A DNA stretch of 64,000 nucleotides from Nitrospira sp. (GTDB lineage Bacteria; Nitrospirota; Nitrospiria; Nitrospirales; Nitrospiraceae): assembly GCA_005116835.1 (NCBI GenBank), contig SWDM01000024.1, forward strand, positions 1 through 64,000. The letters are read 5' to 3'. Below the pieces are notes generated by a model. That model was not told the origin of the DNA, did not search any database, and worked only from the letters and a program-made list of their open reading frames with translations. The position numbers and the translations under genes are program-made. Every line of letters begins with the position of its first letter. Positions within the stretch are counted from its first letter, which is position 1. Shown piece by piece: positions 1 to 64,000 of the stretch.

Positions 1-456
1 GACGGGAGCCAATACCTAACGTTTCAGCTCGGCGACGAGCTCTATGGTGTGGATATTCTGCGGGTGCAGGAGATCAAGGGCTATACCACTGTGACCAAGA
101 TTCCCAACACGCCGCCGCACATCAAAGGGGTACTCAATCTCAGGGGCACGATCGTTCCCATCGTCGAATTGCGCACCAAATTTGGCATGCCGACAATCGA
201 CTACACGATGTTTACGGTCATCGTCGTCGTGGTCGTGCGGGATCGGATCATGGGTCTGGTGGTGGATTCGGTATCCGATGTCCTCAACATCGACAAGAAG
301 GACATCCAACCCCCGCCGCAATTCGGCGCCAAGGTGGACGTGAGTGTCTTAACCGGTATCGGGAAATCCGGCGACAAGCTGGTGGCGCTCTTGAATATCG
401 ATCGGTTGTTGACTGAGAGCGAGATGCAGGAAGTGTCGGCAGTCGCTACTGCGTGA
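1..456 (+). CDS. cheW: CheW chemotaxis coupling protein (5' end cut by window)
   Basis: CheW is the cytoplasmic adaptor that joins chemoreceptors to the CheA kinase. The frame is open from base 1, so the true start lies outside the window and only about 151 residues are visible. The visible part begins inside the first beta strand of the SH3-like fold (QYLTFQLGDELYGVDI) and runs through the typical NLRGTIVPIVELR segment and the DSVSDVL strand, ending close to the usual CheW C-terminus. The internal ATG at 49 would remove the first strand and is not the start. A methyl-accepting chemotaxis protein follows 68 bp downstream on the same strand, and CheR, CheD and CheB lie within 16 kb. No CheA is in the window, so it is probably upstream. 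Confidence 0.93.
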   Translation, partial: DGSQYLTFQLGDELYGVDILRVQEIKGYTTVTKIPNTPPHIKGVLNLRGTIVPIVELRTKFGMPTIDYTMFTVIVVVVVRDRIMGLVVDSVSDVLNIDKKDIQPPPQFGAKVDVSVLTGIGKSGDKLVALLNIDRLLTESEMQEVSAVATA

Positions 457-524
457 GGCGGCGCTCGTCGTTTGCACAAGGCTAAGCGTGTAGGGATAAG
501 AATAACTAACTGGAGGGACGAGTC

Positions 525-2495
525 ATGGTGACCTGGTTTGGGAATATGAAGACGATGTGGAAGCTGATACTGGGCTTCGTGCTGACGGGTGTGCTCGTCG
601 CTGCGATGGGGGGAATCATTGGTCAGGGAGTGCTGTCCATTCGTGAACAGTTGCGGGTGGTCTATGAAGATTATACCGTCGCGGGAACAGACCTCGCCCT
701 CGTGGCGAGCAACCTAAACCGGACCAGGACCAACGACTTTCTGGCTCTTGATGCCTCCACAGCAGAAGAATTTGAGAAGACTACATCGGCAGATGCTGAG
801 ATCACAGAGTCGGTTAAAAAGCCGCTTGAAGCCTATGCAGCGACGGTTCTTCGGATATCGAAAACCGGCAGAAATGAGGCGAAGGATCTCCAAAAGTTTC
901 GTGATACCTATGCTGTATACGTTGAGTCGTCAAATCTTTTGTATGAGACCCTAAGGCAATCCTGGAATGCACCGACGAAGTCGGAAATGGAGGCGCTGCG
1001 AGCCAAGGCGCGCACCATTTCGATCAAAAATGCCGGGCCGAAAATGGAAGCGACGATCATTGCCCTGAACGAGTTGGTCGCCACGGTCAAAGAGGTTGCC
1101 AAGGACATGAATGAGGCTGGGGCTGCGACGGTGACGAGTACGCTGTCCACCCTGACGGTCGGCACGACGGCGGTGATTATTCTCGGGATTTTCATTGGCT
1201 GGCTGATCGCCCACTTTCTGGTCCGCAATCTAAATAACGTGGTCATGGCGGCGCAGGCCATCGGGGGCGGTGACATGAGCGCGCGCTCGTCGGTGACGAC
1301 AAAGGATGAAGTAGGCACGTTAGCCCAATCGTTCAATGAGATGGGGGACAAACTGCAAGCGAATGTGACGAAGGAACGGGAACAGGCGGCGAAAACGGAA
1401 CAGTTCGTGGCGGAGGCGAAGCGGGTGCTGGGAAACCTGGCACAGGGGGATCTGACGGACCACATGACGAACGTTTGTGAAGGCGAGTTCGAGCAGATGA
1501 AGTCCAGCTTGAATAATGCGCTGCAGAATCTCACGGCAACCATCACCACCGTGCGCAGCGCGGTCGAGGCGGTCACCTCAGGGTCGGAGGAGATCACCAA
1601 AGGTAGCGAGGACCTCTCGCAGCGGACAGCCGAACAGGCCAGCGCCTTGGAGGAGACATCCGCTTCGATGGAGGAAATGACCTCCACCGTGAAGCAGAAC
1701 GCCGATAATGCGAAGCAGGCCAATCAGCTCGCCATCGCAGCCCGCGACATCGCGGACAAGGGGGGCGCGATCACCACGAAAGCCGTCGAGGCGATGGGCG
1801 AGATCAACAAGAGCAGTAAGAAGATCGCCGACATCATCACGGTGATCGACGAGATTGCCTTCCAGACGAATCTCTTGGCCTTGAATGCGGCGGTGGAAGC
1901 GGCCCGCGCCGGGGAGCATGGGCGCGGCTTTGCGGTGGTGGCCGCCGAAGTGCGGAACCTGGCGCAACGGTCGGCGACCGCGGCGAAGGAGATCAAGGGC
2001 TTGATCAACGAGTCGATTCAACGGGTGACCGACGGGAGCGAGCTGGTCGATCAGTCCGGCAAGACGCTGGGGGAAATCGTGAGCTCCGTCAAACGGGTGA
2101 CGGACATCATCGCCGAAATCACGGCCGCGTCGCAGGAGCAAGCGAGCGGGATCGATCAAGTGAACAAGGCGATCATGCAGATGGACGAGACGACGCAGCA
2201 GAACGCCGCGCTGGTCGAAGAGACCACTTCTGCTAGCCAGTCCATGAAGGATCAGGCAAGAGAGCTGATGCGGCAGGTCGGGGCCTTCAAGGTGACGGGG
2301 GGAGGGCAAGAGAGCCATACACGGTCCAGCGCGGCCCAAGCCACTCATAAGCCCAGTCTCCCTTCCTCCGGGCCGGTAAGGAAACCGCTGATCAAAAAAC
2401 CGTCGTCGTACACGACCGCGTCGGAACCGGTTGGCCTCGCCGCTGGCAACGGCAAAGACCACCGTAGCAAAGAGGCGGAGTTCGAGGAGTTCTAG
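525..2495 (+). CDS. methyl-accepting chemotaxis protein, 4-helix-bundle type sensor
   Basis: Transmembrane chemoreceptor of 656 residues. A GGAGGG ribosome-binding site lies 8 nt before the ATG. Visible order: short cytoplasmic N-terminus, TM1 about residues 13-35, periplasmic region about 36-205 that looks all-helical (4HB_MCP-like), TM2 about 210-233, HAMP, then the cytoplasmic coiled coil with the hairpin tip [20 protein letters not shown] and [16 protein letters not shown]. The protein ends in the pentapeptide EFEEF after a flexible linker, which fits the x-[HFYW]-x2-[HFYW] docking motif known for CheR/CheB binding in other receptors. The signalling half is almost identical at DNA level to the next MCP (2639-5047). 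The ligand cannot be told from sequence. Confidence 0.95.
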   Translation: MVTWFGNMKTMWKLILGFVLTGVLVAAMGGIIGQGVLSIREQLRVVYEDYTVAGTDLALVASNLNRTRTNDFLALDASTAEEFEKTTSADAEITESVKKPLEAYAATVLRISKTGRNEAKDLQKFRDTYAVYVESSNLLYETLRQSWNAPTKSEMEALRAKARTISIKNAGPKMEATIIALNELVATVKEVAKDMNEAGAATVTSTLSTLTVGTTAVIILGIFIGWLIAHFLVRNLNNVVMAAQAIGGGDMSARSSVTTKDEVGTLAQSFNEMGDKLQANVTKEREQAAKTEQFVAEAKRVLGNLAQGDLTDHMTNVCEGEFEQMKSSLNNALQNLTATITTVRSAVEAVTSGSEEITKGSEDLSQRTAEQASALEETSASMEEMTSTVKQNADNAKQANQLAIAARDIADKGGAITTKAVEAMGEINKSSKKIADIITVIDEIAFQTNLLALNAAVEAARAGEHGRGFAVVAAEVRNLAQRSATAAKEIKGLINESIQRVTDGSELVDQSGKTLGEIVSSVKRVTDIIAEITAASQEQASGIDQVNKAIMQMDETTQQNAALVEETTSASQSMKDQARELMRQVGAFKVTGGGQESHTRSSAAQATHKPSLPSSGPVRKPLIKKPSSYTTASEPVGLAAGNGKDHRSKEAEFEEF

Positions 2496-2516
2496 AAAAG
2501 GTGCAGCGCGACGCGC

Positions 2517-2549
2517 GTGTGAGGCGAGGGTGAAACCCTCGCCTCACAC
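2517..2549 (+). terminator. perfect 15-bp hairpin after MCP gene
   Basis: Positions 2517-2531 (GTGTGAGGCGAGGGT) and 2535-2549 are exact reverse complements around a GAA loop, 21 bp after the stop codon of the first MCP. The stem is very stable but no T-run follows, so it may act as an attenuator, a transcript 3' end or a relic of the palindromic repeats rather than a classical intrinsic terminator. Confidence 0.5.
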
Positions 2550-2638
2550 CTGCGAAGAGAAAGAGGTGCGTTACGGATCTCACTAATTGTTCATGGTCTG
2601 CATGCTGATTCCATATTTAAACGAAATGGTGGTGGAAC

Positions 2639-5047
2639 GTGACCTTCTTTAGGAACATGTTCGCACTGTGGGGAATCACAGCGAAACTGACTGCGCTGTT
2701 TGTTCTATTCGGTTTCATTCCGATGGCGATCGTCGGGCTGATTGCCTACAACGCCAGTCTCACCATCGAGGGGACTGCCGGGACTCGGTTTCAAAACGTG
2801 GCTGAGGGAGTCGCCGACAAGATCGACCGCAACCTCTTCGAGCGGTATGGCGATGTGCAGGCGTTTGGGATCAATCGAGTGCTCGACCAGAAAGCCTCCT
2901 GGTATCGCACCGAGGAACAGAGTAACCCCACGATCGAGGTCATGAATCAGTATGTGGACACCTACGATTTATATTATCTCACCATCCTCGTAGACCTTGA
3001 AGGGCGCGTCATCGCCGTGAACTCCAAGGATGCCGACGGCAAACCGATTCAGTCCCAAGCTCTCTATCGGAATAACTACCGCGAGACAGCCTGGTTCCGC
3101 GCCTTGAAATCCCAACAGTTCACCAACACGATGCCGTTTGCCGCAGCCGGCAATCAGACCATGAGCGGGACCTATATCGAAGACCTCCATGTCGATTCGG
3201 ATGTGAAGGCCGCCTATCCCGGCGACGATGGTCTCACGCTGGGCTTTTCCGCGCCGGTCTATCGGGATGGGAAAGTCGTGGCCTATTGGACGAATCGGGC
3301 GAAATTCTCACTCGTGGAAGATATCCTGCGCACGACGCAACAGGAGTTGAAGGTGGCTGGATTTCCCCGTGCGTCGATTGTGCTGCTCGACAAGGACGGA
3401 AGGATCCTGGCCGACTACGATCCTGCCGAAGAGGGCGTGGAGCAAATAAGGCATGACTTCACAACTCTAATGACCACCAATCTGGCTGGCCGTGGGCTGT
3501 CTGCGGCGAAAGACGCGGTGGCGGGAAAGACCGGCTTCGCAACCGATCCCCATCACCGCAACGGCATTCTTCGAACGACCGGCTACACGCATCTTAAAGG
3601 CGCCTTAGGCTACCCCGGCATGAATTGGTCCGTGCTGGTGTCGGTCAACCATGCCGGCGCGACCGCCGATGCACGAGCGATCAACCGAAACGTATTGATC
3701 GCAATCATTGTGTGCTTGGCGATTGTCTTGCCAATTGGGATCATCATCGGACGAATCGGAGTCCGAGGGATCGGCCGGGTCAGCGAGGCTGCGGTCAAGC
3801 TGGCCGCTGGCGCCATCGACACTCGCGTCTCGGTCACGACTACGGACGAGATTGGTGTCCTGGCGCAATCGTTCAACGAGATGGGGGCGCAGCTCCAGGC
3901 GAAGATGACGAAGGAACGAGAGCAGGCGGCGAAGATGGAAGCGTTCATGGTAGAAGCGAAGCGGGTACTGGGGAACCTGGCACAAGGAAATCTGACGGAC
4001 CACATGACAAGCGCTTGTGATGGCGATCTCGCGCAGATCAAGGCCAGCCTCAATATGGCCCTCGCGAATCTGACCCATACAATGACCACCGTGCGCAGCG
4101 CGGTCGAGGCGGTCACCTCAGGGTCTGAGCAGATCACCAAAGGTAGCGAGGACCTCTCGCAGCGGACCTCCGAACAGGCCAGCGCCTTGGAGGAGACATC
4201 CGCTTCGATGGAGGAAATGACCTCCACCGTGAAGCAGAACGCCGATAATGCGAAGCAGGCCAATCAGCTCGCCATCGCAGCCCGCGACATCGCGGGCAAG
4301 GGCGGTGCAATCACCACGAAAGCCATCGAGGCGATGGGCGAGATCAACAAGAGCAGCAAGAAGATCGCCGACATCATCACGGTGATCGACGAGATCGCGT
4401 TCCAGACGAATCTCTTGGCCTTGAACGCGGCGGTGGAAGCGGCGCGAGCCGGAGAACATGGGCGTGGGTTTGCCGTGGTCGCAGCGGAAGTCAGAAACTT
4501 GGCCCAACGCTCCGCGACAGCGGCCAAGGAGATCAAGGGGTTGATCAACGAGTCGATCCAGCGGGTGACCGACGGCAGCGAGCTGGTCAATCAATCCGGC
4601 AAGACGCTGGGGGAAATCGTCGGTTCGGTCAAGCGGGTCACGGACATCATCGCCGAAATCACGGCCGCGTCGCAGGAACAGGCGAGCGGGATCGATCAGG
4701 TGAACAAGGCGATCATGCAAATGGACGAGACCACGCAGCAGAATGCCGCCTTGGTAGAAGAGACCACCTCAGCCAGCCAGTCCATGAAGGAGCTGGCGCA
4801 GGAACTCATGCGGCAGGTGGAGGTGTTCAAGACTAACTGGACAAGTGATGCGTCGCAGGTGAAACGGGGCACGTCCGACGCCGCATTAAAATATGCGGCG
4901 CGAACGACGTCTCACGCGGCACCGAAGCCAATGGGCAAGAAACCGCTGGGCGGCGCGCGCCCGGCAGAGGACAAAGACCCGGTCGGCGTCGCCGTCGGCA
5001 ATGGCAAAGACCGCCGCAGCAAAGACGCCGAGTTCGAGGAATTCTAG
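2639..5047 (+). CDS. methyl-accepting chemotaxis protein, Cache-type sensor
   Basis: Chemoreceptor of 802 residues starting at a GTG. TM1 is about residues 15-38 and a long periplasmic region of about 39-345 has a double-Cache character (the segment around [17 protein letters not shown] and the later [16 protein letters not shown] are typical). TM2 is about 350-372, followed by HAMP ([25 protein letters not shown]) and the MCP signalling domain with tip [20 protein letters not shown]. The C-terminus is EFEEF, as in the previous MCP. Bases 4090-4295 match 1550-1755 of the first MCP with only a handful of changes, which points to recent gene conversion or duplication. dCache domains usually bind amino acids or other small metabolites, but the ligand here is unknown. 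Confidence 0.95.
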
Positions 5048-5054
5048 AAGACGT

Positions 5055-5130
5055 GAAACGTGTTTCGTGAAGCGTGAATCTCGCGTGTCGCGCCTTACTC
5101 GCCGGTCACGCTCTTCTCGCGCATCACGCT
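5055..5130. repeat. heptamer-type repeat (GTGAAGC/GTGAAAC family)
   Basis: Short gap between two receptor genes, made of degenerate 7-bp units (cgtgaaacgtgtttcgtgaa and the facing arm tcacgctcttctcgcgcatc). It belongs to the GAAACGT/ACGTTTC family also found at 38020-38100 and 49170-49320. The arms face each other and could form a hairpin. Confidence 0.6.
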
Positions 5131-5141
5131 GAGGTCGATAT

Positions 5142-6152
5142 ATGAGCAGTCCTAGGATTAACGACATCATCGGGAATATCGAAACCAGGATCCAAGACTT
5201 TATAGAGGTGAATGGAAGAATCACAAGCCAAGTCAATATCCTTGCGCTCAATGCAACCATAGAGGCGGCAAGAGCTGGTGATGCAGGCAGGGGATTTGCC
5301 GTGGTTGCTTCCGAGGTAAAAAATCTTGCCAGACAAGCCGCCAATACCTCCAATGAGCTGGGTGCTATACGGTCGGAAACGGGTGAATTGCAGCGGCGGT
5401 TTTCTGAAAATGAGAGTGAGCGTCTCTCGGAAATGTCGCAGACCTTGGTGCAGTTAATCGTACGCAATTTGTATGAACGCACCGCTGATGTCCGTTGGTG
5501 GGCGACGGATGATGCCCTATTTCGTTGTTTGGAGTCACTGGATCGAGCCTCCATCGATCATGCTGTAGCGCGGCTTGGCCTGATCAACCGTTTTTATTCT
5601 GTGTACCTGAATCTTGTATTGGTTGGGATTGATGGAAGAGTCATTGCCTGCTCACAGCCGGCTAAATATCCCAGGGTGACGGGCGCCGATATTTCCAAAG
5701 TATCTTGGTTCCAGAAGGCGATGGCGACTACGAGCGGCGATCGGTACGTGGCGGATGATATTTCCCACGATTCGCTCCATGGCGATAAATTGGTGGCGGT
5801 GTACGCCGCCACCGTTCGTAAGGAGGGGAAAAAAGACGGGAAGATAGTCGGTGTTCTTGGCGTCATGTTTGATTGGGAAAATCAAGCCAAAACCATCGTT
5901 CAGACAGAGCCTTCATTATCTGAAGACGAATGGAAACGCAGCCGCGTAATCTTGCTGGATCAGAAAATGCGCATTATTGCGGCATCCGACAATTGTGGGA
6001 TCCTCTTGCCGTTCATGCTGGACCATAAAGGACAACAAAAAGGCCATTATTTCAATGCCAGCCATGAGGTGATCGCATTTGCAAAGACGCTTGGTTACCA
6101 GGAATATGATGGCCTTGGATGGTATGCGGCTATCGTGCAGAAGCGTAAATAA
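5142..6152 (+). CDS. soluble MCP-like protein with C-terminal Cache domain
   Basis: Protein of 336 residues with an unusual order. A short MCP signalling-tip segment comes first (residues about 5-75, with [20 protein letters not shown] and [13 protein letters not shown]). A linker with [20 protein letters not shown] follows, and then a Cache-like sensor of about 230 residues ([27 protein letters not shown], ending LGWYAAIV). There is no signal peptide or membrane segment, so the sensor would be cytoplasmic. From memory, proteins of this size and order occur in Alteromonadales and Rhodospirillales, so it looks like a complete family member and not a broken MCP. It probably joins the receptor array through its tip. 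An in-frame MCP tail relic sits just after the stop (6174-6212). Confidence 0.85.
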
Positions 6153-6173
6153 CAGGTAATTCAGCCCATAAAT

Positions 6174-6212
6174 CAGGATCGCCACAGGAAGAAAGCAGAG
6201 TTTGAGGAATTC
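6174..6212 (+). pseudogene. relic of an MCP C-terminal tail (…AEFEEF)
   Basis: Read in the same frame as the preceding gene, but 21 bp after its stop, the DNA encodes QDRHRKKAEFEEF. This matches the last residues of the two upstream MCPs (NGKDHRSKEAEFEEF and [15 protein letters not shown]). Where the MCP genes have the TAG stop, this copy has TAT. It appears to be the leftover 3' end of a third MCP or a recombination scar. Confidence 0.7.
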
Positions 6213-6652
6213 TATTGGAGTCTCTGGACGACTCACTCCGGTCTCAGCTCCATTCCCCCTCTCTTATCCTCGCCCGACAGACTTTAGGATTTTCTGAGTT
6301 TTCTAAGAGGCGCCAGAAACGGCGCTTTCGGCAAGGCGGGACACTGGTTCGTTCCGACCCTGATCATATTTCGCTCCAATTAAAGTTTCGAACGACCACT
6401 CCGAAAAGATACATGAAGAGCAACGTCTTACAACGGCTCCTACTTCCGCACCGGCTGACGTCTTCTGTGTAGGTAATTCAAAAGCAACAGCGTACCCGAT
6501 CTCAAGGGGAACAAGTGGGAACAGGGCCGCTAGCGTGCAGGTACTCTAATTGGTTCAATACCGGATACGCGATGTCGGATGTGCCGGTGCGCTTGTTCAC
6601 CCCCTCCCCTGTCTATCACTGGTGCGAGCAGGCGTCGTAACGAGGCAATCCT
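6213..6652. other. gene-free interval before the hybrid kinase
   Basis: About 440 bp with no convincing coding sequence: the short open frame here has no homology signal and no ribosome-binding site. The heptamer repeats found in most other gaps are absent. A promoter for the following kinase is expected but no clear motif was recognised. Confidence 0.5.
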
Positions 6653-8995
6653 ATGACTGAAGAGAAAATCCGTTCCCACGCTCGTTGGTTACCGGTGCTG
6701 ATCGTGGCCATGACATTGGTCGCAATCCTGACCGGGGCTTTCGCCCTTCATTATGTCGAAATGAGCTTGGTGGGCGCTACGGGCAAGAGCCTCGCGTTGG
6801 CCGCAGTCGATATCGCGGACAAGGTTGACATACTGATGGGTGAACGCTACGGCGACATCAAGCTGTTCTCACGGTCAATGGAGTTTCAGGGACACGATCT
6901 TGAGGCGATGGGGCGAAAGGTTTTCGATTTACTCGAAAGCTATCCCGTGTATCGCTGGGTGGGAGTTACCGATGGCAATGGGTTGGTTCTGGTTGCCACA
7001 GACGGGACCAGCAAGGGCCGCGATCTGAGTGGTGACCTTGGCTTTCAGACTGTGCGGGAGAGACAACGCATTGTGGTCCAGGATGCGGCATTGGACGGCG
7101 AGGGGGTCCCCGGGGTGACGTTTCTGAGCCCGATCCATGATGCTAAGGGCGCGTTTATCGGGGCGGTGATCACCCAAGTGGGGCTGCCGACTCTGGAGGA
7201 CGCCTTCACCCATTCTCTCAGCGCGTTGCAGGTGCAATGGGGAACGGGGGCGCACATCGAGTATCAGTTTTTGGATCATGACGGAAATATGTTTGTCGAT
7301 TCGTTTCTGAGAGAACAGGGACACATTAATCTCAAGCGGCAGGGAGTCCTCTCGGCACAATTGGTTGGTACGGTCCCAGCAGGATTCATTGAAGAGCGAC
7401 ATGCCCGCCGGGATGTCGATGTCGTGACCGGGTATGCGCAGACCAATGGGACAGAAGATCTAAAAGGGCTGGGGTGGGGCGTGTTGTTGCGCGTGGACCG
7501 AAGCGACATCCTGGACTCAACCGAGGCCGTCCTCTTGAAGGTCGGAGCGGCAGGCAGCGCCATATTCGTGCCGCTGGTCGGAGTCCTGTTCTGGAGTATC
7601 ACTCGACTCACACGTTCGTGGGAGTTGGCAGGTGAGGAGCGCAACCGGGCACAGGCGGCAGAACGAAAGTTTCACACGCTGCTGGAGTTGGCGCCGGACG
7701 CCATCGTGATGACTGATATCCACGGTATCATCGTATTGACAAACCGGCAGATGGACTTTGTATTCGGCTATCCAGCGGGGCAGTTAGTCGGTCAATCGAT
7801 CGAGGTCCTGGTGCCTGAGTCTGTGCGGGAGATACATCGCACGCTCCGGGCAGGCTTTGACGAGGCGCCACAGAGCAGACCGATGGGAGTACGACATTTT
7901 AGGGGGCGTCGACAGGATGGGGCTGAGTTTTCGACTGATACCAGCCTGAGCTATGTGGAAACGGCGGACGGCTCGTTTGCGATGGCGGCGGTGCGCGATA
8001 TGTCTCAACAAATGAAGGAGGAGGCCGAGCGGATGCGCCTTAGCCGCGACATTCGTCTCTTGCTGGATTCGACGACGGGAGGCCTGTATGGCATCGATCC
8101 TCAAGGCTTCTGTACCTTTATTAACCGTGCTGGAGCAGAACTGCTCGGATACCAGCCTGACGAGTTGTTTGGCAGGGACCTGCATGAGCTGATTCATCAT
8201 TCTCAAAAGGATGATTCCCCCTCTCTCGTTGACGAATGTGCCCTCTGCCGAACAGGCCAGACCGGACAGGGATGCCGGATCGATGACGAAGTGTTATGGC
8301 GGCGAGATGGGACGTCCTTCCAGTCCGGGATTACATCCCGCCCGATCTATGAGAACGGTCTGTTGAAGGGGGCGGTGGTGACCTTTGCCGACATCACCGA
8401 GCGCAAACTGGCGGAAGAGGCGCTGCGGCTTGCGAAGTTCTCGATGGATCGGGCCGCTGATGCTGTGTACTGGATCGATCCGCAGGCCAAGATCTTGGAT
8501 GTGAACGAGGCGGCCGGCCATATGCTGGGCTATTCGAAAGAAGAACTGTGTGCCATGACCGTCCACGATCTGAATCCAGACTTTCAGGCGGACAGGTGGC
8601 CAGGGTTTTGGGCAGAAACCCAACGGCGCGGAACTATGGTGATGGAGACTTTCCATCGGGCCAAGAATGGTCAACTAATCCCCATAGAGGTGAATGTCAA
8701 TTATCTATCCTACGAAGGGAAGGAATACCACTGTGCCTTCGTACGCGACATCACCGAGCGTAGGCAGGCGGAGGAAGAGCAGCGCCTGCGTGAAGCTGAT
8801 CTTAAGCGCTTTAAGGGTACGCTCGATCAAACGCATGACTGTGTGTTCATGTTCGCCTCCGATACCCTGCGCTTCATTTACTGTAACCGCGGGGCGGTTG
8901 AGCAAGTGGGGTATACCGAGGCCGAGTTGTTCACGATGACACCCATCGACGTTAAACCGCAATTTACGGAGAGGAGCTTCCGTGAATTGCTGTAG
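6653..8995 (+). CDS. multi-PAS sensor, N-terminal part of a split hybrid histidine kinase
   Basis: 780 residues up to a TAG stop at 8993-8995. TM1 is about residues 14-34. A periplasmic Cache-like sensor follows (about 35-290, with YPVYRWVGVTDGNGLVLVAT), then TM2 about 297-322. Cytoplasmic PAS1 (LLELAPDAIVMTDIHG), PAS2 (LLLDSTTGGLYGIDPQG) and PAS3 (MDRAADAVYWIDPQAK) each end in a DITER/DMSQ-type PAC strand. A fourth PAS starts at about 722 (LDQTHDCVFMFASD) and is cut off in mid-fold after SFRELL. The next open frame (8999-11422) continues exactly in this frame and supplies the missing half of PAS4, so the two were one gene of about 1590 codons. As it stands this product has sensors but no kinase, and could be dominant-negative or non-functional. 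Confidence 0.85.
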   Translation: MTEEKIRSHARWLPVLIVAMTLVAILTGAFALHYVEMSLVGATGKSLALAAVDIADKVDILMGERYGDIKLFSRSMEFQGHDLEAMGRKVFDLLESYPVYRWVGVTDGNGLVLVATDGTSKGRDLSGDLGFQTVRERQRIVVQDAALDGEGVPGVTFLSPIHDAKGAFIGAVITQVGLPTLEDAFTHSLSALQVQWGTGAHIEYQFLDHDGNMFVDSFLREQGHINLKRQGVLSAQLVGTVPAGFIEERHARRDVDVVTGYAQTNGTEDLKGLGWGVLLRVDRSDILDSTEAVLLKVGAAGSAIFVPLVGVLFWSITRLTRSWELAGEERNRAQAAERKFHTLLELAPDAIVMTDIHGIIVLTNRQMDFVFGYPAGQLVGQSIEVLVPESVREIHRTLRAGFDEAPQSRPMGVRHFRGRRQDGAEFSTDTSLSYVETADGSFAMAAVRDMSQQMKEEAERMRLSRDIRLLLDSTTGGLYGIDPQGFCTFINRAGAELLGYQPDELFGRDLHELIHHSQKDDSPSLVDECALCRTGQTGQGCRIDDEVLWRRDGTSFQSGITSRPIYENGLLKGAVVTFADITERKLAEEALRLAKFSMDRAADAVYWIDPQAKILDVNEAAGHMLGYSKEELCAMTVHDLNPDFQADRWPGFWAETQRRGTMVMETFHRAKNGQLIPIEVNVNYLSYEGKEYHCAFVRDITERRQAEEEQRLREADLKRFKGTLDQTHDCVFMFASDTLRFIYCNRGAVEQVGYTEAELFTMTPIDVKPQFTERSFRELL

Positions 8996-8998
8996 CCG

Positions 8999-11422
8999 TT
9001 GTGGGATGGAGACATGGCATCACATGTATTCGAGACAGTCCACCGGCACAAGGATGGTCACACCATGGCCGTAGAGGTTTCCTTGCAACTGGTGCGGGAG
9101 GAGCAGGGAGGGGAGGGGCGCTTCATCGCCGTGGTACGAGACATCACTGAGCGTAGGCAGGCGGAGGAAGAGATCAAGGTCAGATCTATCTGGCAGAAGG
9201 CGGTGCTGGATTACGCAGGCTATGCCATTATTGCCACTACGCCTGATGGCGTCATTCAAACCTTCAATCGCGCTGCCGAACGAATGTTGGGCTACAGAGC
9301 CGAGGAGGTCATCGGTAAGATGAGTCCCGCCGTGATTCATGACCCTCAGGAAGTAGAAGATCGAGCCAAGACCTTCTCCATGGAGTTGGGCGAGCGGATC
9401 GAGCCAGGCTTTGAAGTATTTGTGGCCAAGGCTCTGAAAAATCTGCCCAATGAACATGAATGGACCTATATTCGGAAGGATGGAACTCGATTTCCCGTAT
9501 TGCTCTCCGTCACGGCGCTCAGGAGTTCCGGCGAAGGGATTACCGGCTTTTTAGGGTTGGCTCTGGATATCACCGAGCGCAAGCAATCAGAGTCTGCTCT
9601 CAGGGCCTACACGCAGGAACTGGAACTGATTAATCAATCACTCGACCTTGCGCTGAATCAGGCAGAAGCCGCCACGGCAGCCAAGTCCGCTTTTCTGTCC
9701 ACCATGAGTCACGAAATCCGCACCCCTCTGAACGGGGTAATCGGCATGACCGGCCTCCTCCTCGACACAGACCTCACGTCCGAGCAGCGGGAGTTTGCTG
9801 AAACCGTCCGCAGCAGCGGCAATCACCTGCTTACCGTCATCAATGACATTCTCGATTTTTCCAAGATTGAAGCAGGCAAGATGAGCCTGGAAATCATCGA
9901 CTTTGATCTTCGCACGGCAGTGGACGAATCGGTGGACCTGTTGGCAGAGCAGGCGGCCGGCAAGGGGCTGAATTTGGCCTGCCTGTTTCATGCTGATGTG
10001 CCGGCTGCCTTGCGCGGCGATCCGGGCCGACTCCGCCAAATCTTGCTCAACCTTCTGGTGAACGCCATCAAGTTTACGGAACAAGGCGATGTGGTGCTGT
10101 CCGTCACGCTGCTGCACCACACCGAGACGGAGGCCACGGTGCGATTTGAGGTGCAAGATACCGGCATCGGCCTGTCCCCTGACGCGCAAGAGCATCTGTT
10201 TCAATCGTTCACTCAAGCCGATAGCTCGACCACGCGCAAATTCGGCGGCACAGGATTGGGGCTTGCCATCTGTAAACAGCTCACAAAGCTCATGGGTGGC
10301 CAGATCGGTGTGGACAGTAAGCTTGGCGAAGGGAGTACGTTCTGGCTCACGGTTCAGCTTGGCAAACAACCGGAGGCAACTGCCTCGGTGGCGGCCATGG
10401 CGTCCCAGGATTTGCAGGGGCTGCTGCTCTGCATCGTGGATGACAGTCCCATCAACCGGCGCATTCTGGAAACCTATGCCACGCAATGGGGCGCCCAGTG
10501 CCTCATCGCGGAGGATGGCCGGCAGGCCCTGGCGGTGTTGCGCAAGGTGGCGGCAGAGGGGTACGCGTGCGATTTCGCCATCATCAACATGCAGCTGCCA
10601 GGGCTGGACGGCCTGGAACTGGCCAGGGCGATCAAGGCCGATCCGATGCTGGCGCCAACCAGGCTCGTTCTATTGACGCATCAGGGCCAGCGTGGCGATG
10701 CCCAGGCGGCGCATACAGCCGGATATGCCGCGTATCTCAGGAGGCCGGTGCGTGAGTCGCAACTGTATGAGTGTCTCGTCACTCTATGCGCATTATCCGC
10801 ACCGGCTACCGCCCGAGAGGGCCAATCCGCTGGCCGGACCGTGCGACCAGCGCTGGTCACGCGTCATAGTTTGGCCGAGGCGAAGGCACAAGCCACCGCG
10901 AAGATTCTGGTCGCCGAGGATAACGTCGTCAACCAGAAGGTTGCCGTACGCATGCTGGAAAAGTTGGGGTATCGTGTGGATCTCGTGGCCAACGGCCTGG
11001 AGGCCCTCGAAGCGGTCTCACGCATCTCCTATGACGCGGTCTTGATGGACTGCCAGATGCCGGAGATGGATGGGTTAACGGCGACGGCGGAAATTAGAAG
11101 ACGTGAAGCGTCCAGGTGCATTTCAAGTTCCACGTTTCATGTTTCAGGTTCGGAACGTGATGGTTCTGTTAGACAACCTGAAACTTGCAACCTGAAACTC
11201 GAAACTCGACGGCGCATTCCGATCATCGCCATGACGGCGAATGCCCTGCAGGTGGATCGAGACCTGTGCTTCACTGCCGGCATGGATGACTTCCTGAGTA
11301 AGCCCGTGCAACCCAAGCTGTTGGCCGAGGTCCTCGCGCGCTGGGTCAGCGCGCCTGTCTCGACCTCCAACTCACGAGATGACCGTCCGTTACGGACTGT
11401 CTCGGAGGGAAGGGCTGCTTGA
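8999..11422 (+). CDS. PAS-histidine kinase-receiver-receiver, C-terminal part of the split hybrid kinase
   Basis: 807 residues in the same frame as the upstream half; an initiation codon would have to be TTG 8999 or ATG 9014, neither with a good ribosome-binding site. Order: rest of PAS4, PAS5 ([15 protein letters not shown]), a coiled linker, HisKA with [13 protein letters not shown] (phospho-acceptor His), HATPase_c ([31 protein letters not shown]), then two receivers. Receiver 1 has Asn (codon 10586-10588, INMQLPG) where the phospho-Asp should be, and Arg at the conserved Lys position (YLRRPV). Receiver 2 keeps DCQMPEMDG and FLSKPV but carries about 38 extra residues derived from an inserted repeat (11098-11211). 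Together with 6653-8995 this is probably a decaying pseudogene, unless the TAG is bypassed or internal initiation occurs. Confidence 0.82.
11098..11211. repeat. repeat inserted in frame in a receiver domain
   Basis: Two facing arms of 7-bp units (cgtttcatgtttcaggttc left; aacctgaaacttgcaacctg right) of the same family as the intergenic repeats at 49170-49320. The segment lies in the loop between helix 3 (TAEIRR) and strand 4 ([12 protein letters not shown]) of receiver 2. It keeps the frame open and adds roughly 38 residues. Confidence 0.8.
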
Positions 11423-11502
11423 TCACCTGAGCGTCCCGCATTCTATGAATAGTAGCCCGGTTTTCTCCACGCTAATACAGGAGACGGTAAGGAACCAGCA
11501 CG

Positions 11503-12228
11503 ATGCTCATTCTGATCGTTGAAGACAATCCGGTTAACGCTAGACTGCTCTCGCTTATGCTGCACGCAGAGGGGTACCAGACCGTGCTGGCTGGAAATGG
11601 CAAAGAAGGGTTGGCGAAGATGTCTGAAACACCCAGCATAGAGATGATTATTACCGATTACATGATGCCGGAGATGGATGGGCTGGAGTTTATTGGGAAG
11701 GTCAAGGCCTTGCCGGCCTTCAGCCATGTTCCCATTATTGTCGTATCGGCCCATGCCGATCTTGAAACCGTCAAGCGGGCGAAGGGCTTACATTGCGATG
11801 GCTTTCTGGTCAAACCCATCGACAAGAGACAACTGATCAAGCAGGTGGGGCAGCTCTTGCACAATCAGCCACAAGTGCTTCTTGGTAAAAACAAAGCGAT
11901 GAACAGATTGGACCTTGGGCTGGCGGAATATCACGAACTGCTCAATGCATTTGCGGCCCAATTGGCCGCAACCCTCCCGATTATAGTGTTGGAGCAGGGA
12001 GACTCGGAGGAACCCATTTCCGAGAATCTGGTCCGGTTGCTCAATGAACTTGCGGAAAGCGGGGCCACGTTGGGCGCCGATAAATTCGTACTGCTGTATT
12101 CGAAGTATATGGGACGCGGTTTGACGGCCCGATCGCAATGCCCTGCCCTGTTAAGGACGCTGCAAGAATTGGAACTGGCGCTCCTGGCATACCTACAGTC
12201 TCAACCGAATGCCGTATCGAGGAACTGA
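11503..12228 (+). CDS. receiver-domain response regulator with uncharacterised helical tail
   Basis: 241 residues. The N-terminal receiver (about 1-122) has all key residues: acidic pair VEDN, phospho-Asp in TDYMMPEMDG, the Ser of VVSAHA, and Lys in LVKPID. The C-terminal 110 residues look helical (QLAATLPIIVLEQ, TLQELELALLAYL) and match no output domain I recognise; no DNA-binding or enzymatic motif is visible. It lies 80 bp after the split hybrid kinase on the same strand, so it may be its phosphotransfer partner or take signals from CheA. Confidence 0.85.
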   Translation: MLILIVEDNPVNARLLSLMLHAEGYQTVLAGNGKEGLAKMSETPSIEMIITDYMMPEMDGLEFIGKVKALPAFSHVPIIVVSAHADLETVKRAKGLHCDGFLVKPIDKRQLIKQVGQLLHNQPQVLLGKNKAMNRLDLGLAEYHELLNAFAAQLAATLPIIVLEQGDSEEPISENLVRLLNELAESGATLGADKFVLLYSKYMGRGLTARSQCPALLRTLQELELALLAYLQSQPNAVSRN

Positions 12229-12438
12229 CACAGCATGATGACGTGTGTAGATGTGGAGAGACACCGCTTCTTGCGCGGCATGTGTCAGGAAGGACGCAGC
12301 ATCCTTCTTGGATGACACGACCAGAAGTATAAAGTTCGGGGTTCGAAGTTGCGAAAACCTCGAACGGTTGGCGTCGAACCCTTGCCCATTGCGCATTATA
12401 TTTAGCCTCTTGACCGACTCTACAAGTTAGTTTACTCT

Positions 12439-12690
12439 ATGACCATGATTAAGCTAAACATTCATGAAGCGAAAACCCATCTCTCCAAGTACCTGGCAAA
12501 GCTCAAGGCTGGAGAGCGGATTTTGTTGTGCAAGCGCAATCAGCCTGTAGCGCAGATTACCGCCCTGCCTGAACTCTTGATGCGCCCCCGGCCCATTGGG
12601 TTAGCCAAGGGGAACTTCACCGTTCCACGTTCGTTCTTTAAGCCGCTTCCCGATGAACTGCTTGACGCATTCGAAGGCCGGGAGACGTGA
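12439..12690 (+). CDS. antitoxin of a VapBC-type pair (Phd/YefM-like)
   Basis: 83 residues beginning MTMIKLNIHEAKTHLSKYL, the classic Phd/YefM-like N-terminus (x-NxHEAKxxLS) that binds the operator. The C-terminal part (LPDELLDAFEG) would wrap the toxin. The gene overlaps the PIN toxin gene by 4 nt (GTGA). No Shine-Dalgarno sequence is visible before ATG 12439, so translation may be leaderless or weak. The pair interrupts the run of signalling genes and may be a mobile stabilisation module. Confidence 0.88.
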   Translation: MTMIKLNIHEAKTHLSKYLAKLKAGERILLCKRNQPVAQITALPELLMRPRPIGLAKGNFTVPRSFFKPLPDELLDAFEGRET

Positions 12691-13073
12691 AAGGTCTCCT
12701 CGATACCTGCACCTTCTTATGGATTATTACAGGATCGAGGGAACTGTCTCCGGCAGCCGAGAAGGTTTTTACCGATCCTGCCAATGAGATCTTGCTCAGC
12801 GTGGTGTCGGTCTGGGAGCTCTCGGTCAAACATTCTCTTGGAAAGCTGCCCATGCCGGCGTCCCTCGATCGGTTTGTGCTGGAGCAGCGGGAGAAGCACG
12901 GGATCACGGTTCTGCCGCTCGAAGAACGCGCGGTGTATCACCTGCACAAACTTCCCGTATTGCATCGCGACCCGTTCGATCGGATGCTGATTTGCCAGGC
13001 CATTGAGCACGACTGTGTGCTACTCACACCCGATCCACTCATCGTCCAATACCCTGTGAGAACCCAGTGGTGA
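12687..13073 (+). CDS. PIN-domain toxin (VapC-type ribonuclease)
   Basis: 128 residues starting at a GTG that overlaps the antitoxin stop. PIN acidic residues are present: Asp in MKGLLDTCTFLW, Glu in SVWELSVK, Asp in HRDPFDRML, and a fourth in LTPDPLI. VapC proteins cleave tRNA or rRNA when released by the antitoxin. The product belongs to the branch found with Phd-like antitoxins (WELSVK ... LPxxHRDPFDR). Expression is likely coupled translationally to the antitoxin. Confidence 0.9.
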   Translation: MKGLLDTCTFLWIITGSRELSPAAEKVFTDPANEILLSVVSVWELSVKHSLGKLPMPASLDRFVLEQREKHGITVLPLEERAVYHLHKLPVLHRDPFDRMLICQAIEHDCVLLTPDPLIVQYPVRTQW

Positions 13074-13364
13074 GCGGGTATCCCTCGCGTTGGTATTGAC
13101 GTAACATTCCCACCATGACTCCACACGCCGATCTCGCGGCGCGGCAATATTTGCCGCCGTCCTTCTGTGTGGCGACCAGCCAAGTCTTCGTTTTGGCTCT
13201 CCTTTTCTGTACCCACTCCCGTCACGTCTGCCTTCGTTGCCAAAGCTGGCTGCTGTGGGGAGCGCCATAGTTAAGAATCGACCGCCATCGACCGATAGAT
13301 AACTAGTCCAGGTGTTCGTGCGCCGGGCATCAGCATGCCGCACAGAAGAGGAGTCTCGCCCGTT

Positions 13365-14183
13365 ATGGAGTACTCAATCACAGCAGAAGAATTCCAGCAG
13401 TTTCGCACGCTGATTTACCATGAGAGCGGTATTTCGCTGAGTGAGCAAAAAAAATCGCTCTTGGCTTCCCGCCTCTCGAAGCGGCTGCGTGATCTCGATC
13501 TGACGACCTTCTCGGAGTATTACTCGACGGTGATGGAAGACCGGACGCGCGAAGAATTTACCCGGTTGCTGGATCTGATTTCGACGAACAAGACGGATTT
13601 TTTTCGAGAGCCTAAACACTTCGATTTCTTACGCGATCGCATTCTGCCGGAATTGGACAGCGTCAAACGCATTCGGATCTGGTCGTCCGCCTGTTCGACC
13701 GGAGAGGAGCCCTATACGATCGCGATGACGCTCTACGAAGGGGTGCGGGATCCTGAGCGATGGGATTTCAAGATTTTGGCTTCCGATCTCTCGACTCGTG
13801 TCCTTGCCAAGGCGTCTTCCGGCATCTATGACAATGATCGGTTTCGCGATGTGCCGCCTGACGTCATGAAACGTCACTTTCTCCGTGGGCGGGGCGAGCA
13901 AGAAGGGGTCTTCAAAGTGAAACCGCACCTTGCGAGTGTGATCAAGTTCCGCCGCTTGAATTTGATGGATGATCAGTTCCCGATCAAAAACCCGCTCGAT
14001 CTGATCTTCTGCCGGAATGTCATGATCTATTTCGACCGTCCAACCCAGGAGACTCTGGTGAATAAGTTTCATCGTTATTTGAAGCCAGGCGGGTACCTAT
14101 TCATCGGTCATTCAGAAAGTTTGCAATGGGTCACGCACCCCTTTAAATCGATCGCGCCGACGATTTATCAGAAGGAAGGGTAA
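13365..14183 (+). CDS. cheR: CheR chemoreceptor methyltransferase
   Basis: 272 residues. CheR transfers methyl groups from S-adenosylmethionine to glutamates of MCPs. The start at 13365 is preferred over 13335 because AAGAGGAG lies 10 nt upstream and the homologous N-terminus begins here (YSITAEEFQQFR). The N-terminal helical domain (about 1-75, with TNKTDFFRE) precedes the SAM-binding Rossmann fold: IWSSACSTGEEPYTIA (motif I) and the FCRNVMIYF and GGYLFIGHSES strands. It is followed by cheD and cheB, giving the adaptation module that acts on the MCPs upstream, whose EFEEF tails could be its docking site. Confidence 0.96.
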   Translation: MEYSITAEEFQQFRTLIYHESGISLSEQKKSLLASRLSKRLRDLDLTTFSEYYSTVMEDRTREEFTRLLDLISTNKTDFFREPKHFDFLRDRILPELDSVKRIRIWSSACSTGEEPYTIAMTLYEGVRDPERWDFKILASDLSTRVLAKASSGIYDNDRFRDVPPDVMKRHFLRGRGEQEGVFKVKPHLASVIKFRRLNLMDDQFPIKNPLDLIFCRNVMIYFDRPTQETLVNKFHRYLKPGGYLFIGHSESLQWVTHPFKSIAPTIYQKEG

Positions 14184-14253
14184 GTGGCAAGTCGTAAGTG
14201 GAGTAAGACATGAGAGGACAGACGATGAGAGTTGAGAGGAAGCATCGCGGATT

Positions 14254-14895
14254 ATGAGCACTAATGCCTTACGCCTGACGCCTGACGCCTCACGCGATGA
14301 CTTCGCCCACATCCGGCGCATGAGGGATAACCGTTTCCCTCATGAGATCGCCTCGATTCTTCCCGGGGAGTTTTTTGTCAGCAGAGAGCCGATGGTCGTC
14401 TACACGGTCCTTGGATCCTGCATTTCTGCCTGCATCCGCGATCCGATCGTCGGAGTGGGCGGCATGAATCATTTCATGCTTCCGGAGCCGAAAGAGCACC
14501 AGTCCGGCGATCTCTGGGGCGGCGAATCTACCAGGTATGGATCATATGCGATGGAGTCGTTGATCAATGAAATTCTGAAACGTGGTGGGCTGAAGAGCCG
14601 GCTGGAAATCAAACTCTTCGGCGCGGGCAAGATCTACGAAGGCAATATCGATGTGGGCGCGAACAATGCCAAATGGGTGATCGAATATTTGAAGAGCGAA
14701 GGGCTCGCAACGGTCAAGACCGACCTCGGCGATGTCCTCCCTCGAAAAGTCTATTATTTCACCGACTCGGGTCGTGTCTTGATGAAGAAGCTCGAGCGGG
14801 TCAAGAACCGGACCATTGTCGATCGGGAGAGCGAGTACGCAGCGAAAATCAAACAGCGGGAGCAGGCGCCGGTAGAGGATGTGACGTTGTTCTGA
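14254..14895 (+). CDS. cheD: CheD chemoreceptor glutamine deamidase
   Basis: 213 residues. CheD deamidates glutamines of MCPs. The catalytic Cys lies in YTVLGSCISACIRD, the His in GGMNHFMLP, and the LFGAGKIYEG strand is typical. The N-terminus is longer than usual and its first residues (ALRLTPDASRDD) read through a tandem CGCCTGA heptamer at 14267-14290, so part of the leader is repeat-derived. The C-terminus (from DRESEYAAKIKQ) is also extended. It sits between cheR and cheB. Confidence 0.93.
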   Translation: MSTNALRLTPDASRDDFAHIRRMRDNRFPHEIASILPGEFFVSREPMVVYTVLGSCISACIRDPIVGVGGMNHFMLPEPKEHQSGDLWGGESTRYGSYAMESLINEILKRGGLKSRLEIKLFGAGKIYEGNIDVGANNAKWVIEYLKSEGLATVKTDLGDVLPRKVYYFTDSGRVLMKKLERVKNRTIVDRESEYAAKIKQREQAPVEDVTLF

Positions 14896-14983
14896 TTGTG
14901 AGCAGTCAGCTTTCAGCCCTCAGCTATCAGGTCCGGAGCTGAATGCTGACCGCTGAAAGCTGAATGCTCGTTGAAGGAGCTTT

Positions 14984-16036
14984 ATGCCAAAAATTCGTGT
15001 GTTGACGGTCGATGATTCGGCGCTGATGCGGCAGGTGTTGGCGACGCTGCTGTCGAAAGACCCTGGGATCGAGGTGATCGGCTCCGCTCCCGACCCCTTT
15101 ATCGCTCGCGAGAAAATCAAAGCACTCAATCCAGATGTGATTACGCTCGATGTGGAGATGCCAAAAATGGACGGGCTGACGTTTCTGGAGAAGTTAATGC
15201 GGGGGCATCCGATGCCGGTGGTGATGGTGAGTTCGCTGACGGAAGTCGGCTGCCAGACGACCCTGCGCGCGTTGGAGTTGGGCGCGGTGGACTTCATCAC
15301 CAAACCCAAACTCGATCTCCGGGAAGGCATGGAGGAGGTGGCCCAGGATCTCATCGCCAAGGTGAAGGCTGCGGCCTGCGCGAAGGTGAAGGGGATGGGA
15401 GGGGATAGCGGGGTAAGGGGTAAGGGGGTAGCGCCACTCCTCACGTCCTCGATGATTAAGACGACTGACACCATTATCGCGATCGGTTCCTCCACGGGAG
15501 GCACGGAGGCGGTGAAGGATGTGTTGATAGCTCTGCCGCCGAATACACCGCCGATTCTCATCACGCAACATATGCCGGAGAAGTTTACCAAAACATGGGC
15601 CGACCGCATGAATTCCCTCTGCCGCATCTCGGTCAAGGAGGCTGAAGACGGGGACAGTGTCTTGCCGGGCCATGCCCTGGTCGCGCCGGGCGGTTATCAC
15701 ATGACACTGGTTCGGAGCGGAGCCCGGTATACGGTGCGCATCAATCAAGATCCTCCGGTGAACCGCCATCGCCCATCGGTGGATGTGCTGTTTGCGTCGG
15801 TCGCCCAATACGCCGGCGCCAATGCAGTCGGAGTCATCCTCACCGGCATGGGCGGCGATGGCGCCAAGGAAATGTTGACGATGAAACAGGCCGGCGCCTT
15901 TACGATCGCGCAGGACGAAGCCAGTTGCGTGGTCTTCGGTATGCCGAAGGAGGCAATCAAGCTCGGCGGGGTGGACAAGGTATTGCCGCTGGCGGAGATT
16001 CCGGCAGCGCTCGTGGCCTATGTGAGCAAGCTCTAA
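14984..16036 (+). CDS. cheB: CheB receptor methylesterase / response regulator
   Basis: 350 residues. The receiver (1-125) has TVDDSA, phospho-Asp in [11 protein letters not shown] and Lys in ITKPK. The C-terminal methylesterase (about 160-348) shows the triad Ser (GSSTGG), His (TQHMPEKF) and Asp (TGMGGDGA). CheB removes methyl groups from MCPs when phosphorylated by CheA. The interdomain linker ([15 protein letters not shown]) is encoded by a GGGGTAA heptamer repeat, so its length may vary between strains. A GAAGGAG ribosome-binding site precedes the ATG. Confidence 0.96.
15394..15445. repeat. GGGGTAA heptamer inside the cheB linker
   Basis: The stretch gggatgggaggggatagc followed by ggggtaaggggtaagggggt is a short G-rich 7-bp tandem repeat within the flexible CheB linker. 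The same type of unit (TACCCCT on the other strand) appears in the 3' end of the adhesin gene at 38213-38303. Confidence 0.6.
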
Positions 16037-16044
16037 CAGGTTGC

Positions 16045-16138
16045 TTTGGTTTGTTTGGTTTTTTTGGTTGAACGAAACTAACCAGATAAACCAAATCAAC
16101 CAAATAAACTAAACAAACCGGATGAATAGGATGAACCG
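16045..16138. repeat. AACCAAATA-type 9-bp repeat, inverted arms
   Basis: Left arm of TTTGGTTTG units, central gaacgaaac, right arm of AACCAAATA/AACCAGATA units. The two arms are complementary over much of their length and can form a long AT-rich hairpin between cheB and the STAS gene. Other copies: 47583-47634, 48858-48958, 53118-53170, 56262-56352, 58110-58205, 61066-61100 and 61976-62075. Confidence 0.85.
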
Positions 16139-16208
16139 GACAGACCATACACCAAGAGCGTTGAGGACGTGAGAGCAGCGGCTTGCAACCACAAGAAAGG
16201 ACGATGTC

Positions 16209-16547
16209 ATGCAGATCAAAGAACGCGTCGAGCCACATGGAACCATTTTAGATATCGTGGGCGATTTGACCTATGCCAATCGGTCGGCTTTTAAGGCGGC
16301 GACCGACAAGGCTAAACAGGGGGGATGCCGGCATCTCATTCTGAACATGGAGCAGGTGCGGTTCGTGGACAGCGCGGGGCTCGGGCTGCTGGTGCTTGTG
16401 TCGCAAAGCTTCAAGCATATTCAGGGCCAAGTCGGCATCCTGAAACCGCAGAGCTATGTGCTGGAGATCATGAATCTGTCGAATATTCCCAAGATGATCC
16501 CGATCTATGACAGCGAGGATGACGCGCGCATCGCGCGCGCGGCATAG
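16209..16547 (+). CDS. STAS-domain anti-sigma factor antagonist
   Basis: 112 residues, a single STAS domain (SpoIIAA/RsbV family). The conserved phosphorylatable Ser lies in VRFVDSAGLGLLVL. In partner switching the unphosphorylated antagonist binds an anti-sigma factor or other target. AAAGGA lies upstream of the ATG. The genes directly after it supply a SpoIIE-type phosphatase with a receiver and a HATPase protein with a receiver, the expected writer and eraser of this Ser. It is not certain that the final target is a sigma factor. Confidence 0.93.
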   Translation: MQIKERVEPHGTILDIVGDLTYANRSAFKAATDKAKQGGCRHLILNMEQVRFVDSAGLGLLVLVSQSFKHIQGQVGILKPQSYVLEIMNLSNIPKMIPIYDSEDDARIARAA

Positions 16548-16555
16548 GCTGAGTC

Positions 16556-17815
16556 ATGAGGTCGGAACGTATGAATTCACCCATCACGACAGGCGTCGGG
16601 CAGGCAGCAGACTCGCCGGTGCAACCTCAGACTCCCCAGTCCACCATCCTCCTCGTGGAAGACGATCTGGTTACCAGGGCCGCCATGGCCGCGCGGTTGA
16701 CGCGTCTGGGATACCGGGTTCTTGAGGCGGAGAATGGGCAGGCGGGCCTCGCTGTGGCAGGGCGTGAACGTCCGGATCTGCTCATCGTCGACTGGATGAT
16801 GCCGGAGATGGATGGACCGACGTTCTGTGAAGCGGTGCGCCGCGATCCCCTATTGAAATCCAGCCAGATTCTTCTCATGACATCCCATGACAAACCGGCG
16901 CAGATTGCCGAAGGATTGATACGAGGCGCCGATGACTTTCTGAGCAAATCTGCCAGTAAGCAAGAACTGACGGCCCGTGTGCTGTCGGGTTTACGCACCA
17001 GCCGATTGGTGCGAGAGCTGGAAACGGCGGGCAAGAACCTGGAATCCTCCATGTCCCTGCTCCAGGCGAACCAAGCGGAGATGGAGGCAGATCTTCAATC
17101 GGCAGCCGACTTTGTCCGCTCGATGCTTCCCGCGCAAGGGAGTCCCGTACAAGGTGTCTCCCTCGCCTGGGAGTATCAGCCGGCGCTCACATTGGGAGGC
17201 GATCTCTTCGGTGTGATGGCGATCGATGCAGAGCGTCTCGGCCTCTACATTCTGGATGCGTCGGGGCATGGGGTTTCTGCAGCGCTGAGATCCGCCTCGC
17301 TGATGACGTTTCTGCGGGCGGAAAACATGTTGCAGCTGATCGGCTCATACGATCCTGAGCGGGTGTTATTCGAAGCCAACCGGCGTTTTCCCTTGAGTGC
17401 CGAGGGAGACTATTTCACCCTGTGGGTTGGGCAATTCCATTTGCCCACACGCACACTGTCTTATGCCTCAGCCGGCCATCATGGCGTGCTGCTTAGCCCG
17501 GCTGAGAGGCCTTGTCGATGGCTTACGCGCCCCTCGTCCCCCCTCGGATTTGACCCAGGCGCGACATATTCCAGCGACCACATAACGTTAGCCGTGGCCG
17601 ACCGGCTGTTCTTGTTGAGCGACGGTATTTACGAAGCGTCATCCCCGACCGGGGAACCGTGGGGGCGCTGGCGGTTCCAGCAGGCGATCGAAACCCAGAG
17701 GCAGTCATCATTGCCCACCTCGATTTCTCATTGTTTCACAGAGGCCAGGCGATGGCATGAACAGTGCGACTTTTTCGATGACGCCGCGGTGGTCGGGCTG
17801 GAGTTTACTGTCTGA
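16556..17815 (+). CDS. receiver-SpoIIE (PP2C) phosphatase response regulator
   Basis: 419 residues (an alternative start at ATG 16571 has GAGG about 9 nt upstream). The receiver is about 25-145, with phospho-Asp in VDWMMPEMDG, TSHD and LSKSAS. A coiled-coil linker of about 150-190 follows, and a SpoIIE-type PP2C phosphatase domain of about 195-418 (GGDLFGVMAID, DASGHGVSAALRS, YASAGHH, LLSDGIYEASS) carries metal-binding Asp residues. It should dephosphorylate the neighbouring STAS protein when its receiver is phosphorylated, linking the chemotaxis or Hpt phosphorelay to a partner switch. Confidence 0.93.
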   Translation: MRSERMNSPITTGVGQAADSPVQPQTPQSTILLVEDDLVTRAAMAARLTRLGYRVLEAENGQAGLAVAGRERPDLLIVDWMMPEMDGPTFCEAVRRDPLLKSSQILLMTSHDKPAQIAEGLIRGADDFLSKSASKQELTARVLSGLRTSRLVRELETAGKNLESSMSLLQANQAEMEADLQSAADFVRSMLPAQGSPVQGVSLAWEYQPALTLGGDLFGVMAIDAERLGLYILDASGHGVSAALRSASLMTFLRAENMLQLIGSYDPERVLFEANRRFPLSAEGDYFTLWVGQFHLPTRTLSYASAGHHGVLLSPAERPCRWLTRPSSPLGFDPGATYSSDHITLAVADRLFLLSDGIYEASSPTGEPWGRWRFQQAIETQRQSSLPTSISHCFTEARRWHEQCDFFDDAAVVGLEFTV

Positions 17816-17831
17816 TCGAAAGGGGCGACTC

Positions 17832-18191
17832 ATGGAGATAAGCGCGGCGATCGATCTGTCCGAGGCCTTGAGCCGTGTGGATGGGGATCGGGATTTATTC
17901 CTGACCTTGGCTGGGATATTTTTGGAGGAGAGCCCGAAGGAGGCTGCGGCAGCTCGCGCGGCTCTGCAGCGTCAGGACGGCGCGGGGTTGGCGGCGGCTG
18001 CGCACAAGCTCAAGGGCTCGGTCTTGGAGATCTGCGCTCCGCGTCTTTTTGAATGCACGAAACGGCTGGAGGACTTGGGGCGGCGGGGTCAGTTTTCTGA
18101 GGCTTCGCCGGTCTGCGAGGATGTCGAGGTCTGTTTGGCCGAGGTGCAGGATGCGCTTCAGAAATTGATCGCCGAAGGGTGTTCCTCATGA
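17832..18191 (+). CDS. Hpt histidine phosphotransfer protein
   Basis: 119 residues, start chosen at ATG 17832 because AAAGGGG lies just upstream; a longer frame would overlap the previous gene. The Hpt helix bundle has its phospho-His in AAAAHKLKGSVLEI, with the upstream FLEESPKEAAAARAAL helix typical of the family. It passes phosphoryl groups between hybrid kinases and receivers; here the two flanking genes both carry receivers. The stop overlaps the next ATG by 4 nt (ATGA). Confidence 0.9.
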   Translation: MEISAAIDLSEALSRVDGDRDLFLTLAGIFLEESPKEAAAARAALQRQDGAGLAAAAHKLKGSVLEICAPRLFECTKRLEDLGRRGQFSEASPVCEDVEVCLAEVQDALQKLIAEGCSS

Positions 18192-19099
18192 GCGTCACGA
18201 TCGGATCGTCTACACGGGCGCGTACCTTACTGGTTGTAGCCGGGAATGCCGATACCCAGACTGTGATTTTGGAGCATGCAAAGGCGCAGGGCCATTTGGT
18301 CATTTCCGCTGCGACTCCCGAACTCGGAGCCGAGACATTCGACATGACGCAGCCGGATATCGTGATCATCGACCTCTTTCCGCCGGAAGAGGAAGGGATC
18401 GGCTTGGTGAGGCAGATTCACGAGCGTCGTCCGTCTTGCCCTGTCGTGCTTCTTACCGACGCAGGCCATGGCGAATCGACGATGGCAGGATTGCGCGCCG
18501 GGGCGCTCGATTATGTGGAGCAGCCGATTCACGAACAGACACTCGCGCTGGTATTGCAACGGGCGATCCACTCGTTGGCGGCGACCGTGGATGAAGCGCC
18601 GGGGATCGACCGGCTGGAGTCTGTCCTTGTCCTGGGCTGCGATCCGAACTATGTCGAAAGCACCGTGACCTGGCTCGTTCAAGGGACTGCCATGGGGTTG
18701 GTGGAAACGAGACGGCTCCATCTTCGAGCCGCTCTGCAAGAGCTGATTATGAATGCGGTCGAGCATGGCTCTCTCGAACTCGAATACGATGACAAGATGG
18801 ATTCGATAGTGAATGACCGATATGACGAGCTGATCCAGGAACGGCGGCAGGATCCCAGATTGAGCGATCGTTTGGTTACTATCCGCGCGATCTACGATAA
18901 GAGACAACGGCGACTCACGTACAAGATTGTCGACGAAGGAAAGGGATTCGACTGGCATTCGCATGTGAAATCCGGTCTTGACGTGTGTCCTCCCGGCGAT
19001 GCTAGCGGACGAGGTATTTTTCTCGTCAAGTCGTTTTTTCCAGACCTTACATACAACGAGAGAGGAAACGAGGTCATGTTCACCGTTTCCCTGAGATGA
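18188..19099 (+). CDS. receiver fused to RsbW-like HATPase (anti-sigma kinase)
   Basis: 303 residues starting at the ATGA overlap with the Hpt gene. The N-terminal receiver (about 10-125) has phospho-Asp in IIDLFPPEEEG. The C-terminal GHKL ATPase (about 145-300) shows an N-box (LQELIMNAVEHGS), a G1-type DEGKGFDW and a GRGIFLVKSFF lid, the pattern of RsbW/SpoIIAB serine kinases rather than a sensor kinase. Expected role: phosphorylate the STAS protein and bind a target, under control of its receiver. Confidence 0.87.
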   Translation: MSVTIGSSTRARTLLVVAGNADTQTVILEHAKAQGHLVISAATPELGAETFDMTQPDIVIIDLFPPEEEGIGLVRQIHERRPSCPVVLLTDAGHGESTMAGLRAGALDYVEQPIHEQTLALVLQRAIHSLAATVDEAPGIDRLESVLVLGCDPNYVESTVTWLVQGTAMGLVETRRLHLRAALQELIMNAVEHGSLELEYDDKMDSIVNDRYDELIQERRQDPRLSDRLVTIRAIYDKRQRRLTYKIVDEGKGFDWHSHVKSGLDVCPPGDASGRGIFLVKSFFPDLTYNERGNEVMFTVSLR

Positions 19100-19228
19100 T
19101 GGCGGACGCGGTGAAATGTGGAATGATGAATGTGAAATGATGAATTGGCAGATTCAGACTCGACTTGAGGATCTCCGAACATTCACCATTCACCATTCAA
19201 AATTTAACATTAATTAGACGGAGGTCCC

Positions 19229-19600
19229 ATGGACGTCAATAGTCCCGCCGGCTCAAAATTGCGAATCCCCAACGATGCGATGTATCGTTTGTTGCGCGAA
19301 GGGTGCATCACCGAATTCAACGCGAAAAAGGCGTCTGGAGAGAAGACCGACTTGCGGGGGTGCGATCTGCGGGGTCTCGACCTACGTGGACTGGATGCCG
19401 ATGGGCTGGACTTCAGCGATTGTTATTTTCGCCAGTCGGATCTGCGCAGTGTCGATTTTCGCAACGCGCGGCTCGAAGGGGCCAGCATCAACGCCGCAAA
19501 AATCTCAGGCGCCTACTTTCCCTCCGACCTGACCGCCGGTGAAATCGAACTGTCCCTTCTTCACGGAAGCCGCATGCGGTACAGCTCAGGGAAGTTCTGA
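19229..19600 (+). CDS. pentapeptide-repeat protein
   Basis: 123 residues with an ACGGAGG ribosome-binding site. The central part (about 40-100) is a run of pentapeptide repeats of A(D/N)LxX type: DLRGCDLRGLDLRGLDADGL, then DFSDCYF, DLRSVDF, NARLEGA and SINAAKI. This gives a short right-handed quadrilateral beta helix. No catalytic residues are seen; such proteins act in binding or targeting. It is the last gene of the + strand signalling run, so a role with the partner-switch proteins is possible but unproven. Confidence 0.85.
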   Translation: MDVNSPAGSKLRIPNDAMYRLLREGCITEFNAKKASGEKTDLRGCDLRGLDLRGLDADGLDFSDCYFRQSDLRSVDFRNARLEGASINAAKISGAYFPSDLTAGEIELSLLHGSRMRYSSGKF

Positions 19601-19762
19601 GTTCTGAGTCGCCGGCCTTGCCGAGTTCTGAGTTTAGAGTTCTGAGTTCTGAGATTTTTGATTCCCACTCAGCACTCAGCACTTCCTTCCCTCTCCTCGT
19701 CTTACAACTCATAACTCAGAACTCATAACTCAGAACTCAAAACTCATAACTTCCCCGGTGCT
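19596..19762. repeat. GTTCTGA heptamer block, inverted arms
   Basis: Left arm of GTTCTGA units, a CAGCACT centre, and a right arm of AACTCAG/AACTCAT units. The left arm begins inside the 3' end of the pentapeptide gene. It is one of at least fifteen blocks of this family in the window. Confidence 0.85.
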
Positions 19763-19819
19763 CAGAACCTCGTTATAATGCGGGCAAGGAGCCTATTCGG
19801 CATTGATCAGAGGTAGAGG

Positions 19820-20341
19820 ATGGACTGTGTGTTGTTGCGACATGGCATTGCGGTGGAGCGGGATGAATGGGAAGGATCGGAAGCGGATCGTCCTTTGACT
19901 GAGGAAGGGGCGAAGCGTGTCGCCCAGGCGGTCGCAGGGTTGAATCGTCTCGATGTGCAGCCGACTCATATCTTGTCGAGCCCCTTGCTTCGAGCGATTG
20001 AGACGGCGAAGATTGTGCGCCGCTCTCTGCTGGTTCGTTCCGCGGTGCAAATCGTCGATGAACTGTTACCGGATGCGTCTCCCGATCGGCTCCTATCAAT
20101 CCTTCACGATCTTCCGCCTGAGTCCTGTGTCGTTTGTGTCGGTCATGAGCCGCAGTTGGGTATAGCTGCAAGTGTCCTGCTTTCCGGGCGGGCCACTGCA
20201 TCGTTTCCCATGAAAAAGGCCGGGGCCTGTCTGATCGAGCTGTCGATTCCGGTGAAGCCTGGTCGAGGCGCCCTCCGTTGGTGGCTGACGCCGAGACAGC
20301 TGAGGAGCATGGGGCGAGAGGGTGTCAAGGCTGAAGACTGA
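19820..20341 (+). CDS. sixA: SixA-type phosphohistidine phosphatase
   Basis: 173 residues of the histidine phosphatase (phosphoglycerate-mutase-like) superfamily, SixA branch. The catalytic RHG lies in CVLLRHGIAVE, the ILSSPLLRAIETA helix and the second His in VGHEPQLG are in place, and the length fits. SixA removes phosphate from Hpt or PTS histidines; with an Hpt gene only 1.6 kb away, a role as a brake on the local phosphorelay is plausible. Its start has AGAGG 3-7 nt upstream. Confidence 0.92.
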   Translation: MDCVLLRHGIAVERDEWEGSEADRPLTEEGAKRVAQAVAGLNRLDVQPTHILSSPLLRAIETAKIVRRSLLVRSAVQIVDELLPDASPDRLLSILHDLPPESCVVCVGHEPQLGIAASVLLSGRATASFPMKKAGACLIELSIPVKPGRGALRWWLTPRQLRSMGREGVKAED

Positions 20342-20347
20342 GCTTTC

Positions 20348-20755
20348 TTAGATCGGAGAAAAGTGGCGAACGATGATCTGGGAAATGTTCTGAAAATCAC
20401 GGTCAGACGTCAGAATAGGTAGTCCATGCTGCATGGCGCTGGAGGCAATCCAAATATCGTTGGCGGCAACCGGAGTGCCGGCCTTCTTCAACGAAACGCG
20501 GATGGTTGCATAACGGTCAGACGTCTCGTCGTTCACGGCAAGCACCCTGACGCGCGAGGACTCCAGAAACATTCGTAACTCCCGCTCGTTGCTCTCTCGT
20601 TTGTTCCCCTGGAGAAAGCCCGCGCGTAGCTCCCCGATCACAATCGGACTCATCCATATCTCTTCAGCTTGGGAGAGGGTCTCAATGACTTCGGGGTGTC
20701 TTTTCTTGAACCCGATATAGGCGGAGCTATCCAGCAGCAGGCGGGTCACTTCCAA
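20348..20755 (-). CDS. PIN-domain toxin (VapC/FitB-type)
   Basis: 135 residues. PIN acidic residues are seen in LLLDSSAYIGF, IVIGELRAG, ANDIWIASSAM and TSDRDF. This is the typical VapC layout for an Mg-dependent ribonuclease. The gene overlaps its antitoxin by 10 nt and lies convergent to sixA with only 6 bp between the stops. Confidence 0.93.
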   Translation of the reverse strand: MEVTRLLLDSSAYIGFKKRHPEVIETLSQAEEIWMSPIVIGELRAGFLQGNKRESNERELRMFLESSRVRVLAVNDETSDRYATIRVSLKKAGTPVAANDIWIASSAMQHGLPILTSDRDFQNISQIIVRHFSPI

Positions 20756-21006
20756 AGCTCCGGATCAATCGTACGTTGCTCAGCAATAAGTTTGTCGAAC
20801 GCGGCGGCCTCTTCCTTTGTCCATGTTCCGGCAAGATGATCCAGATCATGATAGCGGACCGGTGTTTTCTTATTTGCCTTGCCTCCAGCTGATTCTTCCA
20901 ACAGTTCGATGACTGCCTTATTCACGCTGGTTTTCTTCTGCTTGGCCCGTAGTAGAACTGTTCGGGCGACTTCAGGTGGAAGGTTCCGTAACGTAATTGC
21001 TTTCAT
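20746..21006 (-). CDS. antitoxin with Arc/FitA-like N-terminus
   Basis: 86 residues. The N-terminus (MKAITLRNLPPEVARTVLLR) has the ribbon-helix-helix look of FitA-like antitoxins, followed by a helix (SVNKAVIELLEE). The C-terminal part (HLAGTWTKEEAAAFDKLI) is the toxin-neutralising segment common in PIN partners. Imperfect palindromic sequence upstream (tgtgcatcatagtgatgcac at 21028-21047) is a good candidate operator for autorepression. Confidence 0.92.
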   Translation of the reverse strand: MKAITLRNLPPEVARTVLLRAKQKKTSVNKAVIELLEESAGGKANKKTPVRYHDLDHLAGTWTKEEAAAFDKLIAEQRTIDPELWK

Positions 21007-21027
21007 GGCTCCACATCTCCATGCATC

Positions 21028-21047
21028 ACATGTGCATCATAGTGATG
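21028..21047. promoter_or_regulatory. palindromic operator upstream of the FitAB/VapBC pair
   Basis: TGTGCATCATAGTGATGCAC is a near-perfect inverted repeat (GTGCATCA / TGATGCAC) about 20 bp upstream of the antitoxin ATG on the minus strand. This is where a ribbon-helix-helix antitoxin-toxin complex would bind. Confidence 0.65.
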
Positions 21048-21107
21048 CACATTCTATTGCATAAGACTTGGCTCGTCAACCAGATGCGGCTGAGCAGAGG
21101 TGGGACG

Positions 21108-21290
21108 GGGGGGAAGTGCTGAGTGCTGGGAAGTTGTAAGTTGGAAGTGGTGAGTAGTGAGTGGGAATACGAGCACCGGGGAAGTGTTGAGTTCTGAGTT
21201 CTAGGTTCTGAGTTGTTCGGAACTAACTTAGAACTCAGAACTTTAAACTCAGAACTTCCCAGTGCGCAGCACTCAGCACTCACCACTGTT
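21108..21290. repeat. heptamer block (GAAGTGC/GTTCTGA family)
   Basis: Facing arms of GTTCTGA and AACTCAG units with CAGCACT units at the right end. It runs into the last codons of the NtrC-type regulator gene and supplies its stop codon region. Confidence 0.8.
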
Positions 21291-22664
21291 TTCAGAGGGC
21301 GGCTTGCCGGAGATGTTTTTCTGACGGAGCAATTTTGTGAGGTACGTCCGTTGAAGGCCGAGTTCTTCGGCTGCTTTTGTTTGGTTCCATCCATTCCTGC
21401 GCAATGCCTCTTCGATGATCTTCCGGCTGTAGGCGTCGATGCTCTCATGGTAGTGAGAGGGAGGAGATTCGGTTTCAGCCTCGGTAGCAGGGGAGAAGGG
21501 CGAATTTGCCAGGTACAAATCCGAGGGCTCAAGGGTGTCCTGTGGACACAAGATCACCGCCCGCATCAGCACATTTTCAAGTTCTCGTATGTTCCCAGGC
21601 CACCGATACTGTTGCAACGCTTGCGCGGCCTGGTCGCTCAGGGCGCATGAGCGATGGACCCCGATTTTGACTGCGCGGTCGAGGAAATGTCTGGCGAGGG
21701 CCGGGACATCGTCAAGCCGTTCACGCAAGGGTGGGAGTGTGACGGTGATCACTGCGAGCCTGTAGTATAGATCCTCACGAAATGCGTGCTGATGGATCGC
21801 TTGCCGTATGTCTTTGTTCGTGGCCGCGATGAAACGCACATTGGTGTGAACCGACTGTGTTCCACCCACACGATAGAAGGTCTGATCTTGGATGACTCGC
21901 AATAGACGGTTTTGTAGAGAGAGCGGCATATCCCCGATTTCATCGAGAAATACCGTTCCCCCTTCAGCCATCTCAATCTTGCCTGGTTCCCGTTTGACCG
22001 CTCCGGTGAAGGAGCCCTTTTCATGACCGAAGAGTTCGTTTTCGAGCAGGGGCTCCGGCAACGCCGCGCAATTGACCGCGACGAACGGTTTCGAACTGCG
22101 CGGACTCCAACGATGAATGGCGCGGGCCACGACTTCCTTCCCCGTACCGGTTTCACCGAGCAGGAGAACGGTCACGTCGGACGGCGCCGCTTGTTTGGCG
22201 ATAGAGAGTTGCGCCGCCATCTTGACGTTGCTCCCCACGAGATGATCGTACCGATCGCCGACTTCGTGACGAAGAACGTCGACCTGGCGGTGCAGCGCCA
22301 CGGTGGACAGGGCCTTGTTGACCACGACGGTCAGATGGTCGGCGCTGAACGGTTTCGTCAGGAAATCGAATGCGCCAAGCTGCATGGCCTGCACGGCGCG
22401 TTCGACAGTGCCGAATGCGGTCAGGATGATGATGAGCGGTGTGGGGTGAGCGGCGCTTTTCACTCGTTCCAGAACCTCCAGACCGGACAGAAACGGCAGC
22501 TCCAAATCCAGGAGCGCGAGATCGAATTCTCCTTGTTCGATCAGGCGCAACGCATCCTTGCCGTTATCGGCTGTGACAGGCTCGTGCCCCATCCAGGTGA
22601 TACGATTCTCAAGTCCGAGAAGAATATCGCGGTCGTCGTCGACGAGGAGGATTTTGGCGCGCAT
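21273..22664 (-). CDS. NtrC-type sigma-54-dependent response regulator
   Basis: 463 residues. The receiver (1-120) has phospho-Asp in [20 protein letters not shown] and LTKPFS. The AAA+ domain (about 140-375) has Walker A GETGTGKE, the sigma-54 contact loop GSFTGA, Walker [13 protein letters not shown] and sensor [13 protein letters not shown]. The Fis-type helix-turn-helix (about 415-450, [20 protein letters not shown]) binds DNA. The last eight or so residues come from an adjoining repeat. The sensor kinase gene lies 110 bp upstream, so this is its partner. It could be the activator of the sigma-54/GAATC sites at 31366-49522, because it is the only NtrC-like protein in the window, but that link is inferred. 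Confidence 0.96.
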
Positions 22665-22739
22665 GTGTCTTGCTCAGGGGTTCAGGAATTCAGGCTGAAG
22701 GTCAAAATTGTAGTACATACACACGGGAAAATATACTCA

Positions 22740-22815
22740 TCGGGAAGTTCTGAGTCACTGGGAAGTTCTGAGTTCTAAGTTTTGAGTTCTGAGTTAGTTC
22801 CGGACAACTCAGAAC
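22740..22815. repeat. GTTCTGA heptamer block
   Basis: GTTCTGA units followed by the facing AACTCAGAAC arm across the gap between kinase and regulator genes. The block overlaps the last 18 or so codons of the kinase. Confidence 0.8.
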
Positions 22816-25144
22816 CCTGAACTTTATCCTTCGCACCTTCAGCCGTCAGCCTATCTACCTGACTGCAAACAGGCACCGTAAAATAGAATCGTGTGCCGGC
22901 GCCTGGTCTGCTCTCGACCCAGATGGTTCCTCGGTGCAGGGTTACCAGGCTCTTGGTAATGAACAACCCGAGCTGAGCCCCCTGAGCGGCGGGGTTGGCA
23001 GACGGCACTTTGGAGAACTCCCGAAAGAGCTGTTCGAGGTGATTCGGGTCAATCCCGCAGCCGGTGTCGGCGACGGAGGTTTGGATGAACCCTTCTGGGG
23101 TCGTCTGGAAATCGACGGTGATGCGTCCGCCTGGCGGCGTAAACTTGATCGCGTTGCCGATGAGATTCCAGAGAACCTGCTCGAGTTTATCGCTGTCCCC
23201 CTGGGCAGCTGGGAGCCCATTTGCGGGCGCGATCTCGATGGTCATGGATTTTTCAGCCGCCACGGCGCGCAAACTGTCGGCGACCATGAGCGCGACCCTA
23301 TCGACGCTGACCGGCGCAAGACGGAGCAATTCCCGGTTACTGTTTAGCTGCGACCAGTCGAGCAGCTGATTGATGATCCTGGTGAGCCGACTCAGGTTGT
23401 GCCCTATGCGAGTGAGATAGGTCAATTGTTGTTCGCTCACAGGCCCTGCAATACCGTCGCGCATGTTATCCGCAAAGCTGCGAATCACCGTCATGGGGGT
23501 GCGTAATTCGTGGGACGCGACAGAGAGAAACAGCGACCGCTGCCGGTCGTGTTCCTGGAGGCGGTCGTTGGCGACGGTCAATTCTTGCGTGCGCTCTAGA
23601 ATACGCTGCTCAAGATGCAGGGTGAGCTCTTCGAGGTGAGTATAGGCGTTGGCATTGTCGATGGCCGCGGCCACGTGACCCGCGATCGTCATGAGTAGAT
23701 GGAGATCTTCAGCTGTGCAGGGCTGTGAGCCACGGTCGCCTGCGAGGTATCCGAGCACCTGGTTATGGCTCTGGAGCGGCACGGCGACGAATGATGTCAC
23801 CCCGGTTCGGCGGGCCAACTCCAGCATCGGTGGGTTCATGCGATCGGCCACGGCCTCAAGGTGTAGGACGAGCAAGGGTTTGCCATGGATCAGCAGGTCG
23901 GCTAGGAGGCCGCCGTCGTTCCGGATCGGCACATCGAGCCGGCGAGCCGCCTCCTCAATGTCCGGCGCGACCCCGGCAATGTGTGCCACATAGGCCGTGT
24001 CTCGTTCACGATGTCGTAGCGTCACAAACATTCTGGTGAAACCTAGGTTGGTGATCAGGAGCTGGAGGACAATGCGAAGGATCTGCTTCAGGTCCAGCGT
24101 CCTGGCGATGGCTGCGCTGACTTGATGCAGGGTGGTCAATTGACTGACCTGGTGTTCGATGGTCGCCATGTTTCCTGAAATGGCGGCAGCCCTCTCCTGC
24201 AGCGAGGTGGTCATCAGGTTGAACATGTTGGTCAGCTGGCCGACTTCGTCTCGGCTGGATGGCGCCATGAGCGGAGGTGAACGGCCTTCAGCCACTTGCT
24301 GGGCCACAGTGGCAAGGCTTCTCAGCGGTCTCGTGATACGGAGGGTGAGTAGGTGGGTGATGAGCGCGCCCACCACAATAATCACGGCGGTGAAGATGAG
24401 AATATCTCTGATCATCACCGCGAGCTCCTGTTTCAGATAGGCGTCGGTCAATCCTATTTGGAGGACAGCGGATATGAGTACCGGTTGTATCGAGGATGAG
24501 TCGGCGCTGCCTTCATCCAGCGGAAAAGACAACGCAGGAGACGAGGGGCTCCCTTGTGGTCTCCGCAGTATCGGCATGGCAAAGTCGTACACCAATTCAT
24601 CTAACGCAAGTACGCTTCCTATTTTGGTGGGAAGGGAGAACTCTGTCGCGAGAGGAATTGTATTCGGCGATCGGAAGACCCGTTTTATAATCTGCGACTC
24701 CGGGTACAGCGGATGATTCGGGGATCGCACGAGTTCGGAAGGAGATTGGCGCGATCCCTTCGTGTGCTGAGCGAGTACCGTTCCGTCTGGGCGGGTGATG
24801 ACCACATACACCACATCCTGAACAGCCACGAGTCCGTCAATGAATTGTTGGAGCGTGGCGCGGTCTTCCGCCACGATGCCTGCATATTGGAAGTGTTCAT
24901 TGTTGGCGACACTCGTGAGGAGGATCGTTCCCAGCTGCCGGAGGTTGTCGGTCATCGCCTCTCGCCTCGCTTCGACGTAGTACCCGCTCAAGGTCGAACA
25001 GACAACGATAAGGATGAGGCTGAACAGTAATACGAACTTTGGGCGCAGGCCGAGAACATGCCTTGCGCGTGATGGGCGGAGAGGCAGGGAGTTCCCTGGC
25101 TGGTTAGAAGGTTGTAATCGCCTGTCCGAGTCAGTAGGTTTCAT
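22775..25144 (-). CDS. membrane sensor histidine kinase (HAMP-GAF-HisKA-HATPase)
   Basis: 789 residues. TM1 is about 33-53 (FVLLFSLILIVVCSTL). The periplasmic domain of about 54-250 is Cache-like (VVYVVITRPDGTVLAQH). TM2 is about 255-278, followed by HAMP, GAF about 350-500, HisKA with LSVASHELRTPMTVI (phospho-His), and HATPase_c (NLIGNAIKFTPPGG, DTGCGIDP, QLGLFITKSL). It overlaps the upstream binding-protein gene by 14 nt, and the NtrC-type regulator follows, so the three form one sensory operon. The C-terminal tail (KVQGSELSGTNSELKT) is read from a heptamer repeat. Confidence 0.94.
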   Translation of the reverse strand: MKPTDSDRRLQPSNQPGNSLPLRPSRARHVLGLRPKFVLLFSLILIVVCSTLSGYYVEARREAMTDNLRQLGTILLTSVANNEHFQYAGIVAEDRATLQQFIDGLVAVQDVVYVVITRPDGTVLAQHTKGSRQSPSELVRSPNHPLYPESQIIKRVFRSPNTIPLATEFSLPTKIGSVLALDELVYDFAMPILRRPQGSPSSPALSFPLDEGSADSSSIQPVLISAVLQIGLTDAYLKQELAVMIRDILIFTAVIIVVGALITHLLTLRITRPLRSLATVAQQVAEGRSPPLMAPSSRDEVGQLTNMFNLMTTSLQERAAAISGNMATIEHQVSQLTTLHQVSAAIARTLDLKQILRIVLQLLITNLGFTRMFVTLRHRERDTAYVAHIAGVAPDIEEAARRLDVPIRNDGGLLADLLIHGKPLLVLHLEAVADRMNPPMLELARRTGVTSFVAVPLQSHNQVLGYLAGDRGSQPCTAEDLHLLMTIAGHVAAAIDNANAYTHLEELTLHLEQRILERTQELTVANDRLQEHDRQRSLFLSVASHELRTPMTVIRSFADNMRDGIAGPVSEQQLTYLTRIGHNLSRLTRIINQLLDWSQLNSNRELLRLAPVSVDRVALMVADSLRAVAAEKSMTIEIAPANGLPAAQGDSDKLEQVLWNLIGNAIKFTPPGGRITVDFQTTPEGFIQTSVADTGCGIDPNHLEQLFREFSKVPSANPAAQGAQLGLFITKSLVTLHRGTIWVESRPGAGTRFYFTVPVCSQVDRLTAEGAKDKVQGSELSGTNSELKT

Positions 25145-26078
25145 CGACGAGGCTCATCTGTTCCCTTGTAAACGTCATATCGAGAAACCGCGCAGTCTTG
25201 AGATTGACGGTAATCTTGAGTCGCTCGATCGGCAGGGGATTGAGCGGCAGCAGCCCTTCTCTATCGAGAATGCGTTTCACGAGCAGTCCGGTATCCCGTC
25301 CGACATCGCCGTACTCGATGGAGATGCTGAGCAGCGCTCCCAGCCTGGTGAGTTCGGGTGAAAACCCAATTACAGGTATGCGGCGCGCGAGCGCCGATTC
25401 AAGGATGAAGGGAATGGACTCATGCGTCAATACGGCGGAATCCGGCATGAGCCACAGGGCCTCAACATCCTGGAACAGCGTGCGCAACTGCTGGGGGACA
25501 TCCTTCTCACTCTCGACGGGAAGCCCGTTCACGTGCATGTCGAACATACCGGCCTGCTCCACCGCGTTCTTCACCCGAGAGCCGTTTTTCGCAGGATCGT
25601 AGAGCGTGCCGACCCGGTGCAGGGTTGGGAGGAATATGCGCATGATCTTCACCTGTCGGTCGAGGGGAACCTCGAGGACTGTGCCGGTCATGTTGGCGGC
25701 TGTGAGCTGATGTTTCAACGGGTCCAGGACCATCATATAGACGATCGGGATATCCACGATTTCTACTTTCGCTGCCAATGCAGCCTTGAGCCCCACGGCG
25801 ACGACCAGTGACGTATTCGATGCCCGCAGCTTGCGCGCGAGCTTTTTCCCTAGCTCCAGGTCGCCTTGCAGATCGTATTCGGTATAGATTGCTCCAATCG
25901 GGCCCGTAGCTTTCAAGCCTGCCACGGCTTCCCGATAAGCCGGTATGTTGGACGATTGCAGGATAGCAATGTCCATCGCCGCGGATTCCGACACACAGAG
26001 GGCGCAGAGGCTGAGCAACAGGCCGAGTCCCGCCATCGCGCGGAAGAGCCGGTCTATGTGGCCTATCGTTTTCATCAT
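25131..26078 (-). CDS. exported ABC-type substrate-binding protein (PF04392-like)
   Basis: 315 residues from MMKTIGH. The N-terminal hydrophobic segment AMAGLGLLLSLCALCVSESA is a signal peptide; the frame upstream of this is repeat-derived. The mature part has the ABC_sub_bind fold (VVAVGLKAALAAK, PIVYMMVLDP, GTLYDPAKNGS, RRIPVIGFSPE). No ABC permease or ATPase is nearby. Instead the stop overlaps the start of the sensor kinase, suggesting that this periplasmic protein senses a ligand and presents it to the kinase, rather than feeding a transporter. Confidence 0.9.
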   Translation of the reverse strand: MMKTIGHIDRLFRAMAGLGLLLSLCALCVSESAAMDIAILQSSNIPAYREAVAGLKATGPIGAIYTEYDLQGDLELGKKLARKLRASNTSLVVAVGLKAALAAKVEIVDIPIVYMMVLDPLKHQLTAANMTGTVLEVPLDRQVKIMRIFLPTLHRVGTLYDPAKNGSRVKNAVEQAGMFDMHVNGLPVESEKDVPQQLRTLFQDVEALWLMPDSAVLTHESIPFILESALARRIPVIGFSPELTRLGALLSISIEYGDVGRDTGLLVKRILDREGLLPLNPLPIERLKITVNLKTARFLDMTFTREQMSLVDETY

Positions 26079-26099
26079 CCTCAGATGCAAGGGCCCATG

Positions 26100-26270
26100 G
26101 CGTGAGTGAGTTCTGAGTTTTGAGTTCTGAGTTCTGAGTTTTTTACTTCCCACTCGGAAATCAGCACTTCTCTTTCAGCGTTTCTGGTCAACTCATTCCA
26201 CATTTCTGATTCCGCATTCCTTCGACCCTCCCCGGCACCTTTTCCGGCCAACTCAGAACTCAGAACCTCT
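26100..26270. repeat. GTTCTGA and GAATGTG heptamer block
   Basis: Left arm of GTTCTGAGTT units, a centre with CATTCC-type units, right arm AACTCAGAACCTC. It fills the gap between the PAS regulator and the binding-protein gene. Confidence 0.8.
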
Positions 26271-26282
26271 TCACCCGCTGCC

Positions 26283-27818
26283 TTACGTGGCCCTGGCCGT
26301 TCCCAATATATGCACAGCCTGTCCGTCATGATCTCGAATAATCTGACCTGTCCAGATACACCATTGGACGCTGCCGTCCGATTTCAAGATACGGTGCTCA
26401 AAGGTGATGTCGTTACCGATCTGATCCAGCGGCTGCCGCATCGCGCGCATCATCGACTCCCGATCTTCCGGATACACGAGCGCCAACCAGTCGTACTTCG
26501 TGCGTGGGCATGCCCCGCCCGATAGGCCGAGGAACCTGTCGACCTGGGAGGACCAATAGACTCGATCGGTTTGGAGATCCCAATTCCACGTTCCTATCTC
26601 TGTCGAGGTCAGGGCAAGGCTGAGCTGTTGTTCATGCGCGCGGAGGTTGTGTTCGAGGCGCTTCCGATCGGTAATATCGGTGGAGATGCCGCAGGTCGCA
26701 TAGGGGACGCCGTTCTGGTCGCGCAGGGGAAATTTGATCGAGATGTAGGCATGGAGACCATCGGAATGGGGCGCATATTCCTCGTACTCCATCGCGGTAT
26801 TCCGTTTCAACACCGTCACATCGTTGGCGCGAAACGCATCGGCGATGTCCTTGGGGAAGATTTCGTGATCGGTACGACCGGCAATCTGGTCCATGGTGAT
26901 GTGAAACAGCTGTTCGAATCGGCGATTGGCCAGGAGATATCGGCCGTCGGCGTATTTCACGTAAATCACGGCAGTGGTGTTGTTGACCACCGCATGCAGG
27001 AGTTGCTCGCTCCGGCGAAACGCATCCTCAATCTTCTTTCGCGTGGAACTATCTCGGATGATGCCGCTGTAGTAGGAATTCCCCGCGCTTTTCCAGGTGG
27101 CCAAGGAGAGTTCGATGGGAAACTCCGTTCCGTCTTTCTTGAGCCCATGCACCTCAATGACAGATCCCAGCACGCGGCCTTTGCCCGTTGATTCCATGCG
27201 AAGGAGGCCTTGCTCGTGAGCCTGGCGGTAGCGCAAAGGCATGAGTAGCGTGAGAGGTTGTCCGGTCACTTCCTCATCGGTGTAACCGAAGAGCTCGGAT
27301 GCAGACCGATTCCACGAAAGGACGATCCCGCGATGATCGGCCACGATAATGGCATCGGTGGCCGAATCCACCAGCGAGCGGAAGCGTTCTTCGCTTTGGC
27401 TGAGGAGATGTTCTGTCTGTTCAACTTTGACGGCGAGTTCGTTGACCCCGACGGCGCGACGGAGTATGTGTCGAAGCTCCTCCCGATCGTATGGTTTCGT
27501 GAGATAGGCATAGGCTCCCTGCTTCAGCGATCCCACGGTGCGATCGGGCGAGATATTGGCGGTCACGATCACGACGGGGAGAGAGGGGGATAGGCGTTGC
27601 GATTCTTTTAAGACGTCGAGCCCATCGCCGTCCGGCAGGCCCAAGTCCAGCAAAATAGCGCTGAAATGCTGAGTTCGAACGAGTTCAATCGCGCCGGCGA
27701 CGGTGCCGGCGACGGTCACGGCGTAACCATCGTGGCGCAGCAAATCCTGTAACCCCATGACGAGATCCTGGTTGTCTTCTACGATGAGAACGGAATAGCG
27801 ACTGGCTGTAGGGAGCAT
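26283..27818 (-). CDS. receiver protein with three PAS domains
   Basis: 511 residues, starting at MLPTASRYSVLIVEDNQ; the longer open frame upstream is only repeat sequence. The receiver (about 8-125) has phospho-Asp in LLDLGLPDGDG, TANIS and LTKPYD. PAS1 (VDSATDAIIVADHRG), PAS2 (VNNTTAVIYVKYADG) and PAS3 (TSTEIGTWNWDLQTD) follow, each with a PAC segment. There is no kinase, GGDEF or EAL domain, and the frame ends in ILGTARAT inside the last PAC. Such a protein must act by protein-protein contact, perhaps tuning the kinase downstream, or it is the truncated N-terminal part of a former kinase. Confidence 0.88.
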   Translation of the reverse strand: MLPTASRYSVLIVEDNQDLVMGLQDLLRHDGYAVTVAGTVAGAIELVRTQHFSAILLDLGLPDGDGLDVLKESQRLSPSLPVVIVTANISPDRTVGSLKQGAYAYLTKPYDREELRHILRRAVGVNELAVKVEQTEHLLSQSEERFRSLVDSATDAIIVADHRGIVLSWNRSASELFGYTDEEVTGQPLTLLMPLRYRQAHEQGLLRMESTGKGRVLGSVIEVHGLKKDGTEFPIELSLATWKSAGNSYYSGIIRDSSTRKKIEDAFRRSEQLLHAVVNNTTAVIYVKYADGRYLLANRRFEQLFHITMDQIAGRTDHEIFPKDIADAFRANDVTVLKRNTAMEYEEYAPHSDGLHAYISIKFPLRDQNGVPYATCGISTDITDRKRLEHNLRAHEQQLSLALTSTEIGTWNWDLQTDRVYWSSQVDRFLGLSGGACPRTKYDWLALVYPEDRESMMRAMRQPLDQIGNDITFEHRILKSDGSVQWCIWTGQIIRDHDGQAVHILGTARAT

Positions 27819-27825
27819 AGTGACC

Positions 27826-28314
27826 TCAACTGCGGGGAAGTTCTGAGTTCTGGGTTCTGAGTTCTGAGTCAACGGATTTACCGAGTTCTGAGTCAACGGC
27901 TTTGCCGAGTGCTGAGTTTTGAGTTCGGAGTTCTGAGTTTTCATGAATCAGAAGCTTGCTGCGCGTGGTTAGAATGATGCTGTTCAACATTTTTACCAGC
28001 TCTCCGCATTCTGCCAGCAGACTGGCCAGCTCCGGATGGTTGTTCGGCTGAGTTTCCCGAATGAGCCGTAACCAGTAACCGGCCTCGCGAGCCTCTTTCG
28101 CAGCAATGGCGAGTTTGGAGATGAAATCTTTACTGCTCTGTCCTCCCAAGGCTTCCTCGACGTTCGCTCCAATGGAGGTTCCGGAGCGGAGCAGCTGTCT
28201 GTTTAGCACAAGGTTGACGTGATCTTTCTGCTGTCGGCGAATGTACTCGACGATATGCACGGCGAAACGAAAACTCTTGTCCTGTACGATGCTCTGAGAA
28301 CGCCGCTGTTCCAT
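27826..28314 (-). CDS. four-helix-bundle protein (23S rRNA-intervening-sequence type)
   Basis: 162 residues. The first 125 match the small four-helix-bundle family often called 23S rRNA IVP proteins (FRFAVHIVEYIR, LLRSGTSIGANVEEA, KLAIAAKEAREAGYWLRLI). Its biochemical role is unknown. The last 35 residues (ENSELRTQNS and similar) are pure translation of a GTTCTGA/AACTCAG heptamer repeat, so the original C-terminus has been replaced or extended. It ends 7 bp before the start of the receiver-PAS gene. Confidence 0.85.
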   Translation of the reverse strand: MEQRRSQSIVQDKSFRFAVHIVEYIRRQQKDHVNLVLNRQLLRSGTSIGANVEEALGGQSSKDFISKLAIAAKEAREAGYWLRLIRETQPNNHPELASLLAECGELVKMLNSIILTTRSKLLIHENSELRTQNSALGKAVDSELGKSVDSELRTQNSELPRS

Positions 28315-28332
28315 GTCTTAACTCCCGAGTCT

Positions 28333-28549
28333 AAAAGAGAGGTTCTGAGTTATAAGTTCTGAGTTATTTGGAACTACACTCAAAACTCTTCTTTCAGCGT
28401 TTCCGGCTAACTCATTCCTCATTCCGCATTCTCCCCCGACTGCCTACTCAGAACTCAAAACTCAGAACTCATATCTCGGCGAAGCCGTCGACCCATAACT
28501 CAAAACTTCCCCGGTGCCCCTCTTCCAACTCAGAACTCAGAACTTCCCG
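28333..28549. repeat. heptamer block (GTTCTGA/AACTCAG, CATTCC)
   Basis: Long gap of about 220 bp made of 7-bp units in both orientations, including AACTCAAAACTCAGAACTC and CTCATTCC units. No gene was seen in it. Confidence 0.8.
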
Positions 28550-28610
28550 AAGCTTCCCATCTTGATCTTGTCATACAAATGCCTATATGCTGTCCGACAG
28601 GAGGTGCTCC

Positions 28611-28802
28611 ATGGCTCTTGTTCAAGTGTCCGCCAGATTGGACTCCGACAAGTTGAAACGAGCGAAAAAGGCCCTTGGGGCTAAATCCACAACAGAGACC
28701 ATTCAAAAGGCTCTGGACCTGGTGACCGAGAAAGCCGCCCATGATTGGGTGATCCGACGATATAGTGGCGTTGGGAAGCGGGATGCGTTCAAGGCCAGCT
28801 AA
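28611..28802 (+). CDS. orphan antitoxin-like protein
   Basis: 63 residues with a strong AGGAGGT ribosome-binding site; the start is ATG 28611. The short pattern VSARLDSDKLKRAKKALG, STTETIQKALDLVTEK and a charged tail resembles small VapB-type antitoxins with a ribbon-helix-helix fold. No toxin gene follows: the next 200 bp are repeats. It is either a solitary regulator or the survivor of a toxin-antitoxin pair. Confidence 0.7.
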   Translation: MALVQVSARLDSDKLKRAKKALGAKSTTETIQKALDLVTEKAAHDWVIRRYSGVGKRDAFKAS

Positions 28803-28837
28803 GTTCGCCATTCTAGACACCTCGGTCTTAACTCGGA

Positions 28838-28998
28838 GGTTCTGAGTTCTAAGTTCTGAGTTTTGTCTTCTTAATCAGCACTCAGAACTCCTCTTTTCTC
28901 TCTTCTGGCCAATTCATTCCTAATTTCACATTTCTCATTCCTTCGAATCTCCCCCTCCGCTTTTCCGGATAACTCAGAACTCAACACTCAGAACTTCC
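28838..28998. repeat. heptamer block (GTTCTGA/AACTCAG)
   Basis: Facing arms of GTTCTGA and AACTCAG units with CATTTC-type units in the centre, between the orphan antitoxin and the TonB receptor stop codon. Confidence 0.8.
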
Positions 28999-29001
28999 CG
29001 G

Positions 29002-31038
29002 TTAGTATCTCACCGTCACCCATCCCATCACCCGGCTGCCGATCGTGTCGCCAAAGGGGTGTTCTTTGTGCGTATCGTTCAACGCATTGTAGGCGGAGAG
29101 GGCCACCTCCGCGTCACGCAGATAGCCTGCCTCTGTTTTCTGTTGCCAGAATTTGTAGGCGACCCGGATGTTGAGGAGGTTGTAGCTGCCGACGTATTCA
29201 GCCGGTACCAGCACTCCCAAGCCTGGTATAGCGGCGAGTTTGGTGAAGGTTGCGGCCACTGGATAGTTCGTTGCGCCGACATGGTGGAGCGCCGCTTCTC
29301 CACTCCATCCATTGTCCCAGTCTCCCCGCAATCCCACGTTGTACTTGAAGCGAGGCACTCCTCGCCTGACCGTCCCAAGGAACGACTGGCCGACCTCTTG
29401 ATAGGAATAGTTCGCGAACCCGGTCAGCCAGGGAGTGGCGAGGAACTCCATCCCGGCCTCGCCCCCGTAAATGTCGGCCTGGCCATGATCGTTGACGTAC
29501 GAGGCGGTTGTGTTCGACGTCTCGCGGGTGGTGATGAGATGCGAAATGTGATTGAAGAACAGATCTGCCCTCAGCCGAAGCCGATGGTTGAGGAACCATC
29601 CTTGGTAGCCCGCTTCGTACGAGATGATCTGTTCGGGCTCAAGACTCCGTGTGCCCCTCACGACGCTCGTGTTAGTGCCGAACGGCAGGGTGGTCACAGC
29701 TTGCACTTCCGCGTGGGTTTCAAAGAGAGTCGGTGGCCGGTACGCGGCCGAACCTGAGACTCGAAAGGTGTGGTCGGGTGAGGCCTGATAGATGAGGGCG
29801 ACGCGCGGGCTCACCTTGGGATTGGTGAAGGTGTCGATGTCGTAGCGGAACCCTGCGACCAGAGTCAGCGATTGCGTTGCGCGCCATTCGTCCTGGAGAT
29901 AGAGGCCCAGGCGGTTTTCCCTGCTGAAGGCCTCCGTCACATTGCTTGAGAGAGAATTGTGCCGGTAGTTCACACCATAGATCAGCCGGTTTGAGGCGCC
30001 GATATCGAGGGCATGCTGCGATTCAAGATTGTAGGTGTTGCTCAGAAAGGATTGAATGGGATTCCCATCCCGATCCGAGATACGAATAAGGTGTGCCAGG
30101 AGCGGATTGGTAGTCGCCGTGGAGGTATCCTGAAAACTGGACCACCAGCCACGGAGGAAAAAGTTCTGGCGTTCGTATGATACATTGGCGTAGCCCTGCG
30201 AAGGCCGGCTCGATGGGGACACGGTTTCTCCGAAGGGGCCGTCGTACCGATTGACGTCCACAAGGCCGCCTGAGAGCAGCAGCTTCGCATCGTTCGGCAG
30301 GGCGTACTCGGTATGGACATTGAACTTGTTCGAGCGGAATGCCAGGGCGTCCCGGTTCCGCCACTGTTGGTTTTGATCGCGCCCAATGGACAGGCGATAG
30401 CCGAAGTCGCCGATCTTGCCGGCATGAATCGCCGCGCTTGAGATGGTGCCGAGCTCACCGCCGCCGAACTGAACGGTTGTTCCCTTCATCTCCTCCGGTG
30501 ACTTGGTGATGATGTTGATGATGCCGTCGAAGGCGTTGAATCCGTAGATCGAGGAGGCCGGTCCCTTGAGGACTTCGATGCGTTTGATCTCTGGCAATGT
30601 GACCGGGATGGCCTTCCAGTTCATTGAACCCTGTACATCGTTATAAATCGAGCGTCCGTCGACCAAGACCAGCATCTTGTTGGCAAAGGGCTGGTTGCTC
30701 CCCCTGGCGCTCACATTGAAATCGGCCCCATTCATCTGTATGACCTCCAGCCCTGGGATCCGGCGGAGCACCGTCGGTATATCCGTCGCTCCCGAGTGGC
30801 GAATATCTTCGTCCGTAATGACATGGACGTTTGCCGGCGCTTGCGAGATCGGTTGTTCGTAGCGCGAGGCGATGCTCACCGTTTCCTCTTCCTTGATCAG
30901 TTGAAGTTCAGGAATGAGAGCTTGATCGGGCTGGGTGCTCGGTTCTTTTGCATAACCAAGGCCAGGCGCCTGAGCGACAAACAGGACGATCAGTATGCCG
31001 AGCAGTATGGATTGTGGGGGGCTGGAAAGTCTGGTCAT
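29002..31038 (-). CDS. TonB-dependent outer-membrane receptor
   Basis: 678 residues from ATG 31038; a signal peptide is clear (SILLGILIVLFVAQAPGLGYA). A TonB-box-like EEETVSIAS precedes the plug (ANVHVITDEDIRHSGATDIP, VLVDGRSIYND, IEVLKGPASSIYG, DGIINIITK). The 22-strand barrel follows and ends in an aromatic-rich C-terminus (VMGWVTVRY). These receptors import siderophores, cobalamin or other nutrients using TonB energy; the strong GPASSIYG/INIIT pattern fits the siderophore and colicin-receptor group, but the substrate is unknown. It stands alone on the minus strand. Confidence 0.94.
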   Translation of the reverse strand: MTRLSSPPQSILLGILIVLFVAQAPGLGYAKEPSTQPDQALIPELQLIKEEETVSIASRYEQPISQAPANVHVITDEDIRHSGATDIPTVLRRIPGLEVIQMNGADFNVSARGSNQPFANKMLVLVDGRSIYNDVQGSMNWKAIPVTLPEIKRIEVLKGPASSIYGFNAFDGIINIITKSPEEMKGTTVQFGGGELGTISSAAIHAGKIGDFGYRLSIGRDQNQQWRNRDALAFRSNKFNVHTEYALPNDAKLLLSGGLVDVNRYDGPFGETVSPSSRPSQGYANVSYERQNFFLRGWWSSFQDTSTATTNPLLAHLIRISDRDGNPIQSFLSNTYNLESQHALDIGASNRLIYGVNYRHNSLSSNVTEAFSRENRLGLYLQDEWRATQSLTLVAGFRYDIDTFTNPKVSPRVALIYQASPDHTFRVSGSAAYRPPTLFETHAEVQAVTTLPFGTNTSVVRGTRSLEPEQIISYEAGYQGWFLNHRLRLRADLFFNHISHLITTRETSNTTASYVNDHGQADIYGGEAGMEFLATPWLTGFANYSYQEVGQSFLGTVRRGVPRFKYNVGLRGDWDNGWSGEAALHHVGATNYPVAATFTKLAAIPGLGVLVPAEYVGSYNLLNIRVAYKFWQQKTEAGYLRDAEVALSAYNALNDTHKEHPFGDTIGSRVMGWVTVRY

Positions 31039-31215
31039 GTCTGTCCGCAAGAGACTGAGTGGGTCTGAACGGTTGGGGTGTGATAGCGAGGAACTTATCA
31101 CAATTATGCGCGCGGGAGGGGTATGAGAAGGAGGAAAGAGCAGTGTGGTTAACAGAGTAAATGGAGGACCGATGCAATTTCGTCTGGTGTAGGGCCATGC
31201 CAGCAAGGTTCTGCC

Positions 31216-31317
31216 TTACCGTTCGTCGTCGATGAAGTCATGAACGACCATCCAGATGACTCCCACCATCATAGTCAGGAGTCCCACAACGGCTACCTCA
31301 ACGAGAATCTGTACCAT
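31216..31317 (-). CDS. 33-residue single-TM protein, copy 1
   Basis: Small gene from ATG 31317 with AAAGGAGA 7-14 nt upstream. The product is almost all membrane helix (VEVAVVGLLTMMVGVIWMVV) with an acidic tail (HDFIDDER). The G-x-I-W-M motif and acidic end are shared with the two neighbouring small proteins, and the leader AAAGGAGACGCAGCC is identical to that of copy 2. A sigma-54 promoter lies about 40 nt upstream. Small membrane proteins of this kind often tune a transporter or a membrane stress system; the actual partner is unknown. Confidence 0.75.
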   Translation of the reverse strand: MVQILVEVAVVGLLTMMVGVIWMVVHDFIDDER

Positions 31318-31368
31318 GGCTGCGTCTCCTTTCACCATTCGATTGGTCGCCGCTTCGACCATAATCCA

Positions 31369-31382
31369 GCAATACGCATGCC
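31369..31382 (-). promoter_or_regulatory. sigma-54 promoter of small gene 1
   Basis: On the minus strand the sequence is GGCATGCGTATTGC, i.e. GG-N10-GC with TTGC at -12. The predicted transcript start (about 31357) is about 40 nt before ATG 31317. Confidence 0.75.
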
Positions 31383-31478
31383 TAATTAGAACGGCGTAAT
31401 CCCTACTGCTAGAAGCCTGATTTTTCAAGAATTGGCTTGAGCACAAGCTATTACAGGAGAATGGAATTTAGCCCATGT

Positions 31479-31515
31479 GAATCGAAAACGATTCGGGCTG
31501 AATCAGATTTGGCTA
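31479..31515 (-). promoter_or_regulatory. enhancer site 1: GAATC-N6-GATTC plus degenerate second copy
   Basis: GAATCGAAAACGATTC (31479-31494), then a half-conserved copy starting GAATC at 31500. The centre of the first copy is about 130 bp upstream of the predicted sigma-54 start, and the copies are 21 bp apart. Confidence 0.75.
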
Positions 31516-31745
31516 GGAAGTAGGAAGTAGTAAGTGGGAAGTAGGAGAAGTAGGAAGTAGGAGAAGTGGGAAGTGCTGAGTGCTGAGTTGGAAGACGGGG
31601 AGCGAAGAGTTCTGAGTTTTGAGTTCTGGGTTGGAAAACGGGAGAGAATGCGGAATGAGAAATGTAGAATGAATTGGCCGGAAACGCTGAAAGAGGCGTC
31701 ACGTTTTCGACCGACTCACCACTTACTACTTCCCACTTCCCAGCA
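31508..31745. repeat. GGAAGTA heptamer block
   Basis: Tandem GGAAGTA units, then GTTCTGA and GAATG units, and a facing CTTCCCA arm at the right end. It separates the first and second small-gene cassettes. Confidence 0.8.
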
Positions 31746-31765
31746 CTCAGCGAAGAGGGTCATCA

Positions 31766-31855
31766 TCAATAGTGGTCGCTCGCGATCATCCAGATGGCCC
31801 CTAGCACTCCAATAGACAGCCACACCATCATGATCTGACCGATAAGTAGTGCCAT
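31766..31855 (-). CDS. 29-residue single-TM protein, copy 2
   Basis: Small gene, shorter than usual ORF cut-offs. ATG at 31855 follows AAAGGAGACGCAGCC exactly as in copy 1. The product is one hydrophobic helix (LLIGQIMMVWLSIGVLGAIW) ending MIASDHY. The GAIWM motif aligns with GVIWM of copy 1 and GLIWA of copy 3. The sigma-54 promoter and paired palindromes upstream repeat the arrangement of copy 1 at the same spacing. Confidence 0.75.
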   Translation of the reverse strand: MALLIGQIMMVWLSIGVLGAIWMIASDHY

Positions 31856-31938
31856 GGCTGCGTCTCCTTTCAGAGAAAACCGCCGGAGTTATGGAGGCCG
31901 ATTCCATCTTGACCTCAGCCTGCTCACTGCGATAACCA

Positions 31939-31952
31939 GCAAACCGCATGCC
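31939..31952 (-). promoter_or_regulatory. sigma-54 promoter of small gene 2
   Basis: On the minus strand the sequence is GGCATGCGGTTTGC, GG-N10-GC. The predicted start (about 31927) gives a leader of about 70 nt before ATG 31855. Confidence 0.75.
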
Positions 31953-32049
31953 TACGGTGGAATACTCATGGCATCTGGACCAGTCGCTGATTTTCCTGAG
32001 AATTTTATCCACTGACCTCTGCGACTGGAGAATGGAAAGCGGTTCATGT

Positions 32050-32087
32050 GAATCCAAAACGATTCAGAGCTGAATCCTTTTGGATTG
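32050..32087 (-). promoter_or_regulatory. enhancer site 2: paired GAATC-N6-GATTC palindromes
   Basis: GAATCCAAAACGATTC (32050-32065) and GAATCCTTTTGGATTG (32072-32087), centres 22 bp apart. The first centre lies about 130 bp upstream of the predicted sigma-54 start. Confidence 0.8.
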
Positions 32088-32104
32088 CTGGGCGGACGGC
32101 GTGG

Positions 32105-32262
32105 TGTAAGTGGGAAGTAGGAAGTAGGAAGTAGGAAGGCGGGGAGAGGGAGGTTCTGAGTTCTGAGTGCTGGGTTTTGAGTTGGAAGACGGGAGAGAAT
32201 GAGAAATGTGGAATGAGAAATGTGAAATGAGGGGTGAGTTGGCTGGAAACGATGAATGAGAA
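32105..32262. repeat. GGAAGTA/GTTCTGA/GAATGAG heptamer block
   Basis: Runs of ggaagtaggaagtagg, gttctgagttctgag and gaatgagaaatgtg between the second enhancer site and small gene 3. Confidence 0.8.
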
Positions 32263-32268
32263 ACACTC

Positions 32269-32451
32269 TTACCGGTAGTCGTCGGGGTAATGGTCTTCAA
32301 CATAGATGTTGAGCACCATTGCCCAGATGAGCCCCAGCAGCCCGATAAGCAATACCCACACAATGATCAAGGGAATCCCTATATGCCACTGACAGATTTC
32401 AAGGCCTACCAGCCCAGCAAGCAATACCGACATAACGATCCCCAGTGTCAT
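32269..32451 (-). CDS. 60-residue two-TM protein, copy 3
   Basis: ATG at 32451 preceded by AAGGGAGAAACTGCC. Two hydrophobic segments (IVMSVLLAGLVGLEI and IPLIIVWVLLIGLLGLIW) and an acidic, Tyr-rich end (VEDHYPDDYR). The second segment and tail align with copies 1 and 2 (GLIWA...), so this is a longer relative. It has the same sigma-54 promoter and enhancer arrangement upstream. Function unknown; the three genes look like a co-regulated small membrane-protein family. Confidence 0.8.
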   Translation of the reverse strand: MTLGIVMSVLLAGLVGLEICQWHIGIPLIIVWVLLIGLLGLIWAMVLNIYVEDHYPDDYR

Positions 32452-32550
32452 GGCAGTTTCTCCCTTCACCCTGTCTGGTTCACCTGCTTGCGCTGGTTCA
32501 ACCAAACCAACCCAATAACATTCTCCCTACGCCCGCTATATCGATAGCCA

Positions 32551-32564
32551 GCAAATCATGTGCC
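32551..32564 (-). promoter_or_regulatory. sigma-54 promoter of small gene 3
   Basis: On the minus strand the sequence is GGCACATGATTTGC, matching the GGCAC and TTGC elements with N10 spacing. The predicted start is about 32539. Confidence 0.8.
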
Positions 32565-32662
32565 TAATCTGAAATACGTATGGTCCTTCTCATGGTCTGT
32601 GATTTGTTGAGGAATTTCATCACCGCGAAAGCCATTGCATAAGGATGGAAGACGGTCCATGT

Positions 32663-32700
32663 GAATCAGGAACGATTCGGTGCTGAATCCTTTTGGGTGA
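32663..32700 (-). promoter_or_regulatory. enhancer site 3: GAATC-N6-GATTC plus partial second copy
   Basis: GAATCAGGAACGATTC (32663-32678), then GAATCCTTTTGG (from 32685), centres 22 bp apart. The first centre is about 131 bp upstream of the predicted start, as for sites 1 and 2. Confidence 0.78.
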
Positions 32701-32925
32701 GTGGAAAGTAGGAAGTAGGAAGTGGTGAGTTGGAAGACGGGGGAGAATGCGGAATGTGGAATGAGGAATGAATTGGCCTGAAAAGCTGAAATAAGATTGT
32801 GCAGTGTAGTTCCAGATAACTCAGAACTCAGAACTCAGAACTTATAACTCAGGACTCTTCGCTCCCCGTCTTCCCACTCACCACTTACTACTTCCTACTT
32901 CCCAGTGACTCAGAACTCGGCGAAG
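32700..32925. repeat. heptamer block downstream of the DUF928 gene
   Basis: GGAAGTA, GAATGTG and GTTCTGA-type units with facing AACTCAG and CTTCCTA arms fill the gap up to the DUF928 stop codon. Confidence 0.8.
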
Positions 32926-32926
32926 C

Positions 32927-33682
32927 CTACCTGACTGGGGCTGGGATGGAACGAAGATCCCATTGCGCGACAGTGGAAAGACCGATTTGATTCAGCAAGG
33001 AAGCTCGTTGTCTTCGAAGCGCTTGGTCTGCAGGGTTCGAATCGATCAACTGGCAGAGACAAGCCATGGCGTCGTACCAGAAGCCGCGCATGGCATTCCG
33101 CAGCACGCTTTGCCTGTCACAGCTCAAATCGACTTCCATTTCTACGAGGCATGCGCTGAATTCACAGCGCTCGATCACCCCGCCGGCCACAAGATCCTGT
33201 GACGGCGAGTCGGGATTGCGAATTGCGGAGATGTACCAGCGATATTGCACGTCCGGCTCCAAGGCAAGGTTCCAATCATTGAGATCAATGGATTGGACTC
33301 CGGCATGATCCGGCGTGGGAATCGGGCCTTCATGCAGCGGTTTGACCGATCGGATGTCGATGAGCGTAAATTTCAGCGGGTATGTCGTCGGTTTTGAGAG
33401 AAACCAGTTTAGGACCGGAGATTTCTTGGCGGTGAGCCCGACATGGTCCGGCACCAAGGCCACGAGCACGGGATCGCTTCCGTCTGTCCCGCGCAATCCA
33501 CCACCCACGCGAGCTCGCGGGGTCAGCTTCTTGGGGGGCTGGTAGAGGGGAAGCGGCGCATCTTCCTTCGGTCCAGACTGGGAAGCGGTGGGCTGATCCG
33601 ATACCGCCGGCGTCGTAGCCGGATCGAGCAACCCTATGCACAGAATCAGTCCTAGGAATAGAGAAACAGTAGGGCGTTGCAT
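32927..33682 (-). CDS. exported DUF928-family protein
   Basis: 251 residues from ATG 33682, which has GAAAGGTG 7 nt upstream (ATG 33703 is the alternative). A signal peptide (VSLFLGLILCIGLLDPATT) is followed by the DUF928 pattern: YQPPKK, RVGGGLRGT, VLVALVPDHVGLT and SPVLNWFLSK, then an all-beta domain. The family is common in cyanobacteria near CHAT and haemagglutinin genes; its function is unknown. Here it is the last gene of a minus-strand locus with CHAT, TpsB, TpsA and a subtilisin, which supports a shared role at the cell surface. Confidence 0.85.
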   Translation of the reverse strand: MQRPTVSLFLGLILCIGLLDPATTPAVSDQPTASQSGPKEDAPLPLYQPPKKLTPRARVGGGLRGTDGSDPVLVALVPDHVGLTAKKSPVLNWFLSKPTTYPLKFTLIDIRSVKPLHEGPIPTPDHAGVQSIDLNDWNLALEPDVQYRWYISAIRNPDSPSQDLVAGGVIERCEFSACLVEMEVDLSCDRQSVLRNAMRGFWYDAMACLCQLIDSNPADQALRRQRASLLNQIGLSTVAQWDLRSIPAPVR

Positions 33683-33842
33683 CGGTAGCACCTTTCTAGT
33701 CATGACTCTTCATGAAAACGTTTGCCGCATTCACCGAGGTTTAGGCGAGAGGCAACGGCACTCATGAATAATCCTGGCGATACCGGCCATCGACCAGCGT
33801 GAATATAAATGGCGGCATACTCTAGCATAGGCCAGCGACATG

Positions 33843-36203
33843 TTACAGCCAGTTGTTCAGCAACAGAAACGCCGACCAGTAGGCCGGATGTTCATAGACA
33901 CGATCCGCCAAGAGTTTCTGCTGCGCAGACTGCAATGCTTGTGCCTTCGACAGTTTGGGATTTCGTAATTGCCGGTAGAATTCAGAGACCAAAGCCGCGG
34001 AGGCTTCATCGTTGATGAACCAGAGTGTAGCTAACGCGCTTCGCGCACCAGACTTGATGGCGACGCCGGCAAGACCCAAGGCCGCGCGATCATCTCCCAC
34101 TCCCGTTTGACAGGCGCTCAAGGTGAGGAGTTCGAGCGGATCCTCGCGAAACCGGAACAGGCCGATCAATCGATCCAGGGTGCTCATGGTCAGCTTCTCA
34201 TCGAACGTGAGGAGAAACGAGTCGTTTGCGCTAGTCGAGAACATCCCATGCGTGGCGATGTGCAAGATCCCATACCGTCCATCCCGTAACTCCTCTTCTA
34301 ACCGTTGGGCGCGAAAGTCCTGGTTCATCAGTTGATTCGACGAATAGAGCGAGCGAATGGTCTCGACTTCGTCCGCCACGTAGGGGAGGGAAGGAAATCC
34401 CTGCACGGCTTTCGTGAGCCCGGTGGTCAGAACGCGCACCTTCTCCCGGTTCAACGGGCGCGGGTCCGTCAGCGTAAGGCCGGGGGTCAGCGCGACGGCA
34501 TACTTGTTGATGAGAAAGGTCGAGCCGTCGTGAAGCGCCGCCATAGGGATGGTCCGGAGCGCGCTGTCAGGCACAAATACCAAGGTTGCAATCCGTTGCT
34601 TTGCAAATTCAGATTCCAGAGGACGGATGAGCCAGTCGTACAGCTGTTGCGCATGGGGGAGGTATTCGCGCGTGGTGCGTTTTTCGACCGTGCGGCGAAA
34701 CAACCGGATCTCCTTCGTCAGCGCCTCCGCGCCGACCGGCACCGCGATGCGCATCATGCCTGAGGGCAGGCTCACCAGTAGTTCAAGCCGTGTCGGAAAG
34801 AGAATGGGATAGATGACGGCCGTGTTTGCCACCAGGCTGTCGAACTTGATAAGCCGGGCTTGCAGCGCATCGACGCATTCGTCTTTGAAGTAGTCTCGCA
34901 GCTCGGCGGCCTTATAGGCTTCGATCGCGTCGCGGGCGGCCAAGAGGTATTGCGTGGCTGCAGGCTGCTCTTCAGTCAGCGAGGCTCGTTGGAGGAGTAG
35001 ATCTGCCAGTTCGAAAAACAACGGTCGTATCGGATCCTCATCCAGCCAGGAAGAATGTGCAGCGGTCATGGCAATCGACGGGCGAATGGGTTGCAGGGTG
35101 CCGCTTGCCTGACGGTAGGACGCGATCGCGTCGTCGAGTTTCCCCGTGGCAGCCAACTGCCTTCCGAGTTGCCATTGCCAGCGGTACAACGATTCCGGCG
35201 CATCGACCGATTGGGCGGAAAAGATTGCGCGCCTCGTGAATGACAGAGCTTCATCCAACCGCTGCTCCGACTCATACAAATGGCCGAGATGACCGAGGGC
35301 GAACGAGAGGGTACGAGTATCACCGAGCTGCTCGGCCAGGCTTGCCGATTCCTGCATCGCTCCAGCCGCGCGAAGGACGAGCGGGGCATGGAGGTCGGGG
35401 AGGGAGGAGAGCAGGCGACGATAGAGCAGACCGATATTCATCAGTCCGATGGCTTTCTCCCGAGAAGGCGGCAAGACATCGACTTGTTCAAGGGCTTGGT
35501 CTATCCACATGCGACTGGCCATCGGGCGATTAAGCTGTATATTTGTTCGCGCCGCATTCAACCGCGCATGCAGCGCGACAAGGGGGAGTCCTGCCTGCTG
35601 CGCGAGCTGGATAGTATCGGTAAAGGCGGCGAGGGCTTCATCGTGGTGGTTTTGGAGGGCATGGAGAATGCCGAGATCGTTCAAGAGCGTCGCGGTAAGA
35701 GCTGGGGACACAGAGCGGTTGGCGAGCTCACGGGCCTGCGTCAAATGTGTCGAGGCCGCATCCAGTTGTCGCGCCGTCAGATAGGTATGGCCCAGTTGCG
35801 CCAAGACCGTGGCTCGCCACAGAGCATCCGGTTCCTTCTGCGCAAGGGTCGAGGCGAGTTCGAGCAATTGGAGTGCTTGTCTGGTCTGGCCGAGCGATTC
35901 AGCCGCTCGCGCTGCGGCGACAAGGGCCTGGCTCTGTTGATGGACCTGGCCCTGTGCGTCGTACTGCCGCGCGGCCTCCTTCCATTTTCCCAGCGCGTCT
36001 TCGTACGAGCCACGCTGAAACGCCTGCGTGCCTTGTGCCATCGTTTCATCAGCGACGGAAGGTGGGGCGGAGGCTGAAGTCGCCATGGAGGGGATCAGGA
36101 CGGCCGCGCAGAGCAACAGGCAGGCGAGGTGGATAGGCTGAAGGGGTTCAGGCTGAAGGCTGAAGGCTAAAGGCCGAAATTTGAGGACCAACGTTCTAAG
36201 CAT
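33843..36203 (-). CDS. exported TPR-CHAT protein (caspase-like)
   Basis: 786 residues. A hydrophobic leader (LACLLLCAAVLIPSMATSA) suggests export; the first residues (FRPLAFSLQPEPLQP) are translation of a GGCTGAA repeat. Residues about 55-420 are tetratricopeptide-like repeats. The C-terminal CHAT domain (about 500-786) has the caspase-type dyad His (ILHIATHGMF) and Cys (LLTLSACQTGVGDDRA) and ends with the typical HPAYWSAFLLLNNW. CHAT proteases cleave specific partners in other systems. The neighbouring TpsA adhesin, DUF928 protein and subtilisin are obvious candidate partners, but no substrate is shown. Confidence 0.93.
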   Translation of the reverse strand: MLRTLVLKFRPLAFSLQPEPLQPIHLACLLLCAAVLIPSMATSASAPPSVADETMAQGTQAFQRGSYEDALGKWKEAARQYDAQGQVHQQSQALVAAARAAESLGQTRQALQLLELASTLAQKEPDALWRATVLAQLGHTYLTARQLDAASTHLTQARELANRSVSPALTATLLNDLGILHALQNHHDEALAAFTDTIQLAQQAGLPLVALHARLNAARTNIQLNRPMASRMWIDQALEQVDVLPPSREKAIGLMNIGLLYRRLLSSLPDLHAPLVLRAAGAMQESASLAEQLGDTRTLSFALGHLGHLYESEQRLDEALSFTRRAIFSAQSVDAPESLYRWQWQLGRQLAATGKLDDAIASYRQASGTLQPIRPSIAMTAAHSSWLDEDPIRPLFFELADLLLQRASLTEEQPAATQYLLAARDAIEAYKAAELRDYFKDECVDALQARLIKFDSLVANTAVIYPILFPTRLELLVSLPSGMMRIAVPVGAEALTKEIRLFRRTVEKRTTREYLPHAQQLYDWLIRPLESEFAKQRIATLVFVPDSALRTIPMAALHDGSTFLINKYAVALTPGLTLTDPRPLNREKVRVLTTGLTKAVQGFPSLPYVADEVETIRSLYSSNQLMNQDFRAQRLEEELRDGRYGILHIATHGMFSTSANDSFLLTFDEKLTMSTLDRLIGLFRFREDPLELLTLSACQTGVGDDRAALGLAGVAIKSGARSALATLWFINDEASAALVSEFYRQLRNPKLSKAQALQSAQQKLLADRVYEHPAYWSAFLLLNNWL

Positions 36204-36262
36204 TTCAGCCTCTTTCCCCCTGAACCCCTTAACCCCTGAATGCCTTCAGCCTATTTGCCTGC
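36130..36262. repeat. GGCTGAA heptamer block between CHAT and TpsB genes
   Basis: GGCTGAA units at 36135-36175 lie inside the first codons of the CHAT gene, with the facing TTCAGCC arm at 36205-36255. The repeat therefore shapes the N-terminus of the CHAT protein. Confidence 0.75.
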
Positions 36263-36268
36263 GCTGCG

Positions 36269-38002
36269 CTACAGAACCTGCACCACCAACTGCAAATGTA
36301 TCCCGTGGTCTTGCAAATTGCCTGGTGGGTGGAGGACATGATTTAACGGCAGCCCCCAGTAGAGTTCAAAATGCGCCCGATCGCGCGGCAGAATATGCCA
36401 ACGGAGGCCCAGCCCGACGCTGGCCAAGGTCTGAGGATCGGGCGTGATGCCCTTTGCATTCCATGCTCGTCCAAGATCCACAAATTGGGCAAACTGCAAG
36501 AGTGGTTCCCCTGTGACGTAACTCATCAAAGGAAATCGCGATTCAACCGAGGCCAGGAATGCGTTGTCACGGATGAGCGAACTCTCGCGATAGCCGCGGA
36601 CACTGAACCGTCCCCCGACAGGAACCTGCTCAAGTGGAAAGAGTCGATCGTTGGCGAGTTGAAGGCTCATTTGCCCCAGGAGCTGCATGCCCCACCAGTC
36701 GTCAAACCGCCGGACCGCCTGGACTTGCCCCAACCAGGAGAAGAACTGTCCGTCCGGCAACGGGCCGGCGTTGTTGGTGGCGCTCAGGACGTCCAGTCCG
36801 ACGGAAAAGCGGGACCGCGCCGCGATCACCGTGGTCGATGTGCGATGGGTGTACTCCTGCACGAAGCGCAGTGCGCTCACGTTGCTGACCCCGGTGCCGG
36901 ACGAGCCGGGAATGAAGAGTGACGGAACACCTGGCAGGTCGAACACCGATGTCACTTTGCTGTACAAATGTTCGCCGGTGAGCGCGATGGCAAACTCATC
37001 AGACACTGTCCGATAGATCGGCTGGCGAAGGGTGAAGCCGATGATTTCCGACTCCCCATTCAAATTGAGGAAACGAAAGGGGTTCTCCACCACGAGGAAG
37101 TCGTTTCGCCGGTAGGAGGCGATGAAGGTCGTGTCGTATCGATTCAAGGGGAGTGAATAGGAGGTAGAGATGATCGGATTGACACCCCGAGACTGGCCAT
37201 AGCTGAAGCTGAACGCATCACCATTGCCGGTCACATTCTGATGGGCGATCGTGGCGAGTCCCCGCTCAGCGCCGACCACGGGTGTCTGATAGTTGTTGAA
37301 GTCCAACCAGGCTTTCCAGGGACTAGCCTCTTTCACCTTGACCTGCATGATGCTCTCGCCGCGTCTGTCGCCCGGGCGCAGCTCGGCGTTGATCTGTTCG
37401 ATGCGCGGATCTTGCCGGAGCAACTGCAACCGTTCTTGCAGCGGTTCCAACCGCAGTGGCTGCTGTGCGCCCCGTTCGATCCGATCGCGCAAGTAATCGG
37501 CACGGAACCAGCCCTGTCCCTCCACGTCGATTTTAGTCAAGGCGCCTTCGACGATCTGAATGGTGATGACGCCTGCCATCACGTCCTGATCGGGAATGAT
37601 TGCGCCTGAAGAGATGTAGCCCCTATTCACATACAGGAGGGTCAGTGCGAGACGAAGCCGTTCGAGATCTTCGGCCGTGATGATCCGGTTCGTGTAGGGA
37701 GCGGTGACCTCGGCTAGTTCTGCATCGGTGAAGACCGTACTGCCGGTCACATGAATAGATTTGGCGAAGACCTGGATCTGGCCCAGCGGTTTCTTGCCTT
37801 CTCCCTCCGGCGGTACTGGGACCACGGGAAGGGTAGGGAGGGGCACAGGGGGCGGGGGCTTGAATTCTTTTTTGAGCGGAGCAGGCGGCTCTCCTGATCG
37901 CCCGGTCGGGTCGAAGCTCGGAGGCAGAGCCTGCTGTGCGTAGACGGAAGTTCCTGACAACAGGGTCAGCATGGCGCCCCCAAACAGCGTGAACCATCGC
38001 AC
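36269..38002 (-). CDS. TpsB-type outer-membrane transporter (ShlB/FhaC family)
   Basis: 577 residues if started at GTG 38002 (MRWFTLFGGAMLTLLSGTSVYA signal); the frame continues upstream into repeat sequence and so the start is uncertain. A Pro-rich segment leads to two POTRA domains (about 70-220, IHVTGSTVFTDAELAEVTAP, YVNRGYISSGAIIPDQ). A 16-strand barrel follows, with the signature GGRFSVRGYRES of the L6 loop. TpsB proteins recognise the TPS domain of a partner and pass it across the outer membrane. The partner TpsA is encoded 115 bp upstream on the same strand. Confidence 0.94.
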   Translation of the reverse strand: MRWFTLFGGAMLTLLSGTSVYAQQALPPSFDPTGRSGEPPAPLKKEFKPPPPVPLPTLPVVPVPPEGEGKKPLGQIQVFAKSIHVTGSTVFTDAELAEVTAPYTNRIITAEDLERLRLALTLLYVNRGYISSGAIIPDQDVMAGVITIQIVEGALTKIDVEGQGWFRADYLRDRIERGAQQPLRLEPLQERLQLLRQDPRIEQINAELRPGDRRGESIMQVKVKEASPWKAWLDFNNYQTPVVGAERGLATIAHQNVTGNGDAFSFSYGQSRGVNPIISTSYSLPLNRYDTTFIASYRRNDFLVVENPFRFLNLNGESEIIGFTLRQPIYRTVSDEFAIALTGEHLYSKVTSVFDLPGVPSLFIPGSSGTGVSNVSALRFVQEYTHRTSTTVIAARSRFSVGLDVLSATNNAGPLPDGQFFSWLGQVQAVRRFDDWWGMQLLGQMSLQLANDRLFPLEQVPVGGRFSVRGYRESSLIRDNAFLASVESRFPLMSYVTGEPLLQFAQFVDLGRAWNAKGITPDPQTLASVGLGLRWHILPRDRAHFELYWGLPLNHVLHPPGNLQDHGIHLQLVVQVL

Positions 38003-38117
38003 TCCAAAGAATCGTGAAATGTGAAATGTGAAACGTGAAACGCAGGACTGACTAGTGTTCTTCCTCCGAAGCCTTTCACCTTTCACGTCTCACATCTCAC
38101 GAATCGCTGGGGGGCTT

Positions 38118-41100
38118 TTATGAGTGGCACTCGGTTGCCTCACTATCGGCAAAGTTCGCCATTAAGAACCGGGCTGGGGTCAATCGACGGAGCGACAGGA
38201 TCTGTGTATCAGCCTCTCGCCCCTCACGCCTCATCCCTAACCCTTCACCGGTGCCCAGCCTCTCACCTTCAGCCTTTACCCCTTCAGCCTTAACCTCTAG
38301 CCCCGTGCCTGCGGCATAGAGCGGGCTCGTCAGCCAGCCTCCTGGATCGGCCGGCAATTGCTCACGTCCGGCGACGACGAAACTACTGGCTTGCCCGTTG
38401 ACCAAGGCTGCGCAACGCTGCGTCACGAGGCTCTGGGCCTGATTGGTCTTCGAGGCCAAGGGGCCCAGGCTTCCGCTCAAATTGGAGGTGGGACTCTGGA
38501 TCGTCACCGTGCCGTTCAAGCCGAACCGTGACGAAGCGCTCACGAGGCTGCTGGAATCGGCCAAGAAGAGGGGAGTCGTGATCGTGATATTTCCCCCGGT
38601 GCCCTGGATCGCCTGGGCTAGGATCTGGCTGTTGTTCTGAAGGACCACGAGATTCGGGTCAATGTTGATGTCCCCACCACCGCCCGTTCCGTCAAGCACC
38701 GAGGTGCTGATCGTGCTGTTATCCAACCGGACCAGGTCCACCGCGCGGATGTCAATCTTTCCGCCGCTCGCCTGGTTGGCCTGCGTGGTGATCGAGCTGT
38801 TCTGCAGGATGAGTTGGTCCCCGGCGTTGATCGAGATATCGCCCGCGTTGCCGGGTCCGGTGCTGCTGGCGGAAATCGTTGCATCGTTTGTCAGGGTAAC
38901 AGATTGACCGGCAGTAACGTTGATGTTGCCGCCATTCCCGGAACCGGCCGTGGTGCTACGTAGCGCCGTCCCGGTTCCAGACAGAGTGGCCTGATTCCCC
39001 GCGTTCAATGTCACGGCACCACCATTCCCGCTGGCCGCACCGACGCTGCTGCTTTCCATGGTTGAACCGCCGGAGAGCACAATTGAATCCGTGGCGTTTG
39101 CAACGATGGATCCCGCGTTCCCACTACTGAACAGAGTGTTTGTCAAAACGCGACTCCCATTGGAGAGAGAGAGAGATCCGGCGGTCGCATTCAGGCTAAT
39201 TGAGCCGCCATCAAGCTCGACGTTAGTACGGCTCGATAGCAACCCCTGGTCGAGCGCGATGTTGGAGGCGCGCAGGTTGATCGCGGGCCGATTTGCGGTC
39301 CCTCCGAACGCTCGAACAACGCCGTTCGTGGATACGGTGATAGACTCTGTTGCTTCGAGGGTAACTCTTCCGGCTCCCGTGCCGGTGCTCGAACTGAACA
39401 CTTCAGCACCGTTTGTCACGAGAATCTCTCTGGCCTGGATCACGATGTCGCCCTGACCTCCCGATCCCTCCTGTATATTTGCGACAACGACAGGAACCCC
39501 AGGATCGAACGGTTCAGAGATCGTGATTGTCTCGGTGGCGTTCAGGGTAATGGTACCGGTTGAACCAGACTGACTGCTTCCCGTACTGATGGCTCCACGA
39601 CGAATGGTGAAGTTTTCTCCGATGATGATGATATCTCCAGCGACAGTCGAAGTACTCGTGGTAGTTCCGATGGACCCGCCATCTTCTACCAGGAGGGTTC
39701 GTGCATAGATATCGAGCTCTCCACTGCCGCCTCCGTCGAGCAGACCAGAAGCAGAAGACGATATTGCGGCGCCAACCCCGAAGATCTCATCAATCCCTGA
39801 GACCGAGAGCAGATTCGAAGCCTCGACCGTGATGCGTCCCGCTGCACCAGTCCCTTGCGAGAATGTAACCAGGAATGCGGAGTTCTCGATAGCCACATTG
39901 GGTGCTATAACGCTAAGATCGCCACTCTTTCCACTGCCGACAGTATCGCTAAAAATTCTACTCTCAGTGAATACATCAAGGCTGCCCCCCGTCAGGTGGA
40001 TAGACTCTGTGGCGGTAACGCTTATATCGCCTCCTTGGCCGGAACCTCTGGCTTCCAGGGTGATGGGATCTATTTCTCCGCTCAGGCTGTGGATTAGCCC
40101 GCCGTTCGTAAGTGCCACGTTGTTACCGGTCACGGATAAATCTCCTCCTCGTCCTGATCCCGTGGCGGCACTAACGAGTGAGCCGCCTCCATCCAGAGAA
40201 ACCATTGGTGCGTCAATAGTCGCACTACCGCCTGCCCCGCTCGATGAGGTGGTGGTGAATACACCGCTGGTCACAAATCCATCTTGGTTGGGTATTCCAA
40301 CCAGGGTAAACGTGCTATCGAACCCTGAAATGGTCACCGACTCCGTGCCGTTGATGGTGATAGCACCGCCAGCCCCAGTACCATTCGCAATGCTGGCGAC
40401 CTGACCACCATTGAGGAACGCAACAGTTTGGCCGGTGATTGAGACGTCGCCGCCTAGACCTTCGCCGGTTGAGGTGCTCCTGACAGAGGCTCCATATATT
40501 TGGATACTTCCTGCGGCGACCTGGACATCGGCGCCACGCTCAATACCAGAAGTCGCGGTGACGATCGCGCTACCTGCGCTGAGAGCGACAGTGTCCGGCG
40601 CTCCAACGCTCTCCGCAGTGGTGAGCACCGTGTCGTTCACGCTCAAGACGAATTGGCCTCCGCGAATCGAGATGGTGTTAGCTCCGCTGACATCTATAGT
40701 GGAATCGGGCGCGAGATGGGCGGAGCCGTAGGAGGTGAAGGATTCACCGTTGATGTTCGGCACCGATTGCAGGCCAGTCACAAGAAATTCTCCGGGAGAG
40801 GCTGTGACGGCTAGATTGATCTCGCCATTGGGTGAGGATAATTTCCCTCCGGTAACGGTAACCCCATCTGATACCGAGGCTGGATCGCCTGTGTCTGGAT
40901 CAGTATAAGTAAAGCTCCGATTGCCCCCGACGAGCGACAGACCTGTCCCGTTTGCCACGGTAAGTTGACTGCCTTGCACCGAGATGGCGGCTGGATTTGA
41001 GCCTAAAAATCCGTAGGCATCCACCGAGGCAGTGCTGAGCAGTGCGACTTGTGTCCCAGGCAGTGCCTCGAAGCGGACTCCGTCGCTGAGCCGTAGGTAG

Positions 41101-41573
41101 TCTGCTGTGGTGAAGTTCACAGAGCCACCAACGTTAAGGACGGCGTTCGGACCGAAGACAATCCCGTTGGGATTCATGAGAAAGAGGTTGGCACCGGGAT
41201 AGTCGCGGATGCTATCGATGATACCGAAGATGCTGGAAGGGTTCTGGCCGGTGACGCGACCGAGAATGTTGCCAATCGTGGCGTCGGGACTGCCCGTGGT
41301 TGTTTGAAACCGAGCGGTTTCCGACGCAGTGAGGCTAAAATCGCCGAAGCTGTGAAAGAGGTTCGAGCCAGCTGGGGTACCATGCGTGATTTCATAGACG
41401 TTCCCGACCTGGTTCACCTGCGTACCGAGACTTCCGGGACCGATTGTCTGGGTGACTTGGGCGAGAACACTGCCAGTGCTAATCTGGAGCAAGAGACCGA
41501 GACAGACGATGACCGGGGCGGCAAGGGAGTATGCGAGACGGGAATGACTTAGTAGCATGTGCCGTCTTGTCAT
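38118..41573 (-). CDS. TpsA-type filamentous haemagglutinin-like adhesin
   Basis: 1151 residues from ATG 41573 (GGGAGG 9 nt upstream). The signal peptide (YSLAAPVIVCLGLLLQISTG) is followed by the TPS secretion domain (about 40-290) with NLFHSFGDFSL, the NPNGI(V) motif in LFLMNPNGIVFG, and VNFTTADYLRLS. A long right-handed beta helix of Gly-, Ser-, Thr- and Asn-rich repeats then runs to about residue 1090. The last 60 residues contain LEVKAEGVKAEGERLGTG, a repeat-derived insertion, ahead of the original-looking end. It is exported by the TpsB next door. A C12 tract lies upstream (41690-41701). Confidence 0.94.
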   Translation of the reverse strand: MTRRHMLLSHSRLAYSLAAPVIVCLGLLLQISTGSVLAQVTQTIGPGSLGTQVNQVGNVYEITHGTPAGSNLFHSFGDFSLTASETARFQTTTGSPDATIGNILGRVTGQNPSSIFGIIDSIRDYPGANLFLMNPNGIVFGPNAVLNVGGSVNFTTADYLRLSDGVRFEALPGTQVALLSTASVDAYGFLGSNPAAISVQGSQLTVANGTGLSLVGGNRSFTYTDPDTGDPASVSDGVTVTGGKLSSPNGEINLAVTASPGEFLVTGLQSVPNINGESFTSYGSAHLAPDSTIDVSGANTISIRGGQFVLSVNDTVLTTAESVGAPDTVALSAGSAIVTATSGIERGADVQVAAGSIQIYGASVRSTSTGEGLGGDVSITGQTVAFLNGGQVASIANGTGAGGAITINGTESVTISGFDSTFTLVGIPNQDGFVTSGVFTTTSSSGAGGSATIDAPMVSLDGGGSLVSAATGSGRGGDLSVTGNNVALTNGGLIHSLSGEIDPITLEARGSGQGGDISVTATESIHLTGGSLDVFTESRIFSDTVGSGKSGDLSVIAPNVAIENSAFLVTFSQGTGAAGRITVEASNLLSVSGIDEIFGVGAAISSSASGLLDGGGSGELDIYARTLLVEDGGSIGTTTSTSTVAGDIIIIGENFTIRRGAISTGSSQSGSTGTITLNATETITISEPFDPGVPVVVANIQEGSGGQGDIVIQAREILVTNGAEVFSSSTGTGAGRVTLEATESITVSTNGVVRAFGGTANRPAINLRASNIALDQGLLSSRTNVELDGGSISLNATAGSLSLSNGSRVLTNTLFSSGNAGSIVANATDSIVLSGGSTMESSSVGAASGNGGAVTLNAGNQATLSGTGTALRSTTAGSGNGGNINVTAGQSVTLTNDATISASSTGPGNAGDISINAGDQLILQNSSITTQANQASGGKIDIRAVDLVRLDNSTISTSVLDGTGGGGDINIDPNLVVLQNNSQILAQAIQGTGGNITITTPLFLADSSSLVSASSRFGLNGTVTIQSPTSNLSGSLGPLASKTNQAQSLVTQRCAALVNGQASSFVVAGREQLPADPGGWLTSPLYAAGTGLEVKAEGVKAEGERLGTGEGLGMRREGREADTQILSLRRLTPARFLMANFADSEATECHS
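38213..38303. repeat. repeat block inside the tpsA 3' end
   Basis: Units such as TCACGCC, TCAGCCT and ACCCCTT (plus-strand sense) form a heptamer repeat that is translated in frame as EVKAEGVKAEGERLGTGEGL on the minus strand. Confidence 0.75.
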
Positions 41574-41689
41574 GATGAATCCTCCCGGCTGTCTGGTCTT
41601 GAGGGTCCGATTGTGTTCTCCACGAGATTTGAAACGCAATGGCTGTCCCCTAAGGATTGAATTCTTCGTTCGCCACTCCGCTCATCAGA

Positions 41690-41701
41690 CCCCCCCCCCC
41701 C
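41690..41701 (-). promoter_or_regulatory. C12/G12 homopolymer tract upstream of tpsA
   Basis: Twelve consecutive C on the plus strand (G12 on the coding strand of tpsA) about 117 bp upstream of the adhesin ATG. In other bacteria, tracts like this in adhesin promoters vary in length by slipped-strand mispairing. No coding sequence spans it. Confidence 0.6.
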
Positions 41702-41843
41702 AGAATTGGCGTGGAACACTTTTGCGGCACGCTCCTACACTATCTGTTACGCACCTCTCGCGTATTTTCTGAGAGCGTAGCAGACACAAAGTTATTGCTC
41801 TACCGCAGCATGTGCAATGGCCAGCTGACCCGCGCACATTGAA

Positions 41844-42803
41844 TTAATTCTTTTGCTGCTTTGTATCGTCCTCTTGTTTCTTGTCACCATCATGTTGTTT
41901 CTTGTCATCACCATCATGCGAGAAGAGATCTCGTGGCGCACGGTGTTTCCCTGGACACATCCGACAACAGGGGATGCAGCCGGAGCCACCACCTGAGCCG
42001 TCCTCGCCGACGACGCTGGGGTCATTGGCGATGGTCTGTCCATAGGCGTCGCCGCCTCCGCCTTGGCCAGTTGGCTCCTGCAACTTGATGTATTGCAGTT
42101 TGAGCTGGTGGTCCGCTGCCTTGAATCCGAACCAGAATTGGCCCTTGAGCTCTCGCTCGTGTGAAAGACTTATGGGCAGGAAGACGAGACTTTGAGTGAA
42201 TAGGGGCAACGGAGTGCCCGCGTCGACAAACGTAAAGGAAGCGCTCGATGCTGTCTTGGCTTGAGCAGAACCTATTGGATTCTCAACCCCTACGTCGGCG
42301 TCCTCCACCCACCCATGCACGCGAAAGGTGGAGAGAGTTGCCCCTGTTCCGTTAGTCTTTACAAGAGAACCGTTGGCTTTTCTATAATACGTGACCGATG
42401 TGCTGCCGGTTGCTGAAGGCCCCGCAGTTAAGATTTTAGAGAAGACGATGTTTGCACAGTTAACGTAGTTTGAGTTCGAAGCGTTGCAAGTTGCCGGCTG
42501 GGTTCCCAGTGGGACAATAAGCGCGTTTTCTATTCTGAGTTCTTCATCGCCGGTGTTATCGATTGCCCTTACCTTGGCTGGTTGGCCATTCAGCCCCCTA
42601 ATAGTAAAAGTAGTATAGTTTCGTCCGGCTCCCGTTCCACTACACTCGCTGAGGATGAACTGAAGCTCGGTGTCGCTGCCGCAGGTTTCGGCAATTGCGC
42701 TTCCATCAACGATGACGCTGATCGCAGCGGTAGAGGTTGAGGGTGAAACAAGCAGCGTCACCATCGCGCAGAAAACAAGCAAGGCTAGAATCGGTGCTTT
42801 CAT
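41844..42803 (-). CDS. exported protein of unknown function with Cys cluster
   Basis: 319 residues with an AAGGAAAAG ribosome-binding site and a signal peptide (ILALLVFCAMVTLLVSPSTS). The mature part is Ser/Thr- and Asn-rich beta-type sequence (FTIRGLNGQPAKVRAIDN, GSTSVTYYRKANG) with scattered Cys. A compact CIPCCRMCPG cluster and a strongly charged Lys/Asp/Gln tail (DGDDKKQHDGDKKQEDD) close it. I do not recognise a family. It starts 30 bp after the stop of the subtilisin gene, so the two are co-transcribed; it might be the protease's inhibitor, substrate or chaperone. Confidence 0.8.
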   Translation of the reverse strand: MKAPILALLVFCAMVTLLVSPSTSTAAISVIVDGSAIAETCGSDTELQFILSECSGTGAGRNYTTFTIRGLNGQPAKVRAIDNTGDEELRIENALIVPLGTQPATCNASNSNYVNCANIVFSKILTAGPSATGSTSVTYYRKANGSLVKTNGTGATLSTFRVHGWVEDADVGVENPIGSAQAKTASSASFTFVDAGTPLPLFTQSLVFLPISLSHERELKGQFWFGFKAADHQLKLQYIKLQEPTGQGGGGDAYGQTIANDPSVVGEDGSGGGSGCIPCCRMCPGKHRAPRDLFSHDGDDKKQHDGDKKQEDDTKQQKN

Positions 42804-42833
42804 AACTTTTCCTTTCTGGTTAGAGGTTTGTCA

Positions 42834-44696
42834 TCATCCCCGTACGGTACCCTTTTTCGTTCCACGCCTTGGCCCGGGGGGAATCTTGGGCGGTCGAGGG
42901 GAACGCTCAAGAAGCTTGAGATCGCTGATAGAAGGATAAATAGGAAGAAGGATGGCTTTCACAACCTGGCAGGCTCGTTTCATAGCCTTGAACACATTGA
43001 TGCGGCCATAGCCGATTTCCCGGCTCCATGATCCATTTGGATGAGCAGCAGTGGTAGTGTAGGTCAGGGGAGTTCCCATTTGCTGTAAGGGATAATTGGG
43101 GTCGTTCACTGTCAATGTTCCTACCTTGTCAGCACTACCTTCGATGATTTCACGTACTAGAACAGGCTGGCCCTTGAGTATCGGGTGTCTACTCATTATC
43201 AAGGCGGCCAGTGCCGCTACCTGTGGAGTCGCCGCCGATGTGCCCTCAAACGCAGAAATGTAGCCGCTGCCTATATCGCAGGTGGGAATGTTGATACCTG
43301 GTGCTGCCACTGAAAGGGCGTCACCGTAGTTTGAGCCATTGCCAGTGTTAGAACTCCAAACACCTCCTGTGCAGCGATTTTCATGGTATGAATCATCAGT
43401 GGCGCCACAGGCAATGACATAGTCCTTATACGCGGCGGGATAACCAACATGGTCGGAATTACCATTGCCGGCTGCTGCACAGATGACGGTTTTAGCTGAG
43501 GATGCACCTTGGAGTGCTATCAAAACGCTAGGGTCATAATATAAAGGGTCAACGTTGCTGTAACTGATGACGTTGCATCCTTTACTTACCGCATACGTGA
43601 TAGCAGCTTGGAGCTCGAAAGTGCTATTTCCATCGAGTCTTAGAGGAAGTATCTCACAGGCGCCAGCAAGTCCTGTTATACCTATGTAGTTATTATTTAT
43701 ATTCTTGTTGTTGCATCGTGCCCCCAAGACGCCGGCGCACCGGGTACCGTGGTCAGCCCCTTGAGCACGGCCTCCATCTAAAGGATTAGTTCCAGTTCCT
43801 ATTGGTCCTATTTGCGGATTTGGAGTTCTGTGAGGATTAGATGGGTAAAAAGTGGCTGCGTTGGTCTTATCAAAAGCGGATGAGAGATCTTCATGGTCGA
43901 GATCGCAACCGTCATCGATAATGGCAACTCGAACCATGGCCCCAGCGGGAAAGGGGGCAGTGGAGGTGGTCCCCTCCTGCACCCAGCCGGCTTTCGCCCA
44001 GCCGGCTTCCGCCTGAATCTTTAACAGGTTCCATTGCTGCCCAAACTGAGGATCGCTCGTCGGGCTTGCAGTTGGTACGAACATGGGCATGAAATTGAGA
44101 TACGTTGCCGCAACCAGATATTTATACCGTTTATCACGAAGATTTATCTGAAGATCATGGGCAGCCGTAGGCGGAAGAACCTGATGATTGGAAGAAGGGA
44201 CGAGGTAATAAAGCCGGAGTCCGTTGAGGTATTGCGAGATATCTGCCTGGTAGCGTAGACCCAACGTAATCAGTGCGTGATCCAGGTCTCCGGTAATAGC
44301 TTCGGTCTTCGGCTTGACGATCAGCACAGATGGTAGGGCACAGACCGGGTGTCCGTTAGGGATTGCCTTGGTCGCGGGAAACCGCAAAACAGGTCCGACC
44401 CATTCCAACTCATTTGCTAGCTTTAGTCTAAGGCTTGCCAAGTGTTTGTCCAAGATGGACTTCCCATCCTTCGAATGAACCCAATAAAGGCGGTTGGTAT
44501 GGTTCACCTTCCGCTTGAACTGATGGCCGTTCTGCTCTTGTGTATGAACAGGCTCCTCGAGCCTCACGGAAGTCTGATCAAGTAAATGCTGCACTTTAGC
44601 GGACGCGATCGGTTTCCTGAAACCAAGGAGAAGTAATGTGTCGTCTAACTTTAATTTGGTGCCAGAGTTATGAGGGATGGCGAGTGGGAATATCAT
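42834..44696 (-). CDS. subtilisin-family serine protease (S8)
   Basis: 620 residues. The catalytic triad is complete: Asp in VAIIDDGCDLDHEDL, His in GADHGTRCAGVLGA and Ser in FEGTSAATPQVAALAAL, with the oxyanion Asn in AAAGNGNSDHV. A long N-terminal extension (about 1-230) looks like a pro-region. No signal peptide is visible at this start, so export would have to be by another route or the start may be misplaced. The C-terminus is Pro/Arg/Lys-rich. The ribosome-binding site is weak. It heads the minus-strand run that ends with the DUF928 gene. Confidence 0.92.
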   Translation of the reverse strand: MIFPLAIPHNSGTKLKLDDTLLLLGFRKPIASAKVQHLLDQTSVRLEEPVHTQEQNGHQFKRKVNHTNRLYWVHSKDGKSILDKHLASLRLKLANELEWVGPVLRFPATKAIPNGHPVCALPSVLIVKPKTEAITGDLDHALITLGLRYQADISQYLNGLRLYYLVPSSNHQVLPPTAAHDLQINLRDKRYKYLVAATYLNFMPMFVPTASPTSDPQFGQQWNLLKIQAEAGWAKAGWVQEGTTSTAPFPAGAMVRVAIIDDGCDLDHEDLSSAFDKTNAATFYPSNPHRTPNPQIGPIGTGTNPLDGGRAQGADHGTRCAGVLGARCNNKNINNNYIGITGLAGACEILPLRLDGNSTFELQAAITYAVSKGCNVISYSNVDPLYYDPSVLIALQGASSAKTVICAAAGNGNSDHVGYPAAYKDYVIACGATDDSYHENRCTGGVWSSNTGNGSNYGDALSVAAPGINIPTCDIGSGYISAFEGTSAATPQVAALAALIMSRHPILKGQPVLVREIIEGSADKVGTLTVNDPNYPLQQMGTPLTYTTTAAHPNGSWSREIGYGRINVFKAMKRACQVVKAILLPIYPSISDLKLLERSPRPPKIPPGPRRGTKKGTVRG

Positions 44697-44878
44697 CGGG
44701 CATGACTCCGTGAGATAGAGATTGCGTCAGGGACCTTTTCCCTCTTTTCGCTGATGCCTGCGGAGAAAGCGATGAGATCTTGAGTGGGGGGAAGGTGACT
44801 TGAATCTGGCACGAATCGATGCCGTTGCTCGTCCAGCAACCGATTTGTTGATGGTGGGAGGTAGAAGACCGCACTTCT

Positions 44879-45006
44879 AGCAGGATGCTGAAAAAGTCCG
44901 CCAGCGGCGTTCTCGCTTCGCTCAGAGGCTCCCCGTACCGAACAGAGTACGCATCGCCTCTTCGCTTGTTGCGGCCTTGCTGGACAGCCTTTTTGAGCAT
45001 CCTGCT
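44879..45006. mobile_element. MITE-like element with 18-bp terminal inverted repeats
   Basis: AGCAGGATGCTGAAAAAG at the left end and CTTTTTGAGCATCCTGCT at the right end match in 17 of 18 positions over a 128-bp span. The inside contains a second palindromic zone (GCGTTCTCGCTTCGCTC ...). No transposase and no clear target-site duplication are present. It lies between the leftward sigma-54 promoter and the subtilisin gene, and one end interrupts a frame that begins with a good AAAGGAG start at 45028. Confidence 0.75.
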
Positions 45007-45217
45007 GGAAGCCTGAGGTGCCATTCATGGCCGGCTCCTTTGAAAGCCCAGTGAGGGAAACCAGTCGCACAGCACCGATGCACTGCTTGGTGCAATCAAC
45101 TGGCATTTGGTAGTAAACCTGTACGGCATTATTGGCAATAGACCCGTTTAGGGGGGGGCGGGCGGGCTGGTTGCCATAAAGCCGGAGCGCGAGACGCGCG
45201 AGATCCCAAATTTGAAA

Positions 45218-45335
45218 TTCAAAATGTGGAATGTGGAATTTGAAGTCCCGGGAACCTCCGACTTCGAGTCCCGATCGTCATCTCTTCTGGCCAACTCATC
45301 TTCATTTCACATTCCACATTTCAAATTTGCCAACC
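45218..45335. repeat. GAATGTG heptamer block
   Basis: Left arm aaatgtggaatgtggaattt and facing arm tttcacattccacatttc around a non-repeat centre; the arms can pair. Confidence 0.75.
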
Positions 45336-45364
45336 GGCACTCAGCCATCCTGACGAGGCATAGC

Positions 45365-45378
45365 GCAATTGATGTGCC
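45365..45378 (-). promoter_or_regulatory. sigma-54 promoter 4 (target unclear)
   Basis: On the minus strand GGCACATCAATTGC, a near-consensus GG-N10-GC promoter. The predicted start is about 45353. The first likely gene downstream is the subtilisin at 44696, about 650 bp away, with a repeat block and the MITE-like element in between. Confidence 0.75.
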
Positions 45379-45495
45379 AGCGGATTCTGTGGCCTGCTTC
45401 GAGAGAGTTTTCGTGATTGCGTTCAATATTGGCAGGTTTTCACGAGGTCAAAGGGAAAGATGCAGGCACAGCACATCATCAGCACGATCTCAGCT

Positions 45496-45532
45496 GAATC
45501 CATTTTGATTCTCGTAGAATCCAATTGGATTC
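45496..45532 (-). promoter_or_regulatory. enhancer site 4: two perfect GAATC-N6-GATTC palindromes
   Basis: GAATCCATTTTGATTC (45496-45511) and GAATCCAATTGGATTC (45517-45532), centres 21 bp apart and about 150 and 171 bp upstream of the predicted sigma-54 start. The second is a perfect 16-bp palindrome. Confidence 0.82.
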
Positions 45533-45610
45533 AAACGCTCTTGCGCGTGAAGCGTTGCTCGACTCACGAAGGTTCGGGGTCCTAGGCCGGAGCCTCTATC
45601 CTCACGGAGC

Positions 45611-45638
45611 TTGACGTAATATTACATTACGGTAATAA
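45611..45638 (+). promoter_or_regulatory. promoter and operator of the HigBA-like pair
   Basis: TTGACG (45611-45616), 16 bp, TAATAA (45633-45638). GTAATATTAC (45616-45625) is a perfect palindrome overlapping the -35 edge, and TAATA motifs recur downstream (45646-45656), so the antitoxin probably represses here. Confidence 0.65.
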
Positions 45639-45682
45639 TAGACAATGTGTAATATCATGAACGTGAGGTTGCGCGGCGCCGA

Positions 45683-46072
45683 ATGAAACAATGGACCATT
45701 ATTTACCGGCCGCACTACAGCGCCTGGTTTGGGAAATGCGGCGAGGAATTACAGGACGAAATTCTCGCTCATCTGGAGGTGCTGAAGACAGTGGGACCAA
45801 ACCTGGGGAGGCCTCGGGTTGACCACATTAAGGGCTCGGCGCACCAGAATATGAAGGAGCTGCGAGTCCAGTTCAAAGGCGATCCGGTGCGCATACTATT
45901 TGCCTTCGATCCCGATCGCCGGGCAGTCCTGCTCCTCGGTGGCGCTAAAACAGGGGATGACCGGTGGTATCGCAGGAATGTTCTCCTTGCAGACCAGGAG
46001 TTCAGCTTGCATTTGCAGGAGCTTCAAACGCAAAAGAAAAAAATAAGGAGAAGAAACGATGACAACACATAA
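45683..46072 (+). CDS. RelE/HigB-like toxin
   Basis: 129 residues. The Gp49/HigB-like pattern is clear: YRPHYSAWFGKCGEELQDEI, VLKTVGPNLGRPRVDHIKGS, MKELRVQFKGDPVRILFAFD and AVLLLGGAKTG. These are ribosome-dependent mRNA ribonucleases. The toxin gene comes first, as in higBA, and overlaps the antitoxin by 14 nt. The Lys/Arg-rich C-terminus (KKKIRRRND) is typical. Confidence 0.93.
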   Translation: MKQWTIIYRPHYSAWFGKCGEELQDEILAHLEVLKTVGPNLGRPRVDHIKGSAHQNMKELRVQFKGDPVRILFAFDPDRRAVLLLGGAKTGDDRWYRRNVLLADQEFSLHLQELQTQKKKIRRRNDDNT

Positions 46073-46385
46073 GGAGTTTATGGCTTCCCTGCCCAAGAAG
46101 CGCCGTACGGCCATTCAAGCGCGCGCGGCGGAAATTCTTGCCGAGGAAATGACCCTTCAGGAACTGCGCAAAGCGCGCGACCGCTCCCAGGAGACCACAG
46201 CCGAAGCCCTTGGCCTCAAGCAGGCTGCCGTGTCCCGTCTTGAAAACCGTGACGACATGCGAATCTCCACGCTCCGTGACTACGTGCAAGCTCTCGGCGG
46301 GGAGCTTGAGTTCTATGCCCGTTTTAAGGAGCACGGCGCGAAGGCCCGCCTTGTCCGAATCAGGCAAAAGAACAATGCAGCATGA
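46059..46385 (+). CDS. XRE-family HigA-like antitoxin
   Basis: 108 residues. The helix-turn-helix is seen in LRKARDRSQETTAEALGLKQ followed by AAVSRLENRDDMRISTLRDY, with an N-terminal helical part. It should neutralise the toxin and repress the promoter at 45611-45638. Confidence 0.93.
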   Translation: MTTHKEFMASLPKKRRTAIQARAAEILAEEMTLQELRKARDRSQETTAEALGLKQAAVSRLENRDDMRISTLRDYVQALGGELEFYARFKEHGAKARLVRIRQKNNAA

Positions 46386-46688
46386 AAGCAGTGTCAGAAA
46401 CCTGTCCCGAATGGAACCTGTAACTCAACACTCAGCACTCCTCTTTCATCTCTTCCGGCCCATTCATTCCTCATTCTCTCCTTGCCTTCCAACTCAGAAC
46501 TCAAGACTCAGAACTCAGAACTTCCCAGTGACTCAGAACGCAGCACTCAGCACTTCTTCGCCATTCCCTAGGGGTAGCCTCAATTCAGAAGACTCCCCCC
46601 ATATCTTGTTGAATGAGTATTAATCAGAACACCATGCCCTCCAGTTCTCCGAGGCCCTTCCGATACAGGAGCTAGGAGGGCGTCTGGA
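46386..46688. repeat. heptamer block (AACTCAG/CAGCACT)
   Basis: The gap after the HigBA-like pair is mostly AACTCAGAAC and CAGCACT units (46420-46560). No gene was seen in it. Confidence 0.75.
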
Positions 46689-47105
46689 GTGGGTATTTGG
46701 CTTCGTCTGGTTTGGGGGCTTTCCGTTGTGTGGTCGCTCACGGCCTGCGCAGGGTTCCCGCTTGGCGATGTCTCTCATCAGACGATTCATTCCCTTGCTC
46801 TCTCACCCATGCGAGCATCCACTGTCGGCCCTCTCGCAGGAGATTACAGGGGTCGATTTGCTGTTCCTGTTCCTATGGACGAATCATCGTCGCTTCTGAC
46901 CGTGCTGCCCACCGGCGACTTCTTTGGTTCTTCCACTCTGCGCTTGTCGAAGAATGAAGATGGATCGGTCTCCGTTCTTTCAGACGGTCGTCCCGGTTCC
47001 CTGCTGCGTGGGCTCGACCCAGCTCTCGTGAATCCCGCCGTGCGCCCGTTTCTCTTTCCATCTTGTGAGGTTCCAGCCAACACCTTGGGCGGAGATCGGC
47101 TCTGA
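46689..47105 (+). CDS. small lipoprotein of unknown function
   Basis: 138 residues from GTG 46689 with AGGAGGG upstream. The N-terminus ends in a lipobox (VVWSLTAC, lipidated Cys about residue 20), so the protein should be membrane-anchored. The rest has beta-type segments (LLTVLPTGDFFGSSTLRLS, GSVSVLSDG) and no recognised domain. Confidence 0.6.
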   Translation: MGIWLRLVWGLSVVWSLTACAGFPLGDVSHQTIHSLALSPMRASTVGPLAGDYRGRFAVPVPMDESSSLLTVLPTGDFFGSSTLRLSKNEDGSVSVLSDGRPGSLLRGLDPALVNPAVRPFLFPSCEVPANTLGGDRL

Positions 47106-47131
47106 CCCCCGCCTGCGATCCGTTGTCCGTA

Positions 47132-47476
47132 TTATCGGGCCAGCGCGGCTTCACGCATTGGGCCGGTCTTGATCCCCACCGCAGCGACGAGATCCATCAC
47201 AAAGATTCTTCCGTCCCCAACGCCGTCGGTCTTCGCGTAGCGTGTAATGGTGTCGATCACCTTCTGCACCAGGCTATCCGAAACGACGACTTCGATCTTT
47301 ACCTTGGGCACAAAGATGGAGGTAAACGCGTTGCCGTTGTACCGTTCTTGGCTCCCCTTCTGGTGTCCGAATCCTTTGACTTCCGAGACCGTCATCCCTT
47401 CCACGCCGATTCCCAACAATGCCGTCGTGACGTCATCCAACTTGAACGGCTGCATGATGGCTTCAATGATCTTCAT
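47132..47476 (-). CDS. PII nitrogen-regulatory protein without the uridylylation Tyr
   Basis: 114 residues. PII signals carbon/nitrogen status by binding ATP/ADP and 2-oxoglutarate and then gripping enzymes, transporters or regulators. The family core is clear (MKIIEAIMQPFKLDDV, EVKGFGHQKG, PKVKIEVVV, TDGVGDGRIFVMDL). In the T-loop the residue that is Tyr51 in E. coli GlnB is Phe (GNAFTSIF), so GlnD-type uridylylation at that site is not possible. A run of nine G lies 8 nt before the ATG and takes the place of the ribosome-binding site. No amtB or glnA is adjacent. Confidence 0.93.
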   Translation of the reverse strand: MKIIEAIMQPFKLDDVTTALLGIGVEGMTVSEVKGFGHQKGSQERYNGNAFTSIFVPKVKIEVVVSDSLVQKVIDTITRYAKTDGVGDGRIFVMDLVAAVGIKTGPMREAALAR

Positions 47477-47483
47477 CTCGATA

Positions 47484-47492
47484 CCCCCCCCC
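47484..47492 (-). promoter_or_regulatory. G9 tract as ribosome-binding site of the PII gene
   Basis: Nine G on the coding strand, followed by TATCGAG and the ATG. A homopolymer at this position could slip and change translation efficiency. Confidence 0.55.
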
Positions 47493-47582
47493 TATAGTTA
47501 GGCGCACCAGAGGACGCTGCACATTCAGCGCCGTTGGGATCGCCGGTTGATGGTTTAGTGTATGGAAACTGTGTCAGGAACC

Positions 47583-47634
47583 TTCACGTAACCAAATCAA
47601 CTAAATAAACCAAACAAACAAGACTAACCAAACT
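47583..47634. repeat. AACCAAATA-type 9-bp repeat (single arm)
   Basis: Units AACCAAATC, AACTAAATA, AACCAAACA and so on run to the stop codon of the SUMF1 gene. Confidence 0.8.
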
Positions 47635-48848
47635 TACGGCGTCTTCGCACAGCGGAACCCGGTGCCGAAGCCCCGGAACGACGGCACATGGGTCTCTCGT
47701 TCCGCGGAGCGCAGGCCATCCGCATTACTGCCCCACGAGCCGCCACGAACCACTTTGGTCCAGCCCGTTGACGGCCCAGTCGGGTTCTGCCGCGGGCTGC
47801 TTTTGTAATAGTCTTGGTCATACCAGTCGTTGATCCATTCCCAGACATTGCCGGCCATGTCATAGATGCCATAGGGACTCTTGCCCCCTTCCAACATCCC
47901 CACTGCCGTGACTACCGTATGGCTGCTCCAGACATCTTTCCCCGAAGTCGCGTGTAACTGTGTTGGAGGCTCATTCCCCCAGGGATAGATCCGGCCATCC
48001 GTCCCCCGCGCGGCCTTTTCCCACTCCGCCTCGGCTGGTAGGCGCTTCCCGGCCCATTTGCAGTAGGCATCCGCATCCGCCCAATCCACATTGGCAACTG
48101 GGCGATTCTGGTGCTGGGGTCGGTTCATGAGGCTCCAGTCCGGTGGTGCGTCGTGATGCGTGTCTTCCAAGAACCTCGCATATTGCGCCACCGACAGTTG
48201 ATGCAAATCTATGAAAAAGGCGTCCACATAGACTTTGTGCATCGGTTGTTCGTCTGCATCTCCCATCGAACTCCCCATCGTGAACTCCCCCGCCGGCACC
48301 AGTGCCATCGACCAATTTTGATGCTGGGCGGACACAGTCTTCGCGTAATTCTGCGTGTATCGCTGCTGAAGTTTCTCTTGCAACTGTTGGTAGAGGGCCC
48401 GTTGTTCATCGTCGAGCCCCAACTTGTTCGCAATGTCCAGGGTGTCCTTGGCCTGGGCGCCCTCCTTAGATGAGGCGTTCGGCTTGGTGATGGCCTGCTT
48501 CCCTTCGTTCAACAAGCGCCAGATCTTGGCCTTGCGCCCCCGTTGTTTAGCCAAACCGGCTACCGAGGATTTGGCACCAAGCTCCAGCGATGTCTCATAA
48601 TGCGCTTCGGCGCAGACCCAAGCCTTCAAGCTCCAGCAGGTCTCGCCGAGATAGAAGTGCGCCATGGCATTCGCAGGGTGTCGTTGAACGCTGGCTTCAA
48701 AGGCTGTGCGCGCCTCCTGATACTTCTGTTGTTTCAGAAGCTCGTACCCAGTGGTAAATTTCTTAGCGTCCTGATCACCTGGCGCCGCGGCCACCATCGA
48801 GTACGTATCGAGCCAGAGCCACGCAACGAAGAGAAGGATTATTCTCAT
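47634..48848 (-). CDS. exported TPR plus SUMF1/formylglycine-like domain protein
   Basis: 404 residues. Signal peptide (ILLFVAWLWLDTYSMVAA), TPR-like region (about 35-130, AFEASVQRHPANAMAHFYLG), then a SUMF1 domain (about 180-400): VPAGEFTMGSSMGD, VANVDWADADAYCKWAGKRL, PAEAEWEKAARG, GNVWEWINDW and VVRGGSW. Formylglycine-generating enzymes need two catalytic Cys near the C-terminus; here that stretch reads RSAERETHVPSFRGFGTGFR with none, so the domain is probably a structural or binding relative and not an enzyme. Confidence 0.88.
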   Translation of the reverse strand: MRIILLFVAWLWLDTYSMVAAAPGDQDAKKFTTGYELLKQQKYQEARTAFEASVQRHPANAMAHFYLGETCWSLKAWVCAEAHYETSLELGAKSSVAGLAKQRGRKAKIWRLLNEGKQAITKPNASSKEGAQAKDTLDIANKLGLDDEQRALYQQLQEKLQQRYTQNYAKTVSAQHQNWSMALVPAGEFTMGSSMGDADEQPMHKVYVDAFFIDLHQLSVAQYARFLEDTHHDAPPDWSLMNRPQHQNRPVANVDWADADAYCKWAGKRLPAEAEWEKAARGTDGRIYPWGNEPPTQLHATSGKDVWSSHTVVTAVGMLEGGKSPYGIYDMAGNVWEWINDWYDQDYYKSSPRQNPTGPSTGWTKVVRGGSWGSNADGLRSAERETHVPSFRGFGTGFRCAKTP

Positions 48849-48857
48849 ACTGGGCCT

Positions 48858-48958
48858 CCGTTCTCTGGTTTGTTTGGTTTCTCTGGTTGATTTGGTTCAT
48901 TTAGTTGGCTTCGTTCAACCAACAAACCAAACAAACAAGACAAACCAAACAAACTAGT
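48858..48958. repeat. AACCAAATA-type 9-bp repeat, inverted arms
   Basis: TTTGGTTTC/TTTGGTTGA units, a GTTCAACCA turn and the AACCAAACA arm just upstream of the SUMF1 gene. Confidence 0.85.
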
Positions 48959-48966
48959 TAAAGGGA

Positions 48967-49005
48967 GGGAGCCGCAGCTCCGGGTCTCACAGAGCCGGGG
49001 CTCCC
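48967..49005. terminator. GC-rich hairpin
   Basis: GGGAGCCGCAGCTCCGGG pairs with the segment ending GAGCCGGGGCTCCC. It begins 13 bp after the stop of the possible 59-codon gene, in the leftward direction, and could end a short transcript started at the sigma-54 promoter 5. No T-run. Confidence 0.45.
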
Positions 49006-49018
49006 GTGGCGATGACGC

Positions 49019-49198
49019 TCAGTCGACCAAGACGCTGCAACCAGGAGGAGGTACTGGTTGGGTTCTCAGGCGTGAATCCTCCACATTGAGTTCCCACGCT
49101 TGAGCCCGATGACTACTGGTCGACTGGTCGTCCGCCTCATATTCGCTGTGTGAAACTTCATTGGTGAAGCGTATCTCGTTACGCGTTTCGAGTTTCAT
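49019..49198 (-). CDS. possible 59-residue protein behind sigma-54 promoter 5
   Basis: Open frame of 59 codons whose first eleven codons lie in a GAAACTC-type heptamer repeat. The rest is acidic and polar (TNEVSHSEYEADDQSTSSHR) and ends QPVPPPGCSVLVD. No ribosome-binding site and no family match were recognised. It is listed because it is the first frame after a well-formed sigma-54 promoter and is followed at once by a hairpin; it could equally be a non-coding transcript. Confidence 0.3.
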   Translation of the reverse strand: MKLETRNEIRFTNEVSHSEYEADDQSTSSHRAQAWELNVEDSRLRTQPVPPPGCSVLVD

Positions 49199-49320
49199 GT
49201 TCCAAGTTTCAGGTTCGATATCGGAGTTTCAGTAATCCGAATCGAACAACGTGAAACCTGAAACTAGAAACCAGAAACTCCACTCTCAGCGCTTCACGCT
49301 TCACGCTTCACGAGATACGC
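49170..49320. repeat. GAAACTC/GTGAAGC heptamer block, inverted arms
   Basis: Left arm with GTTTCGAGTTTC and AGTTTCAGGTTC, right arm with GAAACCTGAAACTAGAAACC, then GCTTCAC tandem units (49299-49317). Same family as the insertion at 11098-11211. Confidence 0.8.
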
Positions 49321-49353
49321 TTCTTACCTGATGACCTCGTGACGAGGTATACA

Positions 49354-49367
49354 GCAATCCATGTGCC
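49354..49367 (-). promoter_or_regulatory. sigma-54 promoter 5
   Basis: On the minus strand GGCACATGGATTGC, GG-N10-GC, near consensus. The predicted start is about 49342, leading into the region of the possible 59-codon gene and then the SUMF1 gene. Confidence 0.75.
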
Positions 49368-49485
49368 AGCGGCGGAATCTCTATCCGCCTGCGAGAAATT
49401 CTACGTAATTACTGCAGGGTCACTGATTTCTCGCAAATTTGACGAGCAATATGAAGGTGTAGACATGACTGGTCACATCTTCAGT

Positions 49486-49522
49486 GAATCAATTACGATT
49501 GTAAGAGAATCTAAATAGATTC
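49486..49522 (-). promoter_or_regulatory. enhancer site 5: paired GAATC-N6-GATTC palindromes
   Basis: GAATCAATTACGATTG (49486-49501, one mismatch) and GAATCTAAATAGATTC (49507-49522), centres 21 bp apart, about 151 and 172 bp upstream of the predicted start, the same spacing as site 4. Confidence 0.8.
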
Positions 49523-49544
49523 AGTGGTGGATGGGGTATGAAGC

Positions 49545-49720
49545 GAGCGGAGGGAAGTGCTGCGTGCTGAGTTGAAGGCGGATTGGGAAGGTGGTGAGAC
49601 GAATTGGGAATGTTGAATGATAAATGTTGAATTGTCGGAATTGGAAGAGGTCTGTAGACCGCATTGTTCGAATCTTCAAACTCAACACTCAGGACTCAGC
49701 ACTCAGCACTTCCTCGCGCG
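49545..49720. repeat. heptamer block (GAATGTT, AACTCAG, CAGCACT)
   Basis: Degenerate GAATG units followed by ACTCAGCACTCAGCACTTCC at the right end, between enhancer site 5 and the thymidylate-kinase-like gene. Confidence 0.7.
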
Positions 49721-49721
49721 C

Positions 49722-50459
49722 TTAAGTTGCCGGCTGGATGTGCTGGTCTGACGGCAGAGCAGGGCTTTGTAGGTTGGAGGTGAGCAGCGGCTGAATCTTG
49801 GCGCGCAGCTCGTCTTGAATCTCATCCGGAGATTTTCTGGCATCGACCACTTCGAAGTGAAACTCATCCGCCATCTTGTCGAATTCCTTAATCAGAAGCG
49901 ACTGGTACTTCTTAAAGCTGTCGTAGAGGTCGTTGCCGAGGCGAAGGTCCATTCCCGATTCCCAGAAGTTCATCCCTTTGGTTTCGATGACGCGCAGCAC
50001 GAGTGTTTCCACGTCGATGCGCATGTAGCACACGAGATCCGGCACTAAGGCGAAGCCGAAGACGTCTCTCGCCCATTGGCGGTCCGCGCTGCGCACGAAA
50101 TCGCGCGCGAGGGCGGTATAGATGTACCGATCGGCCAGGACGATGAATCCTGAACGCAGCGCCGGGATGATCTCGTGCTCTAAACGATCGGCAAAGTCGG
50201 TGGCGTAGAGGAGGCTGAATGACCATCGGTCGAGAATGTTGCCTTCTTTCGCCATCTCGATCGTTTTCGACATGAGATTGGAACGGGTCCAGCCGGTTGT
50301 GATGACTCCATAGCCCTGCACCTCCAGCCACTCCTGCAACATCTCAATGTGCGTGGAGCGGCCGACCCCGTCGGTGCCTTCGATGGCGATGAGTTTCCCT
50401 TTCAGGTCACTCGGATTTAGGTACGTCAAACCGTCGCCAAAATACCGTGCGTCGACCAT
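49722..50459 (-). CDS. thymidylate-kinase-like protein with altered P-loop
   Basis: 245 residues from ATG 50459. The Tmk fold is evident (LKGKLIAIEG, LADRYIYTALARDFV, lid region ESGMDLRLGNDLYDSF). The Walker A motif reads GTDGVGRST, with Arg in place of the invariant Lys that holds the ATP phosphates, so kinase activity is doubtful. It starts within the 3' end of the paralogous kinase gene (53-nt overlap). It may be a regulatory subunit or a diverged kinase. Confidence 0.87.
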   Translation of the reverse strand: MVDARYFGDGLTYLNPSDLKGKLIAIEGTDGVGRSTHIEMLQEWLEVQGYGVITTGWTRSNLMSKTIEMAKEGNILDRWSFSLLYATDFADRLEHEIIPALRSGFIVLADRYIYTALARDFVRSADRQWARDVFGFALVPDLVCYMRIDVETLVLRVIETKGMNFWESGMDLRLGNDLYDSFKKYQSLLIKEFDKMADEFHFEVVDARKSPDEIQDELRAKIQPLLTSNLQSPALPSDQHIQPAT

Positions 50460-51156
50460 GGGTGCCCCGTTTTGGTTTGTAATCTTTGAGCGCCTCTCCC
50501 ACGAGTCGGCGCATGTCGTTTTGTTGGGCTTCGATGTCTCTCGTCGCGTCCATTGTGATGAGCTGAAATTCACCGACGATCTTCTCGTATTGGGCCAGGA
50601 TGTTCGATTGGAAGATGCGGAAGCTTTCGGTCACGTCCTGGTTCAGGTTAATATCCATGCCGGCTTCGTAGTATTTGAATTGGCCTCGCGTGCCTCCGAG
50701 CAGCCGCGAAATGGCTATCTCGATCGGGATCTTGAAGTAGAAGGCCATGTCGGGAGTGATGGCGAAGCTATAGAGTTTACGAATCCATTCGGGCGAGACG
50801 CCGCGGGTCACGTCACGGGCGAAGGCGGTATACATGTAGCGGTCGGCCAAGACGATCATGCCGGCTTTCAGCGGAGGTAGAATTTCATGGTACAGCCGGC
50901 TGGCAAAGTCGGTCGCGTGCAGCAAGCTGAACGTCGTCGGGGTCAAGGTCTTGTTCTTCTTGCCTCGTTTGGTCGTGTCTTTGACCAGCTCCGAGGAGTT
51001 CCACTCTGTGAAAAAGACTTTATAGCCTTTCGACTCCAGCCACTTGTGCAGCAACAGGAGTTGCGTGCTTTTCCCGGACCCGTCGATGCCCTCGACGATA
51101 ATGAGTTTCCCTGGATAGGGGTGGGGGGTCATGGGTGAAGGAACTTGGCTGCTCAT
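50407..51156 (-). CDS. thymidylate kinase (dTMP kinase family)
   Basis: 249 residues. Walker A is intact (IIVEGIDGSGKST). The DR(Y/H) motif sits in VLADRYMYTAFARDV, and a lid/LID-like segment lies in YYEAGMDINLNQDV. dTMP kinases make dTDP for DNA synthesis; the sequence is more diverged from textbook Tmk than is usual, so a related nucleoside or nucleotide substrate is possible. Its ATG overlaps the stop of the Ppx/GppA gene by 4 nt (ATGA) and the second Tmk-like gene overlaps its end. Confidence 0.9.
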   Translation of the reverse strand: MSSQVPSPMTPHPYPGKLIIVEGIDGSGKSTQLLLLHKWLESKGYKVFFTEWNSSELVKDTTKRGKKNKTLTPTTFSLLHATDFASRLYHEILPPLKAGMIVLADRYMYTAFARDVTRGVSPEWIRKLYSFAITPDMAFYFKIPIEIAISRLLGGTRGQFKYYEAGMDINLNQDVTESFRIFQSNILAQYEKIVGEFQLITMDATRDIEAQQNDMRRLVGEALKDYKPKRGTHGRRTVFWRRFDVPKSE

Positions 51157-52703
51157 GCGGCATCGTCCTGGGAGATGACGGAAAACTTTAGCTTGCGGCG
51201 GAACACCCGTTCGAAGAGGTCTGCCCGGCCGGCAGCGGCCCAGGTTTCCAGCTCGGCATCCCCGGTCACGTAGAGACTGATCGTAATGGTGGCGCCAAGC
51301 CTCACATCGAGGGTGCGGACGACCGAGAAATGCGTGCGGTCCAGGCCATCGGCGACCCGGAGCAGCGCGGACAGAATTCTGACGATGCGTTTGTACTTGG
51401 GGGAGAGGGCGATGAACCCCTCATGCTTCAGTTGAGGAATGCCGCGGCGGTGGTAGCGCGCGACATTCGCGACCACCTGAATCTCCTGGCCCGATAATCC
51501 GTCGAGTTGGCTATTGGTGATCAGGTAGTAAGCATGTTTGTGGTGCTGGCGCTCGTTGATGAGGTAGCCGACGTCGTGCAGGATCGCGGCATATTCAAGC
51601 CAATTCCGTTCGGAGAGGCCCAACCGATGAAGGCGCGCCGTCTGATCGAAGAGGCGCAGGGCCAGGCCTGCGACATGGAGGCTGTGGGCTTCCGGCGCAT
51701 GACAACGGCGGGCCAGCGCAATGACCGTGCGCCGCCGCAAGTCAGGGATTTCCGCTTCTGCTTTGAGCCGTTCACGGTGGCGCTGGATAAAGTCGTAGAT
51801 GACGCCTTCACGAATGGCCTTGTCGCACAAAATAAGTTCGTCTCGCCCTGAGAGCTCCATCAGACGCCGAAGGACCATCGTGGCGGGAAACAGAGTATCG
51901 ACCCGTTTCGGGTCTAATCCGGGGATCGCCAGCCTGGTTTTAATCGTCGATTGGCGGAGATCCTGCTCGATCTCTTTCACGTCCTTCAATGATATCGTGG
52001 CGAGATTGATATGGGCGAGGGGGCGATTCGTCCGGCGCAAATGAATGACTTCCGCCAAGTTGCCTGCCATGCCGGAAGTGGCGATCAGGGAATCGAATCG
52101 TTTTGTTTTGAACGAATCGAGAGCGCCCTGTAACTGAGTCGTCACCGTGTTTTCGAGGGAGCGGAGCATCCCCTCGGACGGCGGTGTGCGCTTGAGAAAC
52201 TCATCCGCCAGCCTGATGGCGCCCAGCTTCAAGCTCTTTGCGTGGAGCAGCTGATCGCGATTCCCGACTATCAGCTCGACCGATCCACCGCCGACATCGA
52301 CCGAAAGAGTCGGCTGTTCTGTCATGGGCACGCTGTTTTTCACGCCCAGAAAGATCAACCTGGCTTCTTCGATCCCGCTGATGACGCGAACAGCCAGCCC
52401 GGTCTGTTCGGCTACGAGTTCGATAAAATCCCCGCCATTCTTGGCCTCCCGCACAGCGCTGGTGGCGACGGCGATGATGCGGTCGTAGCCCTTGTTTTTG
52501 GCCAGAGTGACCAGATTGCGAATGACGTCGAGCCCGCGTGTAATGGCTTCGTCGGAGAGGCGGTGCGTCGCAAAGGCGCCGTTTCCGAGTCTTGTCATGT
52601 CTTTGAAGCGATCGAGGATCTTGTATCCCGCGTCAGGCTGGATCTCAGCCAGCACCATATGGATGGAGTTGGTGCCGATATCGATAACGGCGATCTTTGA
52701 CAT
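51153..52703 (-). CDS. Ppx/GppA exopolyphosphatase / guanosine pentaphosphatase
   Basis: 516 residues, the usual length. The N-terminal actin-like fold has IAVIDIGTNSIHMVLAEI, ATSAVREAKNG and the phosphate loop LSVDVGGGSVELI. The C-terminal HD domain is complete (HSLHVAGLALRLF, AAILHDVGYLI, HAYYLI). It removes phosphates from polyphosphate chains or converts pppGpp to ppGpp. It is the first gene of an overlapping operon with two thymidylate-kinase-family proteins, linking polyphosphate or alarmone turnover with nucleotide kinases. Confidence 0.95.
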   Translation of the reverse strand: MSKIAVIDIGTNSIHMVLAEIQPDAGYKILDRFKDMTRLGNGAFATHRLSDEAITRGLDVIRNLVTLAKNKGYDRIIAVATSAVREAKNGGDFIELVAEQTGLAVRVISGIEEARLIFLGVKNSVPMTEQPTLSVDVGGGSVELIVGNRDQLLHAKSLKLGAIRLADEFLKRTPPSEGMLRSLENTVTTQLQGALDSFKTKRFDSLIATSGMAGNLAEVIHLRRTNRPLAHINLATISLKDVKEIEQDLRQSTIKTRLAIPGLDPKRVDTLFPATMVLRRLMELSGRDELILCDKAIREGVIYDFIQRHRERLKAEAEIPDLRRRTVIALARRCHAPEAHSLHVAGLALRLFDQTARLHRLGLSERNWLEYAAILHDVGYLINERQHHKHAYYLITNSQLDGLSGQEIQVVANVARYHRRGIPQLKHEGFIALSPKYKRIVRILSALLRVADGLDRTHFSVVRTLDVRLGATITISLYVTGDAELETWAAAGRADLFERVFRRKLKFSVISQDDAA

Positions 52704-53149
52704 AAAATGAGTCGACTCAGGTGTTTAGGCTGAAGGCTGCCGATACAGGCTGAAGGCGGGGCTCCGAACACGTCAGTCTAAACACCTTCAGCCTATCTAC
52801 CTCAGCAGTTACGCTCAGAAACCATAGTGAAAGGATCTTGGACTGTCAAGTCAGGGAATGTTAATTCTCGGTTACAGCCGAGTATGCTGCTCTCGTTCAT
52901 GCTGCCGTGGTATTCTCGGCTGTCTTGTTTATGTGGTTTGTAACTACCCAGGTAGATAGGCTGATGGCTCAGGCAAATAGGCTGAAGGGGTTCAGGCTGA
53001 AGGTAGGAGTTAAGTATGCGTGACGTGCAAGGGGGTCAGGTGGATGGACTGAAGGCTGAAGTGTTTGTAACTTCGATCCTGAAAATTTACCTTCAGCCTG
53101 AATCCTTAAGCAGTTACCTTTTGCTCACCAAACCAACCAAACCAACCAA
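52704..53149. repeat. GGCTGAA heptamer region between divergent genes
   Basis: 446 bp without a gene. GGCTGAAGG and TTCAGCC arms occur at 52727-52800 and 52966-53110. Unique sequence at 52810-52960 holds a small palindrome (tctcggttacagccgag) and may carry the promoters of the divergent Ppx and SDR genes. The right end is the AACCAAATA-type repeat (53118-53170). Confidence 0.7.
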
Positions 53150-53170
53150 ATGAACCAAACCAACCAAATA
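53118..53170. repeat. AACCAAATA-type repeat carrying the SDR start codon
   Basis: Units ACCAAACCA/ACCAAATGA run across the start codon of the SDR gene and encode its first residues. Confidence 0.8.
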
Positions 53171-54025
53171 AACTCTCCCCTGTCTGTTGTTGTGACCGGC
53201 GCCTCGACCGGCATCGGCGCCGCTTGTGCGCTTGATTTTGTCGGTCGCGGGATGACGGTATTTGCCGGTGTACGCAACCCTGTGGCGGGGGAGGCATTAG
53301 CCGCGAAGGGCGGTCCGTCACTTATTCCCATTACGCTCGATGTCACCGATGAGCTGTCGATCGGAAGATCCGTCGAGGCGGTGCGGTCGGTTGTGGGCGA
53401 GCGTGGTCTTGGAGGACTCGTCAATAATGCCGGGATTGTCATTGGGAGCCCCCTCGAAGTTCTTCCGCTGATACAACTTAGAAAACAACTAGAGGTCAAC
53501 GTAATCGGGCAGATTGCAGTCACGCAGGCATTTCTCCCGTTGCTGCGCCGTGCCCGAGGCCGAATTGTCAATATGGGGTCGATCGCCGGACGGGGGACTA
53601 TCCCCCTCTTGGGGCCTTATTCTGCCTCGAAGTATGCGCTGGAGGCGCTCACAGACGCGCTGAGAATGGAGCTACGACCCTGGGGGATTCATGTTTCCAT
53701 TATCGAACCAGGGGCGATCGCGACGCCGATTTGGGAGAAATCGACCAAGGAGGCAGAGAGTCTTGAAGCTTCGGTCAGTGCGGAGGCAAAGGTTCTATAC
53801 GGTGAGGCAGTAATTCGAATTCGCGAAGCGATCGCTCAGGCGGCTCACCGGGCGATTCCGCCGGATGCAGTGGTCCGAGCCGTGCATCATGCCTTGACGG
53901 CCTCTTCCCCCCGTACCAGATATCTCGTAGGTGCCGATGCCAAGCTACGCGCGTGGATGGTGAAGTGGTTGCCGGATCGAGTTCAGGACAGGTTGCTGGG
54001 GTGGGCTTTGAAATATCCGAGATAG
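53150..54025 (+). CDS. short-chain dehydrogenase/reductase
   Basis: 291 residues. Classical SDR: cofactor motif TGASTGIGAA, NNAG, catalytic Ser (MGSIAG) and Tyr-x3-Lys (YSASKYA), PGAIATPI after strand 6. It should oxidise or reduce an alcohol or keto group using NAD(P)H; the substrate is not evident. The ATG is part of an AACCAAATGAACCAAACC repeat and the first seven residues (MNQTNQI) are read from it; no ribosome-binding site precedes it. A start at a later codon is unlikely because the SDR core begins at residue 10. Confidence 0.92.
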   Translation: MNQTNQINSPLSVVVTGASTGIGAACALDFVGRGMTVFAGVRNPVAGEALAAKGGPSLIPITLDVTDELSIGRSVEAVRSVVGERGLGGLVNNAGIVIGSPLEVLPLIQLRKQLEVNVIGQIAVTQAFLPLLRRARGRIVNMGSIAGRGTIPLLGPYSASKYALEALTDALRMELRPWGIHVSIIEPGAIATPIWEKSTKEAESLEASVSAEAKVLYGEAVIRIREAIAQAAHRAIPPDAVVRAVHHALTASSPRTRYLVGADAKLRAWMVKWLPDRVQDRLLGWALKYPR

Positions 54026-54037
54026 ATCAGGGGTTTA

Positions 54038-54113
54038 GGCTGAGGGCTTTTGGGCTGAAGTATTCGAAACTCAGACCTTCGGCCTGAACCCCTTCAGCCT
54101 ATCTACCTGTCAG
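54038..54113. repeat. GGCTGAA heptamer block
   Basis: GGCTGAGGGCTTTTGGGCTG and facing GCCTGAACCCCTTCAGCC arms between the convergent SDR and OB-fold genes. Confidence 0.75.
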
Positions 54114-54523
54114 CCAACCAGATCGGGGTTGAGCCGGTTCATCGGCTTGATGGTGAGGGCTTTGATTTCGTTGTAGATCGTCGTGCGTCCTGCCTGGCGA
54201 AGACGCGAGAAGATTCCTTCCACAATCACTTGGTCGCCTTCTCGAACTTCGACCTGACCGAGGCTGATGATCTTCAGCATGCCGGCCTGATCCTTCAACA
54301 GAAATCCATAAGCCGGTTGACCTTGCCGATTCGTCGCGAGTTGGACGTTGGTGACTTGGCCGGTGACGACCACTTCTTGATGGTCGTACTGTTCGGGATG
54401 AGTGAGGAGTTCAGTGATCTCCAGAAGGCTTGATGCGTGGGCAAACAACGGCATGAGGCTGATGGCGAATAGCGCAATCAGGATGGAGATACGGTATTGC
54501 TGCATAGTGAATAGTCTAGGCAT
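54110..54523 (-). CDS. exported OB-fold (nucleic-acid-binding-type) protein
   Basis: 137 residues; start at ATG 54523 or, with a clearer signal, ATG 54505. The N-terminus is a signal peptide (ISILIALFAISLMPLFAHA). The mature part is a small OB fold (VVVTGQVTNVQLATNRQGQP, FLLKDQAGMLKIISLG, GDQVIVEGIFSR), as in periplasmic BOF/YgiW-like and cytochrome-maturation proteins. The function is unknown. The promoter at 54535-54562 puts the transcript start about 5 nt before the first ATG. Confidence 0.8.
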   Translation of the reverse strand: MPRLFTMQQYRISILIALFAISLMPLFAHASSLLEITELLTHPEQYDHQEVVVTGQVTNVQLATNRQGQPAYGFLLKDQAGMLKIISLGQVEVREGDQVIVEGIFSRLRQAGRTTIYNEIKALTIKPMNRLNPDLVG

Positions 54524-54534
54524 AAGTTCAGGTA

Positions 54535-54562
54535 TTATACCGAACCAGAGTTAAAGTGCAAT
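54535..54562 (-). promoter_or_regulatory. housekeeping-type promoter of the OB-fold gene
   Basis: On the minus strand TTGCAC, 16 bp, TATAAT: a good -35/-10 pair. The -10 box ends 11 bp before ATG 54523, so the mRNA is leaderless for that start or has a leader of about 23 nt for ATG 54505. Confidence 0.6.
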
Positions 54563-54594
54563 CATTGACGTATACCTCGTGCGAGGGGGGCGAG

Positions 54595-54705
54595 ATACAT
54601 TGGGAATGTTCAATGATGAATTGTGAATGATCAGAAATCATCGAATCGAGTCCGACTCCGACAATTCACCATTTAACATTTCTCATTCAACATTCTCAAA
54701 TAGTG
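54595..54705. repeat. GAATGTT/AACATTC heptamer block
   Basis: Left arm gggaatgttcaatgatgaat and right arm aacatttctcattcaacatt form an inverted pair next to the stop of the 396-residue protein gene. Confidence 0.75.
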
Positions 54706-54709
54706 AGGC

Positions 54710-55900
54710 CTACCACTTATCGGAGGGTCTTCCGCTCGCATCTTCCCCCCTCATGCTGTTGAGAATCTGCGTCTGCATCTCGCTGAGCTCTTTGACCGGA
54801 GGCCCGTCCTTGGTCTCAATCGCGGCTACTTCCAGCTTTGGTATCGGCGCTGTTCGTTTGAGCAATTCCTCGTCTACTGCCTCGGGAGAGCGGTCCATGT
54901 CGTTGAGGACCGTGATGAGTCGCTGTAATCCGAATAAGTTCCTGGTGATTTCTGAGTGCATGGCGTTGGAACTGGCGCCAAAGACGAGCGAGGTCCAGAA
55001 TTTGACTTCGCTCTCCTCTGCCAGGCTTCCCCAGGCCATGGCAGTCAGTTTCTCGATAAGCGCGGATTCTGTCTTTTCCAACCCGTCGTAGGTCGAGGGC
55101 GAGCGGACAATGGGTTGGGACGCGAGCACTGAGAACGTTTCCTTCCAGAGGTCCAGCGGCGCGGTCGACGCGGCTGTCCCGCTTGCCGCTAATGCGGCTT
55201 GAAGAGCATGCAGGTACTGCGAGAGATACTTTACCTTGCGTGCGGCGAGACTGCCTGCAGGGATGCCCCACACGTGTGCGATTTCATGATCCTGTAGCGG
55301 CGCAAGGATCGCGCTCTGCCGTTCTCGTTCCGCCAGGTTGAGTCGTTTGCGATATTTTTCCGCCATGCGGAGTTGCGTTTGGAACTCGATACTAAGGCGC
55401 TGGCGCTGATAGTCCTCAGCGGTGATGTCATCGGTGTTCCAACGCTCGTCCAACTGGCGGATTGCAGGCCTGGGCAGGACAGTTCGCGCGGATGCCCGTA
55501 AGGTCTCAAGCTGGTCGGCGGAGAGGGAGAAACGCTCAGTCAGGAGGGTGCGAACACGGTCGGCGAAGGCTTCACGGAGCTGCGCGAGATTCTGCAGACC
55601 CTCGCATTGCAGCCACGTCCGCTCCCGTTTGAGGCGCACCTGGCGGCGATATTGATCGCGCCGGTCCGTCACCACCTTAATCGATTCCTTGGTCATGGTG
55701 GTGTTCGTAGGCTTAGTCCCGGCAACGCAGCGGGGATCTGGTCGGTCTGCCACGATATACAGGATTTCTTCGTCCGTCACGTCGAAGTATTGGAGGAGGA
55801 TCAGCCGAAGCATGATCCTTCCTTGCATGGGCATGGAGTCGAGGACGGAGCGGATTATATCAATGGTCAGAAGTGAGGCTGGTGAAGCGATGGTGGTCAT
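54710..55900 (-). CDS. conserved protein of unknown function, 396 residues
   Basis: Predicted soluble, mostly helical protein. It begins MTTIASPASLLTIDIIRSVL, has an Arg-rich helical middle (RDQYRRQVRLKRERTWLQ, RKRLNLAERERQS), a segment with HEIAHVWGIPAGSLAARK, and an acidic C-terminal part. No signal peptide, transmembrane helix or known catalytic motif was recognised; the HE pair in HEIAH is not in a full HExxH zinc context. Neighbours (OB-fold protein, 70-residue protein) give no clear hint. Confidence 0.75.
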   Translation of the reverse strand: MTTIASPASLLTIDIIRSVLDSMPMQGRIMLRLILLQYFDVTDEEILYIVADRPDPRCVAGTKPTNTTMTKESIKVVTDRRDQYRRQVRLKRERTWLQCEGLQNLAQLREAFADRVRTLLTERFSLSADQLETLRASARTVLPRPAIRQLDERWNTDDITAEDYQRQRLSIEFQTQLRMAEKYRKRLNLAERERQSAILAPLQDHEIAHVWGIPAGSLAARKVKYLSQYLHALQAALAASGTAASTAPLDLWKETFSVLASQPIVRSPSTYDGLEKTESALIEKLTAMAWGSLAEESEVKFWTSLVFGASSNAMHSEITRNLFGLQRLITVLNDMDRSPEAVDEELLKRTAPIPKLEVAAIETKDGPPVKELSEMQTQILNSMRGEDASGRPSDKW

Positions 55901-55916
55901 TGAGCTAATCTGCCTC

Positions 55917-56025
55917 GTGAATGTGGAATGTGGAATTCTGAATTATCAATTGTCGGAATCGGAATAGGACTCGATCTGACGATGTCCAAACATTCATCAT
56001 TCAAAATTTCACATTCCACATTCAC
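55917..56025. repeat. GAATGTG/CATTCAC heptamer block
   Basis: tgaatgtggaatgtggaatt and facing cacattccacattcacgg arms with a short unique centre. Confidence 0.75.
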
Positions 56026-56031
56026 GGGTTT

Positions 56032-56244
56032 CTATGCCGTGCCGGATTGACGCGATTCCAGATAGACGGCGACATATTCACGAATCTCTTGGATGGTACC
56101 GCTGATGAACAGGTCCCGCGGGATTTCCACACGCGTGAGGCTGGAGGGATCTACTCCCCGTTCAATCGCGTAGTCTTCGTCGATGTAGAGGCTCACCGAC
56201 CCGTCTGGAAAGCGGACGGCATAGAGTGCGTTGTTGTCAGCCAT
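56032..56244 (-). CDS. small conserved protein, 70 residues
   Basis: Compact protein with alternating beta and acidic segments (LYAVRFPDGSVSLYIDEDYA, VEIPRDLFISGTIQEIREYV). No family recognised. It ends before a heptamer block and starts next to a 9-bp repeat that separates it from the Cld/HemQ-like gene on the same strand. Confidence 0.65.
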   Translation of the reverse strand: MADNNALYAVRFPDGSVSLYIDEDYAIERGVDPSSLTRVEIPRDLFISGTIQEIREYVAVYLESRQSGTA

Positions 56245-56261
56245 CAGCAGAAGAATACCGT

Positions 56262-56352
56262 TGTTTGGCTTCTTTGGTTTGTTTTGTTTATTTGGTTAGT
56301 TTCGTTCAACCAAACAAACCAGACAAACCAGATGAACCAAATAAACCAGATC
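56262..56352. repeat. AACCAAATA-type 9-bp repeat, inverted arms
   Basis: TTTGGCTTC/TTTGGTTTG units, the turn tttcgttcaacc, then AACCAGACA/AACCAAATA units up to the stop codon of the Cld-like gene. Confidence 0.85.
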
Positions 56353-57073
56353 AGCCGCCGAGCGTATCGAGCGTTTCCTTGAGGCTCTTGCGGATGCAGG
56401 TGAAAATCGGCGTATCGCGCAGCGTATAACGGGAGCCTTCGGTTTCGCGAAGCGCCATCACGAGATCCAAGAAATCTTCCGGCTTATCGCTTTCAAACGC
56501 CACTACCCATTCCTGGTCGTCCAAGCCGAAGGAATAGGTCGTGTTCAGTTTCACCGAGGGGAAGCGGTGGCCGACTTCAATGTGCTCGTCCATCATGCCC
56601 TGGCGCGCCGCCTTCGTGAGCAGGAACCATTCGCGCGTCTTCAGGAACGGGTAGACGAAAATATACTTGGCCTTGCCCGGGACGACAGTCAGACGCTTGC
56701 TCTCTTGATTTTCGTGGGTGTGGTGATCCACGTAGACCGAGCGTTTGGTGATCGCAAGATAGGAGTAGGGGGTGGTCAGGTATTGTCCTAACCCCGATGC
56801 CAGGATTTTTGTGGTCATGTCCTGGAACAGTTCCAGATCGTAGCTGATCCGCCAGAGCATGATGTCGCAATCGCCCCTGATGCCGACCGAGGAGTAGGCA
56901 ACTACGAGCACTTTGCCTGTGTACTCCTCGACCGCACGGATAAACTCCTGTTTGCCCTTTGTGCGTTCACTCTCAGGCAGGCGCCTCCAGGCAGGGTCGA
57001 TTTTATAGAAGGCGAAGTTCACATATTGGCGTCTGGGTGCTTGGGGCGCTGGGGTTTGTTCGGGGGTCGCCAT
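56351..57073 (-). CDS. chlorite-dismutase/HemQ-family haem protein
   Basis: 240 residues with a CGGAGGAT ribosome-binding site and no signal peptide, so cytoplasmic. The ferredoxin-like repeat fold of the Cld/ChdC superfamily is clear. The proximal haem His is in MMDEHIEVGHRFP, and a Tyr matching the catalytic Tyr of coproheme decarboxylases lies in FVYPFLKTREW. At the distal site true chlorite dismutases have Arg and firmicute ChdC have Gln; here that position, seven residues before the Gly of FGLDDQEW, is Leu. I therefore favour a coproheme decarboxylase (HemQ/ChdC) role in haem synthesis over chlorite detoxification; activity is untested. Confidence 0.9.
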   Translation of the reverse strand: MATPEQTPAPQAPRRQYVNFAFYKIDPAWRRLPESERTKGKQEFIRAVEEYTGKVLVVAYSSVGIRGDCDIMLWRISYDLELFQDMTTKILASGLGQYLTTPYSYLAITKRSVYVDHHTHENQESKRLTVVPGKAKYIFVYPFLKTREWFLLTKAARQGMMDEHIEVGHRFPSVKLNTTYSFGLDDQEWVVAFESDKPEDFLDLVMALRETEGSRYTLRDTPIFTCIRKSLKETLDTLGG

Positions 57074-57511
57074 TAAAAATCCTCCGTGTAATCTCTATTG
57101 GGGAAATGAGCGAGACAAGCAAGCCTACGCAACGGGCGCGGCATGAAGTGCTGAGTTCGAAGATCCGAATACTTCGGCCTTCAGCCTGCACCCTTTAGCC
57201 TTCGAATTTACGACGGCATTCGTGAATAATTCTAGCGAGATACGGCGTGAATTTTTTAACACTTCATCTTTGCTGTTGTCAACCTCGAAGCGGCCTCATT
57301 CGTTCGTTGACAGCGAAAAGACGATCTGGTACTGGCATGCTTATGCGGGGCACATTGGGAATGTGGAATGGGAAATGGGGAATGATCAATGAGGAATGTG
57401 GAATGGTCGGAATCGGTAGTAATTGGCTTTGCGAGAGCATCTGATGAATACCGAACATTCCTCATTCAAAATTCAACATTTCACATTCGCCAGAAGAGGT
57501 CTTCGTGAATT
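57074..57511. repeat. repeat-rich gap before an exported protein gene
   Basis: 438 bp without a gene. TTCAGCC units lie at 57176-57200 and GAATGTG/GAATGGG tandem units at 57355-57408, with the facing ATTCCTCATTC/CATTTCACATTC arm at 57455-57490. A unique AT-rich stretch at 57225-57290 remains unexplained. Confidence 0.65.
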
Positions 57512-58108
57512 ATGCGGGCTAAACTGCGGCTTATGGTGCTGTGCGTTGCGGCGTGGAGCTGCCTTCCTCATGTGCCGGCCCATGCGATAGATGTGCATCC
57601 CACTGCGGAACAAATTCAGACTGCGCTCGATCGGGGGAAAGAGGCGGCTCAGAAACGGGACTCTCCGGATACGTTTTATATTCGATTCGGCACAACCGAC
57701 GATCGCCACCCCGGCGGGTTTTTGATCACGAAGCTCGGCGGATTGTCGGTCATGGCGACGCATATGGCACTACGGGGACTCCAGACGAGTGAGGCCGATA
57801 TTATGCAAGTATTAGACGGCCTGAGCATGACGGTTAGTGCCGTCATCTTTGGGAATGTTCCCAACTTCGCAGACGACAGTTATATGGTCTTGGATCAGGG
57901 GGGAACAACCATTAAGCCCGTGACTGTCCGCTCCGACGGGGTTGCCGTTCGCAGTGCGGCCTGGCCTGAGAGCCCGCAATTCAAAGCCAAAGTCGTCGCC
58001 TCGTTTAACTATGAGGACTTCGACCCGAAGGTCAACACGACTATCACGGTCTTTCCGGCGAACGGAGGAGAGGTGAAGTTTCATGTCGATTTTTCCAAGA
58101 TCCACTAG
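57512..58108 (+). CDS. exported protein of unknown function, 198 residues
   Basis: Signal peptide (LRLMVLCVAAWSCLPHVPAHA) followed by a mainly beta protein: IRFGTTDDRHPGGFLITKLG, TVSAVIFGNVPNFADD, FKAKVVASFNYEDFDPK and VFPANGGEVKFHVDFSKI. No enzymatic motif or known family recognised. It lies 80 bp before cinA on the same strand, separated by a 9-bp repeat. Confidence 0.75.
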   Translation: MRAKLRLMVLCVAAWSCLPHVPAHAIDVHPTAEQIQTALDRGKEAAQKRDSPDTFYIRFGTTDDRHPGGFLITKLGGLSVMATHMALRGLQTSEADIMQVLDGLSMTVSAVIFGNVPNFADDSYMVLDQGGTTIKPVTVRSDGVAVRSAAWPESPQFKAKVVASFNYEDFDPKVNTTITVFPANGGEVKFHVDFSKIH

Positions 58109-58109
58109 A

Positions 58110-58205
58110 AGATCGTTCTTTGGTTTCTTTGGTTTGTTTTGTTTATTTGGTTAATTTCGTTCAACCAAAAAAACCAAACAAACCAAATGAACCAACCAAA
58201 CCAGT
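58110..58205. repeat. AACCAAATA-type repeat carrying the cinA start codon
   Basis: TTTGGTTTC/TTTGGTTTG arm, turn aatttcgttc, then the AACCAAACA arm that includes ATG 58187 and encodes the first residues (MNQPNQ) of CinA. Confidence 0.85.
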
Positions 58206-59473
58206 GTGATGCAGAAATCATCGCGATCGGTTCTGAACTGCTGATTGGGGGTCGATCCGACTCCAACTCACTCTTTCTTGCCGATGAACTTGGCAAACTT
58301 GGAATTGCAGTTCGATTCAAATCGGTCGTCGGCGATGACAAGCAGGATATTGTCATCGCCATCCATACAGCGGTGAAGCGAGCCCAGGTGATCGTCCTGA
58401 CCGGCGGACTCGGTCCCACGGTAGACGATTGCACGAGGGAAGCGGTGGCTTCTGCGACCGGACACCGACTTGGGCGCCGCAAGGAAGCGCTTGATGGTAT
58501 GACGGCCAGGCTGGCGCAATGGGGCCGCATCGCAAGTCCCGCGCAGTTGCGCCAGGCGATGATTCCATCCGGCGCCACTGTGTTGAACAATCCGGTCGGG
58601 TCCGCGCCGGGGTTCTGTCTGACATGGAAGAAGGCATTGATCCTGTCGCTGCCTGGCGTGCCGAGGGAAATGGAAGAGATGATGCGGCAGGAAGTGCTGC
58701 CGTTACTGCGCGCGCAGCACGAATCTTTAGGATTGTCTCCGCGGGCGCCGATCGTTCGCCAGGTCTTTCATACGTTCGGCCTGCCGGAGGCGGATATCGA
58801 TGCCAAAGTCAAAGGGCTCATTCCAAAAGGAGCGTCGGTGGATTTGGGCTTGCTGGTCTCGCCTATGGGCGTGTTGGTTTCGTTGACGACGAGGGGGAAC
58901 CAATCTGCCTTAGTGAAGAGTCAGATTCTGATGGAGAAGCTGACGAACGAAGTCCGCTCACGGCTGGGCGAGTGGCTGTTCGCCGAGGGGCGAGACACGA
59001 TGGAAGAGGTCGTCGGGCGGGAACTTATCAAACGAGGCCTGATGCTGGCGGTCGCGGAGTCTTGCACTGGCGGATTGATCGGTCACCGGCTCACACAGGT
59101 GGCCGGTTCGTCTGCTTATGTGGATCGTGGCGCTGTCTGCTACAGCAATCGGGCGAAGACGGACATGCTCGGTGTGCCGGCGGACCTCATTAGTCTACGG
59201 GGCGCAGTGAGCGGGGAAGTTGCCGCAGCAATGGCCTGTGGCATTCGTGAACGATCTAACGTATCGGTGGGGCTCAGCGTCACCGGTATTGCCGGGCCGG
59301 GTGGCGGAACCGAGACCAAGCCGGTGGGATTGGTCTATGTCGGGCTGGATGATGGGACCGGCCGTCCGATCTCACGAGAGTTCCGGTTTCATGGCGACCG
59401 GAATGTCATCAAGCAACGGTCGTCACAGGCAGCGTTGGATGTCCTTCGCCGTTGGCTGCTCGGGAATGGGTAG
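58187..59473 (+). CDS. cinA: CinA-like protein / nicotinamide-nucleotide amidase
   Basis: 428 residues from ATG 58187; the longer frame upstream is repeat. The N-terminal MoCF-like COG1058 domain (about 8-175) has IIAIGSELLIGGRSDSNS and TGGLGPTVDDCT, as in ADP-ribose pyrophosphatase-type CinA. The C-terminal PncC domain (about 260-425) has VAESCTGGLIGHRL, GVPADLISLRGAVSGEV and SVTGIAGPGGG, which hydrolyse NMN to nicotinate mononucleotide in NAD recycling. The start codon is inside a 9-bp repeat with no ribosome-binding site. thpR follows at 59685. Confidence 0.95.
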   Translation: MNQPNQCDAEIIAIGSELLIGGRSDSNSLFLADELGKLGIAVRFKSVVGDDKQDIVIAIHTAVKRAQVIVLTGGLGPTVDDCTREAVASATGHRLGRRKEALDGMTARLAQWGRIASPAQLRQAMIPSGATVLNNPVGSAPGFCLTWKKALILSLPGVPREMEEMMRQEVLPLLRAQHESLGLSPRAPIVRQVFHTFGLPEADIDAKVKGLIPKGASVDLGLLVSPMGVLVSLTTRGNQSALVKSQILMEKLTNEVRSRLGEWLFAEGRDTMEEVVGRELIKRGLMLAVAESCTGGLIGHRLTQVAGSSAYVDRGAVCYSNRAKTDMLGVPADLISLRGAVSGEVAAAMACGIRERSNVSVGLSVTGIAGPGGGTETKPVGLVYVGLDDGTGRPISREFRFHGDRNVIKQRSSQAALDVLRRWLLGNG

Positions 59474-59524
59474 CCAACATTATGCATGAACACTTCTGCT
59501 GCAATCGGCAAGCTGAACTCTTGA

Positions 59525-59645
59525 ATGTGAAATGTTGAATTTTGAATTTGAAATGTTCGGAATTCGTCAGATACACGAGCGCAGTCAATTTCTGTAGATT
59601 CCGATAATTCCTCATTTCACATTTCTCATTCAAAATTCCTCATGC
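59525..59645. repeat. GAATGTG/CATTTCA heptamer block
   Basis: gaatgtgaaatgttgaattt and facing ctcatttcacatttctcatt arms in the 211-bp gap between cinA and thpR. Confidence 0.75.
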
Positions 59646-59684
59646 CATTTCGCAACGAACAATCATGAATAATGCGGGCTTGAT

Positions 59685-60293
59685 ATGATCCGGGCCTTTC
59701 TTGCCGTCGAACCATCTCAAAAACTACGGGCCGAACTCGCCCAGGTTCAACAGGAACTGAAGCGAAACATTGAGCCGGAGATGAAGGGAGACGCCCGCAT
59801 CTCCTGGGTACGACCGGATAAGGTTCATCTTACGGTCAAGTTTCTTGGCGACATGGATGAGCAGATGATTGAATCGCTACGCCTTGCGCTTGAACAGGCC
59901 ATCGGAAGGCAGCCCAAGGTGAACCTGCCGCTCGAACGGTTCGGGGGTTTTCCCCGTCCTCAGAGCCCACGCGTGCTCTGGATTGGGCCTTCGGAAAATT
60001 GGGAGAAGGGGGCAGAGGCGAAGCGAGTGACGGAAATCCATGGCGCGATCGAACGGGCTTGTGAAGGACTCAACTTCCTCCGTGAGGCGAAACCGTTCAG
60101 TCCTCATCTGACCTTGGCCCGAGTCAAGGCGGGAGAGAGGCAGGTTGGAGACGCGCTGGCCAAGAGCGGAGTACTGGACCGCCCGCTTTCATTGGGCTCG
60201 CTGGCGGTGGAGTCGGTCGTACTGATGAAGAGTGAGTTGCGGCCAACCGGGTCGGTCTATACAAAACTGTGGGAAGTGAAGATAGGAGAATAG
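59685..60293 (+). CDS. thpR: RNA 2',3'-cyclic phosphodiesterase (ThpR)
   Basis: 202 residues of the 2H phosphoesterase family. Both catalytic HxTx motifs are present: VHLTVKFLG (about 48-56) and PHLTLARVK (about 145-153). IRAFLAVEPS at the start is typical. Such proteins open 2',3'-cyclic phosphates on RNA ends. cinA and thpR are commonly neighbours in bacteria, which supports both calls. Confidence 0.95.
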   Translation: MIRAFLAVEPSQKLRAELAQVQQELKRNIEPEMKGDARISWVRPDKVHLTVKFLGDMDEQMIESLRLALEQAIGRQPKVNLPLERFGGFPRPQSPRVLWIGPSENWEKGAEAKRVTEIHGAIERACEGLNFLREAKPFSPHLTLARVKAGERQVGDALAKSGVLDRPLSLGSLAVESVVLMKSELRPTGSVYTKLWEVKIGE

Positions 60294-60295
60294 CG

Positions 60296-60390
60296 GGTTC
60301 TGTCGCCGACCAGCCCTCCCTCATCTCGCCCGTCCCGCCTCTCTTATCCCCTTCTAACTCAGAACTCAGAACTCAGAACTCAGAACCTCC
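60296..60390. repeat. AACTCAG heptamer arm
   Basis: ctaactcagaactcagaact units follow thpR, up to the convergent stop codon of the cyclic-nucleotide-binding protein. Confidence 0.75.
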
Positions 60391-61023
60391 TTACTTGATC
60401 GCGCCGCGTTTCACGTCGCGCAGCAGTCGTTCGACGATCAGCCGCATGAAGAAGAAGCCCAGCTTCGGGTTCTGGTAGTACAGACGGTAGATCTGCTCGT
60501 CGGTCATCTGGTACAGCTCGCAGTCGGTTTCACACAGCACCGTCATCGTACGCACCTTCTCGGCCGAGAATAGGCCAATCTCGCCGATCAGTTCGCCCGG
60601 GCCGATGACGTGGTCAATACCTTGCAGCTTCAGCGTCCCGCTAGCCACGTACACAATCTTATCGGCCACGTCGCCCTTGCGGAACAGCACCTCGCCGGCC
60701 TTGTGCTTGCGCAAGTGCATGTGCGGCAGGAGCCATTCAGTCACCGGCGATTCCACAGTGGCCTGCTCAATCTGCTTGGTCAGCCGAAGAATTTCTACCA
60801 GCCGCTTGGCATTGATTGGCAACAGGATCGCATTCAAAATGAATTCCGGTAACAGGATGAACTCTGCGACGTCGAAGTGTGTGTGCAGCACACTGAAGAG
60901 CAGAAGCAGGGCGCTGCTGGCCAGCGCCAGTACCCGCAGGGGCACCATGTCTTTCATGTAGTGACTGGCGAGGTAGAAGACTCCGCCCAGCATGCCGATG
61001 GCGGTAGTAATGTCGAAGTGCAT
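60391..61023 (-). CDS. membrane protein with cyclic-nucleotide-binding domain (Popeye-like layout)
   Basis: 210 residues. About three hydrophobic segments (ITTAIGMLGGVFYLASHY, VLALASSALLLLFSVL, FILLPEFILNAILLPI) are followed by a CRP-type cNMP-binding domain (about 105-205, AGEVLFRKGDVADKIVYVAS, GPGELIGEIGLFS, RTMTVLCETDCEL). No helix-turn-helix follows, so it is not a CRP transcription factor. The order three TM plus cNMP domain recalls animal Popeye proteins. The neighbouring gene encodes a possible cAMP phosphodiesterase, so the pair may sense and remove a cyclic nucleotide. Confidence 0.87.
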   Translation of the reverse strand: MHFDITTAIGMLGGVFYLASHYMKDMVPLRVLALASSALLLLFSVLHTHFDVAEFILLPEFILNAILLPINAKRLVEILRLTKQIEQATVESPVTEWLLPHMHLRKHKAGEVLFRKGDVADKIVYVASGTLKLQGIDHVIGPGELIGEIGLFSAEKVRTMTVLCETDCELYQMTDEQIYRLYYQNPKLGFFFMRLIVERLLRDVKRGAIK

Positions 61024-61065
61024 GGATACTGGTTCCAGTGGCAGTGGCGCGTGAAGTCGGCTGGT

Positions 61066-61145
61066 TTATCTTGTTTGTTTGGTTTATTTGGTTGAACCAG
61101 TCTTGCCCGTCCAAAACTCAGCACTCAGCACTCAGCACTTCCCCG
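61066..61145. repeat. AACCAAATA-type arm and CAGCACT units
   Basis: TTTGTTTGGTTTATTTGGTT followed by ACTCAGCACTCAGCACTC, two repeat families side by side. Confidence 0.75.
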
Positions 61146-61167
61146 CCAGTCTCGCTCGGCTATCCTG

Positions 61168-61956
61168 CTAGATCGTCAGCGTTTGGTCCTCCTCAAGGAC
61201 GGTTAAACGGGGGATATGTAATTCGCGAAGCTCTTGCTGAATCTGATCTTTATATGCCGGCTTTAGGTGGTAGGCATATACGGATATGTCATGCCGGTCG
61301 AGTTTTCTGAATTCCTGTGCGAGCAAAGCCGGTGTGAGATGTTTGCTGATGCGGGCGAGCTCACCCATGGAATTGGGATAGGAACATTCGATAAAAGCGG
61401 TTTTCAGGTGAGGGATCTGTTTCGCTTCGCGCCACAATTCATCGGTGGAATAGGTGTCTCCGCTATAGACAAAGGCAGAGGAGCCGTCTTGCACGATAAA
61501 TCCTGTCGTGGGAACAGTGTGATTGACGAGGATAGGAGTGACATCGACTCCTGAAAATGAATGTACCTGTCCAGGTTTCAGAAAAGACGAAGCAAAGGTG
61601 GGATGTTCTACGGTCGGGATCTTGAAAAAGTCAGGATACACGTCCGTATTGAAGATATGCCGATGCAATCCCTGGACCACTTCAGGGAGACCACCCACAA
61701 TAATGGGAGCGCTAATCTGCTCGCTCAGATTGTCGGCTAACATGGGTAACCCTTTTATATGGTCAAAATGAAGATGTGAAAGAATGATATGGCGGATCCG
61801 TTTCTGCTCGCTCAGGGAGAGCTTGCTTGCCACAGTTCCAGCGTCAAGAAGAAGAGTGTCGTTTATTAAGAAGCTACAGGTATGGCAGGTGTGAGGCCCA
61901 GCTGTCTGTTGCAGAAGCGCCTCAGAGCCATGACAACCGAGGATTCTAATGTTCAC
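61168..61956 (-). CDS. metallo-beta-lactamase-fold class II cAMP phosphodiesterase-like protein
   Basis: 262 residues. The metal motif HxHxDH is complete (ILSHLHFDHIKGLP) and further ligands lie in the NHTVPTTGF, VYSGDTYS and YAYHLKP strands. The spacing and HTVPT motif fit the class II cyclic-nucleotide phosphodiesterase branch of the family. It would hydrolyse cAMP or a related nucleotide in the cytoplasm. It sits beside the membrane cNMP-binding protein on the same strand (144 bp apart). Confidence 0.88.
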   Translation of the reverse strand: MNIRILGCHGSEALLQQTAGPHTCHTCSFLINDTLLLDAGTVASKLSLSEQKRIRHIILSHLHFDHIKGLPMLADNLSEQISAPIIVGGLPEVVQGLHRHIFNTDVYPDFFKIPTVEHPTFASSFLKPGQVHSFSGVDVTPILVNHTVPTTGFIVQDGSSAFVYSGDTYSTDELWREAKQIPHLKTAFIECSYPNSMGELARISKHLTPALLAQEFRKLDRHDISVYAYHLKPAYKDQIQQELRELHIPRLTVLEEDQTLTI

Positions 61957-61975
61957 GATATGGTCTCCGCCAGCC

Positions 61976-62075
61976 TGGCTTGTTTAATCGGTTTATTTGG
62001 TTTGTCTTGTATGTTTGGTTGAACCGGATAAATCAGTTGAACCAAATCAACCGGATAGACAAAATCAACAAGCTT
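61976..62075. repeat. AACCAAATA-type 9-bp repeat, inverted arms
   Basis: TTTATTTGGTTTGTC/TTTGGTTGA arm and facing AACCAAATCAACCGGATA arm in the gap between divergent genes. Confidence 0.85.
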
Positions 62076-62182
62076 CATCGGGTTCCAATGTATCGGGTCG
62101 CAGGATCTGAATGAATAGACTCAAACGAGGGGAGCCCATTCGAGGGGATAGTCCAGGGGGAGATGGAGGTGTACAGTGTCGC

Positions 62183-62623
62183 ATGAATATGGGCATGAGC
62201 GATCATCTCGTTACTAATGCTACGAGGGCAAGCATGTCACTCGGCAAAGTGTTCATCATTGATGACGAAGTGCATGTCAGAAAAACAGTTGGTCTTGCGC
62301 TGAAACAAGGCGGCTATGAAGTTCTTGAAGCGGCTGACGGTGAAGAAGCCATCGCCACGATCCAATCCTCATCCGCTAGTTTCTCGGTTCAGGCGATCAT
62401 CTGTGACCTTGCAATGCCAAAGGTGAACGGACATGACCTCATCGCATTTGTCCGGGTCAAGCTCCCGTCAGTGCCCATCATCGTGCTGACCGGATATCCC
62501 GATGTCCAGGGTGCTGCGTCTCTGTTCAATCAAGGCGTCGTGGATTATCTCATAAAGCCGCCTCAGGTACAGACGCTGTTGGATGCAGTCAAGCGGGCGA
62601 TCAAGGAACAGGCTGTGTTCTAA
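62183..62623 (+). CDS. single-domain response regulator
   Basis: 146 residues if started at ATG 62183 (GGAGGTG about 13 nt upstream); ATG 62234 (GAGGG upstream, MSLGKVFIIDDE) is equally possible and closest to the receiver. Key residues: DD in FIIDDE, phospho-Asp in ICDLAMPKVNG, VLTGYP and LIKPPQ. No output domain. It is convergent with the GAF kinase that follows and could be its partner. Confidence 0.88.
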   Translation: MNMGMSDHLVTNATRASMSLGKVFIIDDEVHVRKTVGLALKQGGYEVLEAADGEEAIATIQSSSASFSVQAIICDLAMPKVNGHDLIAFVRVKLPSVPIIVLTGYPDVQGAASLFNQGVVDYLIKPPQVQTLLDAVKRAIKEQAVF

Positions 62624-62639
62624 GCGGGCTGGACGAGCA

Positions 62640-62695
62640 AAGGGGTTCTGAGTTGTCCGTAACTAACTCAGCACTCAGCACTCAGCACTTTCTAG
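62640..62695. repeat. GTTCTGA/AACTCAG/CAGCACT block
   Basis: gttctgagttgtccgtaact then actcagcactcagcactcag between the convergent response regulator and GAF kinase genes. Confidence 0.75.
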
Positions 62696-63981
62696 GAGTG
62701 ATCCGACTCTCCTGCTGATCGGGGAAGCCGGATGTGGATCTTCGTTCCAGCCCCCAGTTCACTCTCAACCCAGATCGCCCCCCCATGAGCTTCGACCACG
62801 TCCTTCACGATTTTCGTACCGAGTCCTGTTCCTCCTGGCTTGGTGCTGATGGAGCGTTTGGTGAAGAGCCGATCCCTGACTTCCGGTGGCATCCCGCCAC
62901 CCGTATCGATGACCGACACCACGATTGCCTCTTCAGATGTGGGGGGGTGCCCATACACGGTGATGGAGCCGCCTGGGGGCACTTCGGGGATCGCGTTGTT
63001 GATCAAATTAAAGAAGGCGGTATAGAGGCGTCGCTGGTCCGCCACGATCAGCGGGAGTAACTCTAGGTTCTCGGTCAGTAGTCTGACATGTTTTTCCTGG
63101 GCAAGAATCCCCAGAGACCGAAACACATTGCTGACGATCCAGCCCACCTCGCATGGGGAAAAATCGAGCGGGGTGCTGAGATCTTTGACTGCACCGGCAA
63201 TTTCCGCGACGCGATCATGAATCCGGTTCGCGTCGTCCTTCAACATCGCAATCACTTCATCGCAGAGTTCGCGACTCGCCGTCGCCCGTTTGAGTTCACT
63301 CTTGGGCAAATAATTCTGCAGCTCGTTGATTTCGGTCTGTAAAATTTCCGTGCCGCAGACGATCGGCATGAGGAGATTCTTGATGTCGTGGGCAATGTCG
63401 CCCATTAATGTCGCCACCTCGGCAAGCTTGGCATCCTCCACCAAGCGTGTATGCTCAATGGCTGCAGCAGCGAGTGCAGAGATAATGGTGAGTATTGCCA
63501 GGTCGTCTTGGCCAAGGAATCCTCCCCCTCGTTTGTTCATGACCTGAATGACACCGATGGGGTCGCCCTCCCAACGCTTGAGAGGAATTGTGATCATGTC
63601 ATGGGTCACGGCGCCGGTCGCTTCATCGACTTTCTTAAAGTGGCGGTGATCGGCCTGTGCGTCAGGAACGACTTCCGGTATTCCCGTCTTAAAGACCGTT
63701 CCGGCGATGCCCTCGTGCCAGGGTACTGCTGTGCCAGGCGGCACGGGTTTTTCACCGATGGAGTGATAAAAGACGAGGGTATGATGGTCTGTGTCTGCCA
63801 ACAGCACGGAGCCATTTTCCGCATTCACGACATCCAATGCGATGTGAAGCGATTGTTCCAACAGGTCTTGGAGCTTGATCTGTTGAGAGAACACCTCCGA
63901 CATCCGCCGGGCAGCAGTGATTTCTAATTCCCGTCTCGCTAGAAGCCTGGTCAGCGCTTCATGTGATTCAGGATTAGGCAT
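62692..63981 (-). CDS. soluble GAF histidine kinase
   Basis: 429 residues without membrane segments. GAF domain about 40-190 (ENGSVLLADTDHHTLVFYHS, VIQVMNKRGGG), dimerisation/phospho-acceptor helix with MGDIAHDIKNLLMPI (His), and HATPase_c (FFNLINNAIPEVPPGG, DTGGGMPPEV, GGTGLGTKIVKDVVEAHGG). The H-box HDIKNLL is typical of NtrB-like and GAF-coupled kinases. It may phosphorylate the response regulator encoded next to it. The ATG is 19 bp from the window edge, so the promoter is not visible. Confidence 0.92.
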   Translation of the reverse strand: MPNPESHEALTRLLARRELEITAARRMSEVFSQQIKLQDLLEQSLHIALDVVNAENGSVLLADTDHHTLVFYHSIGEKPVPPGTAVPWHEGIAGTVFKTGIPEVVPDAQADHRHFKKVDEATGAVTHDMITIPLKRWEGDPIGVIQVMNKRGGGFLGQDDLAILTIISALAAAAIEHTRLVEDAKLAEVATLMGDIAHDIKNLLMPIVCGTEILQTEINELQNYLPKSELKRATASRELCDEVIAMLKDDANRIHDRVAEIAGAVKDLSTPLDFSPCEVGWIVSNVFRSLGILAQEKHVRLLTENLELLPLIVADQRRLYTAFFNLINNAIPEVPPGGSITVYGHPPTSEEAIVVSVIDTGGGMPPEVRDRLFTKRSISTKPGGTGLGTKIVKDVVEAHGGAIWVESELGAGTKIHIRLPRSAGESDHS

Positions 63982-64000
63982 TTGATGGGCTGTAGTGTCA

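Follow-up and report, generated by a model that had tools for sequence, protein, structure and literature searches.

We describe a locus from Nitrospira that is a new variant of two-partner secretion, with a constant core and a swappable protease and partner. The core comprises the C-terminus of the exoprotein TpsA, its transporter TpsB, a CHAT protease and a DUF928 protein, and what lies before TpsA is a hypervariable block, not a fixed subtilisin. This block, consisting of the protease, an exported protein termed CYS and the TpsA passenger, is swapped by recombination between the constant core and a conserved sigma-54 leader. Our preferred reading, to which we give a probability of about 0.45, is a polymorphic two-partner secretion locus under sigma-54 in which CHAT would release an adhesin anchored by a hook, with the protease and CYS as a variable payload. 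Among the major nitrifiers of soils and water treatment are Nitrospira, the complete ammonia oxidisers included, and to our knowledge their means of holding to surfaces and their dealings with phages, grazers and neighbours are poorly known. The locus is an RpoN-controlled candidate for variable surface display in this genus, gives the CHAT protease and DUF928 a testable role within two-partner secretion, and is a case of an exchangeable protease fold with position, promoter and partner kept.

A constant core across related loci

The window (the whole stretch of 64,000 nucleotides that was analysed) lies on contig 17 of a 3.94-Mb genome, and comparison by CHAT sequence puts Nitrospira MAGs closest to it among named relatives. 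An earlier sequence-only reading had placed six genes here, all on the minus strand, and verification of the open reading frames bore out their coordinates. Pfam likewise bore out the proposed identities of S8, TpsA, TpsB, TPR-CHAT and DUF928, and found no family for CYS, in keeping with the claim of an exported protein of no known family. In gene order, followed by the promoter-like site upstream, the features are:

42834..44696, minus strand: S8 subtilase, 620 aa, part of the exchangeable module (PF00082, 8e-33)
41844..42803, minus strand: CYS, 319 aa, exported and fast-evolving, with a Cys-rich C-terminal tail; partner of the protease in the exchangeable module
38118..41639, minus strand: TpsA exoprotein with TPS domain, variable passenger and conserved C-terminus (PF05860, 8e-35)
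36269..38086, minus strand: TpsB outer-membrane transporter with POTRA and FhaC/ShlB barrel (PF08479 (POTRA_2), 1e-18; PF03865 (ShlB), 2e-28)
33843..36203, minus strand: exported TPR-CHAT caspase-like protease, dyad H652 and C698 (PF12770, 5e-61)
32927..33703, minus strand: DUF928 protein (PF06051, 8e-32)
45365..45379, minus strand: sigma-54 (-24/-12) promoter-like site TGGCACATCAATTGC, a perfect match to TGGCAC-N5-TTGC

From the subtilase to DUF928, the genes are separated by 30, 204, 31, 65 and 139 bp. The TpsA frame is listed from a TTG, and an ATG at 41572 is the likelier start. Its N-terminal TPS domain and NPNG motif (LFLMNPNGIVFG in the TpsA frame), together with the TpsB gene directly downstream, identify a type Vb system.

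We compared about 100 related loci, drawn from the surroundings of DUF928 matches (DUF928 is present in 66 of 118 family genomes) and from 80 named loci obtained through the CHAT alignment. The order TpsA-TpsB-CHAT-DUF928 is kept by nearly every member of the family, among them N. moscoviensis (L124) and N. defluvii (L158), and the core occurs across Nitrospirota and in scattered other phyla, several of whose members are in the CHAT-derived set. The earlier reading had suggested surveying neighbourhoods for an order running from DUF928 to the subtilase; the DUF928-CHAT-TpsB-TpsA part is constant, and the S8 position proved exchangeable. The broader claim that the genes belong together has held up: the S8 subfamily and the CYS family occur at such a locus wherever the genome surroundings are readable, the sigma-54 site is conserved and, as far as sequence can tell, neither a lack of co-conservation nor unrelated control was found. 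A scan of 31-47 kb of the window against Rfam gave no family near or above the cut-off. In the literature we found no paper that brings DUF928 and CHAT together, the sole DUF928 paper found being about WD40 proteins, and none that brings together the CHAT domain and two-partner secretion.

A conserved sigma-54 leader

The sigma-54 site lies about 0.7 kb upstream of the subtilase gene, the first of the locus, and presents the -24/-12 GG/GC element of the sigma-54 regulon in sense orientation. One perfect site in 64 kb is not significant in itself; its significance comes from conservation across genomes. In a scan of both orientations over as much as 8 kb ahead of TpsA at 64 related loci, we found 22 perfect sites in sense versus 0 in antisense, and 26 versus 7 at one mismatch, so the sigma-54 site that had been noted upstream of the locus is real and conserved. 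It precedes the protease gene by about 0.5-1.2 kb in loci that have one, and about 70 bp on its 5' side are also similar in L040, L044 and L050. Sigma54_activat gives 20 strong matches in the genome, and one of these adjoins a histidine kinase at window positions 21273-25144.

Several features were also recorded elsewhere in the window. A second perfect sigma-54-like site, TGGCACATGGATTGC (49354-49368, minus strand), lies upstream of a gene at 47634-48848 and a P-II-like gene at 47132-47476; by reading, the former encodes a TPR and formylglycine-like protein, relatives of which are also near the locus in genomes G097 and G115. At 31250-32570 (minus strand) are three very small genes in tandem that encode single-span hydrophobic peptides, with starts near 32451, 31855 and 31317, each behind a sigma-54-like AGGCAY-N5-TTGC (at 32565, 31953 and 31383); two of the three have the start context AAAGGAGACGCAGCCATGG in common. 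Divergent from the locus, a HigB/RelE-like (Gp49) toxin and HTH antitoxin pair occupies 45683-46385 (plus strand).

Unrelated proteases at one position

The catalytic triad of the subtilase is intact (D261, H316 and S487, invariant in 8). Its subfamily is sharply delimited: nine of 175 family genomes score 499 bits or more, and the next score is 218. Eight of these nine genomes have it at a locus of this kind, and in the ninth it is truncated by a contig of only 4 kb. A Tat-like signal (SRRQFLK) is present in five of the nine S8 relatives, and the window's copy and three relatives (L041, L044 and L200) are without a recognisable signal peptide. Across loci, the same position is held by S8 enzymes, by M12/M43-like metzincins (HExGH), by C39/C70 papain-like enzymes or by no protease at all. 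The C39/C70 labels and some of the metzincin labels are based on sub-threshold Pfam scores and active-site motifs (WCW[AN], HExGH) rather than on curated matches. S8 or metzincin-like proteases are usually paired with a CYS-type protein, the metzincin-like enzyme preceding CYS in L042, L043, L095, L116, L064, L124 and L115. In a parallel series, another secreted protein comes after a C39/C70 papain-like enzyme, in many cases together with a small Cys-rich protein.

Strong matches to CYS are confined to this setting. A single-sequence search gave CYS in 4 of 118 genomes, always on the same strand as a DUF928 gene some 8-12 kb distant, and a profile found it in 17 of 175 family genomes; 15 of these matches were strong, and every one lies directly before TpsA of a TPS-CHAT locus with a protease ahead of it. 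In a sample of the phylum, none turned up outside the family. The C-terminal cysteine cluster, by which the earlier reading had described this protein, is not a general feature: CIPCCRMC is not conserved in the family and is absent in L041 and L044. In genome G082, the C-terminal part of the S8 protein weakly resembles CYS (E = 7.5e-6). The structure model of CYS is a low-confidence beta sandwich or jelly-roll (pLDDT 53), and a sequence search against the PDB gave a chance-level pilin match only. Carbohydrate binding is not claimed for CYS, as the model is weak and its carbohydrate-binding-module-like matches (Z up to 8.2) do not exceed what common arrangements give. At L185, a locus of the second type described below, a CYS relative carries SpaA domains and a neighbouring gene carries SpaA and C-type lectin domains, which would suit a binding role.

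Other genes were also observed in the module position, including an animal-type haem peroxidase (L067:2998-5940) and, in L047 and L088, a GMC oxidoreductase together with a cytochrome c-like protein. In some loci that lack a protease module, integrase or resolvase genes stand upstream of TpsA (L069:10812-12020; L084:6667-7500, an integrase fragment; L144:2554-4209), and these are possible agents of exchange. The mobile and redox genes would be expected if unrelated secreted-enzyme genes simply gathered by chance upstream of a mobile-prone TPS operon. We consider such ordinary neighbourhood highly improbable, given that the strong CYS matches all stand before TpsA behind a protease, that all eight S8-subfamily members on readable contigs are at this kind of locus, and that the sigma-54 leader is shared and conserved.

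Exchange of the protease-CYS-passenger block

We mapped module types onto a CHAT tree of 47 loci, which comprised 9 with S8, 7 with metzincin, 9 with papain-like enzymes, 2 with redox enzymes and 20 with no module, and which implied at least 18 module changes. The clearest case is the sister pair L043 and L045, in which TpsB, CHAT and DUF928 are 98%, 96% and 94% identical. The flanking DNA is also close, with 88% identity over the sigma-54 leader on one side and, on the other, 93% over the stretch that starts ~180 residues before the end of TpsA. Between these flanks, L043 has a metzincin and L045 an S8 enzyme, and CYS and TpsA are only 26% and 44% identical. Conversely, L045 and L040 have similar S8 (56% over 998) and CYS (74%) proteins despite distant TpsB (56%) and CHAT (63%), and the subtilase and CYS have moved as a pair between distant cores. 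With the exchangeable pair in front of conserved genes, even sister species can have entirely different versions.

Correlations among the 14 CYS loci follow the same pattern, although pairs are not independent and p-values are therefore only indicative: identity in TpsB was tracked by CHAT (rho = 0.69) but not by the protease (0.00) or CYS (-0.03), whereas protease identity tracked CYS identity (0.55). Sequence drift rather than swapping could be behind some of the low identities, but not behind the changes of fold.

A probable C-terminal anchor and a candidate release protease

The C-terminus of nearly all TpsAs carries a two-Cys hook with the motif AGR[DE]xLPxEPGGW; in the window, the hook encloses AGREQLPADPGGW. 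Exactly two cysteines are present in the last 150 residues of 87 of 90 TpsAs, in 61 of 90 exactly those two are the only ones after residue 70, and in 77 of 90 the last is the third residue from the end. The first starts the motif CAA...SSF-V-AGR[DE]xLPxEPGGWLxSP, and the spacing, taken from sequence rather than structure, is mostly ~75-120 residues. Physical linkage may account in part for the conservation of this C-terminus along with TpsB. The TPR-CHAT protein has the CHAT fold and the His/Cys dyad of clan CD, with H652 and C698 invariant in 20 homologues.

The closest parallel is CdrAB-LapG of Pseudomonas aeruginosa, in which CdrA has a cysteine hook and LapG cuts near the C-terminus, releasing the adhesin (PMC11898600, PMC5422565). 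Like CdrA, TpsA has C-terminal cysteines of the kind thought to form a hook, and we propose that an exported cysteine protease would likewise work near the C-terminus. Instead of a periplasmic LapG, the enzyme here would be the locus-encoded TPR-CHAT caspase-like protein; Pfam found no LapG or LapD among the six genes.

On the preferred reading, TpsA would be exported by TpsB and held by a loop at its C-terminus, which the two conserved cysteines could close. The exported TPR-CHAT protein would then cut or control the AGR[DE]xLPxEPGGW segment in the hook, releasing or resetting the adhesin as periplasmic LapG does CdrA, and DUF928 would be an Ig/TPR adaptor for CHAT. Co-occurrence and the conserved arginine suggest that CHAT most likely acts on this anchor to release the adhesin, and CHAT, which is always present, is more likely to be the TpsA protease than the upstream enzyme. 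The upstream protease and CYS would form an extracellular payload that works together with the variable passenger on competitors, matrix or environmental protein, by cutting or binding them, with no part in housekeeping maturation. Exposure to phages, grazers or rivals may be what makes the block variable. A subtilase without a recognisable signal fits poorly with an exported payload unless another route is used.

What the variable module may do

The sequence-only reading had proposed proteolytic maturation or release of the adhesin. A protease that varies in fold between orthologous loci, or is missing (20 of 47 loci retain TpsA, TpsB, CHAT and DUF928 without any enzyme module), while the TpsA C-terminus, TpsB and CHAT stay constant, is no general maturation factor; the idea of a dedicated subtilisin is thus not upheld, although S8 could still act on its own passenger. 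A narrower version supposes that the upstream protease matures or sheds one particular passenger and is swapped with it since each passenger needs its own cutter, with CYS presenting or restraining. Protease, CYS and passenger do fall within one exchanged block, protease identity weakly tracks TpsA identity (rho = 0.34), and there is a precedent in SphB1 (PMC5422565), a subtilisin-type protease that acts in this way on FHA of the Bordetella TPS system FHA/FhaC. SphB1, however, is an autotransporter encoded elsewhere, whereas the S8 here is in the locus, is exchanged for other folds and, with PF00082 its sole Pfam match, has no autotransporter domain; the window copy also has no recognisable signal peptide. 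Passenger and protease are also separable, as the window and L039 have TpsA passengers 70% identical and S8 enzymes 35% identical, with C-terminus, TpsB and CHAT not especially close. We consider this version unlikely.

The module could alternatively serve kin discrimination or antagonism, with the protease as effector, CYS as its cognate partner or inhibitor, and both displayed on or delivered along with the TpsA fibre. The module is hypervariable and horizontally exchanged, protease and CYS move together, and peptidases are common payloads of polymorphic toxins (PMC3482391), whose TPS forms, including CDI, have similar export and recombination-driven variability. In those systems the toxin end varies, whereas here the upstream and N-terminal parts vary and the C-terminus is the most conserved part of TpsA, the reverse of CdiA. 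Pfam matched no toxin family in the locus proteins, and we found neither a variable C-terminal toxin domain with an immunity gene nor any other toxin-immunity pair in the locus. The SpaA and lectin domains with CYS relatives in the other locus type are adhesin-like rather than inhibitor-like, and we regard antagonism of this sort as quite unlikely. A CDI-like reading of TpsA itself was dropped, its C-terminus being constant.

More tentatively than the preferred reading of payload and CHAT release, the locus might be a cassette-swapping surface weapon or identity system. A fixed TPS-CHAT-DUF928 chassis would provide export, hook anchoring and caspase-like release, and recombination would plug in modules of protease, partner and fibre whose fold would be irrelevant to the chassis. 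Such a system would resemble O-antigen or polymorphic-toxin loci, here built around proteases.

DUF928 and a second locus type

The DUF928 model (pLDDT 84) has an Ig/FN3-like domain and five TPR-like helices and is closest to the MtxA C-terminal domain (4z29; Z = 9.8 over 161 residues, next 6.6); by sequence, the PDB held no relative at E up to 1. A second type of TPS-CHAT locus (L168-L191, and L038 in the window's own genome) has a gene for CHASE2 and adenylate/guanylate cyclase beside CHAT and DUF928 on the other strand. In magnetotactic bacteria, a CHASE2-adenylate cyclase gene comes after mtxA (PMC4439547), and this common neighbour together with the fold suggests that MtxA and DUF928 are related, although MtxA is tied to magnetosomes and not to two-partner secretion. 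Elsewhere in the window's genome (G000 C16:189691-190503, L072), a 1,879-aa open frame also contains a CHAT domain.
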